A stretch of 64,000 bases of DNA, taken from assembly GCA_938074445.1 (NCBI GenBank), contig CALJEK010000001.1, forward strand, positions 62,001-126,000, written 5' to 3'. Positions 1-64,000 of the stretch are shown here, one piece after another (the first letter of the stretch is position 1; every line of letters starts with the position of its first letter). This DNA is from Candidatus Kryptoniota bacterium (lineage in GTDB: Bacteria > Bacteroidota > Ignavibacteria > Kryptoniales > Kryptoniaceae). The position numbers and the translations under genes are program-made. Under the pieces are notes generated by a model. The model was not told where the DNA came from. It ran no database searches and saw nothing but the letters and a program-made list of their open reading frames with translations.

Positions 1-528
1 AAGGCAAACATAAAATTCTTGCAGGTTGGCGAGGAAGAATTTAAAGTTTATGATGCCACCGTTAAGACAATCTATGTTAACCATCCCGGATTTACACTTG
101 GCTACAGAATAAGTTTCAATAATAAGACGGTCGTTTATATAAGCGATAATGAACCGTTTGATAGAGAGATAACACCGTATCTTTTTAACTGGGAAAAGGA
201 AGTTGTTGAAAGATTTGAAAAAATCCCAGGGGACCCGAACAAGAGAATCTTTGAATTTGTTAAAGGCGCCGATCTTTTAATCCATGACACGACTTACACA
301 CCTGAGGAATATGTTGAAAAAGTTGGCTGGGGACATTCGCACTATCTTTTCACGTTGAGAGTCGCACATGAAGGTGGTGTGAAGCGACTTTTACTTTTCC
401 ATCACGACCACACTCATACAGATAGCATGTTGGATCAGATTTTTGAACATTGTAAAAACGAGTTGAAAAAGAAAAAGTATAAATTTAACCTTCTCATCGC
501 AGCTGAGGGGATGGAAATAGAAATTTAA
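1..528 (+). CDS. MBL-fold metallo-hydrolase (5' partial)
   Basis: The reading frame is open from base 1 and enters from the left edge, so only the C-terminal part (about 175 residues) is present. The visible segment has the late motifs of a metallo-beta-lactamase-fold hydrolase: a YISDNE strand, the DLLIHDTTYTPEEY segment with a metal-ligand Asp, a GHSHYLF histidine segment, and a C-terminal LLLFHHDHTHTD motif. This pattern resembles phosphoribosyl cyclic phosphodiesterase or RNase Z-like enzymes, and several such proteins are signalling or cyclic-nucleotide phosphodiesterases. The N-terminal HxHxDH site is outside the window, so the substrate cannot be named. The next gene starts 20 bases downstream on the same strand. 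Confidence 0.75.
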   Translation, partial: KANIKFLQVGEEEFKVYDATVKTIYVNHPGFTLGYRISFNNKTVVYISDNEPFDREITPYLFNWEKEVVERFEKIPGDPNKRIFEFVKGADLLIHDTTYTPEEYVEKVGWGHSHYLFTLRVAHEGGVKRLLLFHHDHTHTDSMLDQIFEHCKNELKKKKYKFNLLIAAEGMEIEI

Positions 529-548
529 CGGCGTTGAAAGATTAAAAT

Positions 549-1043
549 ATGAGAAAAAGACATATACTGTTTCTAAGCCACGATGAGAAAGATAAGATTA
601 CGAAGTTTTTAGAAAATTCAATAGATACGAATTCTGAGTTTTATCGTAGGGCAAAGATGATTTTGCTAAAGGCGGAGGGAAAATCGCTTGAGGAGATAGC
701 AAGAGAAATTGGTCTTACCAAGCAAGCCGTTGCTTATACTATTAAACTATTCAAAAAAGAGGGTTTTAATGGCATTACGAAGAAAAGAGGGAAAAAAGAA
801 AAATTTTCGAGCGAAGACAGGCAAAAAATCATAGACCTTGTCACTCAGTTTATCCCTCTTGAGTTTGGCATTCAGAAAAGATATTGGACGTTGAGAATAA
901 TTGTAAAGGCGATGCAAAAAATCTACAATGTTAAAATTTCAGCTGGCACAGTTCGTAAAATTTTAAAAGACGCAAACATTGATCTCAAAACAATGAGAGA
1001 TAAATTTAAAAAGCAAAAATTGATTGATCATCTTAGGTCATAA
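549..1043 (+). CDS. Orphan IS630-like helix-turn-helix protein without DDE domain
   Basis: This 164-residue protein matches the DNA-binding half of IS630/Tc1-type transposases: an N-terminal HTH near residues 45-72 ([18 protein letters not shown]) and a second winged-HTH block near residues 85-150. The second block contains the familiar P-E-x-G-x(4)-YWTLRII and [17 protein letters not shown] signatures. An intact transposase would continue for about 200 residues with a DDE catalytic domain; here the frame stops cleanly and runs straight into the convergent comM gene, overlapping its 3' end by 11 bases. It may be a domesticated regulator or a fossil. No terminal inverted repeats were noticed nearby. 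Function unknown beyond probable DNA binding. Confidence 0.65.
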
Positions 1044-2580
1044 TTCCCCACAAGTTTCTATCAAGGCTACGATATTGGATTGCCTCGCTTATATGTTCTG
1101 GTTTTATATTTTCACTACCTGAGAGGTCAGCGATAGTTCTTGCAACTTTTAGTATTTTATCATAAGCGCGAGCAGAAAGACCCAATTTCGTTATCGCGTT
1201 TTTCAAAATTGCTTCCCCATCCGAATCAATCCTGCAAAATTCCCTAATTTCTCTCGTCTGCATATCAGCATTTTTGAAAAGATTTTTCCTTCCTTTAAAT
1301 CTACGTAATTGTATTTCTCTTGCCCTAATAACTCTATCCCTTATTTGCGCCGATGTTTCACCAGTTGCCTTACTTGCAAGTTCTGAATATTTAACAGCTG
1401 GAACTTCTATGTGTATATCAATTCTATCAAGCAAAGGTCCTGATATTTTCCCCATATATTTTTGAATTTGAGCCGGGGAACATGTGCACTGCTGATAAGG
1501 ATTTCCAAGATTTCCACAGGGGCAGGGATTCATCGCGCAAACAAGCATAAAGTTAGCAGGATATTCAACTGTCATTTTCGTCCTGCTTATTGTGACCCTT
1601 TTATCCTCAAGAGGTTGTCTTAAAACTTCAAGCACATTGCGATTAAACTCTGGAAGCTCATCAAGAAATAAAACCCCATGATGTGCAAGCGAAATTTCCC
1701 CGGGGCGTGGAATTGTTCCGCCACCAACAAGCGCTGAGTCTGAAATCGTATGATGGGGTGCTCTAAATGGACGAGTTGCAATAAGTGCCGTGTTGGGCGG
1801 TAAAAGTCCAGCAACCGAATGAATTTTTGTTGTCTCAAGGGCTTCCTCAAGCGTCATAGGAGGCAGTATAGTCGGGAGTCGCTTCGCAAGCATCGTTTTA
1901 CCACTTCCAGGTGGCCCGATCATTATAACATTATGTCCACCAGCTGCAGCTATTTCAAGAGCCCGTTTAACATTTTCCTGCCCTTTCACATCTGAAAAAT
2001 CAATCGTGTATTTACTTTCCTGATTGAAAATTTCATCTATGTCAATTTTAAAAGGATTCAGTAGTTGATGCTCGCCGTTTAAAAAATTAACAACCTCTGT
2101 AAGCGAACCCATCGGATAAACCTCAACCTCTGAAACTATCGCTGCTTCTTTCGCATTTTCTTTTGGAAGAATTATCCCCCTTAACCCAGAATTCTTTACA
2201 GAGATTGCAATCGGAAGAACCCCATGAACAGGTCTTAAAGTTCCGTCAAGAGCAAGCTCTCCAAGAATTACAAATTTGTCAAGTATATCTGATTGAATTT
2301 GATCGGTTGCCGATAAAATTCCAACTGCTATTGGTAAATCAAATTGCGAACCTTCTTTTTTTATGTCAGCCGGAGCTAAATTTACAGTTATCTTTTTATT
2401 TGGAAATTTGAATCCGGAGTTTTTGATCGCAGCGTTAACCCTTTCTCTACTTTCCTTCACCGAACTGTCTGGCAAACCGACGATTGTAAAAGCAAACAGT
2501 CCCTGCTCAATGTGAGTTTCAACTTTAACAGTAAAAGCATCTATCCCGTAAGTTGACGCGCTTAAAACTTGGGAAAGCAC
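1033..2580 (-). CDS. comM: YifB/ComM family Mg-chelatase-like AAA+ ATPase
   Basis: A 515-residue protein of normal length for ComM/YifB. It has an N-terminal ChlI-like domain (residues 1-170), a Walker A GPPGSGKT at 222-229, and a Walker [11 protein letters not shown]. Next comes a cysteine cluster typical of the family ([10 protein letters not shown]...CTC), then a C-terminal Mg-chelatase domain with [18 protein letters not shown]. ComM is a hexameric helicase that promotes branch migration during natural transformation in characterised bacteria. It lies 20 bases downstream of dnaB at the end of a long minus-strand run. Its 3' end overlaps the convergent HTH gene. Together with recA, cinA and dnaA in the window it hints at DNA uptake or repair capacity, which is inference. 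Confidence 0.95.
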
Positions 2581-2600
2581 TATTTTAACCAGATTTTATT

Positions 2601-4076
2601 TTAAAATATCGGTTTAACTGTGGATTCACCTAAACCGTACTCGCCCTCTGGAGCTCTTCTAATTTCAAGTTGTGCAAATTTCGTCGAATGTTTAAGGAAA
2701 CTTAGTCTGACGGTTCCAAGAGGTCCGTTTCTCTGTTTGCTTATAATTATCTCGGCTGTTCCCTCTGTTGGTGTCCCATCTTCATAAACAGTTATACCAT
2801 AGTATTCAGGTCTGTGAACAAAAATAACAACATCAGCGTCTTGTTCTAATGAACCGCTCTCACGCAAATCAGAAAGAAGAGGTCTTTTATCGCTTCTTTC
2901 CTCCACCGCCCTTCTTAATTGTGAAAGTGCAATCACCGGGATTTCAAGTTCTTTAGCAAGGCTTTTCAATGCTCTTGAGATCATCGAAATCTCTCGCTCT
3001 CTGGACTCAGCCTTCGGAGGTTGCATCAGTTGAAGATAATCAACAATTATAAGACCGATGTCATGTTCTGATTTCAAACGTCTCGCTTTCGCCCTAAGTT
3101 CAAGTGTGCTTAATGCAGGGGTATCATCGATAAAAATCGGTGCTTCGCTTATCCTCCCAACAAATCCAGCAATTTTCTGCCATTCATCACCAGACAATTT
3201 CCCCGTCCTTAAATCATGCATATTAACATTTGCTTCCATTGAAATTAACCTTAACACAATTTGTTCCAAAGACATCTCAAGTGAAAATATCCCCACAGGC
3301 ACTTTATCTATAACAGCAGCATTCCTCGCAATTGAAAGAGCAAATGCCGTCTTGCCCATTCCAGGTCTTCCAGCAATTATTATCAGATCTGACTTCTGAA
3401 ACCCACCAGTATAAGCATCGATTTCTGGAAATCCGCTTGATACACCTGTGAGATGTATCTTTTCCCTATTTATTGCCTCGTATTTTTCAAGCACCTGTTT
3501 AAGCGCTTTTTTAAAATCTGTGATATCAGATTTAAATTTTTCAGCTGAAATTTCAAACAATTTCCTCTCCGCAAAATCAAGTAACTCAAACGCATCGGCA
3601 TCTTCTTTAAAGGCGGAATTTGCCAGCGCATTTGACATTTTTATAATCTCGCGCAAAACGTATTTATCATGTATAACTTTGGCATACTCTTCAACATTCG
3701 CAGACGTTGCAACCGCATTTGAAATTTCTGTAAGATATGCAGCACCGCCAACTTTTTCAAGCAGTCCCTTTTTCTTCAACTCTTGATTCAGGATGAAAAG
3801 ATCAACGGATTTCCCCGCTTCGAAAAGTTCAACAATAGTTTCAAAAATTATTTGATGCTCTTCTTTATAGAAGCATTCTGGCTTTAAAATCTCAAAAACA
3901 TTTGGAATGCAGTCAGGATCAATTATCATAGCAGAAAGAACCGCGACTTCAAACTCCAGGGCTTGCGGTAAAACTTTTTGAACAACCTCTTTAGGTTCAG
4001 GAATAGAAGTTAGTTTATAATCTTTGGTTATCTTCTCAAGTGGGAACTCATGTCTTAATCCTTTTTCGATTCCCAT
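2601..4076 (-). CDS. dnaB: Replicative DNA helicase DnaB
   Basis: This 491-residue protein has the two DnaB domains: an N-terminal helical primase-interaction domain (about residues 38-140, beginning with the ALEFEVAVLSAMI segment) and a RecA-like ATPase domain from about 205. The Walker A is GRPGMGKT at 236-243, followed by GIFSLEMS and the Walker B LIIVDYLQLM. C-terminal motifs SQLRRAVEER and DLRESGSLEQDADVV are textbook for DnaB. No intein is present. About 37 extra residues precede the first domain, and no clear Shine-Dalgarno precedes the chosen ATG, so the start may be slightly off. It lies 13 bases after the uracil-DNA glycosylase gene. Confidence 0.97.
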   Translation of the reverse strand: MGIEKGLRHEFPLEKITKDYKLTSIPEPKEVVQKVLPQALEFEVAVLSAMIIDPDCIPNVFEILKPECFYKEEHQIIFETIVELFEAGKSVDLFILNQELKKKGLLEKVGGAAYLTEISNAVATSANVEEYAKVIHDKYVLREIIKMSNALANSAFKEDADAFELLDFAERKLFEISAEKFKSDITDFKKALKQVLEKYEAINREKIHLTGVSSGFPEIDAYTGGFQKSDLIIIAGRPGMGKTAFALSIARNAAVIDKVPVGIFSLEMSLEQIVLRLISMEANVNMHDLRTGKLSGDEWQKIAGFVGRISEAPIFIDDTPALSTLELRAKARRLKSEHDIGLIIVDYLQLMQPPKAESREREISMISRALKSLAKELEIPVIALSQLRRAVEERSDKRPLLSDLRESGSLEQDADVVIFVHRPEYYGITVYEDGTPTEGTAEIIISKQRNGPLGTVRLSFLKHSTKFAQLEIRRAPEGEYGLGESTVKPIF

Positions 4077-4089
4077 GGTTTAAAATTTT

Positions 4090-4818
4090 TTATTTTTGCA
4101 AAAAAATTTCCTTAGCCCTGCGCAAATCCTCAAGAAGAAGTCGCTTCCACTGCTGATTTCTCAAAACAGCTGCGGGATGATATGTTGCTATTATTTTCAT
4201 CCCACGCCATTCAAAAACCTGACCACGAAGGGAGCCAAGAGATGCGCTCGTTTTTAAAAGCGTTTGCACAGGGAAACGACCAAGCGAAACAATTAATTTC
4301 GGTTTTATTATTTCAAGCTGCTTTACTAAATATGGACTGCAAGCCTCTATCTCGGAGGGAAGCGGGTCACGATTTCCAGGCGGACGACATTTTAAAACAT
4401 TGCAGATGTAAACTTCATCTCTTCTAAAACCAACGCTTGCGAGAAGCTGATTTAAAAGTTGCCCAGCTCTACCAACAAACGGTTCGCCTTGTAAATCTTC
4501 TTCCGCCCCAGGAGCCTCACCAATGAAAACAACCTCAGATTTATGATTTCCAACCCCAAAAACAAAATTAGTCCTCGTCTTGCCAAGCGGGCATTTAACG
4601 CAATTTTTTATTTTCGCCTCAAGCTCATCAAGTGTTTTCGACTCAACCCAGCTCGGAGCAACACCAAATTGTTCACCGCTAACATCTTTTTCAACGGGTG
4701 ATTGCTCTTGCTCGCTGGATGATTGTTTCGGCAAGATTATTTCATCTCCAAATAAACTTTCCTGCTGTATTAAGTAACGCTTCGCATCATCTAAAATTTT
4801 CTTTACTTCCTTTTTCAT
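4090..4818 (-). CDS. Family 4 uracil-DNA glycosylase, [4Fe-4S] type
   Basis: A 242-residue enzyme that removes uracil arising from cytosine deamination. The glycosylase fold starts near residue 65 and carries four spaced cysteines expected to hold a [4Fe-4S] cluster (C73, C76, C144, C160). The catalytic motif A is GEAPGAEED (100-108) and motif B is HPAAVLRN. The first 60 residues are a polar, Gln/Ser/Glu-rich extension that looks disordered. Family 4 enzymes are common in thermophiles and in many mesophilic bacteria. Its ATG overlaps the coaBC stop by 4 bases, indicating translational coupling, and dnaB follows 13 bases later. Confidence 0.93.
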
Positions 4819-6047
4819 CCTTCAACTTTAACTTTTTTAAAAATTAGCGAAACCTTATCAAGAATTTTATGGGCAACCTCATACTTCGTCATCTTTGGTA
4901 AATTCTCCACTTCACCATCTTTTGAAATTATAGTTACAATGTTGGTATCATATCCAAACCCAGAGCCTTCACCTATTGTGTTAAGAACGATGAGGTCAAG
5001 ATTTTTTTGTTTCAATTTTTTAATTGCGTTCTCAAAAGCGTTATCGGTTTCAAGCGCAAACCCAACGAGTATTTGTCTTTTTTTATGCTCTCCAAGATAT
5101 TTAAGAATATCTTTTGTTTTTTTCAACTTTAATTCGACCATTTCATCAGATAAATCTTCCTTCTTCAATTTTTTTTCAAATCTCCGAACAGGAGCATAAT
5201 CAGCAACTGCAGCTGACATTATTACCGCATCAACTTGATCATAAAACTCGACCACCGCATCAAACATTTGATCCGCTGTTACAACATCAATTCTTTTGAC
5301 ATTTTTAGGTGTGTTAAGATTTGTTGGACCTGTAACCAATATCACCTCAGCCCCGCGATGCGCAGATGCCTTTGCGATTTCAAATCCCATCTTCCCAGAT
5401 GACCAGTTTCCTATGAAACGGACTGGATCGATCGGCTCATAAGTTGGTCCGGCTGTGACAAGTATTTTCTTCCCCTTTAAATCAAATTTAACCCCAGCAA
5501 AAAAATCTTTAATGAATTCAATTATCCTCTCGGGCTCAGCCATCCTTCCAACTCCAACAAGACCACTCGCAAGCTCTCCCTCCTCCGGTTCTATAATCAG
5601 GCAACCGAACTCCCTTAAAATTTTTAAATTCCTTTGGGTAATTTCGTTTAAATACATATCAACATCCATCGCAGGTGCAAGAACAAGAGGACATCTTATA
5701 GCAAGAACAAGCGAAGTTAAAAAATTATCCGCGATTCCATGAGCAATTTTCGCAATTGTATTAGCTGACGCTGGAGCTATGAGCATAAGATCAGCCCATA
5801 GAGCAAGGTCAATATGTTTTGTCCCTATATCTGTTCCCTCATGAGTTGAGGAAGGAAACATTTCAACGATCACCTCATTCCCCGAAAGAGTCGAAAATGT
5901 TAAAGGAGCTACAAACTGTGTTGCCGATGGGGTCATAACAACCTTTACATCTGCACCAAGCTTTTTCAAACCACGAACAACATAACAAGTTTTGTAAGCA
6001 GAAATCCCACCAGTTACACCGACAATTATCTTTTTATCCTTAAGCAT
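4815..6047 (-). CDS. coaBC: Bifunctional phosphopantothenoylcysteine decarboxylase/synthetase
   Basis: A 410-residue fused CoaC-CoaB enzyme that conjugates cysteine to 4'-phosphopantothenate and decarboxylates the product in coenzyme A synthesis. The N-terminal flavoprotein half (residues 1-180) begins IIVGVTGGISAYK and contains TKHIDLALWAD with the catalytic His, the PASANTIAKIAHGIADN loop and PAMDVDMY. The CoaB half starts near 187 with KKILVTAGPTYEPID, followed by GNWSSGKMG, SAAVADYAP and the Lys-rich catalytic loop. Length is normal. The ATG is preceded by a weak CAGG-like ribosome site; about 108 bases separate it from the upstream glycosyltransferase stop. Confidence 0.97.
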   Translation of the reverse strand: MLKDKKIIVGVTGGISAYKTCYVVRGLKKLGADVKVVMTPSATQFVAPLTFSTLSGNEVIVEMFPSSTHEGTDIGTKHIDLALWADLMLIAPASANTIAKIAHGIADNFLTSLVLAIRCPLVLAPAMDVDMYLNEITQRNLKILREFGCLIIEPEEGELASGLVGVGRMAEPERIIEFIKDFFAGVKFDLKGKKILVTAGPTYEPIDPVRFIGNWSSGKMGFEIAKASAHRGAEVILVTGPTNLNTPKNVKRIDVVTADQMFDAVVEFYDQVDAVIMSAAVADYAPVRRFEKKLKKEDLSDEMVELKLKKTKDILKYLGEHKKRQILVGFALETDNAFENAIKKLKQKNLDLIVLNTIGEGSGFGYDTNIVTIISKDGEVENLPKMTKYEVAHKILDKVSLIFKKVKVEG

Positions 6048-6155
6048 TTGACCTGAAAAATAAAAATTTATTTGTCAAATCACTTATTCCCAACAATCAA
6101 AATTTATAAAAATTTTTTTAAAAACAAATCGGAAAAATCGAAAGATAAACCGACT

Positions 6156-7322
6156 TTAATCTCGCCCCGCTTTTTGGCTCAAAATTTTTACCGCAAGCTC
6201 GTAAACTCCATCAACTTTTATATCATTTATATCACCAGTTTCCGACCAAATAAAAAATTTATTTTCATTAAGTGGAGACCATTGATATGGATTCGTTGGA
6301 CCAAAGAGGGAAATGACAGGTGTTTTTGTTGCCCCTGCAACGTGCATTATCCCCGTGTCGTTTGTAATAAAAAGATCGATCGACTCGATAACCGAAACTA
6401 TTCTACTAATCTTTTCATTCCTCAAAATAAGATATTCTATTTTGCCATCGATTTGTTTTCTCATCCTTTCAACAGGTTCGTCATCCATTGGTCCCGCCGT
6501 TATCAAGGTTAAAGCGTTGAATTTCTCTGCAAGTTTAATGGCAACCTCTGCAAAATTACCCGCATCCCATCTGTTTTTTACTTTTCCCGCACCTGGATGA
6601 TAGCCGATAAAAACATTAAAATCTTTTGCCCCACTCAAAAAATTAATTGCAAATTCTCTATCTTCATCAAAATACGGTATGACATAACTTAAATCCTCTG
6701 TGTCAATCCCAAATGGTCTTACGATATCGAGATTTCGTTTTGTCTGATGTTTTCTTTCTTCATTTCTCCAGTCGAGTTCAACCTGATAATTGAAAAGAAA
6801 TGCGGTTGGGTTTTCCTTTCCGTTAAGCGAAGCAGGACCTATCCTAATTCTTGCTTTTGAAATATAAGCAATCAAATTACTTGTCGTTGAAATTGAAACA
6901 GTTACGGGAACAATAGCGATATCAAAGCCCGCTTTTATGCCTTTTATAAATTTAAAAAAACTTGATGGCGACTTTAAAAATTTAACTTTATCGAAGTTTA
7001 AAATCTCGTCAATAAAGGGGTTATCTTTTACAACCTCATAATTCACAGGACTTGTGACAAGCGTAATCTTTGCGTTTGGAAATTTCTGACGAAGCGCTCT
7101 AAACAAAGGGACGGCACAAAGCATATCGCCAAGCTGATTGTGTTGCCTCACAATTAAGATTTTCTTTATCTCGCCGAAATCAATATTTGTTTTTTCAGAT
7201 TTATCAATCCTTACAAAGGTTTGATTTTTAAAAAATTGCCTTAGAAACTTAACGAGGAAGTTTTTTACTCTTTTGTTCCTAAATGGATCAATTTTAGGAA
7301 GGAGCTTTTCAATGCTTTTCAT
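6156..7322 (-). CDS. Glycosyltransferase family 9 (heptosyltransferase-like)
   Basis: A 388-residue GT-B fold enzyme of the ADP-heptose:LPS heptosyltransferase family. The N-terminal domain opens with ILIVRQHNQLGDMLCAVPLFRAL, matching the family's R-x-x-x-x-GD acceptor-side motif. The C-terminal nucleotide-sugar domain has GYHPGAGK and FITNDTGIMHVAGATKTP...LFGPTNP, the family signature. It probably adds a sugar during cell-envelope glycan assembly on the cytosolic face of the membrane; the exact donor and acceptor cannot be read. Its ATG overlaps the stop of the 52-aa membrane peptide gene (ATGA), so the two are coupled. A second family-9 gene lies at 56903-57952. Confidence 0.88.
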   Translation of the reverse strand: MKSIEKLLPKIDPFRNKRVKNFLVKFLRQFFKNQTFVRIDKSEKTNIDFGEIKKILIVRQHNQLGDMLCAVPLFRALRQKFPNAKITLVTSPVNYEVVKDNPFIDEILNFDKVKFLKSPSSFFKFIKGIKAGFDIAIVPVTVSISTTSNLIAYISKARIRIGPASLNGKENPTAFLFNYQVELDWRNEERKHQTKRNLDIVRPFGIDTEDLSYVIPYFDEDREFAINFLSGAKDFNVFIGYHPGAGKVKNRWDAGNFAEVAIKLAEKFNALTLITAGPMDDEPVERMRKQIDGKIEYLILRNEKISRIVSVIESIDLFITNDTGIMHVAGATKTPVISLFGPTNPYQWSPLNENKFFIWSETGDINDIKVDGVYELAVKILSQKAGRD

Positions 7323-7477
7323 TTTATTTCTTCATAATCGGTATCTTTTAGCTCGTTTATCTTCCTCTTCTTCAGTTCACGCTCAAGTTCATCAACCTTG
7401 CTTTTATAATGAATGAAAACCTTGTAAAACTTGTAGGCTATGTAAATAAGTAAAAGTATAATTAGTAATCTAAGCAT
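7319..7477 (-). CDS. 52-aa single-pass membrane microprotein
   Basis: A short gene encoding 52 residues: a hydrophobic N-terminal segment (residues 2-20, LRLLIILLLIYIAYKFYKV) followed by a charged, probably helical tail rich in Lys and Glu (HYKSKVDELERELKKRKI). A good ribosome site (GAGGT) sits six bases before the ATG, 9 bases separate it from the folK fusion stop, and its TGA overlaps the ATG of the glycosyltransferase. These spacing features support real translation. The pattern resembles small membrane proteins seen next to envelope genes in Bacteroidota, but I do not recognise a named family and assign no function. Confidence 0.7.
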   Translation of the reverse strand: MLRLLIILLLIYIAYKFYKVFIHYKSKVDELERELKKRKINELKDTDYEEIK

Positions 7478-7486
7478 ATTTCTACC

Positions 7487-8650
7487 TCATCTTTTTGCGG
7501 GATTGTAGTATTCAAAGTAAGATTTTCTCGGGCTTAAAATTTTGCTTATCAAATCCTCAAAATCTTCTTTGCTGTTGACGAAATCAATTTCGGTAGCATT
7601 TATAACAAGCACAGGGGATTTTTTATACTGATTAAAGAAAAATTCATTATATGCTTCAAATAGTTCGCGGATATAGTCTTCACTTATGTTTTTTTCAAAT
7701 GGTCGCCCACGTTTTCTGATATTAAACATCAACCTCTCAACGCTGGATTGAAGATAAATCACAAGATCTGGCGCAGGTATATTTTTTTCAAGCATGTTTA
7801 CAAGCATCTCATAAAGCTTAAGTTCATCGCCTTTCAAATTAATATGTGCAAAAATTTTATCTTTGTCAAAGATATAATCTGTTATCAAATACTCATGAAA
7901 CAAATCCCTCTGCAGAAGTTCCAGCTGTTGTTGATATCTGCTTAAAAGGAAAAATATCTGTGTTTGAAAAGCGTATCTTTCCCTATTCTGATAAAATTTT
8001 TCAAGAAATGGGTTCTCATAGTATTGTTCGAGTACAACCTTAGCATTGAGGCGTTCGCCGAGCATTTTTGCAAGTGAGGTTTTCCCTGCCCCAATTACTC
8101 CCTCAATTGCTATATATCTTACTTCCTTCACTTCTGGTCCTATTATTTTTTCAAAATTTATTTTCTCAGGGATGTGGATCACTTTTGCTGTATCCTTGCA
8201 CTCAATTAAGAGTTCAGAAATGCTTTTTTTAAAAAGCGGATGGATAACCCTCGGGGCAATCTCGCTAAGTGGTATCAGGACAAAGCGACGGTTGTGCATA
8301 TCTGGATGCGGAATTTTAAGCTCCTCACTTGAAATCACAACATCGCCATATAAAAGAATATCAATATCAATTTCACGCTCAGCCCACCTTTCACGAACCT
8401 GACGCCCAAGCTTTGCCTCTATTGATTTGCACCTTTTAAAAAGCTCGGTTGGGCTCAGCTCTGTAAATATCTCAACCACAATGTTTACAAACCATGGCTG
8501 ATCTTTTTTCCCATACGGCTCAGTTTCGTAAAGCGAGGAAATTTTGGTTACTTTCGTCCTCGGTAGCTTCGATAGAGAAACAAGGGATTTTTTTATGTAT
8601 TCAATCCTATCGCCAATGTTTGAACCTATGCTAAGGTACGCAAATGGCAT
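7487..8650 (-). CDS. folK: FolK-deoxynucleoside kinase fusion
   Basis: Two enzymes in one 387-residue chain. Residues 1-165 are 6-hydroxymethyl-7,8-dihydropterin pyrophosphokinase: YLSIGSNIGDR, YETEPYGKKDQPWFVN, and ERWAEREIDIDILLYGD with PHPDMHNRRFVL. Residues 178-387 are a deoxyadenosine/deoxyguanosine kinase-type deoxynucleoside kinase: Walker A GVIGAGKT at 184-191, a DYIFDKDKIFA segment and a lid RGRPFEK. The frame is open upstream to 8713, but that would overlap folB by 53 bases and adds no domain residues; the ATG at 8650 begins MPFAYLSIG, exactly at the FolK domain, so I chose it. It follows folB by 10 bases. The fusion joins folate synthesis to nucleotide salvage on one transcript. 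Confidence 0.92.
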   Translation of the reverse strand: MPFAYLSIGSNIGDRIEYIKKSLVSLSKLPRTKVTKISSLYETEPYGKKDQPWFVNIVVEIFTELSPTELFKRCKSIEAKLGRQVRERWAEREIDIDILLYGDVVISSEELKIPHPDMHNRRFVLIPLSEIAPRVIHPLFKKSISELLIECKDTAKVIHIPEKINFEKIIGPEVKEVRYIAIEGVIGAGKTSLAKMLGERLNAKVVLEQYYENPFLEKFYQNRERYAFQTQIFFLLSRYQQQLELLQRDLFHEYLITDYIFDKDKIFAHINLKGDELKLYEMLVNMLEKNIPAPDLVIYLQSSVERLMFNIRKRGRPFEKNISEDYIRELFEAYNEFFFNQYKKSPVLVINATEIDFVNSKEDFEDLISKILSPRKSYFEYYNPAKR

Positions 8651-8660
8651 CGATATCAGT

Positions 8661-9026
8661 TTAATCTTTTTTAATTTCAACTTCCACCTCAACGCAATCG
8701 ACAACACCACCAACAGGAGGGGATGGTTTGCGAACCCTAACTATGACTTTTTGAACTTTCTCAAATTTTTTAATTAAACCATCGGCAATTCTATATGCAA
8801 GCGATTCAATTAAATAGAATTTTTTTTCGGTTATCAGATCTTTTAAAAAGTTATAAACTTGTTCGTAATCAACTGTGCTTTTAAGTGAATCGGTCAACAT
8901 AACATTTGAAATATCACAATAAAGTTCAACATCAACTTCAAACTTTCCACCAGAATTTTGTTCTGATGCATATACCCCGTGGTAACCGTAAAAGATCGCA
9001 TTTTTAATTCTTATAATTCCAGTCAT
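8661..9026 (-). CDS. folB: Dihydroneopterin aldolase
   Basis: A 121-residue protein matching FolB in length and motifs: IIRIKNAIFYGYHGVYASEQ with the family's YGYHGV strand, the STVDYEQVY segment with the pterin-binding Tyr, LIESLAYRIADG carrying the conserved Glu, and VIVRVRKPSPP near the C-terminus. It cleaves dihydroneopterin to 6-hydroxymethyl-dihydropterin and glycolaldehyde, the substrate of FolK encoded 10 bases downstream. It is the first gene of the minus-strand run reaching comM. The 154 bases upstream, shared with the divergent Cys-rich gene, should hold its promoter, but I could not pick a convincing one. Confidence 0.95.
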   Translation of the reverse strand: MTGIIRIKNAIFYGYHGVYASEQNSGGKFEVDVELYCDISNVMLTDSLKSTVDYEQVYNFLKDLITEKKFYLIESLAYRIADGLIKKFEKVQKVIVRVRKPSPPVGGVVDCVEVEVEIKKD

Positions 9027-9180
9027 ACTTCAATGGTATCAGAAAAATTTTTGTCAAAAATATATCAAATAAAATTTGCAATTTCAAACCTAAGCAACAA
9101 CAACTTCCCTGGCATAATTTAACTTGATTTTCTCCAAAAAAGTTTTCAAAATATACTTGTAAAAAAAATGGAGATTTACC

Positions 9181-9507
9181 ATGGTGCCTGAGATTGAAAA
9201 ATACTGGCGTGCAGTTCAAAATACCGTGTGTAAGGTTTGTATAGACAGCGATGCCTATGGAGATGGAATTTGCAGGATTTCAGAAATGTCAATGTGTGGT
9301 GTAAAAGAATATTTTCCAAAAATCGTCGATATCGTTCTTTCAGTTAGAAGCGACAATATGGATGATTATATAATTTCCTTAAGAGAAAATATTTGCAAGG
9401 ATTGTAGACAAACGCCAGATGGAATTTGCGAGTTGAGAAATTCGGTTGAATGTGCGCTTGATAGGTATTTCCCGCTGATTGTGCAAGCTATAGAATCCGT
9501 AAAATAA
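9181..9507 (+). CDS. Double Cys4-repeat protein
   Basis: A 108-residue soluble protein, unrecognised by name. It consists of two similar units of about 50 residues. Unit 1 has cysteines 17, 20, 31 and 39 (C-x2-C-x10-C-x7-C) and unit 2 has 72, 75, 83 and 91 (C-x2-C-x7-C-x7-C). In each, the third Cys lies in a G-I-C motif and the fourth is followed by x4-YFP and a hydrophobic helix. Two four-Cys sites suggest two zinc or iron-sulfur centres in a duplicated fold. GGAG nine bases before the ATG is a good ribosome site. It stands alone between folB and the dnaA region, so context gives no role. Confidence 0.75.
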   Translation: MVPEIEKYWRAVQNTVCKVCIDSDAYGDGICRISEMSMCGVKEYFPKIVDIVLSVRSDNMDDYIISLRENICKDCRQTPDGICELRNSVECALDRYFPLIVQAIESVK

Positions 9508-9550
9508 GTAGTTTATTTTTTAAGAAGTTGTTATGATTATTAATAAGGGC

Positions 9551-9799
9551 TGTGGATATGTTGATAACCTTTTTAAGAAAATAACACAATGCCTCAATCG
9601 TTTAGAAAAGTTTTGTCTGCCAATTCTTTTTTTTGCTAAGTGAGGGGGAGATTTAAACAATAACAAGTGTTAGTTTGGTGTTGATAACTTTGATCTTATC
9701 CACATTTTGAAGTTATCCACAATGCAAGTGTTGATAACTTTTTGATTTATCAACATACAATTCACATGAATTAACAAATTATCAACATACTTATTAACA
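9551..9799. other. DnaA-box cluster downstream of dnaA (candidate oriC part)
   Basis: This non-coding stretch of about 300 bases between the Cys-rich gene and dnaA is full of DnaA boxes. Two are perfect TTATCCACA (9696-9704, 9713-9721). Close variants of the form TTATCAACA or its complement TGTTGATAA lie at 9559-9567, 9679-9687, 9729-9737, 9747-9755 and 9779-9787. TGTGGATAT occurs at 9551-9559 and TTATTAACA at 9791-9799. Nine sites in 250 bases is far above chance even in AT-rich DNA. No gene was found in this stretch. It likely serves either as part of the replication origin or as a DnaA-titration region controlling initiation. Confidence 0.85.
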
Positions 9800-9805
9800 A
9801 TGTTG

Positions 9806-11317
9806 TTATTTTGAATTGAACTCAATTTTCCTTCGCAAAGATTCAACAAGATTTCTAAACTTTTCGCTTTTTCTCATATCTTCCTCGATAGACTGACATG
9901 CGTGAATCACTGTGCTGTGGTCCCTGCCCCCAAAGTGTAATCCAATTGTTTTAAGAGATGAATCTGTAAGTTCTTTGCATAAATACATTGCAATTTGCCT
10001 TGCCATCACGACTTCTTGTTTTCTCGTTTTTGCCTTTAACATATCTGGAGGGATTTCAAAATGTTCAGATACAATTCTTTGGATTTCCTCAATTGAAACT
10101 TTTATAGATGTATCTTTAACTATTGTTTTCACAACTTCCTTTGCAAGTTCAATATCAATTTTTCTGTTTTCAAGTGAAGATTTCGCAAGCAAACTTATAA
10201 GACAACCCTCAAGTTCTCTTATGTTAGATGTTATATGGACAGCAATATATTCAATAACCTCTTGTGGAATCTCTATCCCATTATCCTCGGCTTTTTTCTT
10301 TAGAATTGCAATTCTTGTTTCAAGATCCGGTGGTTGAATATCAGCGATCAAACCCCATTGAAACCTTGAAATTAGTCTATCATCAAGCCCTTTTAATTCC
10401 TTTGGTGGTCTATCGGAGGATAAAACAATTTGTTTCCTTGCCTGATGAAGAGCGTTAAATGTATGGAAAAAGTTATCTTGCGTTTTTTCTTTTCCCGCAA
10501 AAAATTGGATATCATCAACGATTAAGACATCAACGCTCCTGTAGAAATTAGAAAAATCATTGACCTTATCTTTTTGAATAGCCTCAACAAAGTCAATTGT
10601 GAATTTCTCGCTTGAAACATAGTAAACCCTCGCTGCTTTTTTATTCGCGATGACGTAATTTCCAATCGCTTGAATTAGATGGGTTTTACCAAGTCCAACG
10701 CCACCATAGATCACAAGTGGATTAAAAGATGTGCCTCCTGGGTTATTTGCAACTGCAAGAGCAGCTGCTCTGGCTAATTGATTACAATCGCCCTTCACGA
10801 AATTGTCAAATGTATATTTCGGGTTTAAATTGCTATCAAAAGGTTGAAAGTCGTAAGAGCTTTTGACCTGAATTGGGTAAGATGATTTTGAAGCTGGTTT
10901 TGGAGCAGGAGGAAGATTTATCGTTGTTTTTGTTTCATCTGAAGACGAATTTTCCATAACAACGGAATAAACAAGCTTGGCACCTTCTCCAAGAACTTTA
11001 GTAAGTGTTTTTTTGATTAAACTGTAATAGTGCTCCTCAAGCCACTCATAAAAAAATTGGCTTGGCACCTGGATTGTTATTTGCTTTCCTTCAATTTTAA
11101 GAGGGACAATTGGCTCAAACCATGTTTTGAAACTTAGGGGATTAACATTATCCCGAATTATTTCAAGACATTCGTTCCATATTGCCTTTACATCTTTGAA
11201 CTCAGCTGGAGTTACGGATGCTCCCAACGATTCGGGGTGCGTGTTGCTTTCATCTGTGGTGAAATCGAAAGGGCTTTGCTCAATATTTTTTTCTGGAGTT
11301 TTTGATGCTTTTTCCAT
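9806..11317 (-). CDS. dnaA: Chromosomal replication initiator DnaA
   Basis: A 503-residue initiator with all four domains. Domain I (about 43-115) carries NPLSFKTWFEPI; a Ser/Pro/Lys-rich linker follows; domain III (about 165-385) is AAA+ with Walker A GGVGLGKT at 205-212, DVLIVDDIQF as Walker B, and SSDRPPKELKGLDDRLISRF. Domain IV ends with GLHFGGRDHSTVIHAC, the DnaA-box reading helix. About 40 extra polar residues precede domain I. The gene is flanked on both sides by dense DnaA boxes, so autoregulation is very likely. It is transcribed on the minus strand, away from adk, which lies 417 bases upstream on the same strand. Confidence 0.98.
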   Translation of the reverse strand: MEKASKTPEKNIEQSPFDFTTDESNTHPESLGASVTPAEFKDVKAIWNECLEIIRDNVNPLSFKTWFEPIVPLKIEGKQITIQVPSQFFYEWLEEHYYSLIKKTLTKVLGEGAKLVYSVVMENSSSDETKTTINLPPAPKPASKSSYPIQVKSSYDFQPFDSNLNPKYTFDNFVKGDCNQLARAAALAVANNPGGTSFNPLVIYGGVGLGKTHLIQAIGNYVIANKKAARVYYVSSEKFTIDFVEAIQKDKVNDFSNFYRSVDVLIVDDIQFFAGKEKTQDNFFHTFNALHQARKQIVLSSDRPPKELKGLDDRLISRFQWGLIADIQPPDLETRIAILKKKAEDNGIEIPQEVIEYIAVHITSNIRELEGCLISLLAKSSLENRKIDIELAKEVVKTIVKDTSIKVSIEEIQRIVSEHFEIPPDMLKAKTRKQEVVMARQIAMYLCKELTDSSLKTIGLHFGGRDHSTVIHACQSIEEDMRKSEKFRNLVESLRRKIEFNSK

Positions 11318-11345
11318 AAGTCAAAACAATCTTTGGTTTTAAAAC

Positions 11346-11637
11346 TTATCAACATTTTTATAAAAATTGTGGATAACCTGTGGATAAATCGTTATGTCAG
11401 TTATCAAAGTTATCAACATTTGTTCACATAGTTATCCACATGTTAGCGACAAAATTTTTGTTTAAAATTCAATGATTTTTCGGTCTCGAGACTAAAGTTA
11501 TTCACATTTATGCGGAAAAGAACGACTTGTCAAATCGAAAGTAAAATTTTTGTTACACAAAATATATGAGTTATCAACAAGTTATCGACAAACAGAAGAA
11601 GTTATGCCTAATTATTTATAAGCAAAGTTTTTGTTAA
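11346..11637. other. DnaA boxes and AT-rich repeats upstream of dnaA (candidate oriC)
   Basis: The 417-base gap between dnaA and adk has no gene but many DnaA boxes: perfect TTATCCACA or complement at 11368-11376, 11379-11387 and 11432-11440, with variants at 11346-11354, 11410-11418, 11498-11506, 11571-11579 and 11582-11590. Interleaved are three AT-rich direct repeats sharing AAARTTTTTGTT (11451, 11543, 11624), spaced 81-92 bases apart. Boxes plus AT-rich repeats are the classic parts of a bacterial origin (DnaA assembly region and unwinding element). The dnaA promoter must also lie here, so the boxes probably give autoregulation as well. Confidence 0.85.
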
Positions 11638-11734
11638 ACGCAAGGGGGTTGAGTTGAAAAGATTTTAATTATAATTTGTTAACCCATGTAAGGTCGTCGT
11701 ATTGCAGAAAGGGTCTTTTGGTAAAAAGCGGTGA

Positions 11735-12385
11735 TTAACTTTTTATCCCGACGCTTTTGCAAATTTTTTCTGTTATCTCGCTTATTTCTCCGACCCCATT
11801 TATTGCTTTTAAAATTCCCTTCTTGGCGTAGTATTCAAGTAGGATCTGAGTTGATTCTCTATAAACCTTTAATCTATTTTTTATGACATCTGGATTATCG
11901 TCGCTTCTTTGGTAAAGTTCACCACCGCATCTCGGGCATTTATTATCCTCTGGAATTTTGTCGATCAAAAGGTTAAAGACCGCTCCACAATTTTTACAAA
12001 CACGTCTATTTGTCAATCTCTTAATTATTTCATCGTCGTTAACCTCCAGGCTTATCACATAGTCAAGTTTTATGTTAAGTTCTTCAAATATTTCGTCAAG
12101 CGCTTCTGCTTGAGCTATTGTCCTTGGGAATCCGTCAAGTATAAACCCATTCTTGCATTTTTCAGAGGCTAAAACCTCTTTTATTATTCCGATCATCACA
12201 TCGTCCGGGACGAGCTCCCCTTTATCCATAAAAGATTTTGCCTTTAGACCGAGTTCGGTTTGGTTTTTAACCGCTTCTCTTAACATATCTCCCGTCGAAA
12301 TATGCGGGATATTCAGTTTTTGAGATAAAATTTGAGCTTGAGTTCCTTTTCCAACGCCAGGGGGACCAAAAATTATCAATCTCAT
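11735..12385 (-). CDS. adk: Adenylate kinase, zinc-type LID
   Basis: A 216-residue long-form adenylate kinase that interconverts ATP, AMP and ADP. The P-loop is GPPGVGKGT at residues 7-15, followed by ISTGDMLR and FILDGFPRT. The LID carries four cysteines (C130, C133, C150, C153) in a C-x2-C...C-x2-C arrangement, so it should bind zinc structurally, a feature often seen in thermophiles and Gram-positives. The ATG has a strong AAGGAG site. It lies 17 bases downstream of rlmN on the minus strand and precedes the origin-like region; it is not in the usual ribosomal-protein cluster beside secY. Confidence 0.97.
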   Translation of the reverse strand: MRLIIFGPPGVGKGTQAQILSQKLNIPHISTGDMLREAVKNQTELGLKAKSFMDKGELVPDDVMIGIIKEVLASEKCKNGFILDGFPRTIAQAEALDEIFEELNIKLDYVISLEVNDDEIIKRLTNRRVCKNCGAVFNLLIDKIPEDNKCPRCGGELYQRSDDNPDVIKNRLKVYRESTQILLEYYAKKGILKAINGVGEISEITEKICKSVGIKS

Positions 12386-12402
12386 TAGAGGTTCTCCTTA
12401 AT

Positions 12403-13452
12403 TTAATTTTGTTTATTTAAAATTGCGAGTTGTCCGCAAGCTGCTTTTATATCTTCGCCAGCGTTGTTTCTTATGAATACAGTAAGGTTGCGTTCGCGAA
12501 GTTTTTGGGCGAATTCTTCAAGCCTTGGAGAAGGTTTTAAGGACGGCTCCTTTCGTATGAAATCAATAGGATGAAATTTTAAAAGATTTATTTTGCACGG
12601 GATAACTTTAGCAAGCTCTGCGAGTTTTTCGATATCTTCATCTCTATCATTTAGACCATCGAAAACGATATATTCGTAAGTTATCCTCAATCCAATTTTG
12701 CTGTAGTAATATTTTAATGCGTCGATAATGGATGAGATTGGGTATTTGCTTGCTATTGGGATAAGATTTGAGCGTAGATTTTCATCAAGGGTATGAAGTG
12801 ATAAGGCAATTTTAACTTTCTTTCCTGCATTTGCGAATTCTACTATTTTATCAGGTATTCCAACGGTTGAGACCGTTATCTTTCTTGCCCCGATCCTTAT
12901 ACCATCATCGCTTGTTATTATATCGATTGCTTTGAGTAAATTTTTTAAATTTAAAAGTGGCTCTCCCATTCCCATAAAAACGATGTTGGTAATTCTCCTA
13001 TCGGCATATCTTTGTGTATGTATTATTTGGTCAATGATTTCACCAGTCGTCAAATTTCTTCTGAACCCCATTGCCCCTGTTGCGCAAAATTTACAATCGA
13101 TAGGGCATCCAACTTGTGTTGAAACGCAAAGCGTAAGGCGGGATTTATCCGGTATTAAAACACTCTCAATTTTTTCTCCATCTTTTAATTCAAATAGAAA
13201 TTTTATTGTGCCGTCGCAATTTGATTTTTCAAACGATAAAAGTTTCAATTCATTTATTTCGGCTATCTCTTGAAGTTCATCTCTATAGTGTTTTGGCAGG
13301 TCGCTCATTTTGGAAAAGCTGTCGACTTGTTTATTGTAGAGCCATTTGAAGATTTGTTTTGCGCGGAATTTTTCCCATCCAAGTTCAGTTACAAATTTTT
13401 CGAGTTCCGGTAAAGTTAAGCCCTTAAATGATGTTTTTTGAGCCGTTTTCAT
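12403..13452 (-). CDS. rlmN: Dual-specificity RNA methyltransferase RlmN
   Basis: A 349-residue radical-SAM methyltransferase that makes 2-methyladenosine at 23S rRNA A2503 and tRNA position 37. The cluster motif C-x3-C-x2-C is CPIDCKFC at residues 116-123. The family motifs VFMGMGEPLLN, ITVSTVGIP and IALSLH follow, and the C-terminal GEDIKAACGQL holds the second catalytic Cys. The other conserved Cys is in the QVGC region, as expected for the methyl-carrier chemistry. Length is normal. No Shine-Dalgarno precedes the ATG. It is divergent from the flagellar operon across a 221-base regulatory gap. Confidence 0.97.
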   Translation of the reverse strand: MKTAQKTSFKGLTLPELEKFVTELGWEKFRAKQIFKWLYNKQVDSFSKMSDLPKHYRDELQEIAEINELKLLSFEKSNCDGTIKFLFELKDGEKIESVLIPDKSRLTLCVSTQVGCPIDCKFCATGAMGFRRNLTTGEIIDQIIHTQRYADRRITNIVFMGMGEPLLNLKNLLKAIDIITSDDGIRIGARKITVSTVGIPDKIVEFANAGKKVKIALSLHTLDENLRSNLIPIASKYPISSIIDALKYYYSKIGLRITYEYIVFDGLNDRDEDIEKLAELAKVIPCKINLLKFHPIDFIRKEPSLKPSPRLEEFAQKLRERNLTVFIRNNAGEDIKAACGQLAILNKQN

Positions 13453-13474
13453 AATAAGTTATAGGGGTTTAAGG

Positions 13475-13534
13475 TTGAACAACTTTAAAAAAATTTATTA
13501 ATTTCAACCCTTTTTAGCAAAATTTGTTGTTCAA
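13475..13534. promoter_or_regulatory. Spaced inverted pair of TTGAACAAC, candidate enhancer sites
   Basis: TTGAACAAC at 13475-13483 recurs as its exact complement GTTGTTCAA at 13526-13534. Each copy sits in a small dyad of form GTTG-N2-CAA(C). They lie roughly 160 and 110 bases upstream of the expected start of the sigma-54 promoter at 13617, the usual distance for binding sites of AAA+ enhancer-binding activators. No such activator gene is in the window, so its identity is unknown. Assignment rests on position and symmetry only. Confidence 0.5.
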
Positions 13535-13616
13535 TATTATTCAGCATTTGCATAATATTCCTCACAGATTGGGCAAGCAACGACTTTAAATTTCGCGTAA
13601 AAATTAGTTTTTGTGG

Positions 13617-13632
13617 TGGCACTTATTTTGCA
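13617..13632 (+). promoter_or_regulatory. Sigma-54 (-24/-12) promoter of flagellar operon
   Basis: The sequence TGGCAC, five bases, then TTGCA matches the RpoN consensus TGGCAC-N5-TTGCW at every defined position, with exactly 10 bases between the GG and GC dinucleotides. It lies 41 bases upstream of the first start codon of the flagellar operon, placing the expected transcript start about 13645. Sigma-54 control of rod and hook genes is known in several flagellated phyla and requires an activator, possibly binding at 13475-13534. Confidence 0.88.
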
Positions 13633-13673
13633 TTAGGTCTTTTTGAGAAAATTTAACAAAACAAGGTTGAAAA

Positions 13674-13805
13674 ATGAGAGGGTTGATTTTATCGCTCGGA
13701 TTCGTTGGAATTTTGATATTCATTTTTGTTCTTGTGCGAAGGAAGAGAAGGTTTGTTGATGATTTTGAAACGGACGATATTCAATTTGAACTTTATGCTC
13801 AATAA
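13674..13805 (+). CDS. 43-aa membrane microprotein leading the flagellar operon
   Basis: A short frame encoding 43 residues: a hydrophobic N-terminal helix (about residues 3-21, LILSLGFVGILIFIFVLV), a basic stop-transfer RRKRR, and an acidic tail DDFETDDIQFELYAQ. The topology suggests the tail is cytoplasmic. It is the first open frame after the sigma-54 promoter and ends 14 bases before flgB, which supports expression, though its ribosome site is weak (AAGG). I do not recognise a family. It could be a flagellar assembly accessory or a leader peptide; nothing in the sequence decides this. Confidence 0.6.
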   Translation: MRGLILSLGFVGILIFIFVLVRRKRRFVDDFETDDIQFELYAQ

Positions 13806-13819
13806 GAGAGGAATGAGAA

Positions 13820-14251
13820 ATGTTAAAGATTTTTCTTTTTAATCAAACGAAAATACCGCTTCTTAAGAAGGCGTTAGATGCGTACTCCTTGAGGCAGAGG
13901 GCGATTGCGTCAAATATTGCAAACATAACAACGGTAGGATATAAACGAATTGATGTAAAGTTTGAGGAGGAGCTTAGAAAAAGTTTGGGTGGTGAATTTA
14001 TAAGAGGGGTGAAAACAAATGAAAAACATTTTTCTATTGGTGCGAAAGATTTTGATGAGGTTCAACCTGAAACTGTGGTAGAGCCATCAGCATATAATCC
14101 TGATCCTCTTTCAAGTGGTGTAAACAATGTGGACATTGATTATGAGATGGTTGAGCTTGCGAAGAATCAGATAAGATATAAACTTGCGTCAAGGTTGATA
14201 GCGGAGTCGTTCAGGGGAATTCAAAAAAGTATAAAAGGAGGAGGCTTATGA
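13820..14251 (+). CDS. flgB: Flagellar proximal rod protein FlgB
   Basis: A 143-residue rod protein with the N-terminal flagellar rod/hook helix: LLKKALDAYSLRQRAIASNIANITTVGYKRIDVKFEEEL, including the conserved ANIANxxTxGYK motif. The C-terminal half has the NNVDIDYEMVELAKNQIRY segment typical of FlgB. It forms the cell-proximal rod between MS ring and distal rod and is exported through the flagellar type III apparatus. Length is normal. A GAGG-like site precedes the ATG. It overlaps flgC by 4 bases. Confidence 0.96.
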   Translation: MLKIFLFNQTKIPLLKKALDAYSLRQRAIASNIANITTVGYKRIDVKFEEELRKSLGGEFIRGVKTNEKHFSIGAKDFDEVQPETVVEPSAYNPDPLSSGVNNVDIDYEMVELAKNQIRYKLASRLIAESFRGIQKSIKGGGL

Positions 14252-14745
14252 AATTGGAGAAGCTTTTTGCGTCATTTAACATAAGTGCTATGGGGTTAAG
14301 TGCTCAAAGGAAAAGGATGACGGCAATCGCTGAAAATATCGCTAATGTTGAGACAACGAGGACCGAGAAGGGAACGCCTTACAAGAGGAAGGTTGTAGTG
14401 ATGAAGGCTTCAGCGGAGAAAAATTTTGCAAATGTTTTAAAAAGAGAAACAATTGGGTTGAAGATAACGAATGAAAAGCATTTTGATTCAAATTCTGTTG
14501 AATTTGTGGCAAATGAAGATGGAATAAGGGGAGTAAGAGCTGAGGTTACTGAAGACAATTCCCCTGAACGGCTCGTTTACAATCCAGAACACCCTGATGC
14601 GGATGAGAATGGTTATGTTCATATGCCAAATGTTAATATAGTTGTTGAAATGGTTGATATGATTTCGGCGACGCGTTCGTATGAGGCAAATGTGACTGCT
14701 TTTAACGCTTCAAAGAACATGGCAAAAGATGCATTGGAGATTTGA
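14248..14745 (+). CDS. flgC: Flagellar rod protein FlgC
   Basis: A 165-residue rod protein starting in an ATGA overlap with flgB. The N-terminal helix FNISAMGLSAQRKRMTAIAENIANVETTRTEKGTPYKRK is the FlgC signature, with a C-terminal NVNIVVEMVDMISATRSYEANVTAFNASKNMAKDALEI helix that packs with it in the rod. It is slightly longer than the common 135-150 residues because of the central VEDNSPERLVYNP-like region. Polymerises with FlgB, FlgF and FlgG; those last two are not encoded in this window. An AAGGAGG site precedes the start inside flgB. Confidence 0.96.
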   Translation: MKLEKLFASFNISAMGLSAQRKRMTAIAENIANVETTRTEKGTPYKRKVVVMKASAEKNFANVLKRETIGLKITNEKHFDSNSVEFVANEDGIRGVRAEVTEDNSPERLVYNPEHPDADENGYVHMPNVNIVVEMVDMISATRSYEANVTAFNASKNMAKDALEI

Positions 14746-14746
14746 T

Positions 14747-14959
14747 ATGAAGGTTGAAGGTGTAAACAATTTTAATGAATTAAATTTTCAAGTTAAGAAA
14801 GTTTCGCATCCTGCAGAAGTTTTAAGTAAAGAGGAAGTTAGGTTCTTCGAGAAACTTTTCCCCGAAAGCGTTAAGGAAATAAGAGAGCGTTATCAGTATG
14901 ATTTTAGAGGCAGGTTAGTTATTGAAACCAACAATCAGATAATTAACAAAAAGGTTTGA
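14747..14959 (+). CDS. 70-aa conserved-position flagellar operon protein
   Basis: A small hydrophilic protein of 70 residues, unrecognised by name. The ATG at 14747 is one base after the flgC stop; an upstream in-frame ATG inside flgC at 14729 is less likely. The core reads LSKEEVRFFEKLFPESVKEIRERYQYD, a compact amphipathic helix pair, followed by a short beta-like tail GRLVIETNN. Its placement between flgC and fliE, with no gap on either side, argues for a role in rod/MS-ring assembly, but no function can be assigned from sequence alone. Confidence 0.65.
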   Translation: MKVEGVNNFNELNFQVKKVSHPAEVLSKEEVRFFEKLFPESVKEIRERYQYDFRGRLVIETNNQIINKKV

Positions 14960-14962
14960 GTT

Positions 14963-15259
14963 ATGATTAAGCAGGTTAATTTAATAGCTTCTGGTGAGTT
15001 CTATAAAAATGAAGTGAAAGAGAGGGCAAGGGAGAGCATCGAGAGTTTTGAGAGCGTTTTAAAAGAGTTTATCAAAGATGTGAATCAGCTCCAAAATGAA
15101 GCCGGCGAGGCGATTGAGAAAGCAATAACTGGAGAGATAAATGATATTCATGATGTTATGATTGCAGTTGAGAAGGCGAAGACAAGTTTTGAACTTTTGA
15201 TGGAGGTGAGGAACAAAATGCTTGAAGCGTATAAGGAGTTAATGCGTTTACAGGTTTAA
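14963..15259 (+). CDS. fliE: Flagellar hook-basal body protein FliE
   Basis: A 98-residue protein matching FliE: a first helix IESFESVLKEFIKDVNQLQNEAGEAIEKAITGE and the conserved C-terminal IHDVMIAVEKAKTSFELLMEVRNKMLEAYKELMRLQV. FliE is the adapter between MS ring and rod and one of the first substrates of flagellar export. Length is typical. It starts three bases after the 70-aa gene and is followed 19 bases later by fliF. Confidence 0.95.
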   Translation: MIKQVNLIASGEFYKNEVKERARESIESFESVLKEFIKDVNQLQNEAGEAIEKAITGEINDIHDVMIAVEKAKTSFELLMEVRNKMLEAYKELMRLQV

Positions 15260-15278
15260 ACAAAAATTTTAAATTCTG

Positions 15279-16859
15279 ATGGATTCATTTGTTCAGGTGA
15301 AAGAATTTTGGGGGAAATTATCAACTGCGCAAAAGATTTTGCTTATTGCAGTTACGATTGCTTCAATTGTTGGCTTTACGTTTTTGATTTCGTGGGTCCG
15401 TGAGCCTGAATATGGAGTTCTATTTTCTAATTTGGAACCGCAGGATGCAGGTAAAATAGTTGAGAGATTAAAGGAGAGGAAGATTAATTACAGATTGGAA
15501 AGCGGTGGACGAACTATACTTGTTCCAAAGCAAAATATTTATGAATTAAGGCTTCAATTTGCGAGTGAAGGGTTGCCAAATTCAAGCATTGTTGGGTATG
15601 AAATTTTTGATAAAAGCAATATTGGTGTTTCGGATTTCGTTCAAAAGATAAATTACAAGCGTGCACTTGAGGGGGAGCTTGCAAGGACAATTTTGCAAAT
15701 AGATGGAATTGAAGCGGTAAGGGTCCACATTGTTATTCCCGAAAGAACGCTTTTTAAAGAAGATCAAAAACAACCAACCGCATCTGTAATAGTTAGGTTA
15801 AAACAAGGGGCAAAGTTAAGCCCAGATAACGTCCAAAGCATCGCTTACCTTGTTGCAAGTAGCGTTGAGGGGCTTGAACCCCAAAATGTTACAATACTTG
15901 ATTCAAGGGGACGGCTTTTATCTGATAATTCCAATACAGATCCGCTTGCAAAGATAAGTAGTAAGCAATATGAGTTAAAAAGAAGTGTTGAGCAATATCT
16001 TGCCGATAAAGTTCAGAGTTTGCTTGATGCTGTTTTAGGTTCGGGAAATTCAATAGTAAAGGTTGATGTTGAACTTAATTTTACCCAAGTTGAAAAGACA
16101 ATAGAGGAATACGACCCTGATAAAACTGTTGTAAGGAGTGAGCAAACGACGCAGGAAAAAAGTAGTTCAGTTGATTCAACGCTTGCAAGCGCAAGCTCGC
16201 AAAGGACAAACACAATAACAAACTATGAGATTAATAGGACACTTCAAAGGATAGTTGAAAGTGTTGGAAATATAAAACGACTTTCGGTTGCCGTCCTTGT
16301 AAATGGGACTTACAAAGTTAATGAAGCAGGAGGGGTTAGGAAAGTTGAATACATCCCACGGGATGAGGAGCAAATTCAGAAGTTGACGGAAATAGTTAAA
16401 AACGCCGTGGGTTTCAATCCAGATAGAAATGACCAGGTTTCCGTTCTCAGCATACCATTTGAGCCAGCAGGTGAGGGGATAGGGTTTATACAACGGGAGG
16501 ATAAAAAAGAAAATTGGCGTGAGCTTGTAGAGAAAATTGTGGTTGGGCTTGCAATAATTGGGTCGATTATTCTTGTATTTTCTCTTCTCGGAAAGCTGAA
16601 GGTAAAGAGAGAAATTCCGACTATTGAAGTTAAAGAGCTTCCAACCGTTCAGTCTCAGGCAACGCTTAAAGAGCCAGAACAAGTTGCGGTTGAAGCGATT
16701 CAACAGGTCAACGAGGAAGAGCTCGAATTTGAAAGAATGAAGAAGGAGCAAATTAAAGAAAAGGTGAAGGACTATATTCGTGAAGATTCTGAGCAGGCAG
16801 CGAGGCTAATTAAAGTTTGGTTACTTGAAGAGGAAAGGCAGAAATGGCAAAGGCGTTAA
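15279..16859 (+). CDS. fliF: Flagellar MS-ring protein FliF
   Basis: A 526-residue inner-membrane ring protein. The first transmembrane helix spans about residues 20-40 (LLIAVTIASIVGFTFLISWV). The periplasmic ring-building domains follow, with EPEYGVLFSNLEPQDAGKIVERL and GIEAVRVHIVIPERTLF. A second transmembrane helix lies near 421-440 (VVGLAIIGSIILVFSLLG), and a C-terminal cytoplasmic tail rich in Glu/Lys binds FliG. Length is normal. Its last 16 bases overlap fliG, implying coupled translation of the ring and rotor proteins. Confidence 0.97.
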   Translation: MDSFVQVKEFWGKLSTAQKILLIAVTIASIVGFTFLISWVREPEYGVLFSNLEPQDAGKIVERLKERKINYRLESGGRTILVPKQNIYELRLQFASEGLPNSSIVGYEIFDKSNIGVSDFVQKINYKRALEGELARTILQIDGIEAVRVHIVIPERTLFKEDQKQPTASVIVRLKQGAKLSPDNVQSIAYLVASSVEGLEPQNVTILDSRGRLLSDNSNTDPLAKISSKQYELKRSVEQYLADKVQSLLDAVLGSGNSIVKVDVELNFTQVEKTIEEYDPDKTVVRSEQTTQEKSSSVDSTLASASSQRTNTITNYEINRTLQRIVESVGNIKRLSVAVLVNGTYKVNEAGGVRKVEYIPRDEEQIQKLTEIVKNAVGFNPDRNDQVSVLSIPFEPAGEGIGFIQREDKKENWRELVEKIVVGLAIIGSIILVFSLLGKLKVKREIPTIEVKELPTVQSQATLKEPEQVAVEAIQQVNEEELEFERMKKEQIKEKVKDYIREDSEQAARLIKVWLLEEERQKWQRR

Positions 16860-17872
16860 ATTTAAAATATGAAAATTTAACGGGCAAGCAAAAAGCGGCG
16901 ATTTTACTGCTTGCGCTTGATGTTGAAACTGCATCGAAGGTCTTTCGCCATCTTGAGCCTCAGGAAATGGAACAGCTTGCAATAGAGATTTCTTCGTTGG
17001 AGGGAATTTCTTCGTCTGTTGTTCAGGCTGTCATAGAGGAATTTTTTCAAATGATGAAGGCGCAGGAATATATCATTGTTGGTGGGTTTGAATATGCTAA
17101 AACATTGCTTGAGAAGTCGCTTGGTTCGCAGAAGGCGTCCGAGATAGTTGAAAAGGTTCACAGCATGACTCAAATAAAAGGATTTTCGGCGCTTAAAAAA
17201 GCGGATGCGACACAGCTTGCAAATTTTCTTCAGAAGGAACATCCTCAGACGATAGCCTTAGTCCTTTCTCATTTGCCACTTGAGCAAACTGCAAAAGTTA
17301 TAAATCAATTCCCCGAAGATTTGAGGGTTGAAGTTGTGTATAGAATTGCGAAGCTTGGGAAAATTTCCCCAACAATTTTAACTGAACTTGAAAGCGTGAT
17401 TGATGTGATGGCTGAAACATCTTTAAGTCAGGAAGTTAGCGCAACTGGTGGGTCGAGGACTGTAGCGGCGATTCTTAACAAAATCGGCTCGCAGGAAGCG
17501 AGGGTGCTTTTACAAAGGATAGAGGAACAAGATCCAGATCTTGCAAACGAGATAAAGAGGTTGATGTTCTTGTTTGAGGACATCATTTACATTGATGATA
17601 GAAGCATACAAAGGATTTTGCGCGAGGTTGATAAAAAAGACCTTGCACTTGCTTTGAAGGGAGCGGATCAAAAGATAAAAGAAAAAATTTTCAAGAATAT
17701 GTCGGAAAGGGCTGCAGCTATGTTGCAGGAGGAAATTCAATATATGGGTCCTGTAAGATTACGTGAGGTTGAAGCAGCTCAAATGAGAATTGTTGAAATT
17801 ATAAAACGGCTTGAGGAAAATCAGGAAATTATCATTGCTGGAAGAGGAGGTGAAGAGGACATTGTTTACTAA
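16844..17872 (+). CDS. fliG: Flagellar motor switch protein FliG
   Basis: A 342-residue rotor protein. The N-domain carries LTGKQKAAILLLALDVETASKVFRHLEPQEMEQLAIEI, the middle domain LQKEHPQTIALVLSHLPLEQTAKVINQFPEDLRVEVVYRIA with the EHPQTIA motif, and the C-domain MFLFEDIIYIDDRSIQRILREVDKKDLALALKGA with the charged residues that meet the stator. It joins the MS ring through FliF and switches rotation through FliM. FliM, FliN and stator genes are not in this window. Overlaps fliF by 16 bases and fliH by 11. Confidence 0.97.
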   Translation: MAKALNLKYENLTGKQKAAILLLALDVETASKVFRHLEPQEMEQLAIEISSLEGISSSVVQAVIEEFFQMMKAQEYIIVGGFEYAKTLLEKSLGSQKASEIVEKVHSMTQIKGFSALKKADATQLANFLQKEHPQTIALVLSHLPLEQTAKVINQFPEDLRVEVVYRIAKLGKISPTILTELESVIDVMAETSLSQEVSATGGSRTVAAILNKIGSQEARVLLQRIEEQDPDLANEIKRLMFLFEDIIYIDDRSIQRILREVDKKDLALALKGADQKIKEKIFKNMSERAAAMLQEEIQYMGPVRLREVEAAQMRIVEIIKRLEENQEIIIAGRGGEEDIVY

Positions 17873-18587
17873 AAAGGTTGTAAAAGATGGGTCGCCTGTG
17901 GAGAAATTTTTGTTTGAGGAATTAAGAATTGACGATCTTAGTGTTTGGAAGTTGTCAAGTGAGGATGTGAGAAGTGAAATTGAAACAAGTTCAACCTCGG
18001 ACGTCGATTTTGCGCAAGAGGAAAGAAGGAGTGAAAGCGGAATCGATATTGAATCAATAATATCACAGCTCAAGAATGAATATGAAGCAAAGATTGCGGA
18101 AGCGTATCAGAGGGGGTTTAACGATGCCGAGAAAATTTTAAGGGAAAAAGTAAATAGTGAATTGAGCGAGCATATTGCTGCTTTTGATCAACTTTTAAAA
18201 AATTTTTACAGCGAGGTTGAATCGCTCGGGTCAAAAATTGAGAGTTTTGTTCTTTCGCTTGCCATTAAAATTGCCGAGAAAATTGTCAAAAAGGAAATTG
18301 AAAAAAATGACAACTTCATTCTAAATCAAGTAAAGGAAGCGGTGAAAAGGGTTGTCGGCGTTGAAAAGATAAAGTTAAAAATTAACCCTGAGGATGAAAA
18401 GCTTATAAGGGGGTTAAAACCAGAACTTTTGCAAATGCTTGACTCAGCAAGTGAAATTATCATTGAAACAGATCCTGGGATTGAAAGGGGTGGTTGTGTG
18501 GTTGAAAGCGAGCTTGGGAATGTTGATTCGAGAATCTCAACGCAATTTTCATTAATTGAAAACTTATTGCTTGAGGTTACGAAATGA
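17862..18587 (+). CDS. fliH: Flagellar export ATPase regulator FliH
   Basis: A FliH/SctL-type protein. I chose TTG at 17862 (241 residues) because AGGAGG lies 11 bases upstream and the overlap with fliG is then only 11 bases; GTG 17850 and TTG 17811 are also in frame. The N-terminal third is acidic and low-complexity; a helical stalk follows with QLKNEYEAKIAEAYQRGFNDAEKIL. The C-terminal globular domain has KIAEKIVKKEIEKNDNFILNQVKEAVKRV and the ERGGCVVESELGNVDSRISTQF motif typical of the family. It binds FliI and links the ATPase to the export gate. It overlaps fliI by 4 bases. Confidence 0.88.
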   Translation: MFTKKVVKDGSPVEKFLFEELRIDDLSVWKLSSEDVRSEIETSSTSDVDFAQEERRSESGIDIESIISQLKNEYEAKIAEAYQRGFNDAEKILREKVNSELSEHIAAFDQLLKNFYSEVESLGSKIESFVLSLAIKIAEKIVKKEIEKNDNFILNQVKEAVKRVVGVEKIKLKINPEDEKLIRGLKPELLQMLDSASEIIIETDPGIERGGCVVESELGNVDSRISTQFSLIENLLLEVTK

Positions 18588-19912
18588 TGCTAAACCTTGA
18601 GGCAAAAATGAGAAAATATCTTGATAAGATTGAACATTTTGATTTAGTTAAGGTTAACGGAAGGGTTACGCAAGTTATAGGTCTTGTAATTGAATCAATC
18701 GGTCCATCGGCTTCGCTTGGAGAGGTATGCGCTATTAAGTCAAAAAATGATGAAACAATCTGTCTGGCGGAGGTGGTTGGATTTAAAAATAATCGTGTTC
18801 TTTCAATGGCACTTGGTGATATAAATAAGATAAGCCCAGGGAGTGAAATAGTTGCAACGGGACGAACATTTTCCATTCCGGTTGGGAGAAAGCTTCTTGG
18901 CAGAGTTATAGATGGGCTTGGATACCCAATTGATGGAAAAGGATGGATTGAGGCAGATGAAATGAAATCAATTTATAATCAACCACCAGCCCCACTTGAG
19001 AGGAGCAGGATAACTCAACCGATAGCTACGGGCGTAAGGGCTATAGATTCACTTCTCACGTGTGGGAAAGGACAAAGAATCGGAATCTTTGCGGGGAGTG
19101 GGGTTGGGAAAAGCACACTTATGGGAATGATCGCAAGACACTCGAATGCAGATGTGAATGTAATTGCTTTAATTGGTGAACGAGGCAGGGAAGTTAGAGA
19201 TTTTATTGAGAAGGAGCTTGGTGATTCAGATCTTTTGAAAAGTGTTGTTGTAGTTGCGACGAGCGATAAGCCACCTCTTATAAGGGTTAAAGCTGCGTTT
19301 GTTGCAACTGCAATTGCGGAATATTTTAGAGATCAAGGGTTTGATGTGATGTTTATGATGGATTCACTTACTCGTGTTGCGATGGCTCAGCGTGAGGTTG
19401 GACTTGCAATAGGTGAGCCACCCACAACGAAGGGTTACACTCCGTCTGTTTTTGCATTACTTCCGAAACTTGTTGAGCGCGCCGGAACCTCTTTAAAGGG
19501 AAGCATCACAGCACTTTATACGGTTCTTGTTGAAGGTGACGATTTCAATGAACCAATTGCTGATTTTTCAAGGTCAATACTTGATGGTCACATTGTGCTT
19601 TCACGAAGGCTTGCAAATATGGGACATTATCCAGCTATAGAGCCACTCGAAAGCGTGAGTAGACTTATGTCAGATATAGTTAGCCCTGAGCACAAAAAAT
19701 CGGCAGAAAAAATAATAGAGATGCTTGCAACATACAGAGAAGCTGAAGATTTGATAAACATTGGGGCTTATGTTCGAGGTAGCAATCCAAAAATTGATAA
19801 AGCATTACAGATGATTGAAAGAATAATGGGGTTTTTAAAGCAAGATATGAAAGAAAAAGCAGAGTTTGAGGATTCGGTTAATCGTTTAATTGAGCTTGCA
19901 AAATTAATTTAA
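18584..19912 (+). CDS. fliI: Flagellum-specific ATPase FliI
   Basis: A 442-residue F1-beta-like ATPase powering flagellar protein export. Motifs in order: GRVIDGLGYPIDGKG, PPAPLERSRITQPIATGVRAIDSLLTCGKGQRIGIFAGSG with Walker A GSGVGKST (about residues 170-177), ALIGERGREVRDFIE, MMDSLTRVAMAQREVGLA, and EPPTTKGYTPSVFALLPKLVERAG. It is near-identical in architecture to SctN ATPases, but the fully flagellar operon decides the assignment. Length is normal. It overlaps fliH by 4 bases and precedes fliJ by 9. Confidence 0.97.
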   Translation: MMLNLEAKMRKYLDKIEHFDLVKVNGRVTQVIGLVIESIGPSASLGEVCAIKSKNDETICLAEVVGFKNNRVLSMALGDINKISPGSEIVATGRTFSIPVGRKLLGRVIDGLGYPIDGKGWIEADEMKSIYNQPPAPLERSRITQPIATGVRAIDSLLTCGKGQRIGIFAGSGVGKSTLMGMIARHSNADVNVIALIGERGREVRDFIEKELGDSDLLKSVVVVATSDKPPLIRVKAAFVATAIAEYFRDQGFDVMFMMDSLTRVAMAQREVGLAIGEPPTTKGYTPSVFALLPKLVERAGTSLKGSITALYTVLVEGDDFNEPIADFSRSILDGHIVLSRRLANMGHYPAIEPLESVSRLMSDIVSPEHKKSAEKIIEMLATYREAEDLINIGAYVRGSNPKIDKALQMIERIMGFLKQDMKEKAEFEDSVNRLIELAKLI

Positions 19913-19921
19913 GGTGGGGAA

Positions 19922-20350
19922 ATGCCACGTTTCAAACTTGATTCAGTTTTGAAGGTTCGTCAAGTTCAAGAGAAAAAGTATAATAGAGACCTTTCGGAGA
20001 TTAAAGTAATTCGTGAAAAAGCCGAAAAATTGTTAGAAGACCTTGAAGCTGAAAAAATGCAGCAAATGGAAAATTTGGAAATTGAGGAAAAAATTAAGGT
20101 GATTGATTTGCAAATTCAATATGCTTATTTAAATGCGGTCGCTGAACAGGTTGAGAGACAGAAAAGCGTACTCGAAAGGGTTCTAAAGGAAGAGGAGAAA
20201 AAACGCGATGTTTTGATAAAAACGAATCAAAACAAGCGCATGATTGAGAAATTAAAGCAGAAATTTAATGAGCAGATTTTGAAGGATTTTCAAAAGAAGG
20301 AGCAAACGCTTTTAGATTCAATTTCGCACAGAACAATATTTAACAGATAA
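19922..20350 (+). CDS. fliJ: Flagellar export chaperone FliJ
   Basis: A 142-residue, almost entirely coiled-coil protein (FKLDSVLKVRQVQEKKYNRDLSEIKVIREKAEKLLEDLEAEK..., then VLERVLKEEEKKRDVLIKTNQNKRMIEKLKQKF). Composition, length and the position right after fliI match FliJ, the central stalk that activates FliI and escorts chaperones. The family is weakly conserved, so the call depends on location and the RFKLDSVLKxR N-terminus, which is characteristic. A GGTGGGG stretch precedes the ATG as the ribosome site. Confidence 0.9.
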   Translation: MPRFKLDSVLKVRQVQEKKYNRDLSEIKVIREKAEKLLEDLEAEKMQQMENLEIEEKIKVIDLQIQYAYLNAVAEQVERQKSVLERVLKEEEKKRDVLIKTNQNKRMIEKLKQKFNEQILKDFQKKEQTLLDSISHRTIFNR

Positions 20351-20352
20351 AA

Positions 20353-20931
20353 ATGGGAAGAACGATCTTTGCTTATATACTTGGTTTTACTTTTTCTTTT
20401 GTGACGATTTTTGAGGGCATGTATGTTCTTTCAAAGCTTTATCCCAAACTTTTTAGACCGATTTCCAAATCAAGTCATGTTTTAATAGGGCTTGACTCCC
20501 TCAAACTTAAAAATGATTCACTTGGTATCATGTGGGAGGATACAAGTTCGATTGGTCTTGAATATGTCGAGGCATATAAACTTGATAGTTTGAAAAGTTT
20601 ATATAATGAGGTATTTGCGGAATTAAAAAGGTATAAAGATAGTATTGTTGTTCTTAACAAAATAGTTCGCAATCTTGAAGCTGAGATAAGGGAGAGGGAT
20701 TTGATCGTTGAAAGGCTGCAACGCCAGATTTTAAATCAGCGGGATGATAGAATCAAAACTATGGCAAAAATTTACGAGTCGATGGAGCCGGAAGTAGCTG
20801 CAAGAATTCTTGAGAACATGCCTGAAGGTGAGGCGATTAAAATTATTTTAAATATGCAGAGACGACAAGCTGCAAAGATACTTTCCGAGATCAGCACAGC
20901 AAAAGCCAGCAAACTTTCAAGCTTAAAATGA
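20353..20931 (+). CDS. MotE-like flagellar protein (MgtE-N domain)
   Basis: A 192-residue protein with an N-terminal transmembrane helix (about residues 6-28, FAYILGFTFSFVTIFEGMYVL), a coiled-coil from about 75 to 130, and a C-terminal MgtE intracellular N-like domain: IYESMEPEVAARILENMPEGEAIKIILNMQRRQAAKILSEI. This layout is that of MotE, which stabilises or chaperones motor proteins such as MotC in alphaproteobacteria, and of similar proteins between fliJ and fliK in many phyla. Here it follows fliJ by two bases and overlaps fliK by four. Confidence 0.82.
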   Translation: MGRTIFAYILGFTFSFVTIFEGMYVLSKLYPKLFRPISKSSHVLIGLDSLKLKNDSLGIMWEDTSSIGLEYVEAYKLDSLKSLYNEVFAELKRYKDSIVVLNKIVRNLEAEIRERDLIVERLQRQILNQRDDRIKTMAKIYESMEPEVAARILENMPEGEAIKIILNMQRRQAAKILSEISTAKASKLSSLK

Positions 20932-22313
20932 AGTTAAGTTTAATTGATATACTAAGTGATTTAGGTTTAAATCAAGTCGGGCAAAACGAGATTTCCTGTA
21001 AAAAGACAAAGGCAGATTTTAAGGATATACTTGCGCTTTTCTTAACTCAGTTTTTTGCGAACGTTAAAGTAGAAAAATTTGAATCAATTTGCCTACCTCA
21101 GGAGGGAAGCTCTTCGGTTCAGTTATATCCAACGTTTATTTCAAAGCCCAAGAGTTTAGAATCACAAGTATCAAATACTCAAACAGAAAAGCAACTTGAT
21201 ATTTCCGTTTCAAATCAAGAATCCAAAGAAGTTAAGACAAGTTTAATTCCTGCTCTTGATGCATTCTTTTTTGCAGAGGATGGGGAAGTTTTAGAGTTGT
21301 TTCAGAATTTAAATCTGAAAGATAAAATTAGTTTGAAACAGGAGATTCACAAATTTATTATTGATGAAGGGTTTGAAGAAGTTGGATTAGACGAATCAAT
21401 TCGTGAATTTGTCTTTGCAAAGAGGGTTGATTATGAGAGTGTAAAGGGTAATGGAATTGAAACTATTTTGCCGGAGGATTTACAAGATGAGCGAGTTTTG
21501 AAAAAGGGTGAAAAAGTTGGTTCGAAGTTAGAGCCATCTCCGAGAGAGATTGCATTGGGGAATGATGTTAAGGTTTTTGAATCTGGGGTTGGGGAAGTTT
21601 TAAAAAAAGATAATGAGATTGATATTGAGGAGCTAATTTTTAAATCGAGAAAGCTAAAACCACAATTTGAAAATCGAGGATGCAATGTGGACATCAAAAA
21701 CGAGAAGGAAGATGTTGTTTCAACAAGTTTTGAGCGCAATCAAGCCAAAAGCGAGTTTGATTTACAGCATGAGTTTAAAAAGTTTGAGATTAGCAATGTT
21801 AAATTCGGGAGGGTTTATGAAAAAGTTGGCAATTGGAATTTAAGTTTTATTAATGCTATAGATTCAAGCGATGAAGCTGGCGCTGGAAATTTTGTGCTAT
21901 CGGTGAAAGCCAAGGAAATTTTAGATGTGATAAAGACTTTAGTTTTTAAGAATGGTGATTTTATTTATGATAAGGTTATTTTAAAAGTTGAACCAGGTGA
22001 GATTGGGGAAGTCGTTGTCAAAATTTCGCAGGGCGAGAAGGGGGTAAGGATTTTGTTTGAGGTTAAAAATTTCGAGGCGAAACATCTGATTGAGTCAGGA
22101 TTTTATAATTTAAAGGCATCTCTTGAGTCAAGCAATGTAATGCCCGAAAAGATTTCAGTGTTGATGGTTGGTGAAAATATTAACAATAATTATTTTGATT
22201 CTTCAAGCTCGGATCACGGGCAGTTTTTAAAGAAAGCAAACAAAAAGAAAAATTTTGACTCTTTTGAAAGCGTTAGGATTTATGGTGGTAGTTTAATAGA
22301 GGCAATAATTTAA
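20928..22313 (+). CDS. fliK: Flagellar hook-length control protein FliK
   Basis: A 461-residue protein with the FliK plan: a long, poorly conserved, polar N-terminal region (the molecular ruler) and a compact C-terminal Flg_hook domain near residues 330-420. There the sequence runs KVILKVEPGEIGEVVVKISQGEKGVRILFEV, matching the L-x-P-x-x-L-G-x-V-x-V core with Glu for Leu-Pro variations. It switches export specificity from hook to filament. Position between the MotE-like gene and flgD fits. It overlaps the former by 4 bases; flgD begins 15 bases later. Confidence 0.88.
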   Translation: MKLSLIDILSDLGLNQVGQNEISCKKTKADFKDILALFLTQFFANVKVEKFESICLPQEGSSSVQLYPTFISKPKSLESQVSNTQTEKQLDISVSNQESKEVKTSLIPALDAFFFAEDGEVLELFQNLNLKDKISLKQEIHKFIIDEGFEEVGLDESIREFVFAKRVDYESVKGNGIETILPEDLQDERVLKKGEKVGSKLEPSPREIALGNDVKVFESGVGEVLKKDNEIDIEELIFKSRKLKPQFENRGCNVDIKNEKEDVVSTSFERNQAKSEFDLQHEFKKFEISNVKFGRVYEKVGNWNLSFINAIDSSDEAGAGNFVLSVKAKEILDVIKTLVFKNGDFIYDKVILKVEPGEIGEVVVKISQGEKGVRILFEVKNFEAKHLIESGFYNLKASLESSNVMPEKISVLMVGENINNNYFDSSSSDHGQFLKKANKKKNFDSFESVRIYGGSLIEAII

Positions 22314-22328
22314 AGGGAGGTGAGAATC

Positions 22329-23030
22329 GTGGATAACATTAATTTAATCCAAAACTTTAGAGGCATTCCTTTGACTGGAAGCAGTGTTCAAAGCTCTAAT
22401 AAGGCAGTTCTTGGGAAAGATGATTTTTTGAAGCTTTTGATAACACAAATTAACTATCAGGATCCTTTAAATCCAATTCGGAGCACGGAATTTGCAAGCC
22501 AGCTTGCCCAGTTTAGTTCGCTCGAGCAGCTTTACAATATCAATTTAAATCTCTCGAGAAACATTGACGCAAGTTATGCGACAAATCGTTCTATTACAAA
22601 TGCTTTGATTGCGAATTTAATTGGGAAAAAGGTGACTGTTTATGGTGATTCTTTTAAACTTGAGTTTGGGAAAGGTTTAGAATTTGGGTATGAATTGAAG
22701 GGCGATGTTAAATCGATTGAAATTAAAATTCTTGATTCCTCTGGAAATGTGGTAAGGACTTTTAAGCTTGGGGAAAGGAAAAGTGGTAGATATGATTTCA
22801 AATGGGATGGAAGGGATGAATTTGGGAATTATCTGCCTGCTGGGAATTACAAAGTCAGAATTGAAGCTGTTGATGAAAATGTTAAGCCTGTAGCGGTGAA
22901 TACTTACATTAGTGGGATCGTTGAAGGGGTAAGGTATAAAGCGGATGGAGCGGTGATACTAATTGGTGGGGTTGAGTTCAACATTGCTGATGTAATTGAA
23001 ATAAAAGATGGGGGTGGAAATGACAATTGA
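22329..23030 (+). CDS. flgD: Flagellar hook-cap protein FlgD
   Basis: A hook-assembly scaffold of 233 residues from the GTG at 22329. An earlier in-frame GTG at 22320 falls inside the AAGGGAGG ribosome site, so I rejected it. The N-terminal region has the FlgD signature KDDFLKLLITQINYQDPLNPIRSTEFASQLAQFSSLEQLYNIN. The C-terminal half contains the FlgD Ig-like/tudor region with SGNVVRTFKLGERKSGRYDFKWDGRDEFGNYLPAGNYKVRIEA. It caps the growing hook for FlgE polymerisation. It overlaps the next gene by 11 bases. Confidence 0.95.
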   Translation: MDNINLIQNFRGIPLTGSSVQSSNKAVLGKDDFLKLLITQINYQDPLNPIRSTEFASQLAQFSSLEQLYNINLNLSRNIDASYATNRSITNALIANLIGKKVTVYGDSFKLEFGKGLEFGYELKGDVKSIEIKILDSSGNVVRTFKLGERKSGRYDFKWDGRDEFGNYLPAGNYKVRIEAVDENVKPVAVNTYISGIVEGVRYKADGAVILIGGVEFNIADVIEIKDGGGNDN

Positions 23031-23451
23031 AGTAAATGGTGTGAATGTTCCATTTATTCCAGCTGGCGGGGTTGAAACTTTAAAGAAAGAAGGTACGAGT
23101 GTAAAGGTTCCAGAGTTTGGTTTAAGATTTGAGGAAATTTTTAAGGGTGAGATTGAGAGAATAAGGTTTTCGAATCATGCTTTAAAAAGATTGGAAGATA
23201 GGGATGTGAGATTAAGTGAGGAGGATGTTAAGCTTTTAAATGATGCTTTGTTTCGAGCGGAGCAAAAAAATACAAGAGATGTTTTAATTTTGTTGAGAGA
23301 TATTGCTTTTATTGTTAATGTGAGGAGTAGAACTGTTATAACGGTGATTGATGAAAATAGCATGAGGGAACATGTTTTCACAAATATTGATGGTGCTGTA
23401 ATAATTCAAGGGGCTGGACCTAATTCTCAGGGAGCCCCGCAATCTCGCTGA
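23020..23451 (+). CDS. Flagellar operon protein, TIGR02530-like
   Basis: A 143-residue protein found between flgD and flgE. The segment FKGEIERIRFSNHALKRLEDRDVRLSEEDVKLLNDALFRAEQKNTRDVLILLRDIAFIVNVRSRTVITVID matches the small family annotated 'flagellar operon protein' in many Firmicutes and other phyla; its role is still poorly defined but tied to the hook region. I chose ATG 23020, preceded by GGGGGTGG, over the ATG at 23008. A short hairpin sits across its stop codon (23442-23467). Confidence 0.85.
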   Translation: MTIEVNGVNVPFIPAGGVETLKKEGTSVKVPEFGLRFEEIFKGEIERIRFSNHALKRLEDRDVRLSEEDVKLLNDALFRAEQKNTRDVLILLRDIAFIVNVRSRTVITVIDENSMREHVFTNIDGAVIIQGAGPNSQGAPQSR

Positions 23452-23467
23452 CCGACCGAGGCGAGAT
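23442..23467 (+). repeat. Hairpin across the stop codon before flgE
   Basis: ATCTCGC (23442-23448) and GCGAGAT (23461-23467) form a perfect 7-bp inverted repeat with a 12-base loop, straddling the upstream stop codon. No T-tract follows, so it is not a normal terminator. It may protect or process mRNA so that flgE, which has a very strong ribosome site, is expressed more than its neighbours. That role is inference. Confidence 0.5.
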
Positions 23468-23505
23468 CAAAATTAAAAACAAAAAATTAAAAGGAGGAGG
23501 TTAAA

Positions 23506-25557
23506 ATGTCATTTCTTAGGTCGTTATTCTCTGGCGTCTCTGGTTTAAGAAATCATCAAATTATGATGGATGTGATTGGGAATAACATTTCAAACATCAA
23601 TACCATTGGGTTTAAATCAGCGCGTGTTTCCTTCAGTGAAACATTTGCGCAGACGCTTCGCGGGGCTACTCAACCCTCTGCTGAATCAGGTGGAACTAAT
23701 CCACTTCAAGTTGGACTTGGAATGAATATAAGTGCGATTGACACAATCTTTACACAGGGGAATCTTGAAACTACGGGTCAGGTTACAGACCTTGCGATTC
23801 AAGGCAATGGATTTTTCATTGTAAGGAAGGGCGGAAGAAATTACTTTACAAGAGCTGGAGCTTTTAGATTTGATGCCAATGGTTATCTCGTTGATTCGGC
23901 AACAGGTGCAATTGTTCAAGGTAAGATGGCTGATCCTTCTGGTTTTGTTCCCCCTGGGGCAAAGCTTGAAGACATAAAGATTCCTTTCGGTCAAAAAGCG
24001 CCAGCAAAGGCAACATCAACTGTGAAGCTTACAGGTAACCTCAACGCCGGAGGTATCCCAAAGGGGAATATACTTAGAAGTGCACGACTCTACGCAGTTG
24101 AAGATGGCACCTCTGATATTAATGAGCTTCTTGCCACAGGATTAGCAAATACGATTATAACTGGAATGATTTCCGGTTCAACGACGGTGACAATTCAAGC
24201 TGGGGCTAAAGTTAAAACATACACTTATGTGGATAAAGATGGCGGGGTTGGGGATGGCAATTTCAACACTTTAAAAGATTTAATTGATGAAATTAACAAC
24301 GACTTCGCAGGTTTATTGTCAGCTTCTATCAATTCGCAAGGTAGCCTTGTTTTGACATCAAGTGTTGATCAAAACATTTTGGTGTCCAGCAATAATCGTA
24401 GCTTTGAAACCGCTTTATCGGGGTTAAGTGGAAGTTATACAGCGGGTTCAAACAAAGTATCTGATAAGTTTTCCCATATTGCGCGTGCTGACGACCTTTT
24501 GATCAATTTAAGGGATGCGCAGGGGAATGATCTTGGACTTACGGTTGGGGATATAATTACGATTGATGGGAAGGTTGGAGGCAAAGCGATCTCAACAGTT
24601 AATTTCACTGTGAATTCTACATCAACTTACAAAGATTTTGCTGATGTTATTAAAAATGCTTTTAGGATAAATAATTCAAAAGGAGTTGAAATTGATCCAA
24701 ATACTGGAGCGCTTGTCGTGAATGCAGATGGTGGGAAAGCAAATGAAATTACCGAACTTAACATTTCTTCGGTGGGTAGAGATAAGTTTAATTCAATTTT
24801 TGAAAACAAACCTGGCAATTGGCTTGAGGTTCAAAAAGCCGAAGATGTTGAAGTGTCAACAACTTTAACTGTTTATGATTCGCTTGGGAATAGGCATAAT
24901 ATAACCTTAAAGTTTGTAAAAGATGCAACAACACCAAATCAATGGATTTGGAGAGCGCAGGTTAGCGGAAATGAAGTTATAGTTGCGGGTGGAAGTGGGA
25001 AGGTCGTATTTAATTCCAATGGCTCGCTGAGAAGCTTTTTCTTCGACGATGGGAGTTCAACTTTGAGAATTGATCCGGGTAACAACTCTGCCGATATCCT
25101 TGATATAGTGATTGATCCTGGAAAGATTGGTGAATTTGCTGGGATAACTCAAATGGAAGGAACTTCAAGTTTAATTGCTGATCAAGACGGATATGGGCTT
25201 GGATTTTTAAACACAATTTCTATAAATGAAGATGGAAAAATTCTTGGTGTGTTTTCAAATGGGACCGTTCGTGTCCTTGCCCAAATTCTTGTCGCGACAT
25301 TTAACAATCCAACAGGATTGTTGAGAGTTGGGGATAATATGTTTGATATCTCTGCAAATTCTGGCACCCCGATAATTGATGAGCCGGGTTCGGTGATACA
25401 GTCTAAAGTAATGTCGGGGGTTCTTGAGCAATCAAATGTTGATCTTGCGGAGGAGTTTACACGTATGATAATCGCACAGCGCGGTTTTCAGGCGAATGCG
25501 CGGATAATAACGGTAAGCGATGAATTTTTACAGGAGATTACTAATTTAAAACGTTAA
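23506..25557 (+). CDS. flgE: Flagellar hook protein FlgE
   Basis: A 683-residue hook protein. The N-terminus FLRSLFSGVSGLRNHQIMMDVIGNNISNINTIGFKSARVSFSE is the rod/hook helix with the NNISNxNTxGFK motif. The core contains TQGNLETTGQVTDLAIQGNGFFIV and the C-terminus SGVLEQSNVDLAEEFTRMIIAQRGFQANARIITVSDEFLQEITNLKR, the standard D0 helix. A large central insertion of about 250 residues is presumably surface exposed. The AAGGAGGAGG ribosome site five bases before the ATG is the strongest in the operon, consistent with a structural protein needed in high copy. Confidence 0.97.
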   Translation: MSFLRSLFSGVSGLRNHQIMMDVIGNNISNINTIGFKSARVSFSETFAQTLRGATQPSAESGGTNPLQVGLGMNISAIDTIFTQGNLETTGQVTDLAIQGNGFFIVRKGGRNYFTRAGAFRFDANGYLVDSATGAIVQGKMADPSGFVPPGAKLEDIKIPFGQKAPAKATSTVKLTGNLNAGGIPKGNILRSARLYAVEDGTSDINELLATGLANTIITGMISGSTTVTIQAGAKVKTYTYVDKDGGVGDGNFNTLKDLIDEINNDFAGLLSASINSQGSLVLTSSVDQNILVSSNNRSFETALSGLSGSYTAGSNKVSDKFSHIARADDLLINLRDAQGNDLGLTVGDIITIDGKVGGKAISTVNFTVNSTSTYKDFADVIKNAFRINNSKGVEIDPNTGALVVNADGGKANEITELNISSVGRDKFNSIFENKPGNWLEVQKAEDVEVSTTLTVYDSLGNRHNITLKFVKDATTPNQWIWRAQVSGNEVIVAGGSGKVVFNSNGSLRSFFFDDGSSTLRIDPGNNSADILDIVIDPGKIGEFAGITQMEGTSSLIADQDGYGLGFLNTISINEDGKILGVFSNGTVRVLAQILVATFNNPTGLLRVGDNMFDISANSGTPIIDEPGSVIQSKVMSGVLEQSNVDLAEEFTRMIIAQRGFQANARIITVSDEFLQEITNLKR

Positions 25558-25567
25558 TTTACCAAAT

Positions 25568-25598
25568 CCCCGCCCTTGCGGCGGGGCAATAAATTTTT
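25568..25598 (+). terminator. Hairpin after flgE, weak or partial terminator
   Basis: CCCCGCC (25568-25574) pairs with GGCGGGG (25580-25586) over a 5-base loop, a GC-rich 7-bp stem in an otherwise AT-rich operon. A broken T-rich tail (AATAAATTTTT) follows. It lies between flgE and flbD and could act as a partial terminator or 3'-end stabiliser, setting flbD lower than flgE. The imperfect U-tract makes full termination doubtful. Confidence 0.6.
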
Positions 25599-25621
25599 GA
25601 AATTAAAATAAAGTTCAAAAA

Positions 25622-25846
25622 GTGATCAAAGTAACTAGATTAAATGGTCAAGAAATCGTTGTAAATGCGGAATTAATTGAGTACCTTGAGTCTTCACCGG
25701 ATACGATCATAGCTTTGACAACGGGAAAAAAGATCATGGTTAAAGAAAGCGTTGATGAAGTTATTGAAAGAATAATTGAATATCGAAGAAGGTGTTTGTC
25801 AAACTTATCGATCCCGCCGGTTCGCAAATCCGAGGGTGAAACTTAA
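25622..25846 (+). CDS. flbD: FlbD family flagellar protein
   Basis: A 74-residue protein of the small FlbD family (not the Caulobacter sigma-54 activator of the same name). It begins with GTG and reads IKVTRLNGQEIVVNAELIEYLESSPDTIIALTTGKKIMVKESVDEVIERIIEYRR, matching the conserved LNG...NxxxIExxxxxPDTxItLxxGxKxxVxE pattern. The function is not well established, but it usually sits just before motA/motB or after flgE. Here the operon ends with it: a membrane glycosyltransferase gene converges 2 bases downstream. Confidence 0.92.
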   Translation: MIKVTRLNGQEIVVNAELIEYLESSPDTIIALTTGKKIMVKESVDEVIERIIEYRRRCLSNLSIPPVRKSEGET

Positions 25847-25848
25847 CT

Positions 25849-26955
25849 TTATTTCTTCACCTTGTAAAGAACCGCGGGCGGATTTTCCGAAACAGCAATA
25901 GGTTCAAGGAATGAGGGTGGGGAATTATAATTGAAAAGGTTTTCAAAGTCTTTTCTGAAATAATACTCAATCCAACTGTAGTAAAGATATGATGCGTTTA
26001 AATTCTTGAGCTCGTTGTAAAGTTGCTCGTAATTATTCACAAGCGGAAAAGGTTTGAACTCCATATTTAGATAATAAGCAACATTAGGTTTTCTTGCCAC
26101 GATGATTTTCCCTTTTTCTGAATCCCCAAATTTTGATTTGAATTGATCTCTTATGTAAAGAATGTCAAATGGTTGATTTTCAATGTCTCTCTTCAACATC
26201 TGCGAAATTTTAGGGATGGAAATGAGGTTAAAAATTACAAAAATAATTATCCACCCAAATTTAGCATGCTCCACTTTCTTCAAATTGATGATATAGTAAC
26301 AAATCGAAAGATAAGCGGGCAGAAGATACATTGAAAATCTTTCGCTGTAAAAAACGAAAACCAAAACAAAAAAGAATGTTAAATTTTGGGCAAGATATGC
26401 AAGCTTTATATTGTCAATTCCCCGGCTTATTAGCAAAATTAAACCGATAACGAATAAAATTGCAAATTGCCATCCGCAAAGCTGTGTGAGATCGCGCCAA
26501 AAGTGATCAATAAAATTTAAAATTGCTTTTTCGATGAAAAGTCCTGGGTCGCGCAGAAAGACATCGGCGAAGGATTTATATTCCTTTGACGCATCAAACC
26601 AGAAATTATCCCACGGTATTTTCCCTTTCGCGTACATTTCGTAAGCGATGTTAAGGTAGTTGCGGTTATAGAAGAACTCCCCACGTTTTATGTAAGAATA
26701 AATTGACCATGGCACAAGGAACAAAAAGTATCCGAAGAGGGCAAGAGCAGATTTTAAAATCCCGCTTTTTAAATTCTTGTTGTTCAAAATCAAAATCATC
26801 AATGGCAAGCCAACAATGAGGGAAATCCCGTTATATCGCGTCAAATATGCATACCCCCCAGCTAAACCGGAAAGGAAAAGCAATGTAATCTTATTTTTTA
26901 AGACCCCTACGATCGCGGAAAACACAGCAAATGAAACAAGAAAATTGAAGAACAT
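25849..26955 (-). CDS. Membrane glycosyltransferase, C-terminal part of frameshifted gene
   Basis: This 368-residue frame has about eight transmembrane segments (for example SGLAGGYAYLTRYNGISLIVGLPLMIL and WQFAILFVIGLILLI) and resembles GT39/ArnT/PMT-type polyprenol-phosphate sugar transferases. The tract upstream of its first ATG stays open and encodes LTLILNPTFLRYSYVCGTD, a typical mid-protein segment of this family. The preceding part of the protein is in another frame at 27009-27389. Inserting one A in the A5 run (27030-27034, read as T5 on the plus strand) rejoins the two into about 513 residues. So this is the C-terminal part of one gene that is frameshifted, either truly or by sequencing error. 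Confidence 0.7.
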   Translation of the reverse strand: MFFNFLVSFAVFSAIVGVLKNKITLLFLSGLAGGYAYLTRYNGISLIVGLPLMILILNNKNLKSGILKSALALFGYFLFLVPWSIYSYIKRGEFFYNRNYLNIAYEMYAKGKIPWDNFWFDASKEYKSFADVFLRDPGLFIEKAILNFIDHFWRDLTQLCGWQFAILFVIGLILLISRGIDNIKLAYLAQNLTFFFVLVFVFYSERFSMYLLPAYLSICYYIINLKKVEHAKFGWIIIFVIFNLISIPKISQMLKRDIENQPFDILYIRDQFKSKFGDSEKGKIIVARKPNVAYYLNMEFKPFPLVNNYEQLYNELKNLNASYLYYSWIEYYFRKDFENLFNYNSPPSFLEPIAVSENPPAVLYKVKK

Positions 26956-27008
26956 ATCTGTCCCACAAACATAGGAATATCTTAGAAAAGTCGGGTTTAA
27001 AATTAAGG

Positions 27009-27389
27009 TTAGGGAAGAAAGAAAAGCGATTTTTCATCAAAAACTTTTTCTAATATTTTAAAGCTCATCAATATAACAAGGGCAGAGGAGAGCGCAGAAA
27101 TTATTAAACCAGCCTTGAATAAATCAGAGGTAAGCAACGATAGAATTGCAACTACTGCTGGATATCCAGGACCGCGAAATTCTCCTATATTTATGATGCC
27201 TTTTAGAATGTTTTTTGCTTCAATTGCGTAGTCCCAGAAAAAATCCGTTTCTATATCATAGTTTCCAACTTTCCTATACCCAAGTGAAAAACTTAGCACA
27301 GCGACAAAATAAACAAATGAAACTATAAGAATAATCTTGCTAAGGTTGAATTTTCGAGCTTTGGTTTCCCTTTTTAGCTTTTTCATCAA
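27009..27389 (-). CDS. Membrane glycosyltransferase, N-terminal part of frameshifted gene
   Basis: A 126-residue frame with a first transmembrane helix (LSKIILIVSFVYFVAVLSFSL) and the luminal DIETDFFWDYAIEAKNIL...GEFRGPGYPAVVAIL segment. The Asp/Glu after the first helix and the R-G-P-G-Y-P motif resemble the catalytic loop region of GT39/GT83 sugar transferases (P-P-x-Y or G-P-x-Y-P patterns). It ends prematurely at KSLFFLP; one base added to the A5 run at 27030-27034 continues into the downstream frame (DEKIAFLSSLTLILNPTF). Alone this piece cannot be active. It diverges from the GH31 glycosidase gene. Confidence 0.65.
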   Translation of the reverse strand: MMKKLKRETKARKFNLSKIILIVSFVYFVAVLSFSLGYRKVGNYDIETDFFWDYAIEAKNILKGIINIGEFRGPGYPAVVAILSLLTSDLFKAGLIISALSSALVILMSFKILEKVFDEKSLFFLP

Positions 27390-27411
27390 AAAGGCATCCT
27401 TGCTTTTCAGT

Positions 27412-27427
27412 TTTAAATTAATTTAAA
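27412..27427. repeat. 16-bp perfect AT palindrome in divergent promoter region
   Basis: TTTAAATTAATTTAAA is a perfect palindrome located between the divergent membrane glycosyltransferase and GH31 glycosidase genes (gap of 87 bases). Its position would suit an operator for both genes, but an AT-only palindrome of this size can arise by chance in this AT-rich DNA. Confidence 0.3.
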
Positions 27428-27476
27428 TTAAAGCAGGCAAAACTTCAAGACTTGCGCAAACAAAAATGCAGACAAA

Positions 27477-30191
27477 ATGCTTAAAAAACTTCTCTTAACC
27501 TTGTTCCTACCAACACTTACCTTTACCCAAATAAACTTTCTTCAAAATTACACGAGACATGTTGCAACGGACAGCACCGTCAGATTCTATGCAGGGGTGT
27601 GTGCAGTTGAGTTTAAGTTCATCCGAGCCGATATCGTGAAGGTTACCTTGTTTGAAGATTCAAGTAACATAGTTGAAGATATAAGCCCAGTTGTGATTCA
27701 AAGTTGTAATAGTGTGAGGTGGAGTTTGAGCGATGTCAATAGCAGTTTTTTCATTGAAACAGATTCAATTTTAATTCGGGTTGATAAATTCCCTTTGAGA
27801 ATTTATTATTACGACAAAGTCGGAAAACTTTTGTTAAAAGAGAGGAATTTAGGAGGATTTGGTTACAGCGGTAAGGAGAAATATGTCTTTTTTGAAATTC
27901 AACAGGATGAACATTTTTACGGACTTGGCCAGAAAGGCATTGATATTGACAGAAGGGGATATGCATTCAGCACATATAATCAGCATACAGGCGGTTATGA
28001 AACACCTTTAAAAACTATGCAGATAAATGTTCCATTTGTTCATTCAAATTATAACTACGGTTTATATTTCGATGTAACTTTCCCTGGCTATTTTGATTTT
28101 GGGGTTTCCATTCAATCTGTCTGGTATTACAAAGTTGAAGACGGGCAGATGAATTATTACTTTATTTATACATCTTCGATGAGCGAAATACTTGAGAAAT
28201 ATTTTTGGCTTACTGGATTTCCTCCTATTCCTCCAAAGTGGGCTTTTGGTTTTTTACAAAGCAAATTTGGATACAGAAACCAGACGGAAGCTGAAAACGT
28301 TGTCAACACATTCCTGCAGAGGAATATTCCGCTGGACGGGTTAATTCTTGATCTTTATTGGTTCGGTTGGGGCAAAATGGGGAATATGACCTGGGATTTG
28401 AGCAACTGGTCTGATCCTGTTAAGATGATGTCGGATTTTAAGAAGCTTGGAGTTAAGACGATTTTGATCTCTGAACCTTATATAAATCTTTCTTCGATTA
28501 ACTATTCATTTGCTGATAAAAGTGGTTTTTTTGCATTTGATTCGACTGGAAAAACTTATATTTTTCAAAATTTTTGGGCTACACCCTCATCCTTGCTTGA
28601 CTTGACAAATCCATCTGCGCAATTGTGGTGGTGGGAAAAATATAAAAATCTTTTAAATGAAGGGGTTGATGGATTTTGGACTGACCTTGGGGAACCGGAA
28701 AATCATCCTGACTTCTTAAAACACTGGCTTGGAAGCGCAAGAAAAGTTCATAACATTTACAATTTTCTATGGGCGAAAACTTTATATGATGGCTATAAAA
28801 ATGATTTTCCTGACAAAAGAATTTTCAATTTAACAAGATCTGGATTTGCGGGAATTCAACGCTTTGGAGCTATTACATGGTCTGGAGATGTGCGAAAAAG
28901 TTTTAATGGACTTAAAGTTCAAATACCAATGTTGATCGGAATGGTGATGTCGGGTATACCTTATCATAATTCGGATATTGGCGGGTTTACGGGTGGGACG
29001 ACGACACCAGAGTTATATGTTAGATGGATTCAATTTGGAACTTTTTGTCCTGTTATGCGCCCTCATGGTCATGAACAGCCCCTTGAGCCGTGGGCTTTTG
29101 GCGAGGATGTTGAAAAAATAGTTAAAAACTACATTGAGCTTAGATATCGCTTAATACCCTATATTTACACCTACGCCTATAAAACATGGAAGTATGGCAA
29201 AACGCTTATAAAACCTCTTGTGTATGCGTTTCCGAATGACAAAAATGTTTACAACTTAAGTTATGAATATCTTTTCGGTGATTTCATTCTTGTTTCACCT
29301 GTGTTCGTCTCTGGACAGAGGGTAAAAGATGTTTATTTGCCGGAGGGATATTCGTGGGTTAATTTTTGGACGGGCGAAGTTTACACAGGTGGTAAAACGA
29401 TTCAAGTTAATGCGCCACTTGAACAAATACCTTTATTTATTAAAGTCCCATCGATAATTCCAATGGCTAAAGTGAAAAGATATGTCGATGAATCACCAGA
29501 TGATACGCTTTTGGTTGAGGTTTATCCTGGGGATGTTGATTTTGAACTTTATGAAGATGATGGGAAAACGCTTGGATATGAAAGGGGGGAATTTTCAGTA
29601 ACTCAAATCAAGTGTAGAAAATATAGCGATGAAATTAAGCTTTACATAAGAGAAGCAAGCGGAAGATTTGTCGGTCAGGTTGATAAAAGATGTTGGATTT
29701 TAAAGTTTAATCTTGTCGGAACTTTTGATTCTATTAAAGTAAATGGCGTCAAAGTTAAGGTTATCGGTGATTCTTTGAAATTTTTAACGGATTCGGTCTC
29801 AGCATTGTTTGACTCAAATAGAAAAATCGTCTATGTGAAGTTATGTTCAGATGTTTCGGCGTGGGTTGAAGTTAACATATATGGTGCGGAGGTTGTTGTG
29901 GGCGCAGAAAATTTTAAAAGCGAAGAGTTTGGGTTTGAGCTTTATCAAAACTACCCCAATCCATTCAATCCAGAGACAACTATAGAGTTTGAGATTTCGT
30001 ATAGCGCGAGGGTTAAACTTTTAGTTCACGATTTGCTCGGTCGCGTTGTTCAAAATTTTGATTTCGGTGAGATGCCGTCTGGAAGACATAAGATAAAATT
30101 TTATTCCGGTGAGATGCCGTCGGGGGTATATCTTTACACACTTCAAGCTGATAGTTTTTCTAAAACGAGAAAAATGGTTGTTTTAAAATGA
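27477..30191 (+). CDS. Secreted GH31 alpha-glycosidase with T9SS sorting domain
   Basis: A 904-residue exported enzyme. A signal peptide (residues 1-18) precedes a family 31 N-terminal beta-sandwich, then the catalytic barrel. The nucleophile lies in GFWTDLGEPE (D403), the acid/base in TWSGD (D471), and HNSDIGGF is at 497-504, all standard for GH31, whose members are mostly alpha-glucosidases or alpha-xylosidases. The C-terminal 85 residues are a type IX secretion sorting domain: YQNYPNPFNPETTIEFEI, LLGRVVQ, SGVYLYTLQ and KMVVLK. The protein is therefore probably released or surface-anchored and degrades external glycans. Substrate is not deducible. Confidence 0.93.
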   Translation: MLKKLLLTLFLPTLTFTQINFLQNYTRHVATDSTVRFYAGVCAVEFKFIRADIVKVTLFEDSSNIVEDISPVVIQSCNSVRWSLSDVNSSFFIETDSILIRVDKFPLRIYYYDKVGKLLLKERNLGGFGYSGKEKYVFFEIQQDEHFYGLGQKGIDIDRRGYAFSTYNQHTGGYETPLKTMQINVPFVHSNYNYGLYFDVTFPGYFDFGVSIQSVWYYKVEDGQMNYYFIYTSSMSEILEKYFWLTGFPPIPPKWAFGFLQSKFGYRNQTEAENVVNTFLQRNIPLDGLILDLYWFGWGKMGNMTWDLSNWSDPVKMMSDFKKLGVKTILISEPYINLSSINYSFADKSGFFAFDSTGKTYIFQNFWATPSSLLDLTNPSAQLWWWEKYKNLLNEGVDGFWTDLGEPENHPDFLKHWLGSARKVHNIYNFLWAKTLYDGYKNDFPDKRIFNLTRSGFAGIQRFGAITWSGDVRKSFNGLKVQIPMLIGMVMSGIPYHNSDIGGFTGGTTTPELYVRWIQFGTFCPVMRPHGHEQPLEPWAFGEDVEKIVKNYIELRYRLIPYIYTYAYKTWKYGKTLIKPLVYAFPNDKNVYNLSYEYLFGDFILVSPVFVSGQRVKDVYLPEGYSWVNFWTGEVYTGGKTIQVNAPLEQIPLFIKVPSIIPMAKVKRYVDESPDDTLLVEVYPGDVDFELYEDDGKTLGYERGEFSVTQIKCRKYSDEIKLYIREASGRFVGQVDKRCWILKFNLVGTFDSIKVNGVKVKVIGDSLKFLTDSVSALFDSNRKIVYVKLCSDVSAWVEVNIYGAEVVVGAENFKSEEFGFELYQNYPNPFNPETTIEFEISYSARVKLLVHDLLGRVVQNFDFGEMPSGRHKIKFYSGEMPSGVYLYTLQADSFSKTRKMVVLK

Positions 30192-30324
30192 AAGTTTTTC
30201 GGGAACGGGGTTAAGTTTTAGTTTGAATTTTAGTAAAATTTGGTGCAAATTGATTTAGGAACAAAAAGAATTGAAAAACGATTTAAATTTTTAGAGCAAA
30301 TAAAAAATTCGGAGGCGTTTTAAA

Positions 30325-33300
30325 ATGAAGCGTTTTTTTGCGCATTTCGTTTTGCTTTTAGTTCTGATTTCGGTGGGGCTTGCCCAGCAGGGTCCCTTTG
30401 GGAAAAATAAGGTTCAGTATAAGGATTTTACGTGGTATTTTATACGAACTGACCATTTTGATATTTATTTCACTGATGGTGGATATGAACTTGCTGAGTA
30501 TACTGCAAAGGTGGCGGAAGATGCCTATGTTAAAATAAGCAAGTTGTTGAGGTATGAAATCATTAATCGCATCCCAATAGTTGTTTATAATTCTCACAAC
30601 GACTTTCAGCAGACAAATGTGGTAGCTGAATACCTTGAGGAAGGGATAGGTGGAGTGACGGAGTTGTTCAAAAACAGGGTTGTTGTTCCATTTGAAGGTT
30701 CGTATAGACAATTTCGCCATGTGATACACCATGAGCTTGTCCACGCCGTGATGAATGATATGTTTTATGGGGGTTCGTTACAAGCTGCTTTGATAAATAA
30801 TATTCAACTTCAATTGCCAATGTGGATTGTTGAGGGGTTGCCTGAATTTTCTGCATTGCGATGGGATACTAATTCTGATATGTTTATGCGCGATGCAACT
30901 GTTAGCAATTATCTTCCGCCAATAGAATATCTTGATGGTTATTTTGCTTATAGGGGTGGTCAATCGGTTTTTTGGTATATTTCGAGAAAGTATGGGGATG
31001 AGAAAATTGGAGAGATTATAAATAGAATTAGGGGTTTAAGAAGCGTTGAGGCTGGTATAAAAAGTTCACTTGGAATATCTTTGAAAGAACTTTCTGATAG
31101 ATGGGTAAAAGAGCAAAAGAAGTTATATTGGGCTGACTTTTCAAAGAGAGAGGCTCCTGATGAATTTGCTAAACGGTTAACGGATCACACTAAAAAGAAC
31201 AACTTCTATAATACAAGTCCAGCTATTTCTCCAACAGGCGATAAAATTGCTTTTATCTCTGATAGGGATGATTATTTTGACGTTTTCATAATGTCCGCAA
31301 TTGATGGTAGGATAATAAAAAAGATTGTAAAGGGGAACAGGACTAAAAATTTTGAAGAGCTTCATCTGCTAACGCCCGGGTTGACATGGTCTCCTGACGG
31401 GAATAAAATAGCTCTTGCGGTTAAAAGTGGTGATCGTGATGCAATTTTTATAATTGATGTTAAAACGGGGAAGCAACAAAAAATAACGTTTGACCTTGAA
31501 GGTATCTTCTCGGTTGATTGGTCGAGGGATGGAACAAAGCTTGCTTTTGTGGGATTAAAGCATGGACAGTCAGATATTTATGTCTATGACCTTTCAAATA
31601 AAACGCTTGTTAATCTAACTGATGACATCTTCAGTGATGCAGATCCGACTTGGTCTCCGGATGGGAAATTAATTTATTTCTCATCCGATAGAAAGGATTT
31701 TGTTTCAAAGGATATGATACCTCAAGATTTCAAAATGTATAATTTTGACCCCAATCAATATGACATTTATTCGGTTGATCTTGAAACCCATGAAATTAAG
31801 CGGATTACACATACCGAATATTGGGATGAGACATCACCGGTGGTTTCTCCTGATGGTAAAAAGATTTTGTTCATTTCAGACAGGAACGGGATTAACAATA
31901 TATACGAGAAAGACCTTACAACGGGGGTTGAAAGACCGCTGACTAATTCTTTAAGTGGTATTTATCAGTTGTCAATTACATACGATGGTTCAAAACTTGC
32001 GTTTGCATCCTTTTATAACGGTGGTTTTGATATTTTTCTTTTGCGTCAGCCGTTTGATAGGGATTTGAAGGTTAATGAACTTGAGCCGACAATTTTCGTC
32101 ACAGAGTTCCTTAAAGAGAAGGAAAGGGAATTTGCAAAGGCTAAAAGGGATAGCGAGATTGAGTCTTTGAGCAAAGTTGATTCATCTTCACTTCAACCCT
32201 ATGGAAGCGATATAAAAATCAATCTCCGACACTATATCTTTGCTGATATATTTAGACAGGATAGTTTAGCGATGTCAATTAAACCACACGCTGATTCTCT
32301 GAAACCGCTGGACAATCTCGATGAATCGGGTCGTTATAAGGTTTACAGATATAAAGTTAATTTTACGCCCGATTTAATTTATACAAATGCCAGTTATAGC
32401 ACTTTTTATGGTGTCCTGGGTGAAGCATTTATGATGTTTAGTGATATGCTTGGGAATCATCAAATTTATTTAATAACAAGCCTTGTGTTCGATCTTAAAA
32501 ATAGTGATTATGCGTTTGCTTACTTTTATCTTCCAAAGAGAATTAACTGGGGGATTGAGGCTTTTCATATAGCGAGATTTTTTGGGGTGGGAGATCAATA
32601 CTATCCTCTTTATTACAGATACAGATTATTCGGTGGGACATTGATGGGGTCTTATCCGATTGATAAGTTTAAGAGGATTGACTTTGGACTTGGCTATTAT
32701 AACGTAGTTGGTGAATATATTGATTTTCCAGAGATAGGTGAACGTTCGACTGTTTTGATGCCGTCATTGACTTATGTTCATGATAATTCCTTATGGCGCT
32801 ATATTTTCCCGTCAAATGGAGAAAGATATTATCTTTCTTTCTACGCAAGCCCGAAGCTTGGAGCAAGTGGAATTCAATTTTTGACTGGAATTTTTGATTA
32901 TAGAAAATATTTCAAATTGTGGACTAATTACAGCCTTGCCTTTAGACTTACGGCCGGGGGAAGCACGGGACAAAACAGACAAAGATTTATGCTTGGCGGA
33001 GTTGATACGTGGATAAACTGGGCTATTAAGAATGATTATATCCCGATTGAAAATACTGCTGACTTTTTCTTCTTTGAAGCTATCAGTGGTCCAATTGTTC
33101 CCCTTCGTGGTTATGTTTATAATGAGCAAAACGGTTCTAAGTTTGCACTTATGAATCTTGAGTTCAGATTTCCTTTGATAAGATATTTTATTGGTGGTGC
33201 TTTACCGCTTGCATTTAGAAATATAATGGGCGTTATCTTCGTTGATATGGGCTCTGCTTGGGATTCATGGAAATCATGGCGTGCGTTTTATGAGCCAAAT

Positions 33301-33462
33301 CCATTTACAGGTACTGTAACGAAAGATCTATTGATCGGGACAGGGTATGGTTTTAGAATTTATCTGTTTGGATTGCTTTTACGCATTGACATTGCATGGA
33401 GATTTAATTGGGCTTCGTTTTCAAAACCTGTCTATTACTTCTCCCTTGGACCAGATTATTGA
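30325..33462 (+). CDS. Metalloprotease/beta-propeller/outer-membrane barrel protein
   Basis: A 1045-residue exported protein of three parts. After a signal peptide (residues 1-20) comes a gluzincin-like peptidase domain with the zinc motif HELVH at 136-140 and the downstream Glu in WIVEGLPEF (E170). Residues about 290-590 form a TolB/PD40 beta-propeller of repeated 'ISPTGDKIAFISDRDDYFDVF', 'WSPDGKLIYFSSDRK' units. The rest, about 660-1045, is a predicted BamA/surface-antigen type beta-barrel ending in FSLGPDY. Such proteins are recurrent in Bacteroidota but their substrate is unknown. A good GGAGG site precedes the ATG. Confidence 0.85.
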   Translation: MKRFFAHFVLLLVLISVGLAQQGPFGKNKVQYKDFTWYFIRTDHFDIYFTDGGYELAEYTAKVAEDAYVKISKLLRYEIINRIPIVVYNSHNDFQQTNVVAEYLEEGIGGVTELFKNRVVVPFEGSYRQFRHVIHHELVHAVMNDMFYGGSLQAALINNIQLQLPMWIVEGLPEFSALRWDTNSDMFMRDATVSNYLPPIEYLDGYFAYRGGQSVFWYISRKYGDEKIGEIINRIRGLRSVEAGIKSSLGISLKELSDRWVKEQKKLYWADFSKREAPDEFAKRLTDHTKKNNFYNTSPAISPTGDKIAFISDRDDYFDVFIMSAIDGRIIKKIVKGNRTKNFEELHLLTPGLTWSPDGNKIALAVKSGDRDAIFIIDVKTGKQQKITFDLEGIFSVDWSRDGTKLAFVGLKHGQSDIYVYDLSNKTLVNLTDDIFSDADPTWSPDGKLIYFSSDRKDFVSKDMIPQDFKMYNFDPNQYDIYSVDLETHEIKRITHTEYWDETSPVVSPDGKKILFISDRNGINNIYEKDLTTGVERPLTNSLSGIYQLSITYDGSKLAFASFYNGGFDIFLLRQPFDRDLKVNELEPTIFVTEFLKEKEREFAKAKRDSEIESLSKVDSSSLQPYGSDIKINLRHYIFADIFRQDSLAMSIKPHADSLKPLDNLDESGRYKVYRYKVNFTPDLIYTNASYSTFYGVLGEAFMMFSDMLGNHQIYLITSLVFDLKNSDYAFAYFYLPKRINWGIEAFHIARFFGVGDQYYPLYYRYRLFGGTLMGSYPIDKFKRIDFGLGYYNVVGEYIDFPEIGERSTVLMPSLTYVHDNSLWRYIFPSNGERYYLSFYASPKLGASGIQFLTGIFDYRKYFKLWTNYSLAFRLTAGGSTGQNRQRFMLGGVDTWINWAIKNDYIPIENTADFFFFEAISGPIVPLRGYVYNEQNGSKFALMNLEFRFPLIRYFIGGALPLAFRNIMGVIFVDMGSAWDSWKSWRAFYEPNPFTGTVTKDLLIGTGYGFRIYLFGLLLRIDIAWRFNWASFSKPVYYFSLGPDY

Positions 33463-33515
33463 TTATATTGTTAAACGAGTTTACTTAACATAAAATTTTA
33501 TGGAGGTGGAAGATA

Positions 33516-33983
33516 ATGAAGCACCTAAAAGTGCACCTTATAATGCTTATCGTTCTACCTATTATTCTTCCCGCCCAATCCCTGAAGGAACGTTTAGATG
33601 AGTTTGATAACTCTTGTCGTAATGTGCGTGGATATGCTGGGGCTTTGAAAACAGAGGTCGAAAGGGAAAACGTAGTTATTATAGACGTTGCCCAAAAGTA
33701 TGTTAAAAAAATTGGAGAGTGTATGACTGATGTAAAGCAATCATATGCTAAACTTAAAGAGTCTTTTACCAAAGGACAGCTCGAACTTGTAAAGGGAAAT
33801 ATAGCATATCTTGATGAGTATTGTAAAAGGGCTGATTTGCACTATAAAAACCTAGCTGAGGAACTTAACAAATCAAACCCTAGGGCTGATAGGGTAAGGG
33901 AATTTTCAATCGCAATTTACAATGAGTTAAGAAAAGCAAGCCAAGAAGTTAGACTGATCCGTGAAAAATTGGGTGTGAAGTAA
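33516..33983 (+). CDS. Secreted helical protein of unknown function
   Basis: A 155-residue protein with a signal peptide (about residues 1-20, VHLIMLIVLPIILPAQ) followed by an all-helical, charged mature part of about 135 residues with three cysteines. No family recognised. The helices look like a small periplasmic bundle (KYVKKIGECMTDVKQSYAKLKESFTKGQLELVKGNIAYLDEYCKRADLHYKNLAEEL). A GGAGGTGG ribosome site precedes the ATG. It lies 53 bases after the barrel protein and 105 before the M28 peptidase, so it may be cotranscribed with either. Confidence 0.75.
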   Translation: MKHLKVHLIMLIVLPIILPAQSLKERLDEFDNSCRNVRGYAGALKTEVERENVVIIDVAQKYVKKIGECMTDVKQSYAKLKESFTKGQLELVKGNIAYLDEYCKRADLHYKNLAEELNKSNPRADRVREFSIAIYNELRKASQEVRLIREKLGVK

Positions 33984-34088
33984 ATGAGTTAAGACGGCTT
34001 CAAGGGGATAGTTTGTATAAATTTATCTGATTTTGGGGTTGATTTTTTGCTTGAAAATTTGTAAATAAACTAAAAAGTCAGTTTCAAA

Positions 34089-35432
34089 GTGAAGGTAAAA
34101 GTTTTTTTGATCTTTTTCATTTTCTCAGCCTCGTTATTTTCTCAACCAGTTATAAAACGAAATCCCACCGTTGTTGAAATAATTCAAAGGATTTCAGCGG
34201 ATAGCATTAAGAGAAATATTGAAAGGCTCGTAAATTTTCATACTCGTCATTCTCTTTCTGATACAACTAATCCAAATCGTGGTATCGGTGCAGCTCGTAG
34301 ATGGATCAAATCTGAGCTTGAAAGATATGGCAAGGAAAGTGGGGGTAGGTTGAAAGTTGAATTTGATGAGTTTATAGCGCCGATCGGTCCAAGGGTTCCA
34401 AAACCAACTAAAATGGCAAATGTTATTGCAACGCTTCCTGGGAAAATTTACAAGGATAAAGTTTATATTGTGAGCGCTCATTATGATTCAAGATCTGGTG
34501 ATGCGCTTGATTCAACTGGTTTTGCCCCAGGGGCAAACGATGATGGAAGTGGGACCTCAGCTGTTCTTGAACTTGCTCGAGTTTTGAGTAGATATGAATT
34601 TGATTTTACGATAATGTTTGTTTTGTTCGCTGGTGAAGAACAAGGTTTGCTTGGGAGTAGGCATCTTGCGAAAAAACTTAAAGATTCTGGAATTACAGTT
34701 CTTGGTGTTTTAAATAACGATATAATCGGAAACACGGAGGGAGGAAATGGAGTCGTAGATAACACACGTGTTAGAGTTTTTTCAGAGGGTTTACCAATTT
34801 CAAGAGATGAGAGCATGTTGCGATTAATAACACAAGTTGGGCTTGAAAATGACTCGCCCTCAAGACAACTTGCAAGGTATATCAAAGAGGTAGCGGAGAG
34901 ATATCTTGACAATTTTAAAGTTGAATTAGTTTTTAGACGCGATAGATTCTTGCGCGGTGGCGACCATACGCCATTCAATGAGCAAGGTTTCCCAGCTGTT
35001 AGAATAAGTGAAATGAATGAAAACTATTCAAGGCAACATCAAAATGTCAGGGTTGAGAAGGGTATAAAGTACGGTGATCTCCCTGAGTTTGTTGATTATG
35101 GATATTGTGCTAACATCACAAGGGCTAACGCAATTGTGCTCTATCATCTTGCAAACGCTCCTTTACCTCCGCAAAATCCGAAGATAAAAGTATCCGAGCT
35201 TGAATATGATACAACTTTGAAATGGGACTTAAACAGCGAAGATGACCTTATGGGTTATAATATCTGCATCAGGGAAACAACATCACCGTTGTGGGAGAGA
35301 AAAATTTTTGTTGGCAAGGTTAATGAGTTCACGTTGAAAAACATATCTAAAGATAACTTTATATTTGGGATTCAAGCGGTTGATCTCGATGGGAACGAAA
35401 GTTTAGTTGTTATACCTTTGCCTGAAAGATGA
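34089..35432 (+). CDS. Secreted M28-family zinc metallopeptidase
   Basis: A 447-residue exported aminopeptidase-like enzyme beginning with GTG and a signal peptide (residues 1-19). The M28 zinc ligands are visible: SAHYDSRSGD (His), GANDDGSGT (Asp), FAGEEQGLLGS (catalytic Glu and ligand Glu), LNNDIIG (Asp) and GGDHTPF (His). The last 80 residues form a fibronectin-III-like domain (YDTTLKWDLNSEDDLMGYNICIRE). It probably trims peptides in the periplasm or outside. Its stop is one base from the convergent XRE-cupin gene, with no terminator between. Confidence 0.9.
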   Translation: MKVKVFLIFFIFSASLFSQPVIKRNPTVVEIIQRISADSIKRNIERLVNFHTRHSLSDTTNPNRGIGAARRWIKSELERYGKESGGRLKVEFDEFIAPIGPRVPKPTKMANVIATLPGKIYKDKVYIVSAHYDSRSGDALDSTGFAPGANDDGSGTSAVLELARVLSRYEFDFTIMFVLFAGEEQGLLGSRHLAKKLKDSGITVLGVLNNDIIGNTEGGNGVVDNTRVRVFSEGLPISRDESMLRLITQVGLENDSPSRQLARYIKEVAERYLDNFKVELVFRRDRFLRGGDHTPFNEQGFPAVRISEMNENYSRQHQNVRVEKGIKYGDLPEFVDYGYCANITRANAIVLYHLANAPLPPQNPKIKVSELEYDTTLKWDLNSEDDLMGYNICIRETTSPLWERKIFVGKVNEFTLKNISKDNFIFGIQAVDLDGNESLVVIPLPER

Positions 35433-35433
35433 G

Positions 35434-36051
35434 TTAAAATACAGGTGGTGTGAAGACTAAAAAGATATCAGCCACGTTTTCGGATAGATTTGAGATTTTA
35501 AAATTTTGCTGATTAGAGTTATAATAAGTTAAATCCGCCGTGACAGAAAGTATAAAGCTTTCGTTTTGAAAAACTTCAACTTTTTGAGCAGGGTAGTGAA
35601 TTTTTACAGCTCCATTTAAAACGGAGCCGTAAACTTTAAAGTCAATTTTAAATTCCTCTTCAAATTCTGCCCCCGGTGAAAGTGTTATTTTAACAAGTTC
35701 AATTCCCCTTGAAATATCCATCGGGATTAAGATTTGAATTGCTACTGTTTTATCTTCGTTGTAAAGTTTGAACGGACTTTTATAAATTTGCAAGTTAGGT
35801 GAGCTCGCTTCATCGTTTAGAACTTTTGCGAAGAAACTTGATAATGTTTCGCCAAACCCATAAAGTAAAATTCGGCGCAGGACCTTATAATTCAAGCTTT
35901 TTTTCCCGTTTTCAATCTGAGAGATATAAGATGATGCGTATCCAGTTGCTTCAGCTATTTCTATGATTTTTTTATCCATTGATAATCTCAAGGTTTTTAA
36001 CTGCTGAGCGATGAATTTGCCGTCAAGTTCATATTGATTTGAAGCCCTCAT
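35434..36051 (-). CDS. XRE-family regulator with cupin-like C-terminal domain
   Basis: A 205-residue DNA-binding regulator. Residues 12-70 are an XRE/Cro HTH (LKTLRLSMDKKIIEIAEATGYASSYISQIENGKKSLNYKVLRRIL) and the remainder is a beta-rich cupin-like sensor domain (LSPGAEFEEEFKIDFKVYGSVLNGAVKIHYPAQKVEVFQNESFIL). This HTH-cupin arrangement is used by regulators of small-molecule metabolism. The ligand is not known. The start overlaps the AI-2E transporter gene by 23 bases, placing it last in the long minus-strand run. Confidence 0.85.
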   Translation of the reverse strand: MRASNQYELDGKFIAQQLKTLRLSMDKKIIEIAEATGYASSYISQIENGKKSLNYKVLRRILLYGFGETLSSFFAKVLNDEASSPNLQIYKSPFKLYNEDKTVAIQILIPMDISRGIELVKITLSPGAEFEEEFKIDFKVYGSVLNGAVKIHYPAQKVEVFQNESFILSVTADLTYYNSNQQNFKISNLSENVADIFLVFTPPVF

Positions 36052-37111
36052 ACTTTGTCGCTATGATTTTGTAATGTGTTAATCCCCAGTATATTTCTTT
36101 TATCAGAACTTTTATAATTGCTTCAACTGGGATTGCGATAAGCATTCCGAACAGTCCAAACAGCTCGCCAAAAATTAAAAGCACAAAAACAACCTCAACT
36201 GGGTGCATTCCAATGGAATGTGAGTAAACAAGAGGTTGAACCACAAGGTCGTCAATTAAGTGGACTATGACAAACATTATTATTAAAGGTAGAATCATTC
36301 GTCCATCCCCGAATTGAACAACCGAAATCAAAAGAGCTGGCACAGCCCCAACGAAAGCACCGAGGTAAGGGACGAAGCTTGCAAGCCCTACGATTAATCC
36401 GATTACGAATGCGAAATTAATTCCTAAAATCGCAGAACCGATTGCGGACATAACCCCAAGGGCAGTTGCTTCAAGAACAAGACCCCGAATATAACCTGTT
36501 ACCTGTGCTTCAATTTTATCGAGAACATTTAACCCCATCTCAAAGTATTTGTTTGGTATCGCTCTTATGAGTTTCTTTTTAAATTTTTCACCGTCTTTTA
36601 AAATAAAAAAGGCGACAAATGGGGCAAGTAGAAGTTCGAGCATCGTCGTTATGGCTGATGTCAGTGCGGAGGCTGCTTTAAGTGAATACTCAGCTATAAG
36701 TGTCTGAATTTTTTGTTCAAGGTCGAGACCTTTTAAAAGAGGAATTTTTTCTTTCAGGTTTCCAACTGATGAAGCGATTATAGCATCAAGCGGAACCCTT
36801 TGAAGTTGTTCCGCAAGGGTTTTAAATTGATGAGTAAAAGCTGGTATAATGAAAACGGACGCAAAGATAAATAAAAGTAATAAACTCACAAACACTATCG
36901 CTATAGACACAATTTTTTTAAACCCCAAGCTCTCGAAATATGTCACGAGAGGATTCAATGCAACGGATAAAAAAATTGATAAAATTAGGATCAGCGAAAT
37001 GTGGATAGCAAGTGAGGCTATCCAAACTATAAGAAGCGCAATTGTTGGTATGCCGACGAAAACAAAAAACTTTTGTTTAAATGACATCTTTCCAAGATTG
37101 TTAATTTTCAA
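36029..37111 (-). CDS. AI-2E family transporter
   Basis: A 360-residue membrane protein of the PF01594-type 'AI-2E family transporter' (PerM-like). It has about eight transmembrane segments, beginning with FVFVGIPTIALLIVWIASLAIHISLILILSIFLSVALNPLV. It ends with the conserved PLVYSHSIGMHPVEVVFVLLIFGELFGLFGMLIAIPVEAIIKVL. The family is diverse: some members export AI-2, others are Na+/H+ or unknown transporters, so the substrate is not claimed. It overlaps recX by 11 bases at its start. Confidence 0.9.
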   Translation of the reverse strand: MKINNLGKMSFKQKFFVFVGIPTIALLIVWIASLAIHISLILILSIFLSVALNPLVTYFESLGFKKIVSIAIVFVSLLLLFIFASVFIIPAFTHQFKTLAEQLQRVPLDAIIASSVGNLKEKIPLLKGLDLEQKIQTLIAEYSLKAASALTSAITTMLELLLAPFVAFFILKDGEKFKKKLIRAIPNKYFEMGLNVLDKIEAQVTGYIRGLVLEATALGVMSAIGSAILGINFAFVIGLIVGLASFVPYLGAFVGAVPALLISVVQFGDGRMILPLIIMFVIVHLIDDLVVQPLVYSHSIGMHPVEVVFVLLIFGELFGLFGMLIAIPVEAIIKVLIKEIYWGLTHYKIIATKYEGFKSI

Positions 37112-37760
37112 ATTCCAAATCGTTAAAAATTTTTCTAATGACTGAATTTATCACAGCCCAATCGAAGCCACGTCTTGCTAAAAATTCGTATATTTTTCGT
37201 TTTTGCTCGCTTTTATCCCTTTTTTTCTTTTTTGATGTTTTTATTTGTTTCAGTTTTTGATTGGCAAGGTCAAGCGCTATTTCAAATTCATCAACAACAT
37301 TTTCTCTCTCTAATAAAACTTGCTCAACTACTTCATTTGAAACTCCTTTTGCAAGGAGTGCTTGCTTTAAAGCAAATTTGCCGAGCGTCTTTGAGCGGAA
37401 TCGGTCAAATACAAAACTTCTGGCGTATTCAATATCGTTAATGAAACCGTAATTTTTTATTTCCTCAACGGCTCTTGAAATTATATTCTCGTCAAATCCT
37501 TTTTGTCTTAGCCGTTCTTCAATTTCTTTTTGTGTTCTTGGTCTGGAGCTCAGAAACTTATATGCAATTTCTTTGGCGAAGATTAATTCGGATGACGATT
37601 TTATTTCGTCTATCTGTTCTTGGGTTAGTTGTTTTCCGGTTTTGATTTTAAACTTGATGATGAAATCAATATAAGACAAAATTTCGCGCCCATCGTTGAG
37701 GTAAATAATATACCAATCCTTTGTTCTTTTTTTGCGTTTTAAATTTATGACAACGGGCAT
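37101..37760 (-). CDS. recX: Regulatory protein RecX
   Basis: A 219-residue RecX family protein that modulates RecA filaments. The helical three-repeat core begins near residue 70 with AYKFLSSRPRTQKEIEERLRQKGFDENIISRAVEEIKNYGFINDIEYARSFVFDR and ends RKIYEFLARRGFDWAVINSVIRKIF. The N-terminal 60 residues carry an extra beta-rich domain (KRTKDWYIIYLNDGREILSYIDF) seen in long RecX forms. It lies 20 bases downstream of recA, the usual pairing. Confidence 0.93.
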   Translation of the reverse strand: MPVVINLKRKKRTKDWYIIYLNDGREILSYIDFIIKFKIKTGKQLTQEQIDEIKSSSELIFAKEIAYKFLSSRPRTQKEIEERLRQKGFDENIISRAVEEIKNYGFINDIEYARSFVFDRFRSKTLGKFALKQALLAKGVSNEVVEQVLLERENVVDEFEIALDLANQKLKQIKTSKKKKRDKSEQKRKIYEFLARRGFDWAVINSVIRKIFNDLEFEN

Positions 37761-37780
37761 TTTTCAGATAATTTTTGCCT

Positions 37781-38863
37781 TTATCTCTTTCTACTTGGTT
37801 TTGTCTCCGCTTGCACTTGCTCAGCTGTTTCTTCGGATTCGCTTACTTTTTGCTCTGTTGTTTCGGGCAAAAGTCCAAGTTTCTCGCGCACGAGATATTC
37901 AACTTCTTTTAAAATGTTCTCGTTTTCAGTGAAGAATTTTTTAACAGCGTCCCTCCCTTGTCCAATTCTTTCATCCTTGTATGAATACCATGAACCACTT
38001 TTTTGAATTATCCCAAGATTAACAGCGGTATCAAGAAGATCGTTTATCTTTGAAATTCCCTCATTATAAAGTATGTCAAACTCAGCTTCTTTAAAAGGTG
38101 GTGCAACCTTGTTTTTTACAACTTTAACTCTGACCCTATTTCCGATTATTTCTTGACCTTCTTTTATCACATCAATTTTTCTTATATCAAGTCTGACCGC
38201 TGCATAGAATTTCAAGGCGTACCCACCGGTTGTCGTTTCTGGGTTTCCGAACATAACCCCAATTTTACTTCTCAACTGATTTGTGAAGATAACGCTTGTA
38301 TTTGACTTACTAATTGCTGCTGCAAGCTTTCTCAGGGCTTGTGACATAAGTCGGGCTTGCGCACCCATTGTTGCATCTCCCATTTCCCCTTCAACTTCAG
38401 CTCTTGGGACGAGGGCAGCAACGGAGTCAATTACTACGACATCGATTGCTCCGCTTCTTACGAGTGCTTCAACTATTTCTAAGGCTTGTTCTCCAAATTC
38501 TGGTTGTGAGAGAAGTAAATTACTTACATCAACCCCAAGACGTTTAGCGTAATTTAAATCAAGGGCATGCTCTGCGTCAATAAATGCAGCAAGCCCACCT
38601 CTCTTTTGTGCCTCAGCTATTATGTGAAGGCAGAGAGTTGTCTTACCTGATGCTTCAGGTCCGAAAATTTCCGTTATCCTTCCCCTTGGAACACCACCGA
38701 TTCCAATTGCCCAATCAAGTGAAATTGAACCAGTGGGTATCGCTTCAACTTTTGCAATCGGACCTTCGCCCAAGCGCATTATTGCACCTTTGCCATACTC
38801 TTTCTCGATTTGTTGAATTGTTGTTTGAAGTATTTTTAGTTTTTCGCTTTTGTCCACCGCCAT
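37781..38863 (-). CDS. recA: Recombinase RecA
   Basis: A 360-residue RecA. Motifs in order: [36 protein letters not shown] with Walker A GPEASGKT (about 68-75), [31 protein letters not shown] (Walker B), the L2 loop [23 protein letters not shown] and the acidic C-terminal tail that modulates DNA binding. No intein. A GGGAG ribosome site precedes the ATG. The order cinA-thpR-recA-recX is a recurrent repair/competence arrangement. No clear LexA box was seen just upstream. Confidence 0.98.
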
Positions 38864-38876
38864 TTTAAATCACTCC

Positions 38877-39440
38877 CTATATTAATTTAATTTTTCTTAA
38901 AACCGTATAAACCGAACCGCTCGGTTTAAGGTCGCTTTTCATTATCAAAACTTCTGCAACCTCACCTGTCCTTGCTTCAAAATTAATATTTTCTATCTTT
39001 TTAATCAAACTTGAAATGTTTCTGGCTTTTTTAACTCTGCCAAGAGTTATGTGTGGATGATATTCTTTATTTTCTTTTTCAAAGCCAAATTCGCTCATTT
39101 TTTCTTCAACTACTTTCTGAAGTTCAGAAAGTTTTCCAGTTGGGTCTTCGCACCCAATCCATATAACTCGTGGATTTTTAAAATCTGGGAAAGCGCCAAT
39201 CCCTTTGTAAACAACAGGAAATTTACCAAATCCAGTTAAACTCTCACTCAAAATCTTATAAATCGAATCGATCATCTCCTCATTTACATCACCAAGAAAT
39301 TTTAAAGTTATGTGAAATTTTTCTTTCCCTTCCCATTTGATGCCCTCGCCTGCTGATTTAATTAGTTCTTTCTCAACTTCAAAAATTTCATCTTTAATTT
39401 TCTCAGGCACATCTATAGCGATAAACGTTCTTATCTTCAT
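38877..39440 (-). CDS. thpR: RNA 2',3'-cyclic phosphodiesterase ThpR
   Basis: A 187-residue 2H phosphoesterase. The two signature H-x-T motifs are visible: FHITLKFLG near residue 43 and HPHITLGRVK near residue 127. Family members hydrolyse 2',3'-cyclic phosphate RNA ends and are often annotated LigT. The gene lies between cinA (4-base overlap) and recA (13 bases), the common cinA-ligT-recA order. In a genome that also encodes RtcA (61491-62555), it could relate to RNA end processing, but genomic co-occurrence is the only basis. Confidence 0.93.
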   Translation of the reverse strand: MKIRTFIAIDVPEKIKDEIFEVEKELIKSAGEGIKWEGKEKFHITLKFLGDVNEEMIDSIYKILSESLTGFGKFPVVYKGIGAFPDFKNPRVIWIGCEDPTGKLSELQKVVEEKMSEFGFEKENKEYHPHITLGRVKKARNISSLIKKIENINFEARTGEVAEVLIMKSDLKPSGSVYTVLRKIKLI

Positions 39441-40687
39441 ATCTCAATCCCAAGTAGTTTTCTTCTTAAAATTTCAAGCGCCATCTGCGCTGCTCTTTGT
39501 TTATTTTCAAGCCGGTCGTCACCAAACCTAAATTCTTTTGCGAAAGTTTCATTTTTATCCGAATATCCTATCCATACAAGTCCAACGGGCTTTGTTGGTG
39601 TTGCTCCTGTTGGACCTGCTATCCCAGTTGTTGATATCCCGATGTCTGCTCCAGAAATTTCTCTTACCCCTTTAGCCATCGCTTCTGCAACCTCCCGACT
39701 TACAGCGCCATAGTTCTTTATAAGTTCCTCTGGGACACCGAGTATTTGAATCTTTGCCTTATTGCTATATGCGACAACCCCCTGCTCGAAATATTTTGAG
39801 CTTCCGGGAACGTTTGTGATTCTATCTGCAATTAATCCGCCTGTACATGATTCAGCGATTGCAAGTTTGAGACCTTTTTCAGTTAGTAATCTTCCAACCA
39901 CTTCTTCAAGTTCTTCATCATCAATTCCATAGATATATTTGTTGACTTTATCTCTAATTTTTCCCTCCGCCTCACTTATTAAATTATCCGCCTCGCTTTG
40001 GCTTTTTGTTTCAACCGTTATTCTAATTTTAACTCCAAGAGCTGATGGTAGAAAGGCAACTTTACAAAATTCTTCAATCTCTTCAACCGTATCTTTCAAT
40101 TTTTCGTAAAGGTGGGCTTCGGGAATCCCGGTTGTTTTTAAAACCCTTTGTTTTATCACAAGCCCTTTTGCCTTTTGAGAAAGGTAGTTTATCACGAAGT
40201 TTTCCATCATCCCCATCATCTCTTTTGGAACACCGGGCATTACAATGACGGTCTTTCCCTGCTCCTCGAACAAAAATCCAGGTGCGGTTCCCCAGTAATT
40301 TGTTATTATCTTCGCTTTTCTTGGAACAAAGGCTTGGGATTTGTTTGCTTCATTTATTTCTGTTCGTCCTCGCTTCGCAAGGAATTCTTTAACTTGGTTT
40401 AAAACATCCTCATTAAAAACAAGGTCGGTATTGAAAAATTTACAGACCGCATTTTTCGTGACATCGTCATGAGTTGGACCGAGTCCACCAGTTAATATTA
40501 CGACATCAAAATTATTAAGGGCATATTCAAGCTCTTCAATTATCTCTTTTTCAACATCTCCGACTGATACAATTCTTGCAACATTTATCCCTATCTCAGA
40601 AAGTTTTTTCCCTATATAACTTGCGTTTGTGTTTATGACTTGACCTATGAGGAGCTCGTCACCAATTGTTATTATTTCAGCGCGCAT
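39437..40687 (-). CDS. cinA: CinA family nicotinamide-nucleotide amidase
   Basis: A 416-residue two-domain CinA. The N-terminal MoaB/COG1058 domain (residues 1-170) has AEIITIGDELLIGQVINTNASYIGKKL and LTGGLGPTHDDVTK. The C-terminal amidase domain (about 255-410) has LKLAIAESCTGGLIADRITNVPGSSKYFEQGVVAYSNKAK and ADIGISTTGIAGPTG. It recycles NMN and, in some bacteria, is competence-induced along with recA. Length is normal. It begins 17 bases after pgpA and overlaps thpR by four bases. Confidence 0.95.
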   Translation of the reverse strand: MRAEIITIGDELLIGQVINTNASYIGKKLSEIGINVARIVSVGDVEKEIIEELEYALNNFDVVILTGGLGPTHDDVTKNAVCKFFNTDLVFNEDVLNQVKEFLAKRGRTEINEANKSQAFVPRKAKIITNYWGTAPGFLFEEQGKTVIVMPGVPKEMMGMMENFVINYLSQKAKGLVIKQRVLKTTGIPEAHLYEKLKDTVEEIEEFCKVAFLPSALGVKIRITVETKSQSEADNLISEAEGKIRDKVNKYIYGIDDEELEEVVGRLLTEKGLKLAIAESCTGGLIADRITNVPGSSKYFEQGVVAYSNKAKIQILGVPEELIKNYGAVSREVAEAMAKGVREISGADIGISTTGIAGPTGATPTKPVGLVWIGYSDKNETFAKEFRFGDDRLENKQRAAQMALEILRRKLLGIEI

Positions 40688-40704
40688 TTTTTTTAGTTTG
40701 ATTT

Positions 40705-41190
40705 TTATTTCAGAAATACTTTCCAGATAATTTGTGTTAAAACGTTTGCGTAAATTCCTGCGATTACATCATCCATCATAATTCCAAAGCCACCTTTTAA
40801 ACGATCAAATGTTCTCGCTGGCGGTGGTTTGACTACATCCATAAGTCTGAAAATTAAAAATGCAGTTAGAACAGTCCCCAGTTTTTTCTCTATGAATAAA
40901 AGTGAAATCCACATCCCGACGATCTCATCAATTACGACAACGGGCGGATCATGACCGTTTCTTCGCTCAAATTCTGTAGACGTGAATACCCCAAGGATGA
41001 AGAAAAGAATTGAGATTATCAAAAGGTTAAGATTTGAGTTCAAAAAGAACCAGTAAATTAAAATCCCAATCAAGCTTCCCGCTGTGCCTGGGGCAATTGG
41101 TGAATAGCCAGAAAGAAAACCAGTAGCTATGAGCTTTGAGAAAAGTGAAATTCTATATTGATTCCGAAGCCCTTTTTCCCGCTGTGACAT
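40705..41190 (-). CDS. pgpA: Phosphatidylglycerophosphatase A
   Basis: A 161-residue membrane phosphatase that converts phosphatidylglycerol phosphate to phosphatidylglycerol. PgpA signatures: GFLSGYSPIAPGTAGSLIGI, the DPPVVVIDEIVGMW active segment and FDRLKGGFGIMMDDVIAGIYANV. About three transmembrane helices. The 38-base overlap with pgsA, the enzyme making its substrate, indicates strong coupling of the two consecutive steps. Confidence 0.95.
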   Translation of the reverse strand: MSQREKGLRNQYRISLFSKLIATGFLSGYSPIAPGTAGSLIGILIYWFFLNSNLNLLIISILFFILGVFTSTEFERRNGHDPPVVVIDEIVGMWISLLFIEKKLGTVLTAFLIFRLMDVVKPPPARTFDRLKGGFGIMMDDVIAGIYANVLTQIIWKVFLK

Positions 41191-41758
41191 AAAAAGTTTT
41201 AATTATCTTCCAGTTGTCATAAAGATATGCTATACCAGTCCACAGTGTCAACAAAGTTATGAAAAGCATAACCCAGTATATCAAGGTTGGATTCAAAAGT
41301 GAAGCGTCAAAATTTACACCTTCGAAACTTAAATTAATAACATAGACGAAGAGAAGATAGTAAATAAAGCTCATCTGAATAAACGTTTTAACCTTTGCTC
41401 CCTTTGTTGTTATGACGGGTTTATTTTTTAATTCGGCATATGACCTTAAAAGTGTTATTAATATATCTCGAATCACTATTATAGCCACCATCCAAGTTTC
41501 AACCAACCTGAGCGAGGCAAATGAAATGAAAGCAGATGAGGTTAAAATTTTATCCGCAAGTGGGTCCATAAATCTTCCCCAGCGTGTTATATGCCCAAAT
41601 TTTCTCGCAATCCAACCATCATACCAATCGGTCAGTGCAGCTATAACATAAACAAGCAAAGATAGTTGCTTATAAAAAACATTCTCGGATAGAAGCAAAG
41701 CGACGAAGATTGGAGAAAGGACAATTCGCAAGATTGTTAAATGATTCGGCAACGTCAT
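41153..41758 (-). CDS. pgsA: CDP-diacylglycerol-glycerol-3-phosphate phosphatidyltransferase
   Basis: A CDP-alcohol phosphotransferase of 201 residues from ATG 41758, starting MTLPNHLTILRIVLSPIF, the usual N-terminus. A longer frame back to TTG 41818 adds only 20 atypical residues, so I rejected it. The D-G-x2-A-R-x8-G-x3-D-x3-D motif is complete in YDGWIARKFGHITRWGRFMDPLADK. Five to six membrane segments follow. It makes phosphatidylglycerol phosphate, which PgpA then dephosphorylates. The C-terminus overlaps pgpA. Confidence 0.94.
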   Translation of the reverse strand: MTLPNHLTILRIVLSPIFVALLLSENVFYKQLSLLVYVIAALTDWYDGWIARKFGHITRWGRFMDPLADKILTSSAFISFASLRLVETWMVAIIVIRDILITLLRSYAELKNKPVITTKGAKVKTFIQMSFIYYLLFVYVINLSFEGVNFDASLLNPTLIYWVMLFITLLTLWTGIAYLYDNWKIIKTFYVTAGKRASESI

Positions 41759-41828
41759 TCGATAACGATTTTTATTCGCGACCTGAAATAAGTTAATAAC
41801 TATTTTAGTTAAATTCAAGCGAATACAA

Positions 41829-42959
41829 TCAATCTGGAACTGTGCCCCGCTCAGCTATTTGCCTGAATTCACTGTTAAACTGCGACAGTTTCTTGTCAAC
41901 TTCAAAATATTTCGATTGAGCGTTGTTTATGTGTTTTCCAAGTGTCTCGAACTCGCGCATCACCACATCGAATTCCGAAAGGAGTTTAGACAATGAGTTA
42001 AGAATTTGATGGACGTTTTTTTCAAATTGAATCGCTTTAAAACCTATATTGAAAATTCTTAACTGCGCATATAAAACGCTTGGGGATGCGGGTATAACTT
42101 TTCTATCAAGCATATAGCTTAAAACCTCGCCTTCTTTGTCCGTTATAAGTTCGTAATATACACTTTCAGATGGGATATACATCATCGCGAAATCGAACGT
42201 ATTTTCTGTCGGCTGAATATAATTTTGTGCAATTTCCTCAACCCTTTTCTTGACATCTTTTATAAATTCAAGTTTTAATTTCCTTCTCTCGGCTTCGTCT
42301 TTGGACTCGAGCATTTTTCGATAATTATCGAGTGGAAATTTTGAGTCAATCGAAAGCAATTTATCGTTAATTCTTATTATCGCGTCGACTTTCTTTTTGT
42401 TTTTGAATTCAAACTGAAATTCATAGTATTCTTTAGGCAGTATATCCCTGATCATATTTTCGAGCATTATTTCTCCAAATCTTCCCCTAAACTGTTGAAT
42501 GCTAAAGAGGTCCTCAAGTTTTGCTATGCTTTGACCGATATTTTTAATTTGATTTGCCCCTTCTTTCATTTCGCCAACTTGTTTCATAAGTTCAGATATA
42601 ATTCTTGACGCGTTATCAAGGCGTTGATTTACTTGTCCTGTTGACTCAGTTATAGTTTGAAGATTGCTTGTAACTGTTCCAACCATCTGCGTGATCGCCT
42701 GGTTAACATGGGTTGATAAGTAAGAAATGCTGTTATCAAGTTTTTGGTTCAGTTGAAGCGTGACAGCGTTAACATGATTGCTTATGTTTTGTATTTGTGA
42801 GTTCACATTTTGAACTGTTCCCTGCAACTGTTGAATAAATTCAAGTCGAAGATTTGAAACCTCCTGTTTCCACAAATCTGATGATTTTTGAAGTTGCCGA
42901 AATAGAAAAACTAAAACAACAAAGATGATTACAATACCGACTGTGAGAATTATCTCCAT
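41829..42959 (-). CDS. rmuC: DNA recombination protein RmuC
   Basis: A 376-residue RmuC. An N-terminal membrane anchor (residues 3-22, ILTVGIVIIFVVLVFLF) is followed by a long coiled-coil (about 30-145). The C-terminal PD-(D/E)xK-like domain contains RGRFGEIMLENMIRDILPKEYYEFQFEFKNKKKVDAIIRINDKLLSIDSKFPLDNYRKMLE and FAMMYIPSESVYYEL. It limits certain DNA inversions in E. coli and has recently been linked to anti-phage nuclease activity. The gene is 17 bases after the SPFH gene. Confidence 0.93.
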   Translation of the reverse strand: MEIILTVGIVIIFVVLVFLFRQLQKSSDLWKQEVSNLRLEFIQQLQGTVQNVNSQIQNISNHVNAVTLQLNQKLDNSISYLSTHVNQAITQMVGTVTSNLQTITESTGQVNQRLDNASRIISELMKQVGEMKEGANQIKNIGQSIAKLEDLFSIQQFRGRFGEIMLENMIRDILPKEYYEFQFEFKNKKKVDAIIRINDKLLSIDSKFPLDNYRKMLESKDEAERRKLKLEFIKDVKKRVEEIAQNYIQPTENTFDFAMMYIPSESVYYELITDKEGEVLSYMLDRKVIPASPSVLYAQLRIFNIGFKAIQFEKNVHQILNSLSKLLSEFDVVMREFETLGKHINNAQSKYFEVDKKLSQFNSEFRQIAERGTVPD

Positions 42960-42976
42960 GCTTTGCCTCCATTACT

Positions 42977-43828
42977 TTATGGTTGAACTATGATCGGAAG
43001 CCCAGATTTATCTCCCAGAATTATAAATTTTGTGTTTGGTGACTTGGCAAGTTCATTGACAGTTTCAAGCGCTTTCCATTTTAATAGTCTTTCATCAATA
43101 CCCTGGCGAACTATGTTTTGGAAATCGGCGATTCCTTGGGCTTCAATCCTTTTCCTTTTTGCTTCCTGCTCTTCCCTCAATATAACGAATTTCATCCTTT
43201 CGGCTTCTTGTTCCGCTGCAAGCTTATTGTTTATCGCTTGCTGAACTTGCTCTGGAAGGACGATCTTTCTTAACAACACTGCTTCGACAATTATGCCTCT
43301 TGTCCTTAAAGCTTTATCAAGTTCATTAAAAATCTGTCCAGCTATCACCTCTCGACCAGATGTGTAAAGTTCTTTAGCCTCGTGATAAACTGTCACATTC
43401 CTTATCGCTGATCTTAGCATTGGGACTATAAGCACAGCATCGTAATTTTCACCAAGCGTTCTATAAATATCACTTGCCATTGTCGGCTCTATATGGTATA
43501 GGAGCGAAACCTCAAGCCCAACGCTTAATCCTTCTTTACTTGGAACTTCAGCATGTTCAAAAATTTCTTGTGTTCTTATTGACATCGTATGTAGAGATTT
43601 TAAAGGATTTATTAGATGTAGCCCTTCCGGTAGCTCTTCCGAATCAACCTTTCCAAATAAGGTTAACACTCCGACATGTCCAGCAGGGACAGTTACGACG
43701 GAGCCGAAAAGCAATCCAATTATCAAAACGGCAATTGAAATCGGGATAGTTTGTTTTGTCCTCCCAGTAATTGAGCCGTAGATTGAAATTCCAGCTGCAG
43801 CTATAAGTGCGATGATTATCGGCGTCAT
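42977..43828 (-). CDS. SPFH/prohibitin family membrane protein
   Basis: A 283-residue prohibitin-like protein. Two N-terminal hydrophobic segments (residues 2-18 and 28-47) precede the SPFH domain (VTVPAGHVGVLTLFGKV...GLHLINPLKSLHTMSIRTQEIFEHAEVPSKEGLSVGLEVSLLYHI). A coiled-coil rich in Glu/Lys follows (NKLAAEQEAERMKFVILREEQEAKRKRIEAQGIADFQNIV). Such proteins form large membrane cages that, as HflKC, modulate FtsH proteolysis; a single gene here suggests prohibitin-like function. It begins the minus-strand run, divergent from folE. Confidence 0.9.
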   Translation of the reverse strand: MTPIIIALIAAAGISIYGSITGRTKQTIPISIAVLIIGLLFGSVVTVPAGHVGVLTLFGKVDSEELPEGLHLINPLKSLHTMSIRTQEIFEHAEVPSKEGLSVGLEVSLLYHIEPTMASDIYRTLGENYDAVLIVPMLRSAIRNVTVYHEAKELYTSGREVIAGQIFNELDKALRTRGIIVEAVLLRKIVLPEQVQQAINNKLAAEQEAERMKFVILREEQEAKRKRIEAQGIADFQNIVRQGIDERLLKWKALETVNELAKSPNTKFIILGDKSGLPIIVQP

Positions 43829-43971
43829 CTCAAAGTCACCCCTTATTTTTTATTTTTAACTTACGTAAGGAATTTATAAATTTTAAACCTGATAAAAAAC
43901 TTTGGGCTATTGGAACATAAAGGCGCTTTTTTGCTGTTTTTCTAATAAAAACAAAAATTGAGGTTCAAATT

Positions 43972-44577
43972 ATGAACGAAAATAGAAAGGGGCAAGCTGT
44001 TCAAAATAAACTTGAGATTGAGAAAATCGCCAGTTTAGTAAAAGAGTTTCTCATTGAGATAGGTGAAGACCCAGAGAGAGAGGGTTTAAAGAGAACACCA
44101 ATACGTGTTGCCGAAGCATTTGAATATTTTACAAAAGGTTATCGCGAGGATATAGAAAAAGTTCTGAACGGCGCGATTTTCAATGAAAAATATAACGAAA
44201 TGGTTGTAGTTAAAAATATCGACTTCTTCAGTTTGTGTGAACATCACCTTCTTCCTTTTTATGGGAAAGTTCACATCGCTTATATCCCGAACGGGAAGAT
44301 AGTTGGATTAAGCAAAATTCCAAGGATTGTTGAAGTATTCAGTCGTCGTCTTCAAGTTCAGGAAAGACTAACCCAACAAATTGCAGATACATTGAATGAG
44401 TATTTGAGTCCTAAAGGGGTTGCTGTTGTAATTGAAGCAAGACATCTTTGTATGATAATGCGAGGAGTTGAAAAGCAAAATTCCGTTGCGACGACAAGCG
44501 CGATGCATGGTATTTTTGTGGAAGATGCTAAAACAAGAGACGAGTTCATGCATTTGATAAGTCAAGATTTAACATAA
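43972..44577 (+). CDS. folE: GTP cyclohydrolase I
   Basis: A 201-residue enzyme of type I. It converts GTP to 7,8-dihydroneopterin triphosphate at the head of folate synthesis. Motifs: [22 protein letters not shown], the zinc-ligand segment [22 protein letters not shown] with Cys-His, [24 protein letters not shown] and the second Cys in [16 protein letters not shown]. Length is normal. GAGG lies nine bases before the ATG. It leads a four-gene operon with an SDR, a ferredoxin reductase and a dehydrogenase. Confidence 0.97.
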
Positions 44578-44596
44578 AACAAAACATAGGTTAAAA

Positions 44597-45313
44597 ATGC
44601 TTCTTAACGATAAAGTTGCAATTGTAACTGGAGCGAGCAGAGGTATTGGGAAAGCCATTGCCCTTTTGTTTGCAAAAGAGGGGGCAAAAATTTCAGCGAT
44701 TGCGAGAACGGAAGAGGATTTGAAAAGATTAAAGTCTGAAATTGAATCGCGCAACGGAACATGTTTGATCTTTAAAGGAGATGTTTCAAGCGAAAAGGAT
44801 GTTAAAAATGCAGTTGAAAAAACTGTTGAAAAATTTGGGAAGATTGATATACTTGTCAACAATGCAGGGTTTGGAATTTATAAGCCAGTTGTTGATCTTA
44901 CCATTGATGAGTTTGACAGTATGGTTGGGGTAAATTTTCGCGGTGTCTTTCTTTTTACTAAATATGTTTTGCCTTATATGATGAGACAAAATTCTGGGGT
45001 TATTATAAACATTTCATCGATTGCTGGAACGCTCGGGGTTAAAAATATGGCTGTTTATGCAGCGACCAAATGGGCTGTAAATGGATTTACGGAATCGATA
45101 ATGCACGAGGTGAGGGAATATAACATCAGAGTTGCTTCTTTATGCCCGGGTTCGGTTGACACGAACTTTTCAAATGTTGCCGGTTCAAATCCACCAGCCA
45201 GCGACAAAGTTTTAAAACCTGAAGATGTGGCACAAACAGCTCTTCTTATCGCAACTTTGCCTGAAAGAGCAATGTTAAGCCATTTGATCTTAAGACCAAC
45301 AAATCCGAAATGA
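44597..45313 (+). CDS. SDR family oxidoreductase
   Basis: A 238-residue classical short-chain dehydrogenase. The cofactor motif TGASRGIGKAIA is near residues 11-23, NNAG at about 87, the catalytic Ser in INISSIAG, and YAATK holds the catalytic Tyr and Lys. The Arg after the glycine motif and basic residue pattern suggest NADP(H). The closest look is to 3-ketoacyl reductase-like enzymes; with folE adjacent it might be a pterin reductase, but that is only a context guess. Begins 19 bases after folE. Confidence 0.9.
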   Translation: MLLNDKVAIVTGASRGIGKAIALLFAKEGAKISAIARTEEDLKRLKSEIESRNGTCLIFKGDVSSEKDVKNAVEKTVEKFGKIDILVNNAGFGIYKPVVDLTIDEFDSMVGVNFRGVFLFTKYVLPYMMRQNSGVIINISSIAGTLGVKNMAVYAATKWAVNGFTESIMHEVREYNIRVASLCPGSVDTNFSNVAGSNPPASDKVLKPEDVAQTALLIATLPERAMLSHLILRPTNPK

Positions 45314-45320
45314 AGTTTAA

Positions 45321-46334
45321 ATGAAAAAAGAGGAAATTTTTGACATAACAATTGTTGGCGCTGGACCCGTTGGACTTTATGCGACTTATTATGCGGGATT
45401 GAGAGATATGAAAACAAAATTGATAGATGCTCTTTCTTATCTTGGTGGACAACTTACGGCGCTTTATCCGGAAAAATTTATTTATGATGTGGCGGGCTTC
45501 CCGAAGATTTTGGCTAAAGATTTAGCAGAAAATCTAATAGCTCAAGCAATGCAATACGAACCAACAGTTTGTTTGGATGAAAAAATTGTCAAACTTGAAA
45601 AAATCGAAGAAGAAAACATTTTTAAACTCACCTCTGAAAAAGGGGATATTCACCTTTCTAAAAGTGTGGTTTTAACGCTTGGGATAGGTGCTTTCGTTCC
45701 AAGAAAACTTGATATACCTGATGTGCAAAAGCTTGAAGGTCGCGGGATCCATTACATTGTCAAAGATAAATCAATCTTCAAGGATAAAAATATTCTCATT
45801 GTTGGAGGTGGGGATTCCGCAGTTGATTGGGCTTTGAATCTTGAAGATATAGCAAAAAATATAACCTTGATCCATAGGCGTGATGTTTTTAAAGCCCATG
45901 AGGATAGCCTGAAGAAACTTTTTAATTCAGATGTTAATGTGAAAACATTTTATGAATTAAAACGTGTCCATGGGGATGAACATATTGAGGGCGCTACAAT
46001 CTTTGACAACAGGACTGGTGAGGAAACTTATCTTGAGGTTGAACATATAATTTTGTCTCTGGGTTTTCTTGCAAATCTTGAATTTATCAAAGAGTGGGGG
46101 CTTGAGATTGATAAAAATGCAATAAAAGTGAACTCAAAAATGGAGACGAATATTCCAGGTGTCTACGCAGCTGGGGATATAGTGAACTATCCGGGCAAAT
46201 TAAAATTGATCTCAACTGGCTTTGGAGAAGCAGCAATTGCAGTGAACAACGCAAAAAATTATGTCGATCCGACATCAAAATTTTCCCCCGGCCATAGCAG
46301 TGATTTCGTTCCCAAAAAGATTAAATCTGGATGA
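45321..46334 (+). CDS. Ferredoxin/flavodoxin-NADP+ reductase, thioredoxin-reductase type
   Basis: A 337-residue flavoprotein. It has an N-terminal FAD motif GAGPVGLYATYYAG, the conserved LGGQLTALYPEK, a NADP motif VGGGDSAVDWALNLEDIAKNITLIHRRDVFKAHE, and GVYAAGDIVNYPGK with a C-terminal FAPGHSSD-like tail. The CxxC of thioredoxin reductase is absent, which places it in the YumC/Chlorobaculum-type FNR group that shuttles electrons between ferredoxin and NADPH. It begins 8 bases after the SDR gene and overlaps the dehydrogenase gene by 4. Confidence 0.93.
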   Translation: MKKEEIFDITIVGAGPVGLYATYYAGLRDMKTKLIDALSYLGGQLTALYPEKFIYDVAGFPKILAKDLAENLIAQAMQYEPTVCLDEKIVKLEKIEEENIFKLTSEKGDIHLSKSVVLTLGIGAFVPRKLDIPDVQKLEGRGIHYIVKDKSIFKDKNILIVGGGDSAVDWALNLEDIAKNITLIHRRDVFKAHEDSLKKLFNSDVNVKTFYELKRVHGDEHIEGATIFDNRTGEETYLEVEHIILSLGFLANLEFIKEWGLEIDKNAIKVNSKMETNIPGVYAAGDIVNYPGKLKLISTGFGEAAIAVNNAKNYVDPTSKFSPGHSSDFVPKKIKSG

Positions 46335-47284
46335 AAAAGAAAGTTCTCATAACTCATCGAATTCGAAGCTCACACCTTGATAAAATTATTCAAGAAATTG
46401 GAGGTGAAGCTGAGATAATTTTTGAGCCAGATAAGAGCAAGATCGGTGAGTTTATTGAAGATGTTGAAGTAATTTTCGGGGATTTTGATAGGGAACATGT
46501 TCTTAAAGCGAAAAATTTGCGATGGGTTCACCTCGGATATGCCGGCGTTGATATGATTTTGTATCCAGAAGTTGTAAACTCAAATATCATCGTCACTTGC
46601 TCAAAGGGGATTCATCAGTATCATATGACCGAGTTTTTATTTGGAATGATTTTGACGTTGACAAGGGGTTTTAAAAAAATTTATTCCAGCCAAAGATTGA
46701 AAATATGGGATAAGCAAGTTGCGAGGGACTTTGAATCGCTTTATGGAAAAACTATGGGAATTCTTGGACTTGGTAATATCGGAAGGCAAATCGCAAAAGT
46801 TGCAAAGGCATTTGGGATGTATGTGATTGGAATGAAAAGGACAAATGCAAAGGTTGAATATGTTGATGAAATTGTGACAAGAGAGGGATTTCAGCATCTT
46901 CTTGAAAGTTCCGATTTTATAGTTGTTGTTCTACCGCTGACCGATGAAACGTATCATTTGATAGGGGAAAAAGAGTTTGAAATGATGAAAAGAAAACCGT
47001 ATTTCTTCAACATTGGTCGTGGAGCTGTTGTTGATGAAAAAGCGTTGGTAAAAGCTTTGAAAGAAGGGAAAATTAGAGGCGCTGGGATTGATGTTTTTGA
47101 AGATGAACCTTTGCCTTCTGATTCACCACTGTGGGAGATGGAAAATGTAGTTGTGACTCCGCATGTCGCTGGTCTTTTCCCAAATTATTGGGAAGAGCCG
47201 ACAAATCTTTTCATTGAAAATTTTAAACGATATGTTAACGGGGAAGAACTTATTAACATTGTTGATAAGTTCGCTGGATACTGA
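46331..47284 (+). CDS. D-2-hydroxyacid dehydrogenase
   Basis: A 317-residue NAD(P)-dependent dehydrogenase of the D-isomer family. The cofactor motif GILGLGNIGRQIAKVAKAFG lies near 144, followed by the catalytic Arg in FFNIGRGAVVDEKALVKAL, the Glu in GAGIDVFEDEPLP and the His in VVTPHVAG. It might reduce glyoxylate, hydroxypyruvate or a keto acid; the substrate is not clear. It shares a 4-base overlap with the ferredoxin reductase gene. Convergent with holA, 9 bases away. Confidence 0.9.
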   Translation: MKKKVLITHRIRSSHLDKIIQEIGGEAEIIFEPDKSKIGEFIEDVEVIFGDFDREHVLKAKNLRWVHLGYAGVDMILYPEVVNSNIIVTCSKGIHQYHMTEFLFGMILTLTRGFKKIYSSQRLKIWDKQVARDFESLYGKTMGILGLGNIGRQIAKVAKAFGMYVIGMKRTNAKVEYVDEIVTREGFQHLLESSDFIVVVLPLTDETYHLIGEKEFEMMKRKPYFFNIGRGAVVDEKALVKALKEGKIRGAGIDVFEDEPLPSDSPLWEMENVVVTPHVAGLFPNYWEEPTNLFIENFKRYVNGEELINIVDKFAGY

Positions 47285-47293
47285 AGGCGAAAA

Positions 47294-48355
47294 TTAATTT
47301 TGTGTCTGCGCTACAATTTTATAAATCATTTGTGTCAAGACAATTCTGCTGTCAATTGGGCTTGTTTTAATTAACTCGTCAGCTTCAATTAGGTATTTGA
47401 AAGCATTTTTTATTTCGCTTTCTTTAAATTTGTCCAATTGATTCAGATACTCCCGAATGTGATAGGGGCTCAATTGAAGTGAATTTGCAAGTTTTTTGGG
47501 GTCTTTTTCGGTTTTCCTAAGTTCATAAAGTTTCCATAGAGTTGAAAAATATCTTGTAAGCATAGTCAATATAACGGGTGGGAACTCACCTGCTTGGAGC
47601 ATTTTTTCAATTATCGTGATTGAAAGTTGCAAATTTTTTTCTCCAATTGATCTTTGGAGATCAAACACCGTAAAATTTCTTGACATCCCAACAGCTTGTT
47701 TTACATCTTCGACATCGATAATTTTTTTCTCGCCCGTAAAGATGAATAGTTTCGTTATCTCGTTATCAATTTCACGAAGCGAATTACCGACATAGGCTTG
47801 AAGGAGTTTACACGCTTCATCCGTTATCTCTTTGCCTTTCCACGGTGGAAGTTTTCCTCGTTCCTTCACCCTTTTTGCAATCCAGCTTGGAATCTGCCAG
47901 TCGTAAGGTGCTTTAAGTTCAACCACTTCAGCGAGTTCAAAAAGTTTTTTATAAATTTCCTTTTCAAGATCAACCTCGTCTAAAACGATTATGAAAATTG
48001 TGTCGGAGTTCGGTTTTTTCAGATAGTTGATGAACAGCGTTGCATCTTTTTCTTTTTTCGACCTTGACAGTTTATTTAAAAACTTATCTGAATTTCTCAT
48101 CACAACGACTCGTTTTTGACTCATCACAGGGAGCAACAGTAGAAGTGAAAGTAATCCCTGCACATCAATTTCATTCCCATAGACAGTATCAAAATTGAAC
48201 TCGCGCAGTCCATCGGCAATGGCATTTTCGACAACCGCTTTAATTGATTCCTCAATTAGAAATTCTTCGTTGCCGTAAAAGACATAAACTGGGGCGAAGT
48301 TTTTATGCTTAACTGCGATAGTTAATTTATCAAAGTCGAGTTTTTCCATCCCCAT
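47294..48355 (-). CDS. holA: DNA polymerase III delta subunit
   Basis: A 353-residue clamp-loader delta subunit that opens the beta sliding clamp. The N-terminus has APVYVFYGNEEFLIEESIKAVVENA, followed by KRVVVMRNSDKFLNKL and a C-terminal collar with EKNLQLSITIIEKMLQAGEFPPVILTMLTRYFSTLWKLYEL. The AAA-like Walker site is degenerate, as expected. The start codon lies in a short hairpin with the stop region of the permease gene 2 bases upstream, suggesting translational coupling. A second ATG two codons in is equally possible. Confidence 0.94.
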   Translation of the reverse strand: MGMEKLDFDKLTIAVKHKNFAPVYVFYGNEEFLIEESIKAVVENAIADGLREFNFDTVYGNEIDVQGLLSLLLLLPVMSQKRVVVMRNSDKFLNKLSRSKKEKDATLFINYLKKPNSDTIFIIVLDEVDLEKEIYKKLFELAEVVELKAPYDWQIPSWIAKRVKERGKLPPWKGKEITDEACKLLQAYVGNSLREIDNEITKLFIFTGEKKIIDVEDVKQAVGMSRNFTVFDLQRSIGEKNLQLSITIIEKMLQAGEFPPVILTMLTRYFSTLWKLYELRKTEKDPKKLANSLQLSPYHIREYLNQLDKFKESEIKNAFKYLIEADELIKTSPIDSRIVLTQMIYKIVAQTQN

Positions 48356-48357
48356 TT

Positions 48358-49791
48358 TTATGGGGCATTATTTTTTGTTTTTGACCAGTAAATATAGGCT
48401 GGGATTCCGATAAGCACAAGCAATAACCCAAGACCTGAACTTTTCGGATCGCCAATTATGATGTAGACGATGAAGAAAACAGCAACAAGTATATATAAAA
48501 TTGGGATTATAGGGTAACCCCATGCCTTGTATGGTCTTTCACGGTTAGGATATTTTTTTCGCAAAATAAATAAACCAAAAACTGTTAACACATTGAAAAG
48601 AAGGGATGTAAAAGCTGTGTAAGTTAAGAGTGCGGAGTATGTCCCACTTAGAGTTAGCACGCTTGACCATATTCCTTGAAGTATAAGCGAATTAACAGGT
48701 GTTTTATACCTTGGATGGAGTTTTCCGGCGCCCTTGAAAAATAAACCATCCTTTGCCATTGCGTAATATACCCTTGGCGCTGCAAGTATCATTCCATTGT
48801 CGCAACCAAATGTTGAAATCATTATCGCTATAGCGATCAATTGTGCTCCGATTACTCCAAAAATTTTTTCAGCTACGGCTGCAGCAACTCTATTATCTGG
48901 AATAAGCGCCATTTCTTCTATCGGTAGAATGTAAAGGTAAGCGATATTTGCAAGAATGTAAATAAACATAACACCGATTGTTCCAAGCACAAGTGAACGA
49001 GGTACGGTTTTGTGCGGTTCCTTGACCTCTTCCGCTGCAAATGTAACTGAATTCCACGCATCGTAAGCGAATAAAGCTTTTGACATTGCAACGGCAAATG
49101 CAGCTAAAAATCCCATCGACAAAGCCTCTGGGGGAGCAATGGGTTTAAAATCTTTAAATGAAAAACTTACAAAAAAGTTTGACCAATTGCCGTTTCCAAT
49201 TGCAAACGCGATGAATACAAGAAAAACTATGGCAGCTATTTTTGAAACAGTAAATAGATTTTGGACAAAGGCTCCGAAAACAACCCCGAAGCAATTTATA
49301 CAAGTCAAAAAGGCGATCACAGCAACGCCAACAAGTTGAGCACTGTTAAGTGTAAAATTCCAACCGAATATATTTAAAGTTAAGATCACATTATTTTCCG
49401 AGAGGGCTGGAATGAAAACACCAAGGTATTTTGCAAAAGCAATTGCAACAGCTGCGATAAATCCACTCTGGATTACAAAGAAAAGCGTCCATCCGTAGAG
49501 AAATCCAAGCAACGGGTTATATGCTTCGCGTAGAAAAACATATTGCCCTCCTGCTTTCGGCATCATTCCAGCGAGTTCACCATATGCAATAGCTCCAAAC
49601 GCCGTTAAAATTCCTCCCACCGTCCATAATAAAATCAGGAACAATGGAACAGGCATATATCCCGCCATTATTGATGGAGCTATGAAAATTCCAGAGCCAA
49701 TCATTGAACCCATCACTATCATAGTGGCATCAAAAAGCCCAAGTTTAGCTTCAAATTTTACTTCTTTTTGAACTTCAACTGCTTGAGCCAT
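48358..49791 (-). CDS. APC-family amino acid permease
   Basis: A 477-residue transporter with about 12 membrane segments. The first helix has the family motif GLFDATMIVMGSMIGSGIFIAPSIMAGYM, then GGILTAFGAIAYGELAGMMPKAGGQYVFLREAYNPLLGFLYGW. It resembles LAT/serine-threonine exchanger types of the APC superfamily. The specific amino acid is not readable. It lies 21 bases after the cyclophilin gene and 2 bases before holA, an unusual neighbour for a clamp-loader subunit. Confidence 0.9.
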   Translation of the reverse strand: MAQAVEVQKEVKFEAKLGLFDATMIVMGSMIGSGIFIAPSIMAGYMPVPLFLILLWTVGGILTAFGAIAYGELAGMMPKAGGQYVFLREAYNPLLGFLYGWTLFFVIQSGFIAAVAIAFAKYLGVFIPALSENNVILTLNIFGWNFTLNSAQLVGVAVIAFLTCINCFGVVFGAFVQNLFTVSKIAAIVFLVFIAFAIGNGNWSNFFVSFSFKDFKPIAPPEALSMGFLAAFAVAMSKALFAYDAWNSVTFAAEEVKEPHKTVPRSLVLGTIGVMFIYILANIAYLYILPIEEMALIPDNRVAAAVAEKIFGVIGAQLIAIAIMISTFGCDNGMILAAPRVYYAMAKDGLFFKGAGKLHPRYKTPVNSLILQGIWSSVLTLSGTYSALLTYTAFTSLLFNVLTVFGLFILRKKYPNRERPYKAWGYPIIPILYILVAVFFIVYIIIGDPKSSGLGLLLVLIGIPAYIYWSKTKNNAP

Positions 49792-49812
49792 AAAGCCTCC
49801 GTTTTTGTTTTC

Positions 49813-50388
49813 TCATTTCACTTGGAGCTTCTTAAGGTAAACTTTTTTCATTTCAACTTTTTCAATTGGGTTGTCTCTCTTATCTCTTGGTACGCTTGCT
49901 ATTTTATCAACTACCTCCATACCTTCAATCACTCTCCCGAAGACGGTGTAATTTCCGTCAAGATGTGGCAAATCTTTTAAGCAAATATAAAATTGACTTC
50001 CGTTTGATCTCTTTTCTGGATTTACGTTATCCGGTTGTCTTGCTGCTCCGACGAATCCTCTTTTATGTGGCATCTTTATTTCGGCTGGGAGTGTATATCC
50101 CGGACCTCCCCGACCGTCGTTGTTTCTATCGTTATCCTTTGAAAGAGGATCACCACCTTGAATGACGAAGTCTGGTATAACTCTGTGAAAGGTTGTCCCA
50201 TTATAAAAACCTTCACGCACCAACTTCCTGAAATTTTCTGCGTGTTTTGGCGCAACCTCATCAAAAAGTTCAATAACTATATTCCCAAATTTCGTTTCAA
50301 TTACGACTACTTCTTTCTCTTTTGTTTTTTCCTGCGGATTTGGGATCAAGAAAAAAAGCAAAGACAAGATAATTGTTGTGGCTTTCAT
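49813..50388 (-). CDS. Exported cyclophilin-type peptidyl-prolyl isomerase
   Basis: A 191-residue cyclophilin. A hydrophobic N-terminus (residues 3-16) suggests export, without a lipobox Cys. The catalytic domain has FYNGTTFHRVIPDFVIQGGDP, RGFVGAARQPDNVNPEKRSNGSQFYICLKDLPHLDGNYTVFGRVIEGMEVVDKI, with the catalytic Arg and the Trp/His region as expected. It likely assists folding of secreted or outer-membrane proteins. It starts 14 bases downstream of uppP. Confidence 0.92.
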   Translation of the reverse strand: MKATTIILSLLFFLIPNPQEKTKEKEVVVIETKFGNIVIELFDEVAPKHAENFRKLVREGFYNGTTFHRVIPDFVIQGGDPLSKDNDRNNDGRGGPGYTLPAEIKMPHKRGFVGAARQPDNVNPEKRSNGSQFYICLKDLPHLDGNYTVFGRVIEGMEVVDKIASVPRDKRDNPIEKVEMKKVYLKKLQVK

Positions 50389-50402
50389 TTTTTCAATCGA
50401 TT

Positions 50403-51215
50403 TTATTTTAGAAAAATTAACCCAATTAAGCCGATGAATAGGCAGTAGTATGCGAATAGACTAAAGTTGCCACGGGAGATCACCTTAAATAAAAATTTTA
50501 TCGCTATATATCCCGCGATAAATGAAATCAATGCCGAAAATAAAAGCAATGGGAATCTTTCAAATAGTGAAAATTCGAAGATTTCTTTCGTTTCTAAAAG
50601 TGTAGCCCCGAAAATTGCTGGAAGTGAAAGCAAAAATGAAAACCTTGCGCTTTTAACACCATCTATTCCTGCAAGCATCCCAGCGGTTATGGTTGATCCA
50701 GACCTTGATATGCCAGGAAGAATTGCGAACGCTTGCGCAACCCCAACAAGAAAAGACGAGGCAAAGTTAAAGTCTTTTTCAGGGTTGTTTTTAGCCAAAC
50801 GCGTTGAAATTAAAATTAACCCTGTTACTATTAGAAATGCTGAGGTCAGCTTGGGATTTTGAAAAATGCTTTCAATTTTACGCTCAAATAAAATTCCAAC
50901 TAATCCAGCTGGTATCGATGCCCAAACGATTAAAATAGCGAGTTTGAAATTTTCATCCGTTTTAAAGTTCTCTTTTAATTCGCTTACTTTAAAAATTTTC
51001 GTGAAAAATGATGTTAAAATTCCAACGATATCTTTCCTGAAGATAATCAAAACACTTAGCATCGTTCCAAAGTGAACGAAAACTTCAAAATCAATCCCGC
51101 TTTTCTTTACTCCCAACAAATGTTCTGCAAGCACGAGATGTCCTGAGCTACTTATGGGAAGAAATTCCGTCAATCCTTGCAAAATTGACAAGATAAAACT
51201 TTCAAGATAATTCAT
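50403..51215 (-). CDS. uppP: Undecaprenyl-diphosphatase
   Basis: A 270-residue integral membrane phosphatase (BacA type) recycling the lipid carrier of peptidoglycan and other glycans. The first motif is LQGLTEFLPISSSGHLVLAEHLLG and the second GVAQAFAILPGISRSGSTITAGMLAGI, both conserved active-site loops. Seven to eight membrane segments; normal length. It follows the small outer-membrane protein gene by 20 bases. Confidence 0.97.
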   Translation of the reverse strand: MNYLESFILSILQGLTEFLPISSSGHLVLAEHLLGVKKSGIDFEVFVHFGTMLSVLIIFRKDIVGILTSFFTKIFKVSELKENFKTDENFKLAILIVWASIPAGLVGILFERKIESIFQNPKLTSAFLIVTGLILISTRLAKNNPEKDFNFASSFLVGVAQAFAILPGISRSGSTITAGMLAGIDGVKSARFSFLLSLPAIFGATLLETKEIFEFSLFERFPLLLFSALISFIAGYIAIKFLFKVISRGNFSLFAYYCLFIGLIGLIFLK

Positions 51216-51235
51216 TCAGCAACTCCCGTATTTTT

Positions 51236-51937
51236 TTAAAAATAATAACTAAATCCGAAACGAATTGCAACACCAATAAAGTTTAATCTTAAGTTTCTAT
51301 CTCCTTCAAACGGTCTGCGGATTATCAATTTATTTCCATCTCCATCTCTTGCTTCATTGGTTAAACCAATTTTTGCATCGGTTGAAAGGTGAACATATAC
51401 TTTTCCGTCGAGTCGAGATGAGAATACCGCTTCAAGCTTTAAAATCCCACCATTTGTCCCATAAGTTATTTCTTTTCCTGAAAGTGGTAGAAATTGTGAG
51501 AAGTATCCTTTAACAAAACCGAGTCCAGCCCCAAATTTGATGATGTAAAATTCTCGTTCTTGGAAAAGCAGGTAATCTAAAATTAAGATTGGGGTGTGGA
51601 CTTTGTATGTAAATGTATAATTTAAAGAAGCGCCGGTTGAGGTTTCTTCAACATTGTATTGCTTAAAGATATAAGAATAGTCAAACTTTATCGCCATATC
51701 TTTGTTGATTTTGAATTCGGTCGCTACCCAAAACTCTGGAGCACCGTCAAATTCCTTTGTCCTCTTTCCAGCGATTGATGTTATATAATCGGAAACATCA
51801 GGGAAGTTGATATAGTCAGCACCTAATCCACCAGATAAACACACATAGTTTTTATTTTTGAGGTTCAAATCCTGCGCATTTGAGATGCAAATAAAAATCA
51901 GCGATAAAATTACGACGCGCAACAATTTTAATTTCAC
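51236..51937 (-). CDS. Outer-membrane beta-barrel protein, unknown function
   Basis: A 233-residue protein with a signal peptide (residues 1-21, ending ISNAQ) and a mature part of alternating hydrophobic strands (FWVATEFKINKDMAIKFDYSYIF, IIKFGAGLGFVKGYF, LNFIGVAIRFGFSYYF) ending in Phe, the standard outer-membrane barrel signature. Eight strands are plausible. No named family. It begins the minus-strand run leading to uppP, cyclophilin, permease and holA, divergent from mtaB across 148 bases. Confidence 0.75.
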   Translation of the reverse strand: MKLKLLRVVILSLIFICISNAQDLNLKNKNYVCLSGGLGADYINFPDVSDYITSIAGKRTKEFDGAPEFWVATEFKINKDMAIKFDYSYIFKQYNVEETSTGASLNYTFTYKVHTPILILDYLLFQEREFYIIKFGAGLGFVKGYFSQFLPLSGKEITYGTNGGILKLEAVFSSRLDGKVYVHLSTDAKIGLTNEARDGDGNKLIIRRPFEGDRNLRLNFIGVAIRFGFSYYF

Positions 51938-52085
51938 TCGACGTATTGATTTAATCTTGATGTTGTAAAGATAAAAAACGTATTTAAAATTTCAAACCAA
52001 GTTCTGCTTGTGTTTTTGATTTTAATTTCGCAATTTTTACTTTGAAAACTGCGAGGTAAATTGAAAATCAATCTGTTTTTAATAA

Positions 52086-53384
52086 ATGAAAAAGGTCTCT
52101 TTTTACACTGTTGGGTGCAAATTAAACTTTGCCGAGACATCAACGATAGGTGAGGAATTCAAAAAGCATGGATTTGAGATAGTTGAATTTGGTGAACCTT
52201 CGGATGTTTGCGTTATAAATACCTGCTCTGTCACTGAAAACGCTGACAGGGATTGTCGCCGTGCTGTGAAGAAGGCTTTAAAAATATCGCCAAATGCCTT
52301 TATAATTGTCACAGGTTGCTACGCACAACTTCGACCTGATGAGATAGCACAAATTGAGGGAGTTGATTTAATCCTTGGTTCTAATGAAAAGTTTAAAATT
52401 TTTGATTATGTGGGTGATTTTCAGAAAAATTACCATGCGCAAATTTTTATCTCGCCTATAGTTGATACAGACGAGTTTCATATTGCAAGTTCAACTCCTG
52501 CATCTGATAGGACAAGGGCGTTTTTAAAGATTCAAGATGGGTGTGATTATAATTGTTCATATTGCACAATTCCGCTCGCTCGCGGTGGAAGCAGGAGCCC
52601 GAAGATTGATATCATAGTTGAAAGGGCAAAAGTTCTTGCACAACTTGGTTATAAAGAAATTGTTTTGAGCGGGGTAAACGTAGGAGATTATGGTAGAAAA
52701 ATTGGAACAAATCTCTTTGAACTTGTTAAGAGCCTTGAAAAGATAGATGGGATAGAGAGGATAAGGATTAGCTCTATTGAGCCGAATCTTTTGAATGAAG
52801 AGATGATAGACTATTTCATAAATTCAGAGAAAATTTGCAATCACTTTCATATCCCACTGCAAAGCGGTAGCGATGAAATTTTACGAAAGATGCGAAGAAG
52901 GTATAATACGAAACTTTATAGAAGTAAAGTTGAATACATAAAAGAAAAAGACCCGGATGCATGTATCGGTGCTGATGTGATTGTCGGTTTTCCTGGCGAA
53001 GATGAAAAGCATTTTGAAATGACTTACAATTTTATAAATGACTTGCCGATTTCGTATCTCCATGTTTTCACGTATTCAGAAAGACCGAGCACTGATGCGG
53101 TAAATTTGCCCGATAAGGTTCCTATGGATGAAAGACATAAGAGAAGTGAGATGTTAAGAAATCTTGGATTAAAGAAGAAGGTCGCTTTTTACAGGCAGAT
53201 GGTTGGGAAAATTCTTGATGTTTTATGGGAGGGCGAAGTTAAGGACGGAATGATGTTTGGGTTTACGAATAATTATGTAAAAGTTAAAGCAAGATATGAG
53301 CCCTCGCTTGTCAATGAAATTACATCTGTTAAAATTGTGGGGGTTGAAAGTTTGGTTGCGATTTGCGAAATTATAGAAAAATAA
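52086..53384 (+). CDS. mtaB: tRNA t6A37 methylthiotransferase MtaB
   Basis: A 432-residue radical-SAM enzyme that methylthiolates threonylcarbamoyladenosine at tRNA position 37. The N-terminal domain has three cysteines for the auxiliary cluster (FYTVGCKLNFAET, INTCSVTENA, VTGCYAQ). The radical-SAM C-x3-C-x2-C is CDYNCSYC near residue 154, then FHIPLQSGSDEILRKMRRRY and ADVIVGFPGEDE. The C-terminal TRAM domain is shorter. MtaB-specific GCKLN supports this rather than MiaB. The next gene begins 35 bases later. Confidence 0.94.
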   Translation: MKKVSFYTVGCKLNFAETSTIGEEFKKHGFEIVEFGEPSDVCVINTCSVTENADRDCRRAVKKALKISPNAFIIVTGCYAQLRPDEIAQIEGVDLILGSNEKFKIFDYVGDFQKNYHAQIFISPIVDTDEFHIASSTPASDRTRAFLKIQDGCDYNCSYCTIPLARGGSRSPKIDIIVERAKVLAQLGYKEIVLSGVNVGDYGRKIGTNLFELVKSLEKIDGIERIRISSIEPNLLNEEMIDYFINSEKICNHFHIPLQSGSDEILRKMRRRYNTKLYRSKVEYIKEKDPDACIGADVIVGFPGEDEKHFEMTYNFINDLPISYLHVFTYSERPSTDAVNLPDKVPMDERHKRSEMLRNLGLKKKVAFYRQMVGKILDVLWEGEVKDGMMFGFTNNYVKVKARYEPSLVNEITSVKIVGVESLVAICEIIEK

Positions 53385-53419
53385 ACTCAAGGCTTTTTAA
53401 AAACAAAGCGGAGGATGCC

Positions 53420-54118
53420 ATGGCGGGCAAAATTTTAAAAACTACTGTTCTGTTCTCATTTATTTTTATGGTGGGTTGTGGTCCAACGTATCTTCCTGCA
53501 CTTTGGGATTCTGCACCGCCGATGTCAGCTCCGACCGAAGTTAAAAAAGAAGCTACATTTTTAAGCGCGTATTTCAATGGTGCTGGGGGATTTAATGGAG
53601 GAGATGAAAATAAGTTTTTCAGGGCAAATTTAGTAAGGGCGATTGGTGGGAGTTGGTATAAACTCTCTGGCGGTGGTTTTGCATATTTTGGCATTTACGA
53701 TGTACAAAATTCTGGGGAACTTGAACAAAATAGAGGACAAAAGCCATATTTTGGCATTGGCGCTGATATTGATGCAAATATATTTTTGCCTCTTCATTTC
53801 TTTAATTTAGGAATTGGAACCTATGGCGGGATAGCAGGTGAATTTGGAGATTACACTTCTTTCAGAAAAAATAGAGGTGAAGAAATTACTCCAATTGTTC
53901 CGTTTGTTTCTTTGTATCCGTTTTTGCAGTTTAATTTTTCAAAAAGTGATAAGCTTACAGTTAGAGCTGGCTTAGGTTTACCTGGAGGGTACTTCGTAAA
54001 TATAGGTTATTATAACATAGGCTATGGCGGATTCTGGATAGGATGGTCTGCTACGGAAAGAGAAACAGGAAGTAAGTTCGATTTTACTTCGATAGGTCTT
54101 TCAATCAAGGTAAAATAA
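53420..54118 (+). CDS. Putative lipoprotein, beta-rich, unknown function
   Basis: A 232-residue protein from ATG 53420, which follows a GCGGAGGA ribosome site; an upstream in-frame start at 53363 would overlap mtaB and destroy the signal peptide. A lipobox FIFMVGCG (Cys at residue 19) indicates a lipoprotein. The mature part is Gly- and aromatic-rich with alternating strands (GIGADIDANIFLPLHFFNLGIGTYGGIAGEFGDY), suggesting a small outer-membrane-associated beta structure. No recognised family. Confidence 0.75.
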   Translation: MAGKILKTTVLFSFIFMVGCGPTYLPALWDSAPPMSAPTEVKKEATFLSAYFNGAGGFNGGDENKFFRANLVRAIGGSWYKLSGGGFAYFGIYDVQNSGELEQNRGQKPYFGIGADIDANIFLPLHFFNLGIGTYGGIAGEFGDYTSFRKNRGEEITPIVPFVSLYPFLQFNFSKSDKLTVRAGLGLPGGYFVNIGYYNIGYGGFWIGWSATERETGSKFDFTSIGLSIKVK

Positions 54119-54264
54119 TGCCTTTACTTTGCGTGAGATGGAGACAGAGATTTTAAGGATTTAATTGATTGTTTCTCGTGCGATAATTTATCCGAAGAAA
54201 GAATAAGTTGTATAAAAATCATAAGGTAGGAGCTCTATCGGTAAACTGAGATAAAGGCGCAGAT

Positions 54265-54648
54265 ATGAACGCAAAAAAATTTGCTACAGCAATCAACTGT
54301 ATTGACGGAAGAACTCAGATTCCAGTGATTGAGTGGTTGAAAAAGGAGTATAAAGTAGATTATGTGGATATGATCACAGAGCCTGGACCAGATAAAATAT
54401 TGTCAGAAGACAAAGATAGTTTTACGATTCAAGCGATAAGAAGGAAGGTTGAAATTTCGCTTAATAAACATAGCTCAAAAATTGTTGCAATTGCTGGACA
54501 TCACGATTGTGCTGGTAATCCCGTGAATAAAGAAACACACTTAAAACAAATCTTATCTGCAGTTGGAGCGATTAAGATGTGGAATCTTGGTGTTGATGTG
54601 GTGGGATTGTGGATTGATGAAAATTGGGAAGTCCACAAAGTTGAATGA
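54265..54648 (+). CDS. Minimal beta-carbonic-anhydrase-like protein
   Basis: A 127-residue protein with a C-x-D-x-R motif (C12, D14, R16 in AINCIDGRTQIP) and a H-x2-C motif (H79-C82 in AIAGHHDCAGNP). These match the zinc Cys/His/Cys set and Asp-Arg dyad of beta-carbonic anhydrases, but the chain is little more than half normal length and lacks the N-terminal arm and C-terminal helices. Similar tiny proteins are grouped as putative carbonic anhydrases of unknown activity. The 146 bases before it hold no gene. It stands upstream of a restriction-modification locus but need not belong to it. Confidence 0.7.
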   Translation: MNAKKFATAINCIDGRTQIPVIEWLKKEYKVDYVDMITEPGPDKILSEDKDSFTIQAIRRKVEISLNKHSSKIVAIAGHHDCAGNPVNKETHLKQILSAVGAIKMWNLGVDVVGLWIDENWEVHKVE

Positions 54649-54760
54649 TTTTAAACCTTACAATGCTCAACCAAGCAATTGGTAAAGTTAAAAATTTTTT
54701 GCTTATATTATTTTACCACGAATTTTAGAGCATTTAACGAATGAAACATTTCAAAACAGG

Positions 54761-54979
54761 GTGGGTTATGGTGTGAAAATTAGTGAGGTGAAGAAAGAAC
54801 TTGATAAAATTTATAGAGAAAGAAACAAATGGGATAGTGGTGAGGGACCGTTTACAAGTGATGAGATGAGGCGAAGAGAGCTAATTCTTCTAAAGCAATA
54901 TACTTTATATCATTTGGAAGATGCTCTGCTTGCAAAAAGCAAAGAGAGGAAATTTTGGCTTGATATTTACGACGAGTGA
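54761..54979 (+). CDS. 72-aa helical protein upstream of methyltransferase
   Basis: A small, highly charged protein (VKISEVKKELDKIYRERNKWDSGEGPFTSDEMRRRELILLKQYTLYHLEDALLAKSKERKFWLDIYDE) of about 72 residues from GTG 54761; GTG 54773 is equally possible. It appears all-helical with no HTH signature. It ends 46 bases before the methyltransferase. Controller proteins of restriction-modification systems often lie here, but they are HTH proteins; this one is not recognisably so. Function unknown. Confidence 0.6.
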   Translation: MGYGVKISEVKKELDKIYRERNKWDSGEGPFTSDEMRRRELILLKQYTLYHLEDALLAKSKERKFWLDIYDE

Positions 54980-55025
54980 TAGATAAATGGCTAAAAGAAA
55001 TTGAGAAGTAAAAAAGATATGAAAA

Positions 55026-56168
55026 ATGAAAAAGCGAGGATTCATATTTGCATGCACTTCAAAAAGTGAAAGCGAAATGCTTTCAAAAAACATTGTTCTT
55101 ACTGGTAGAACTTACGCCCCTAAGCTCTTTGCTATAAAAGAAGGTGACTACATATTTTTATACAATCTTGATACCGATATTCTTTGGGGTACATTTTTAG
55201 CAAAGGGTGAACCCTCATATGATAAGACACTTGAAATTTTTGGAGGTAAATACCCGTATTATATTTCAGTTGAGCCGTTAAATGAGATCAAAAAAGTTAA
55301 CAATGCGGGGCGATTACTTAAAAGGTTATCTATATCATGGAAAGATATACTAACAGAGAATGGAGCTCTTTATTTAAAATCAATTTTAGATAACGAATTG
55401 TTTGTTGATATCAAAGGGGAAAAGCTTGTTGATGTGGATTATCGCCCACCAATTTTTTCAACAACATTGTGGGACTACCCAACTCAAAGTTACGGTGATA
55501 CAAAAAAGGGGAATAACAAATATCCAGGCGTGACGCCCGCGTTTATAATATATAACCTAATTTGGCGATATACTGAACCTGGAGATTTAGTATGTGATCC
55601 AATGGCTGGTTCAGGAACAACTATTGATGTGTGTAAAGAGGAAAGAAGAAGAGTAGTTGCTTTTGACATCGTTCCCACGAGAAATGATATAATTCAGGCT
55701 GACGCAAGAAACTTACCGCTTAAAGATAATTCTATTGATATGGTATTTATCGATTCCCCCTATGGGGATAACATCAAGTATAATGACCATCCACTTAACA
55801 TTGGTAATATCCCTGCAACAAAAGAAGAATTTTTTGATGAATTGGAAAAGGTGATGAAGGAATGTTTGAGGGTATTAAAGGAGGGGAAAGTTTTAGCGTG
55901 GCTTATCGGAGACCAATGGGCAAAGGGAGTTTTCGTTCCAGTAGGTCTGAAAATATATGAAAGATTGACAAAGTATTTTGTCCCAATTGATATTGTTTCT
56001 GTTGTAAGAAGAAACCAATCTTCTAATACCCCATTTTGGCATAGCAAAGCACTGCAACACAATTTTTACCTTCGTGGTTTTAAATATCTTATCATTGTAA
56101 AAAAAGCATCCTCTAATGACAAAAAAGTAAAAAACTTGAAAATCAGCTGGGGTTTTTATGAAAGATAA
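55026..56168 (+). CDS. DNA amino-methyltransferase with N-terminal DCD/EVE-like domain
   Basis: A 380-residue enzyme. Residues 1-95 look like a DCD/EVE (PUA-like) domain: KRGFIFACTSKSESEML, then GDYIFLYNLDTDILWGTFLAKGEP. Residues 135-370 are an N4/N6 amino-methyltransferase with SAM motif I DPMAGSGTT (191-199) and catalytic motif IV DSPYGD (243-248), in the order I then IV. It should methylate an adenine or cytosine amino group. It overlaps the restriction nuclease gene by 11 bases. If the target is CCGG-like, as the nuclease suggests, the product would be N4-methylcytosine. The N-terminal reader may recognise bases of the host or phage. Confidence 0.82.
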   Translation: MKKRGFIFACTSKSESEMLSKNIVLTGRTYAPKLFAIKEGDYIFLYNLDTDILWGTFLAKGEPSYDKTLEIFGGKYPYYISVEPLNEIKKVNNAGRLLKRLSISWKDILTENGALYLKSILDNELFVDIKGEKLVDVDYRPPIFSTTLWDYPTQSYGDTKKGNNKYPGVTPAFIIYNLIWRYTEPGDLVCDPMAGSGTTIDVCKEERRRVVAFDIVPTRNDIIQADARNLPLKDNSIDMVFIDSPYGDNIKYNDHPLNIGNIPATKEEFFDELEKVMKECLRVLKEGKVLAWLIGDQWAKGVFVPVGLKIYERLTKYFVPIDIVSVVRRNQSSNTPFWHSKALQHNFYLRGFKYLIIVKKASSNDKKVKNLKISWGFYER

Positions 56169-56835
56169 AAAAGAATTTGTTAATGCTATTAAAAGCGAAA
56201 TTAAAAAGTGGATAAAAGAAAGAGGAATTGAGAATTTATCTGATGTTCTCGAGAAGGCAAGACAAGAGTATATTAAGGAAATCCAAAAGTACGGTGTTAA
56301 GGACCCAGAGCAAAGTTGGAAACCATTTAAGGGAAAGTTAGTAGAGGAAATCATTTTTGAGTATTTAATAAGCGAAATTGAAAAAATAGGGTTAAAAATT
56401 ATTAAAGGAGAAAGATTAGAAAAGGAAGAAAGCAAATTGGATGAATGCCTATCAAGGGTAAAAAGGAGCTTAGTTGTTGATTATGGTAAGTTTGGCATGC
56501 ACTTGCCAGATGCTGATATCGTTATCTTTGACCCTAAGGAATGTAAAGTTGTTGCCATTGTGTCTTCCAAAACAACGCTAAGAGAAAGAGTTGCCCAAAC
56601 CGGATACTGGTTTCTAAAGCTTAAAAGTAGCAAAGTAACTGAAAATATAAAAGTTTTATTTGTTACTCTTGATGAGGATGGGGACTTAATCGTTAAACAT
56701 CCTGCTAAGAAAGGAAGGGCAATCGCGGAAATAGACACAGATGGTACATTTGTAATCACAAATAAGGCGATCGAGGAAAGTAGTAAAGTCAAAAAATTTG
56801 AAAAATTTCTGGAAGAGGTAAAAAGCTGGATTTAA
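56158..56835 (+). CDS. Restriction endonuclease, BsaWI/EcoRII-like
   Basis: A 225-residue PD-(D/E)xK nuclease. The central block has WKPFKGKLVEEIIFEYL (a helix Glu), PDADIVIFDP (117-126, catalytic Asp) and VVAIVSSKTTLRERVAQTGYW (K138, R142-E143-R144). The K-x(3)-R-(D/E)-R pattern is the sequence-reading and catalytic signature of the CCGG/CCNGG group (EcoRII, PspGI, NgoMIV, Cfr10I, BsaWI). That suggests a CCGG or CC-N-GG type target, by family inference. It follows the methyltransferase with an 11-base overlap, forming a type II restriction-modification pair. Confidence 0.82.
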   Translation: MKDKKEFVNAIKSEIKKWIKERGIENLSDVLEKARQEYIKEIQKYGVKDPEQSWKPFKGKLVEEIIFEYLISEIEKIGLKIIKGERLEKEESKLDECLSRVKRSLVVDYGKFGMHLPDADIVIFDPKECKVVAIVSSKTTLRERVAQTGYWFLKLKSSKVTENIKVLFVTLDEDGDLIVKHPAKKGRAIAEIDTDGTFVITNKAIEESSKVKKFEKFLEEVKSWI

Positions 56836-56902
56836 AATTAAACAACCTGTTCTTGATAAAAAGAGCTAACGTAATGGAAATAGACAAACTTTGGGCGCGG
56901 AA

Positions 56903-57952
56903 TTAGAACTTAATGTCGGGGTTTAACGATTTTTCGTTCTTTTCAACAAGTTTAAGGAATGCAGAGTATACCGTTTCAACAGAAAGTTCTTTCATGCAAA
57001 TTTTTCCAATTTTACATTTCGTCAAATTGCAAGCGATGCACTTAAGATCTTCTTTTCTCACCCATAGATGTTTCTCCCCATAGGGACCTTGTGCGTAAGG
57101 GTTTGTCGGTCCGTAGATGCCAAGTGTTGGTGTTCCAACAGCTGTTGCGATATGCATTGGGGCTGAATCATTGCTTATCATAAAAGAACATCTCTTTAAG
57201 ATTGAAGCCAATTGTTTTAGATTGGTTTTAGGTGGGATTATGGGTTTTATCTCCATCATTGAGAAAATTCTTTGTGCATCTTCAAATTCTTTTTGGCTTC
57301 CCCATAGGATTAAAATTTTCGCCTTAAAGTTTTTAGCTATTTCATCCCCAAGCTTTGCAAATTTTTCAATCTCCCATCTTTTCGTTTCCCAAGTTCCGCT
57401 TGGATTCAACGCTATTACGGTTTCTCCGTTCAAATTGTTTTCCACCCAAAATTTTTCTGCAAAGCCTTCATCTTCTTCTCCAATTGGCATGTAAATTTCT
57501 TTATCAATTATTTCAAGCCCTATAAATCTTAAGGCGTCAAGATTAAATTCAACATTATGATAAACCTCTTTTCGTGGTTTTAACTTGATATTATAAGCAT
57601 AACCTCTCCCCCGGAAAGCGTAGCCAACTCGATATTTGGCGCCAGTTATGAATGTGAGCAAAGCAGATCTTGGATTGCAGAAAAGGTCTATCACAAGGTC
57701 ATATTTTCTTTTTCTTAATTCGCAGAATTTTTTCAAACTATTTTTTTCTCTTTCAAAAATTAGGAGTTCATCAACGAATGGATTTCCATTTATTATTTCG
57801 CTTGATGGTGGTTCGGTTAAAAAGTCGATTTTTGCACTCGGGAAATTGTGCCGAAGATTTTTTAAAACTACGGTCGAGAGCAAAACATCGCCGATTGCGC
57901 GAAGTTTTATAACCAAAATTTTTAGTATTTTTTCTTTGGGGATGTTGCTCAT
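56903..57952 (-). CDS. Glycosyltransferase family 9 (heptosyltransferase-like)
   Basis: A second family 9 enzyme, 349 residues from ATG 57952 (MSNIPKEKILKILVIKLRAIGDVLLS). The frame stays open to 58108, but that would extend into the divergent tricorn gene and adds a basic, signal-less region, so I rejected it. The GD motif RAIGDVLLSTVVLKNL and the C-terminal FMISNDSAPMHIATAVGTP...IYGPTNP are standard. A C-terminal Cys-rich tail (CIACNLTKCKIGKICMKEL) is common in the family. Role in envelope glycan assembly; donor sugar not deducible. Confidence 0.88.
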   Translation of the reverse strand: MSNIPKEKILKILVIKLRAIGDVLLSTVVLKNLRHNFPSAKIDFLTEPPSSEIINGNPFVDELLIFEREKNSLKKFCELRKRKYDLVIDLFCNPRSALLTFITGAKYRVGYAFRGRGYAYNIKLKPRKEVYHNVEFNLDALRFIGLEIIDKEIYMPIGEEDEGFAEKFWVENNLNGETVIALNPSGTWETKRWEIEKFAKLGDEIAKNFKAKILILWGSQKEFEDAQRIFSMMEIKPIIPPKTNLKQLASILKRCSFMISNDSAPMHIATAVGTPTLGIYGPTNPYAQGPYGEKHLWVRKEDLKCIACNLTKCKIGKICMKELSVETVYSAFLKLVEKNEKSLNPDIKF

Positions 57953-58061
57953 AATGATTATTTTTTTCTTTGGTTTAAAGTTAATAAAGAATGAGAAACT
58001 AATCCAAAGAAAATGCGTCAAAAATCTTGAACCTCGGATTAAAAACAAAAAAGGTAGTGCT

Positions 58062-61000
58062 ATGCTCAAACGCACACTTCTTTTAATCCTCCTTTTATTC
58101 ATCACCACAGTTTTCGTTTTATCCCAAGAAGAGGGGCGTCTTTTCCGTTTTCCAGCTATTTATGATTCGCAAATAGTTTTCACCTATGCTGGTGATCTTT
58201 ACATCGTATCTGCGAACGGGGGTATAGCAAGAAAGCTCACAAGCCATAATGGTTACGAGATGTTCGCAAGGTTTTCTCCTGATGGAAAATATATCGCATT
58301 TACCGCTCAATATGATGGTAATACCGAGGTTTATTTAATACCCTCAGAAGGAGGTGTACCGAGACGATTGACTTATACTGCAACACTTGAGCGAGATGAT
58401 GTTTCGGATAGGATGGGACCTAACAATATCGTGATGGGATGGACGCCTGATGGTAAGTATGTAATTTTCCGTTCGAGGATGAAAAGTTGGAATGCATTTC
58501 AAGGTAAATTATACAAGGTTTCGCTCGATGGTGATATTCCTGAGGAATTGCCGTTGCCGAGAGGTGGTTTTTGTTCCTTTTCACCGGATGGTAAAAAACT
58601 TGCCTATAATCGTGTATTTCGTGAATTTCGCACGTGGAAAAGATATAGAGGTGGGATGGCTGATGATATATGGATATATGATTTTGAGACGAAGAAAACG
58701 GAAAATATAACAAACAATCCCGCATCTGATATCATACCGATGTGGCACGGGGACAAAATTTATTTTCTTTCTGATAGGGATGAAAACAAACGAATGAATC
58801 TTTATGTTTACGATTTGAGGACAAAGCAGACAAGAAAACTTACCAATTTTAAAGATTATGACATAAAATTTCCATCCATTGGGAAAAATGCGATTGTTTT
58901 TGAATATGGTGGGCACATTTATAAGTTTGACTTGAAAACGGAAAAAGTTGAAAAGGTTCCAATTATCATAGCCGACGATATGGCAAATGGTCGAGGTGGG
59001 ATAATCAAAGTTGCCGATTTCATTACAGATTATGATATTTCCCCAGATGGGAAAAGAGCATTGTTTGTCGCTCGCGGTGATGTTTTCACAGTGCCAGCGA
59101 AAGAGGGTCAAACAAGAAATTTAACTGCAACTTCTGGAGTTCATGAGCGCGATGCTGTGTGGTCGCCTGATGGGAAGTATATCGCTTATATTTCCGATGC
59201 TTCGGGTGAAGATGAAATTTATATAATCAAGCAAGATGGAAGCGATAAACCTATACAATTAACTTCCGGAGAAGATACATATAAATACCGCATTGTATGG
59301 TCGCCCGACGCTAAAAAGATAATGTGGTCAGATAGAAAATTAAGATTGAGATATGTTGATGTTCAAACTAAAAAAATTAAAGATGTAGCACGAGCAACAG
59401 CTGGGGAGATAAGGCAATATTCTTGGTCACCCGATGGCAAATGGATTGCGTATGTAAAGCCAGAGGAAGAGGGGCTTTCAAGAGTTTACTTGTATTCGCT
59501 TGAAAAAGATAAATCCTATGAGGTTACAGATGGTTGGTATTCATCATACAATCCAATTTTCAGCTCCGATGGAAAGTATTTGATCTTTGTTTCAGATAGA
59601 GACTTTAACCCAATTTACGGTAGGACAGAGTTTAATCATGTTTATCAAGATATGGCGAGAATTTATTTAATAACTCTTTCAAAGAGCGTGGAGTCGCCGT
59701 TTAAACCAGTAAGCGACGAGGTTAAAGTAAGTGATGAAGCAAAACCTGCTACTCAGGAGCAAAGCAAAAAAGAGACATCACAGGAGAAAAGAGCAGTTAA
59801 TGTCGTCGTTGACCTTGATGGAATCAAAGACAGAATAATTGGTTTGCCGATAACTCCTTCAAATTACACAAGGGTTGGTTATGCTTCAGGTAGGATTTAT
59901 TACATCAGAAGAGGATTGAAAGATGAAAAGCCATTGCTTTTTATGTATGATTTGGGCGAAAAGAAAGAAACTGAGATTGGGCAGTTTGATAATTTTATTA
60001 TCTCATTTGATGAAAAGAAAATGTTGGTTGTGAAGGAGAAAACATATGCTATTATAGATGTTCCCAAAGCAAAGGTTGAATTGAAAGATAAACTTGATCT
60101 TTCTGGGCTTGAGGTAAATCTTAATAGGCGCGCTGAATGGACGCAAATTTTCAACGAATGTTGGAGGCAGATGAGGGAATTTTTCTATGATCCTAATTTA
60201 CACGGGGTCGATTGGGAAAGTGTCAAGAAAAAATATGAAGTTTTAGTTCCTTATGTAAATCATCGCGCTGATTTAACTTATGTGATTGGTGAAATGATAG
60301 GAGAGCTTAACGCAGGGCATACTTACGTTGGTGGTGGCGACTTGCCTAAAATTGACAAAACACGGATTGGTTTGCTTGGTGCTGAACTTGAAAGGGATAA
60401 AAAATCGGGATATTATAGGATAAAAAGAATTTTGAAAGGACAAAATTGGGATAAAAATTTGCGCTCGCCTCTGACCGAAGTTGGAGTGGATGTGAAAGAA
60501 GGTTATTATATCCTTGCTGTTAATGGGAAATCCGTTAAAGAGATGAGAAATATTTACGAATCGCTTATCAACACTGTTGACAAGCAAGTTAAACTTCGAG
60601 TTAACTCTCAGCCTAAGGAAGAGGGAAGTTGGGAGGTTACAGTTGTCCCAATTGGGGATGAAACGAGGCTTTACTACTATAATTGGGTGCAAAGCAATAT
60701 TGAAAAAGTTGAAAAGGCAACAAATGGAAAAGTTGGTTATATTCACATTCCTGATATGGGTGTTATGGGGTTAAATGAATTTGTGAAGCATTTCTATCCG
60801 CAACTTCAAAAGAAAGCATTGATAATAGATGTGAGAGGTAATGGTGGAGGGAATGTTTCACCTATGATAATTGAGAGGTTGAGAAGAGAAATTGCGATGG
60901 TCAGTGTATCAAGGTATATCTCGCCAACTCCAAATCCAAGGGATATGCACTATGGACCTAAGATTTGTATAATCGATGAATATTCTGCTTCTGATGGTGA

Positions 61001-61328
61001 TATATTCCCGTATAGATTTAAGAAATACGGACTCGGTAAACTTGTTGGGAAGAGGACTTGGGGTGGTGTCATAGGGATAAGGGGAACGCTTCCGCTTGTT
61101 GATGGCGGATATCTTAATAAACCTGAATTTGCTGTTTACGGAGCGGAGGGTGAAGGTTGGATAATTGAAGGGTATGGGGTTGAGCCGGATGTTTATGTTG
61201 ACAATGACCCTGCTAAGGAATATGAGGGGATAGATGAGCAATTAAATAAAGCAATTGAAATTATACTTGAAGAGTTGAAGACTAAAGAGAAAAAGCTCCC
61301 ACCGATTCCACCATATCCGAAGAAGTAA
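58062..61328 (+). CDS. Exported tricorn-type peptidase (S41)
   Basis: A 1088-residue protease from ATG 58062 with a signal peptide (residues 1-22); the longer open frame back to 57636 is the antisense of the glycosyltransferase and was rejected. Two beta-propellers (about 30-300 and 320-590, rich in FSPDGKYIAF-type repeats) lead to a PDZ domain and the S41 catalytic domain. The His is in LNAGHTYVGGGD and the nucleophile S977 in SASDGD, with the Glu in GVEPDV. Tricorn trims peptides from larger proteases; here it is exported. A clear intrinsic terminator follows. Confidence 0.93.
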   Translation: MLKRTLLLILLLFITTVFVLSQEEGRLFRFPAIYDSQIVFTYAGDLYIVSANGGIARKLTSHNGYEMFARFSPDGKYIAFTAQYDGNTEVYLIPSEGGVPRRLTYTATLERDDVSDRMGPNNIVMGWTPDGKYVIFRSRMKSWNAFQGKLYKVSLDGDIPEELPLPRGGFCSFSPDGKKLAYNRVFREFRTWKRYRGGMADDIWIYDFETKKTENITNNPASDIIPMWHGDKIYFLSDRDENKRMNLYVYDLRTKQTRKLTNFKDYDIKFPSIGKNAIVFEYGGHIYKFDLKTEKVEKVPIIIADDMANGRGGIIKVADFITDYDISPDGKRALFVARGDVFTVPAKEGQTRNLTATSGVHERDAVWSPDGKYIAYISDASGEDEIYIIKQDGSDKPIQLTSGEDTYKYRIVWSPDAKKIMWSDRKLRLRYVDVQTKKIKDVARATAGEIRQYSWSPDGKWIAYVKPEEEGLSRVYLYSLEKDKSYEVTDGWYSSYNPIFSSDGKYLIFVSDRDFNPIYGRTEFNHVYQDMARIYLITLSKSVESPFKPVSDEVKVSDEAKPATQEQSKKETSQEKRAVNVVVDLDGIKDRIIGLPITPSNYTRVGYASGRIYYIRRGLKDEKPLLFMYDLGEKKETEIGQFDNFIISFDEKKMLVVKEKTYAIIDVPKAKVELKDKLDLSGLEVNLNRRAEWTQIFNECWRQMREFFYDPNLHGVDWESVKKKYEVLVPYVNHRADLTYVIGEMIGELNAGHTYVGGGDLPKIDKTRIGLLGAELERDKKSGYYRIKRILKGQNWDKNLRSPLTEVGVDVKEGYYILAVNGKSVKEMRNIYESLINTVDKQVKLRVNSQPKEEGSWEVTVVPIGDETRLYYYNWVQSNIEKVEKATNGKVGYIHIPDMGVMGLNEFVKHFYPQLQKKALIIDVRGNGGGNVSPMIIERLRREIAMVSVSRYISPTPNPRDMHYGPKICIIDEYSASDGDIFPYRFKKYGLGKLVGKRTWGGVIGIRGTLPLVDGGYLNKPEFAVYGAEGEGWIIEGYGVEPDVYVDNDPAKEYEGIDEQLNKAIEIILEELKTKEKKLPPIPPYPKK

Positions 61329-61334
61329 AAGAGC

Positions 61335-61365
61335 GGGGCGAGGTTTCTCGCCCCTTTTTATTTTA
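61335..61365 (+). terminator. Intrinsic terminator after tricorn gene
   Basis: GGGGCGAG (61335-61342) pairs perfectly with CTCGCCCC (61347-61354) over a GTTT loop, followed directly by TTTTTATTTTA. An 8-bp GC-rich stem with a T-tract six bases after the stop codon is a textbook rho-independent terminator, and the clearest in the window. Confidence 0.93.
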
Positions 61366-61423
61366 ATTCCAAATTTTACAAAGAGCATTTTTTTATTTAT
61401 CTTTAATTTGGATGTGATGACGC

Positions 61424-61457
61424 CTGCCTTTTCCTCGCTTTTGCGGGGATAGGTAGG
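61424..61457 (+). promoter_or_regulatory. Hairpin in rtcA leader
   Basis: CCTGCC (61424-61429) pairs with GGTAGG (61452-61457) and, inside it, TCCTCGC (61433-61439) with GCGGGGA (61443-61449), allowing G-U pairs. It lies 34 bases before the rtcA start and lacks a T-tract, so it is more likely a leader structure than a terminator. It does not match a riboswitch I know. Confidence 0.4.
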
Positions 61458-61490
61458 GTTAAAAATAAAGATTTTTCCTTGCGTGGGCAG

Positions 61491-62555
61491 ATGGCGGAGG
61501 TAAAGGTCAAAGCAAAACCCGAACTTATCCAGATTGACGGCTCACAGGGTGAGGGCGGTGGACAAATGTTAAGAACATCACTTGCCCTTTCAATTTTTTT
61601 GATGAAACCTTTTGAGATGATAAATATCAGAGCAAATAGACCCAACCCCGGAATACAGGCTCAACACCTTAAAGCCATCGAAGCTTCATCTGTTATATCG
61701 AATGCAATTGTTGAAGGTGCGATTATTAAATCAAATTGGGTGAGATTTTTTCCTGTTGAAATTAAACATGGGAATTTTAAATTTGATATTGGCACTGCTG
61801 GTTCAACGTCGCTTGTTTTGCAAACGATTTACTTGCCCCTTTCCTTTGCAACCGGGACATCTAACTTGACAATTACGGGTGGAACTCATGTATCTTGGAG
61901 TCCGACTTTTGATTACATTAAAAATTGTTGGATTTATTTTATGAAAAGAATCGGCTTAAAAATTGATGTTGAATTGAAAAGAGCCGGATTTTATCCGCAT
62001 GGTGGAGGTGAGATCAAGGCGGTGATAAATCCTGTAAGAGAAATAAACCCACTAAATCTTATCGAAAGGGGTGAACTTCTTGGAATTCAAGTTTATTCAG
62101 CACATACAAATTTAACAGATGAAGTGGCAAAAAGACAGGCGAAAGCAGCTGAAAAAATTTTAAAAAATTACGGTAAGGTTGAAGTAATTATTGATGAACT
62201 TGATTCTTACTCAAAGAACACAACCATTGCAATAACTGGCATTTTTGAAAATTCAGTATGTTGTTATACTAATCTCGGTGAAAAGGGGAAAAGAGCCGAA
62301 TTTGTGGCTGAGGAGGCTTGTGAGAAGTTTTTGAAGTTTTTGAGCTCTGATTCAGCAGTTGATGAATATATGGCTGACCAAATTTTGCTTCCGCTTTCTT
62401 TAGCTCCCGAGGTTTCGGAATTTACCACACCAAGGTTGACAAACCACTTAAAAACTAATATAGATGTGATAAAAAAATTTGTCGATGTCGAGTTTGAAAT
62501 CGCCGAATTTAAAAATTCGTACAAAATTAAAGTAAAACCAACAAAAGTAGGATAG
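61491..62555 (+). CDS. rtcA: RNA 3'-terminal phosphate cyclase
   Basis: A 354-residue RtcA from ATG 61491; a TTG four codons earlier is less likely. It converts RNA 3'-phosphate ends to 2',3'-cyclic phosphates using ATP. Signatures: DGSQGEGGGQMLRTSLALSIF, RPNPGIQAQHLKAIEA, FDIGTAGSTSLVLQTIYLPLSFA, and GFYPHGGGEIKAVINP with the catalytic His in the C-terminal region. RtcA is frequent in archaea and scattered in bacteria, usually beside rtcB; here its neighbours are folP and a diadenylate cyclase instead. Confidence 0.93.
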   Translation: MAEVKVKAKPELIQIDGSQGEGGGQMLRTSLALSIFLMKPFEMINIRANRPNPGIQAQHLKAIEASSVISNAIVEGAIIKSNWVRFFPVEIKHGNFKFDIGTAGSTSLVLQTIYLPLSFATGTSNLTITGGTHVSWSPTFDYIKNCWIYFMKRIGLKIDVELKRAGFYPHGGGEIKAVINPVREINPLNLIERGELLGIQVYSAHTNLTDEVAKRQAKAAEKILKNYGKVEVIIDELDSYSKNTTIAITGIFENSVCCYTNLGEKGKRAEFVAEEACEKFLKFLSSDSAVDEYMADQILLPLSLAPEVSEFTTPRLTNHLKTNIDVIKKFVDVEFEIAEFKNSYKIKVKPTKVG

Positions 62556-62559
62556 TTTA

Positions 62560-63771
62560 ATGAGGGTTAGATTTCTCAAGATAGGTAATTTAGAAGAAGC
62601 GATGGAGGAACTTTCAAGATTTGGGGAAGTTGATCATTCTCTTTCATCTGAATTTAAGCCGGAAAAATTTGTTAATGTTAGTTTGAAAATCGAAAATGTC
62701 AGCGATAAGATTTCCTTGTTGATCTCACAACAGATTGCAAAATATCTTAACGGCGATGTTCTCGTTTCAAAGGTTGATGAAAGTGGTAGAAGGAATTTAA
62801 TAATTTCGGTTAAAGGCGAAAATTTTGAGCACTTGGTGAATATGTTGAAAAGTTTTTCAAGCGAAGGTAAACTACTTGCGGATAAGTTAACAGGGGCGAT
62901 GAATGGTTTTTTCAATGATTCTGTAGTTTATAGATTTGGTCGAAAGGAATTTGATTTTTCAAAGAGGACTTATGTAATGGGGATTTTAAATGTGACGCCT
63001 GATTCGTTTTCAGACGGCGGGAGATATTTTACTGTTGATTCAGCGGTTGAACATGCTATGAGAATGGTTGAAGATGGAGCGGATATAATTGATGTTGGTG
63101 GGGAGTCAACACGCCCTGGCTCCGAACGTGTCCCGCTTGAGGAGGAATTGAGACGTGTTATACCGGTGATAAAAGAGATCGTTAAACGAGTTGATGTTCC
63201 TATTTCGATTGACACATACAAATCTGAGGTGGCGAGGCAAGCTCTTGATAATGGAGCGGTGATTGTAAATGACATCAGCGGTTTGAGATTTGATGAGAAG
63301 ATGGTTGAGGTTATTGCGCAATATAGCGCAAGTGTTGTTATTATGCATATCAAAGGAACTCCAAAAACAATGCAAGAAAATCCGTATTATGATGATGTTA
63401 TTTCTGAAATTTATGGTTATCTATTGGAAGGCGTTGAAAGAGCGCAAAGTTTTGGAATCAAGCAGATAATAGTTGACCCAGGGATTGGTTTTGGTAAAAG
63501 GTTGATTGATAATCTTGAGATATTAAGACGTCTTCGTGAGTTTAAGTCGCTTGGTTATCCTGTTTTGGTTGGGGTTTCAAGAAAATCTTTTATTGGAAAT
63601 GTTTTGAATCTACCTGTTGGGGAAAGGCTCGAAGGAACTGCTGGGGCGGTTGCAATTTCAGTATGGAATGGGGCAAACATAGTTAGGGTTCATGATGTTA
63701 AAGAAATGGCAAGGGTTGTGCGAATAGTTGATGCAATAAAGCAAGTGCCAATAAAGCAAAACCACATTTAA
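62560..63771 (+). CDS. folP: Dihydropteroate synthase with N-terminal extension
   Basis: A 403-residue enzyme. Residues 130-400 are dihydropteroate synthase: TYVMGILNVTPDSFSDGGRYF, DIIDVGGESTRPGS, SIDTYKSEVARQALDNGAVIVNDISG, VIMHIKGTPKTMQ, DPGIGFGKRLIDNL and GVSRKSFIG. It joins pterin to p-aminobenzoate. The first 130 residues form an extra domain with no motif I recognise (MRVRFLKIGNLEEAMEELSRFGEVDHSL); such long forms occur in some archaea and anaerobes. It begins 4 bases after rtcA and overlaps the next gene by 1 base. Confidence 0.93.
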   Translation: MRVRFLKIGNLEEAMEELSRFGEVDHSLSSEFKPEKFVNVSLKIENVSDKISLLISQQIAKYLNGDVLVSKVDESGRRNLIISVKGENFEHLVNMLKSFSSEGKLLADKLTGAMNGFFNDSVVYRFGRKEFDFSKRTYVMGILNVTPDSFSDGGRYFTVDSAVEHAMRMVEDGADIIDVGGESTRPGSERVPLEEELRRVIPVIKEIVKRVDVPISIDTYKSEVARQALDNGAVIVNDISGLRFDEKMVEVIAQYSASVVIMHIKGTPKTMQENPYYDDVISEIYGYLLEGVERAQSFGIKQIIVDPGIGFGKRLIDNLEILRRLREFKSLGYPVLVGVSRKSFIGNVLNLPVGERLEGTAGAVAISVWNGANIVRVHDVKEMARVVRIVDAIKQVPIKQNHI

Positions 63772-64000
63772 TGATTGAAATCTTAAAAATAGGCTTTTTA
63801 CGGCTTACACTCATCGATGTAATTGATATTTTAGTTGTAAGTTTAATAATACGCCAACTTTATATATGGATGAAGGGGACGATTGCAGCGCAAATTTTTC
63901 TTGGGCTTTTGTTTATCGTTTTGCTCTCTTTTATTTCAGGGCTTGCAAATTTAAAACTTCTCAACTGGTTGTCGCGATTTGTCAGCGATGTCTGGATCAT
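63771..64000 (+). CDS. Diadenylate cyclase CdaA-like (3' partial)
   Basis: The frame opens with ATG sharing one base with the folP stop (TAATG) and runs off the right edge. About 76 residues are seen: an N-terminal region with three hydrophobic segments (LTLIDVIDILVVSLIIRQLYIWMKGT, IFLGLLFIVLLSFIS, LLNWLSRF), matching the membrane part of CdaA, the main c-di-AMP synthase of many bacteria. The catalytic DGA/RHR part is outside the window, so the call is provisional. folP-cdaA adjacency is common in FCB genomes. Confidence 0.75.
   Translation, partial: MIEILKIGFLRLTLIDVIDILVVSLIIRQLYIWMKGTIAAQIFLGLLFIVLLSFISGLANLKLLNWLSRFVSDVWI

Follow-up and report, generated by a model that had tools for sequence, protein, structure and literature searches.

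The window, a stretch of 64,000 nucleotides from a Candidatus Kryptoniota genome, includes an intergenic gap between the divergent minus-strand gene rlmN and a flagellar operon whose first reading frame, of 43 codons, starts at 13674 (Table 1). The FliG protein encoded in this operon is 98% identical to that of Candidatus Kryptonium thompsonii, the closest named relative. From 13820 onwards Pfam matches give the order flgB, flgC, fliE, fliF, fliG, fliH, fliI and fliJ, followed by genes for an MgtE_N-domain protein, fliK, flgD, a Flagellar_put protein and flgE, and from their common strand and close packing these genes are presumably co-transcribed. Flagella are by no means as rare in the lineage as the first-pass annotation had supposed, with fliF found in 115 of the 294 genomes of the class. 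On the other side of the gap, the block assigned to the rlmN promoter follows what we take to be the Bacteroidota-type promoter consensus.

No Pfam match was obtained for the 43-codon ORF. Reading frames of 43-59 aa with one hydrophobic stretch separate flgB from its sigma-54 promoter both in the genus and in several class relatives (the present window and loci L109, L247, L249, L053, L108, L239, L243, L248 and L250), and in the class relatives the C-terminal end of the product is often GI or GV. Elsewhere in the window, 55026-56168 encodes a protein with an unusual pairing of domains, an N-terminal Dev_Cell_Death and a C-terminal N6_N4_Mtase match.

Table 1. Positions of the features discussed (window coordinates unless a locus is named)
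Feature	Position	Strand	Basis or remark
rlmN, divergent gene	12403..13452	-	Pfam RlmN_N + Radical_SAM
Left arm of first-pass inverted pair, TTGAACAAC	13475..13483	+	not conserved; chance level
Probable rlmN promoter, leftward, TTTG-N20-TAAATTTT	13490..13522	-	block conserved in genus alignment
Right arm of first-pass inverted pair, GTTGTTCAA	13526..13534	-	overlaps left part of dyad 1
Putative enhancer dyad 1, TGTTCAATATTATTCA	13528..13543	+	genus alignment
Putative enhancer dyad 2, TGCATAATATTCCTCA	13549..13564	+	genus alignment; also at fliL and flhF promoters
Sigma-54 promoter (-24/-12), TGGCACTTATTTTGCA	13617..13632	+	exact consensus; conservation in genus and class
Predicted transcript start, about 12 bases past the -12 GC	13641..13645	+	usual sigma-54 geometry
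43-codon ORF, one hydrophobic stretch, first in operon	13674..13805	+	protein conserved in 6 genus relatives
Flagellar operon	13820..25557	+	Pfam matches
C13 kinase, REC-PAS-HisKA-HATPase	L115:4521-6068		directly before the C13 gene
C13 activator, REC-AAA-HTH_8	G000:C13 (L115:6086-7489)		Pfam

A sigma-54 promoter before the flgB operon

The gap carries an exact match to TGGCAC-N5-TTGCW with GG-GC spacing, in the form TGGCAC-N5-TTGCA, located just where the first-pass annotation had noted it, 41 bases before the ATG that opens the operon. No second exact match occurs in the window. Matches with two mismatches occur there at chance level (30 versus 26 expected), so that the weight of the promoter comes from its conservation and from the enrichment of the pattern genome-wide, where 106 sites with at most one mismatch contrast with 18 for a reversed control pattern in 2.28 Mb. 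An alignment of the gap finds the promoter at the same place in 7 of 7 genus members, with TGGCA[CT]TTA[TA]TTTGC[AT] kept while the flanking bases vary. Among 54 flagellated class genomes outside the genus, 48 have TGGCAY-N5-TTG ahead of flgB, where letter shuffles predict 0.15. A scan of the region for sigma-70-type promoters found nothing. Judged by this sequence evidence, we take the sigma-54 promoter to be real. The matching sigma factor is encoded by a single rpoN gene with all three Pfam domains (AID, CBD and DBD), and the genome also contains nine full-size sigma-54 activators.

Paired dyads upstream of flagellar promoters

Upstream of the promoter, conservation in the genus alignment is strong over AATATT-N15-AATATT, a block at 13533-13559 that encloses CA and TG and is best read as two tandem dyads of the form TG-N3-AATATT-N3-CA with centres 21 bp apart. 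A genome search for the block with three mismatches allowed returned 13 distinct places, among which, besides flgB, two lie just upstream of the sigma-54 sites of flhF (C31) and fliL (C22). The fliL operon (fliL..flhBA) encodes FliL, FliM, FliN, FliP, FlhB and FlhA, and the flhF operon codes for FlhF, for an FlhG-like ATPase and for a member of the sigma-70 family that we take from its position to be FliA; rod proteins of the FlgF/G type and proteins of the hook-filament junction come further downstream (..flgL). Within the genus the dyads are conserved at 7 flgB, 6 flhF and 7 fliL promoters. When a matrix built from two of the operons was scored against the held-out site of the third in the window's genome, the score of that site was reached by 1 of 517,674 positions in each case. 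The block centre precedes the TGG by 70-73 bp in the flgB and fliL promoters; in the flhF promoter the distance is one helical turn longer, at 81-83 bp. On C10 (L029) another dyad candidate scored 19.1 but was set aside, as no sigma-54 site follows it. Shared between the three flagellar operons and conserved, the dyads bear the sequence marks of the enhancer of a sigma-54 activator.

That the conserved block is instead a short reverse-strand coding sequence we regard as practically negligible, since, although some copies can be read in one reverse-strand frame, changes fall at first as much as at third codon positions (by eye in the genus alignment), several copies have no start codon, and at fliL the reading runs into the apparent terminator of the upstream gene.

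The first-pass annotation had also placed enhancer dyads at a suitable distance upstream of the promoter, and dyads do exist there, albeit with another sequence and at 13528-13543 and 13549-13564. Its own candidate for the activator site was an exact inverted pair, TTGAACAAC/GTTGTTCAA, with arms 42 bases apart and a GTTG-N2-CAA dyad as the expected recognition element. The pair is present exactly as described, and its right arm lies inside the conserved dyad 1, the left half of which it happens to overlap. When the gap is dinucleotide-shuffled, 43% of the shuffles nevertheless contain an exact 9-bp inverted pair, neither arm occurs in any of the six genus relatives, and GTTG-N2-CAA, which was to be sought at all flagellar promoters, is missing from the other two flagellar sigma-54 promoters. 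The word TTGAACAAC is moreover not enriched genome-wide (55 copies versus 90 for the control), and its copy here falls in the rlmN leader, just downstream of the conserved block of the probable rlmN promoter. On the evidence of the shuffles, the genus relatives and the two other flagellar operons we reject TTGAACAAC and GTTG-N2-CAA as the binding site, and an activator bound to this pair is very improbable. One of the 55 genomic copies (C43:15798-15806) lies near the start of rpoN (6813-8309 of L120, G000:C43:9000-24000), probably by chance.

The conserved dyads extend beyond the genus. From the 54 flgB promoters of the class outside it we derive the consensus TGGCnAATATTnGCCA. When the top-scoring dyad no more than 130 bp from the sigma-54 site is taken at each promoter, the scores average 14.6, as compared with 6.1 ± 0.3 in controls where the matrix search was retrained on letter-shuffled sequence. 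A dyad scoring at least 10 is located at 50-115 bp in 45 of the 54 promoters (as with all class counts, these are not independent events, the relatives sharing history), and a good dyad was not found in that range in the other 9; in many of the promoters a weaker second dyad stands 18-21 bp from the best one. Dyad-to-promoter distances, which depend on our choice of the best-scoring sigma-54 site upstream of flgB at each locus, cluster at 57-60, 67-70, 77-83 and 90-91 bp with a best period of 10.6-10.8 bp, and after values within families were collapsed, 0 of 5,000 random sets were as periodic. More telling within this phasing evidence are families f13 and f17, whose members differ in distance by nearly whole turns. 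Steps of about 10.6 bp suggest, from sequence alone, that the activators need a particular face of the helix.

The same dyads could in principle bind a protein other than the activator, either architectural or an unrelated regulator, with the activator working without a fixed site. The dyad core is AT-rich, and activators free of upstream sites are known in some flagellar systems, as exemplified by FlgR of H. pylori, a flagellar activator thought to act without one. Against this stand the association of the dyad with the sigma-54 site across the class and its helical phasing at about 57-91 bp, both typical of an activator enhancer, and we hold such a role of the dyads to be improbable.

Candidate activators

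The nine activators were compared by reciprocal best hits with those of five relatives in the order, of which three are flagellated (G007, G065 and G085, the last only in part), while fliF, fliL and flhF were not found in G018 (100% complete) or G105 (93% complete, in about 370 contigs). C13 alone combines presence in each of the three flagellated relatives, at 58-59% identity, with absence from G018. It carries receiver, sigma-54 ATPase and Fis-type HTH domains by Pfam as well as the GAFTGA motif in its sequence, its recognition helix is nearly unchanged among the order relatives, and a histidine kinase gene precedes not only C13 itself but also its counterpart in G065. C13 is present in G105 too, where the flagellar cluster may be absent from the draft rather than from the genome. 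Activators C22, C3, C20 and C50 have orthologues in the flagellated relatives and also in G018; for C31, C12 and C35 the flagellated relatives offer no counterpart, and for C27 only a weak one, in G065. We favour, with moderate confidence, C13 together with the adjacent kinase as an FlrBC/FleSR-like activator of the flagellar dyads.

Other routes to the activator were less informative. Proximity to flagellar genes points to none: in the examined flagellar-cluster stretches of the relatives there is no activator ATPase domain, only receiver-domain matches, and C13 itself lies outside the flagellar clusters, next to dCTP deaminase-like and D-Ala ligase-like genes, with a tRNA synthetase gene adjoining its counterpart in two relatives. 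Like FlbD of Caulobacter and FlgR of Campylobacter and Helicobacter, which serve sigma-54 flagellar genes, C13 is an NtrC-type response regulator, but it scores 343 and 325 bits against NCBIfam NF050807 and NF049963 (FlbD, FlgR), for which the cut-off is 750. None of the other eight reaches 750 among the matches listed, and naming the activator by these models was abandoned, with all nine far below the cut-off among those matches. Autoregulation of C13 through the same dyad was likewise discarded, as no good dyad lies upstream of its kinase.

The same promoter and dyads might be served by another of the nine activators, such as the NtrC-like C22, which comes with a PAS kinase, or C20, with a GAF-type kinase perhaps providing the input. 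The orthologues of C22, C3, C20 and C50 in flagellated relatives are compatible with this, as is the GAF-type histidine kinase encoded in the flhF operon, and the occurrence of C13 in G105 weakens the case for C13. All four of these activators are, on the other hand, kept in the complete G018 genome with no fliF, flhF or fliL, although loss of the flagella need not entail loss of an activator that has further roles. We consider an activator other than C13 unlikely, if by some way the most serious of the alternatives. Genes for the GAF-type kinase and for an HDOD protein both form part of the flhF-flhG-fliA operon (1096-3338 of L203, G000:C31:70000-77500, minus strand). Together the two proteins are a possible sensor of flagellar assembly, and the kinase might be the true input to the circuit or feed a different activator.

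A separate sigma-54 locus came to light among the activators. On the minus strand of L119 (G000:C35:1-11860), within 569-11779, a CARF-AAA-HTH sigma-54 activator (8667-10385; RtcR_PspF2-like by PADLOC) is flanked on one side by a CARF gene with a Csm5-like fragment and on the other by a type I-B cas set comprising Cas8b, Cas7b, Cas5b, Cas3 and Cas1. The gap after the activator gene contains a sigma-54-like site, TGGCATAATATTTGCA (8564-8579), and about 75 bp upstream of it a 30-bp dyad, TGACAATATATTGGC/GCCGATATATTGGCA (8640-8669). This arrangement suggests that a type III signal may turn on the type I-B operon through sigma-54.

A possible circuit and its relation to known systems

We consider it likely that 13528-13632 comprises a sigma-54 promoter together with its own enhancer, driven by an NtrC-family regulator that is most likely C13. 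From the elements read directly in the sequence, namely the promoter, the dyads with their conservation and phasing, rpoN and the nine activators, we infer a circuit in terms of binding, phosphorylation, transcript start, cascade and the role of C13. RNA polymerase-sigma54 would wait at TGGCACTTATTTTGCA, while a phosphorylated NtrC-family response regulator would occupy, on one constant face of the helix, the two tandem dyads about 60 and about 81 bp upstream. By looping, the regulator would contact the waiting polymerase and open the complex using ATP, giving rise to a flgBC-fliE...flgE transcript from near 13643. The same activator and dyads would act on the fliLMN...flhBA and flhF-flhG-fliA...flgL operons, and the fliA product (sigma28) would then probably transcribe flagellin. 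Such a sigma54-to-sigma28 cascade is suggested by the fliA-like factor in the flhF operon and by a sigma-28-like sequence, TAAAGTAA...CCCGATAA, recognized by eye upstream of the flagellin gene (L148/L204, G000:C31 near 109500).

The closest parallels are FlrB/FlrC of Vibrio and FleS/FleR of Pseudomonas, in which, as in the C13 pair, the genes of a kinase and a REC-AAA-HTH activator lie side by side, sigma-54 promoters stand before basal-body operons, and a sigma-28 gene comes later in the cascade, which is a presumed one in the present case. The solved relatives of C13 also include FlrC, whose match extends over the ATPase region. Unlike these systems, the C13 pair belongs to a different lineage and lies outside the flagellar gene cluster, and its kinase has an N-terminal receiver domain. 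To our knowledge, TGGCnAATATTnGCCA is not a known enhancer of FlrC or FleR. FleQ and FlrA, both among the solved relatives of C13, are likewise sigma-54 activators of flagellar operons, but C13 differs from them in its full receiver domain and in adjoining a kinase gene. The FleQ site is a GTCA...TGAC dyad, from which the motif found here is distinct.

Control of flagella by enhancer-bound two-component activators and sigma-54 is well known in Proteobacteria (PMC3162934). A literature search found no paper on sigma-54 flagellar control in Ignavibacteria, a class that also goes unmentioned in a 2025 survey of sigma-54 regulons (PMC12316311). The type of circuit is thus already known, whereas the motif and its class-wide helical phasing are the parts for which the search found no description.

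For a poorly studied branch of Bacteroidota-like bacteria, the analysis provides a concrete, testable flagellar regulatory circuit, and it corrects the proposed binding site before the wrong bases get mutated. Whether the basal-body genes of most flagellated members of the class are under one such undescribed circuit, with a C13-type regulator acting on TGGCnAATATTnGCCA dyads and an enhancer moved almost only by whole helical turns, we judge to be an evenly balanced question; if true, these genomes would supply a natural series of spacings from which to learn how sigma-54 activators reach their polymerase.
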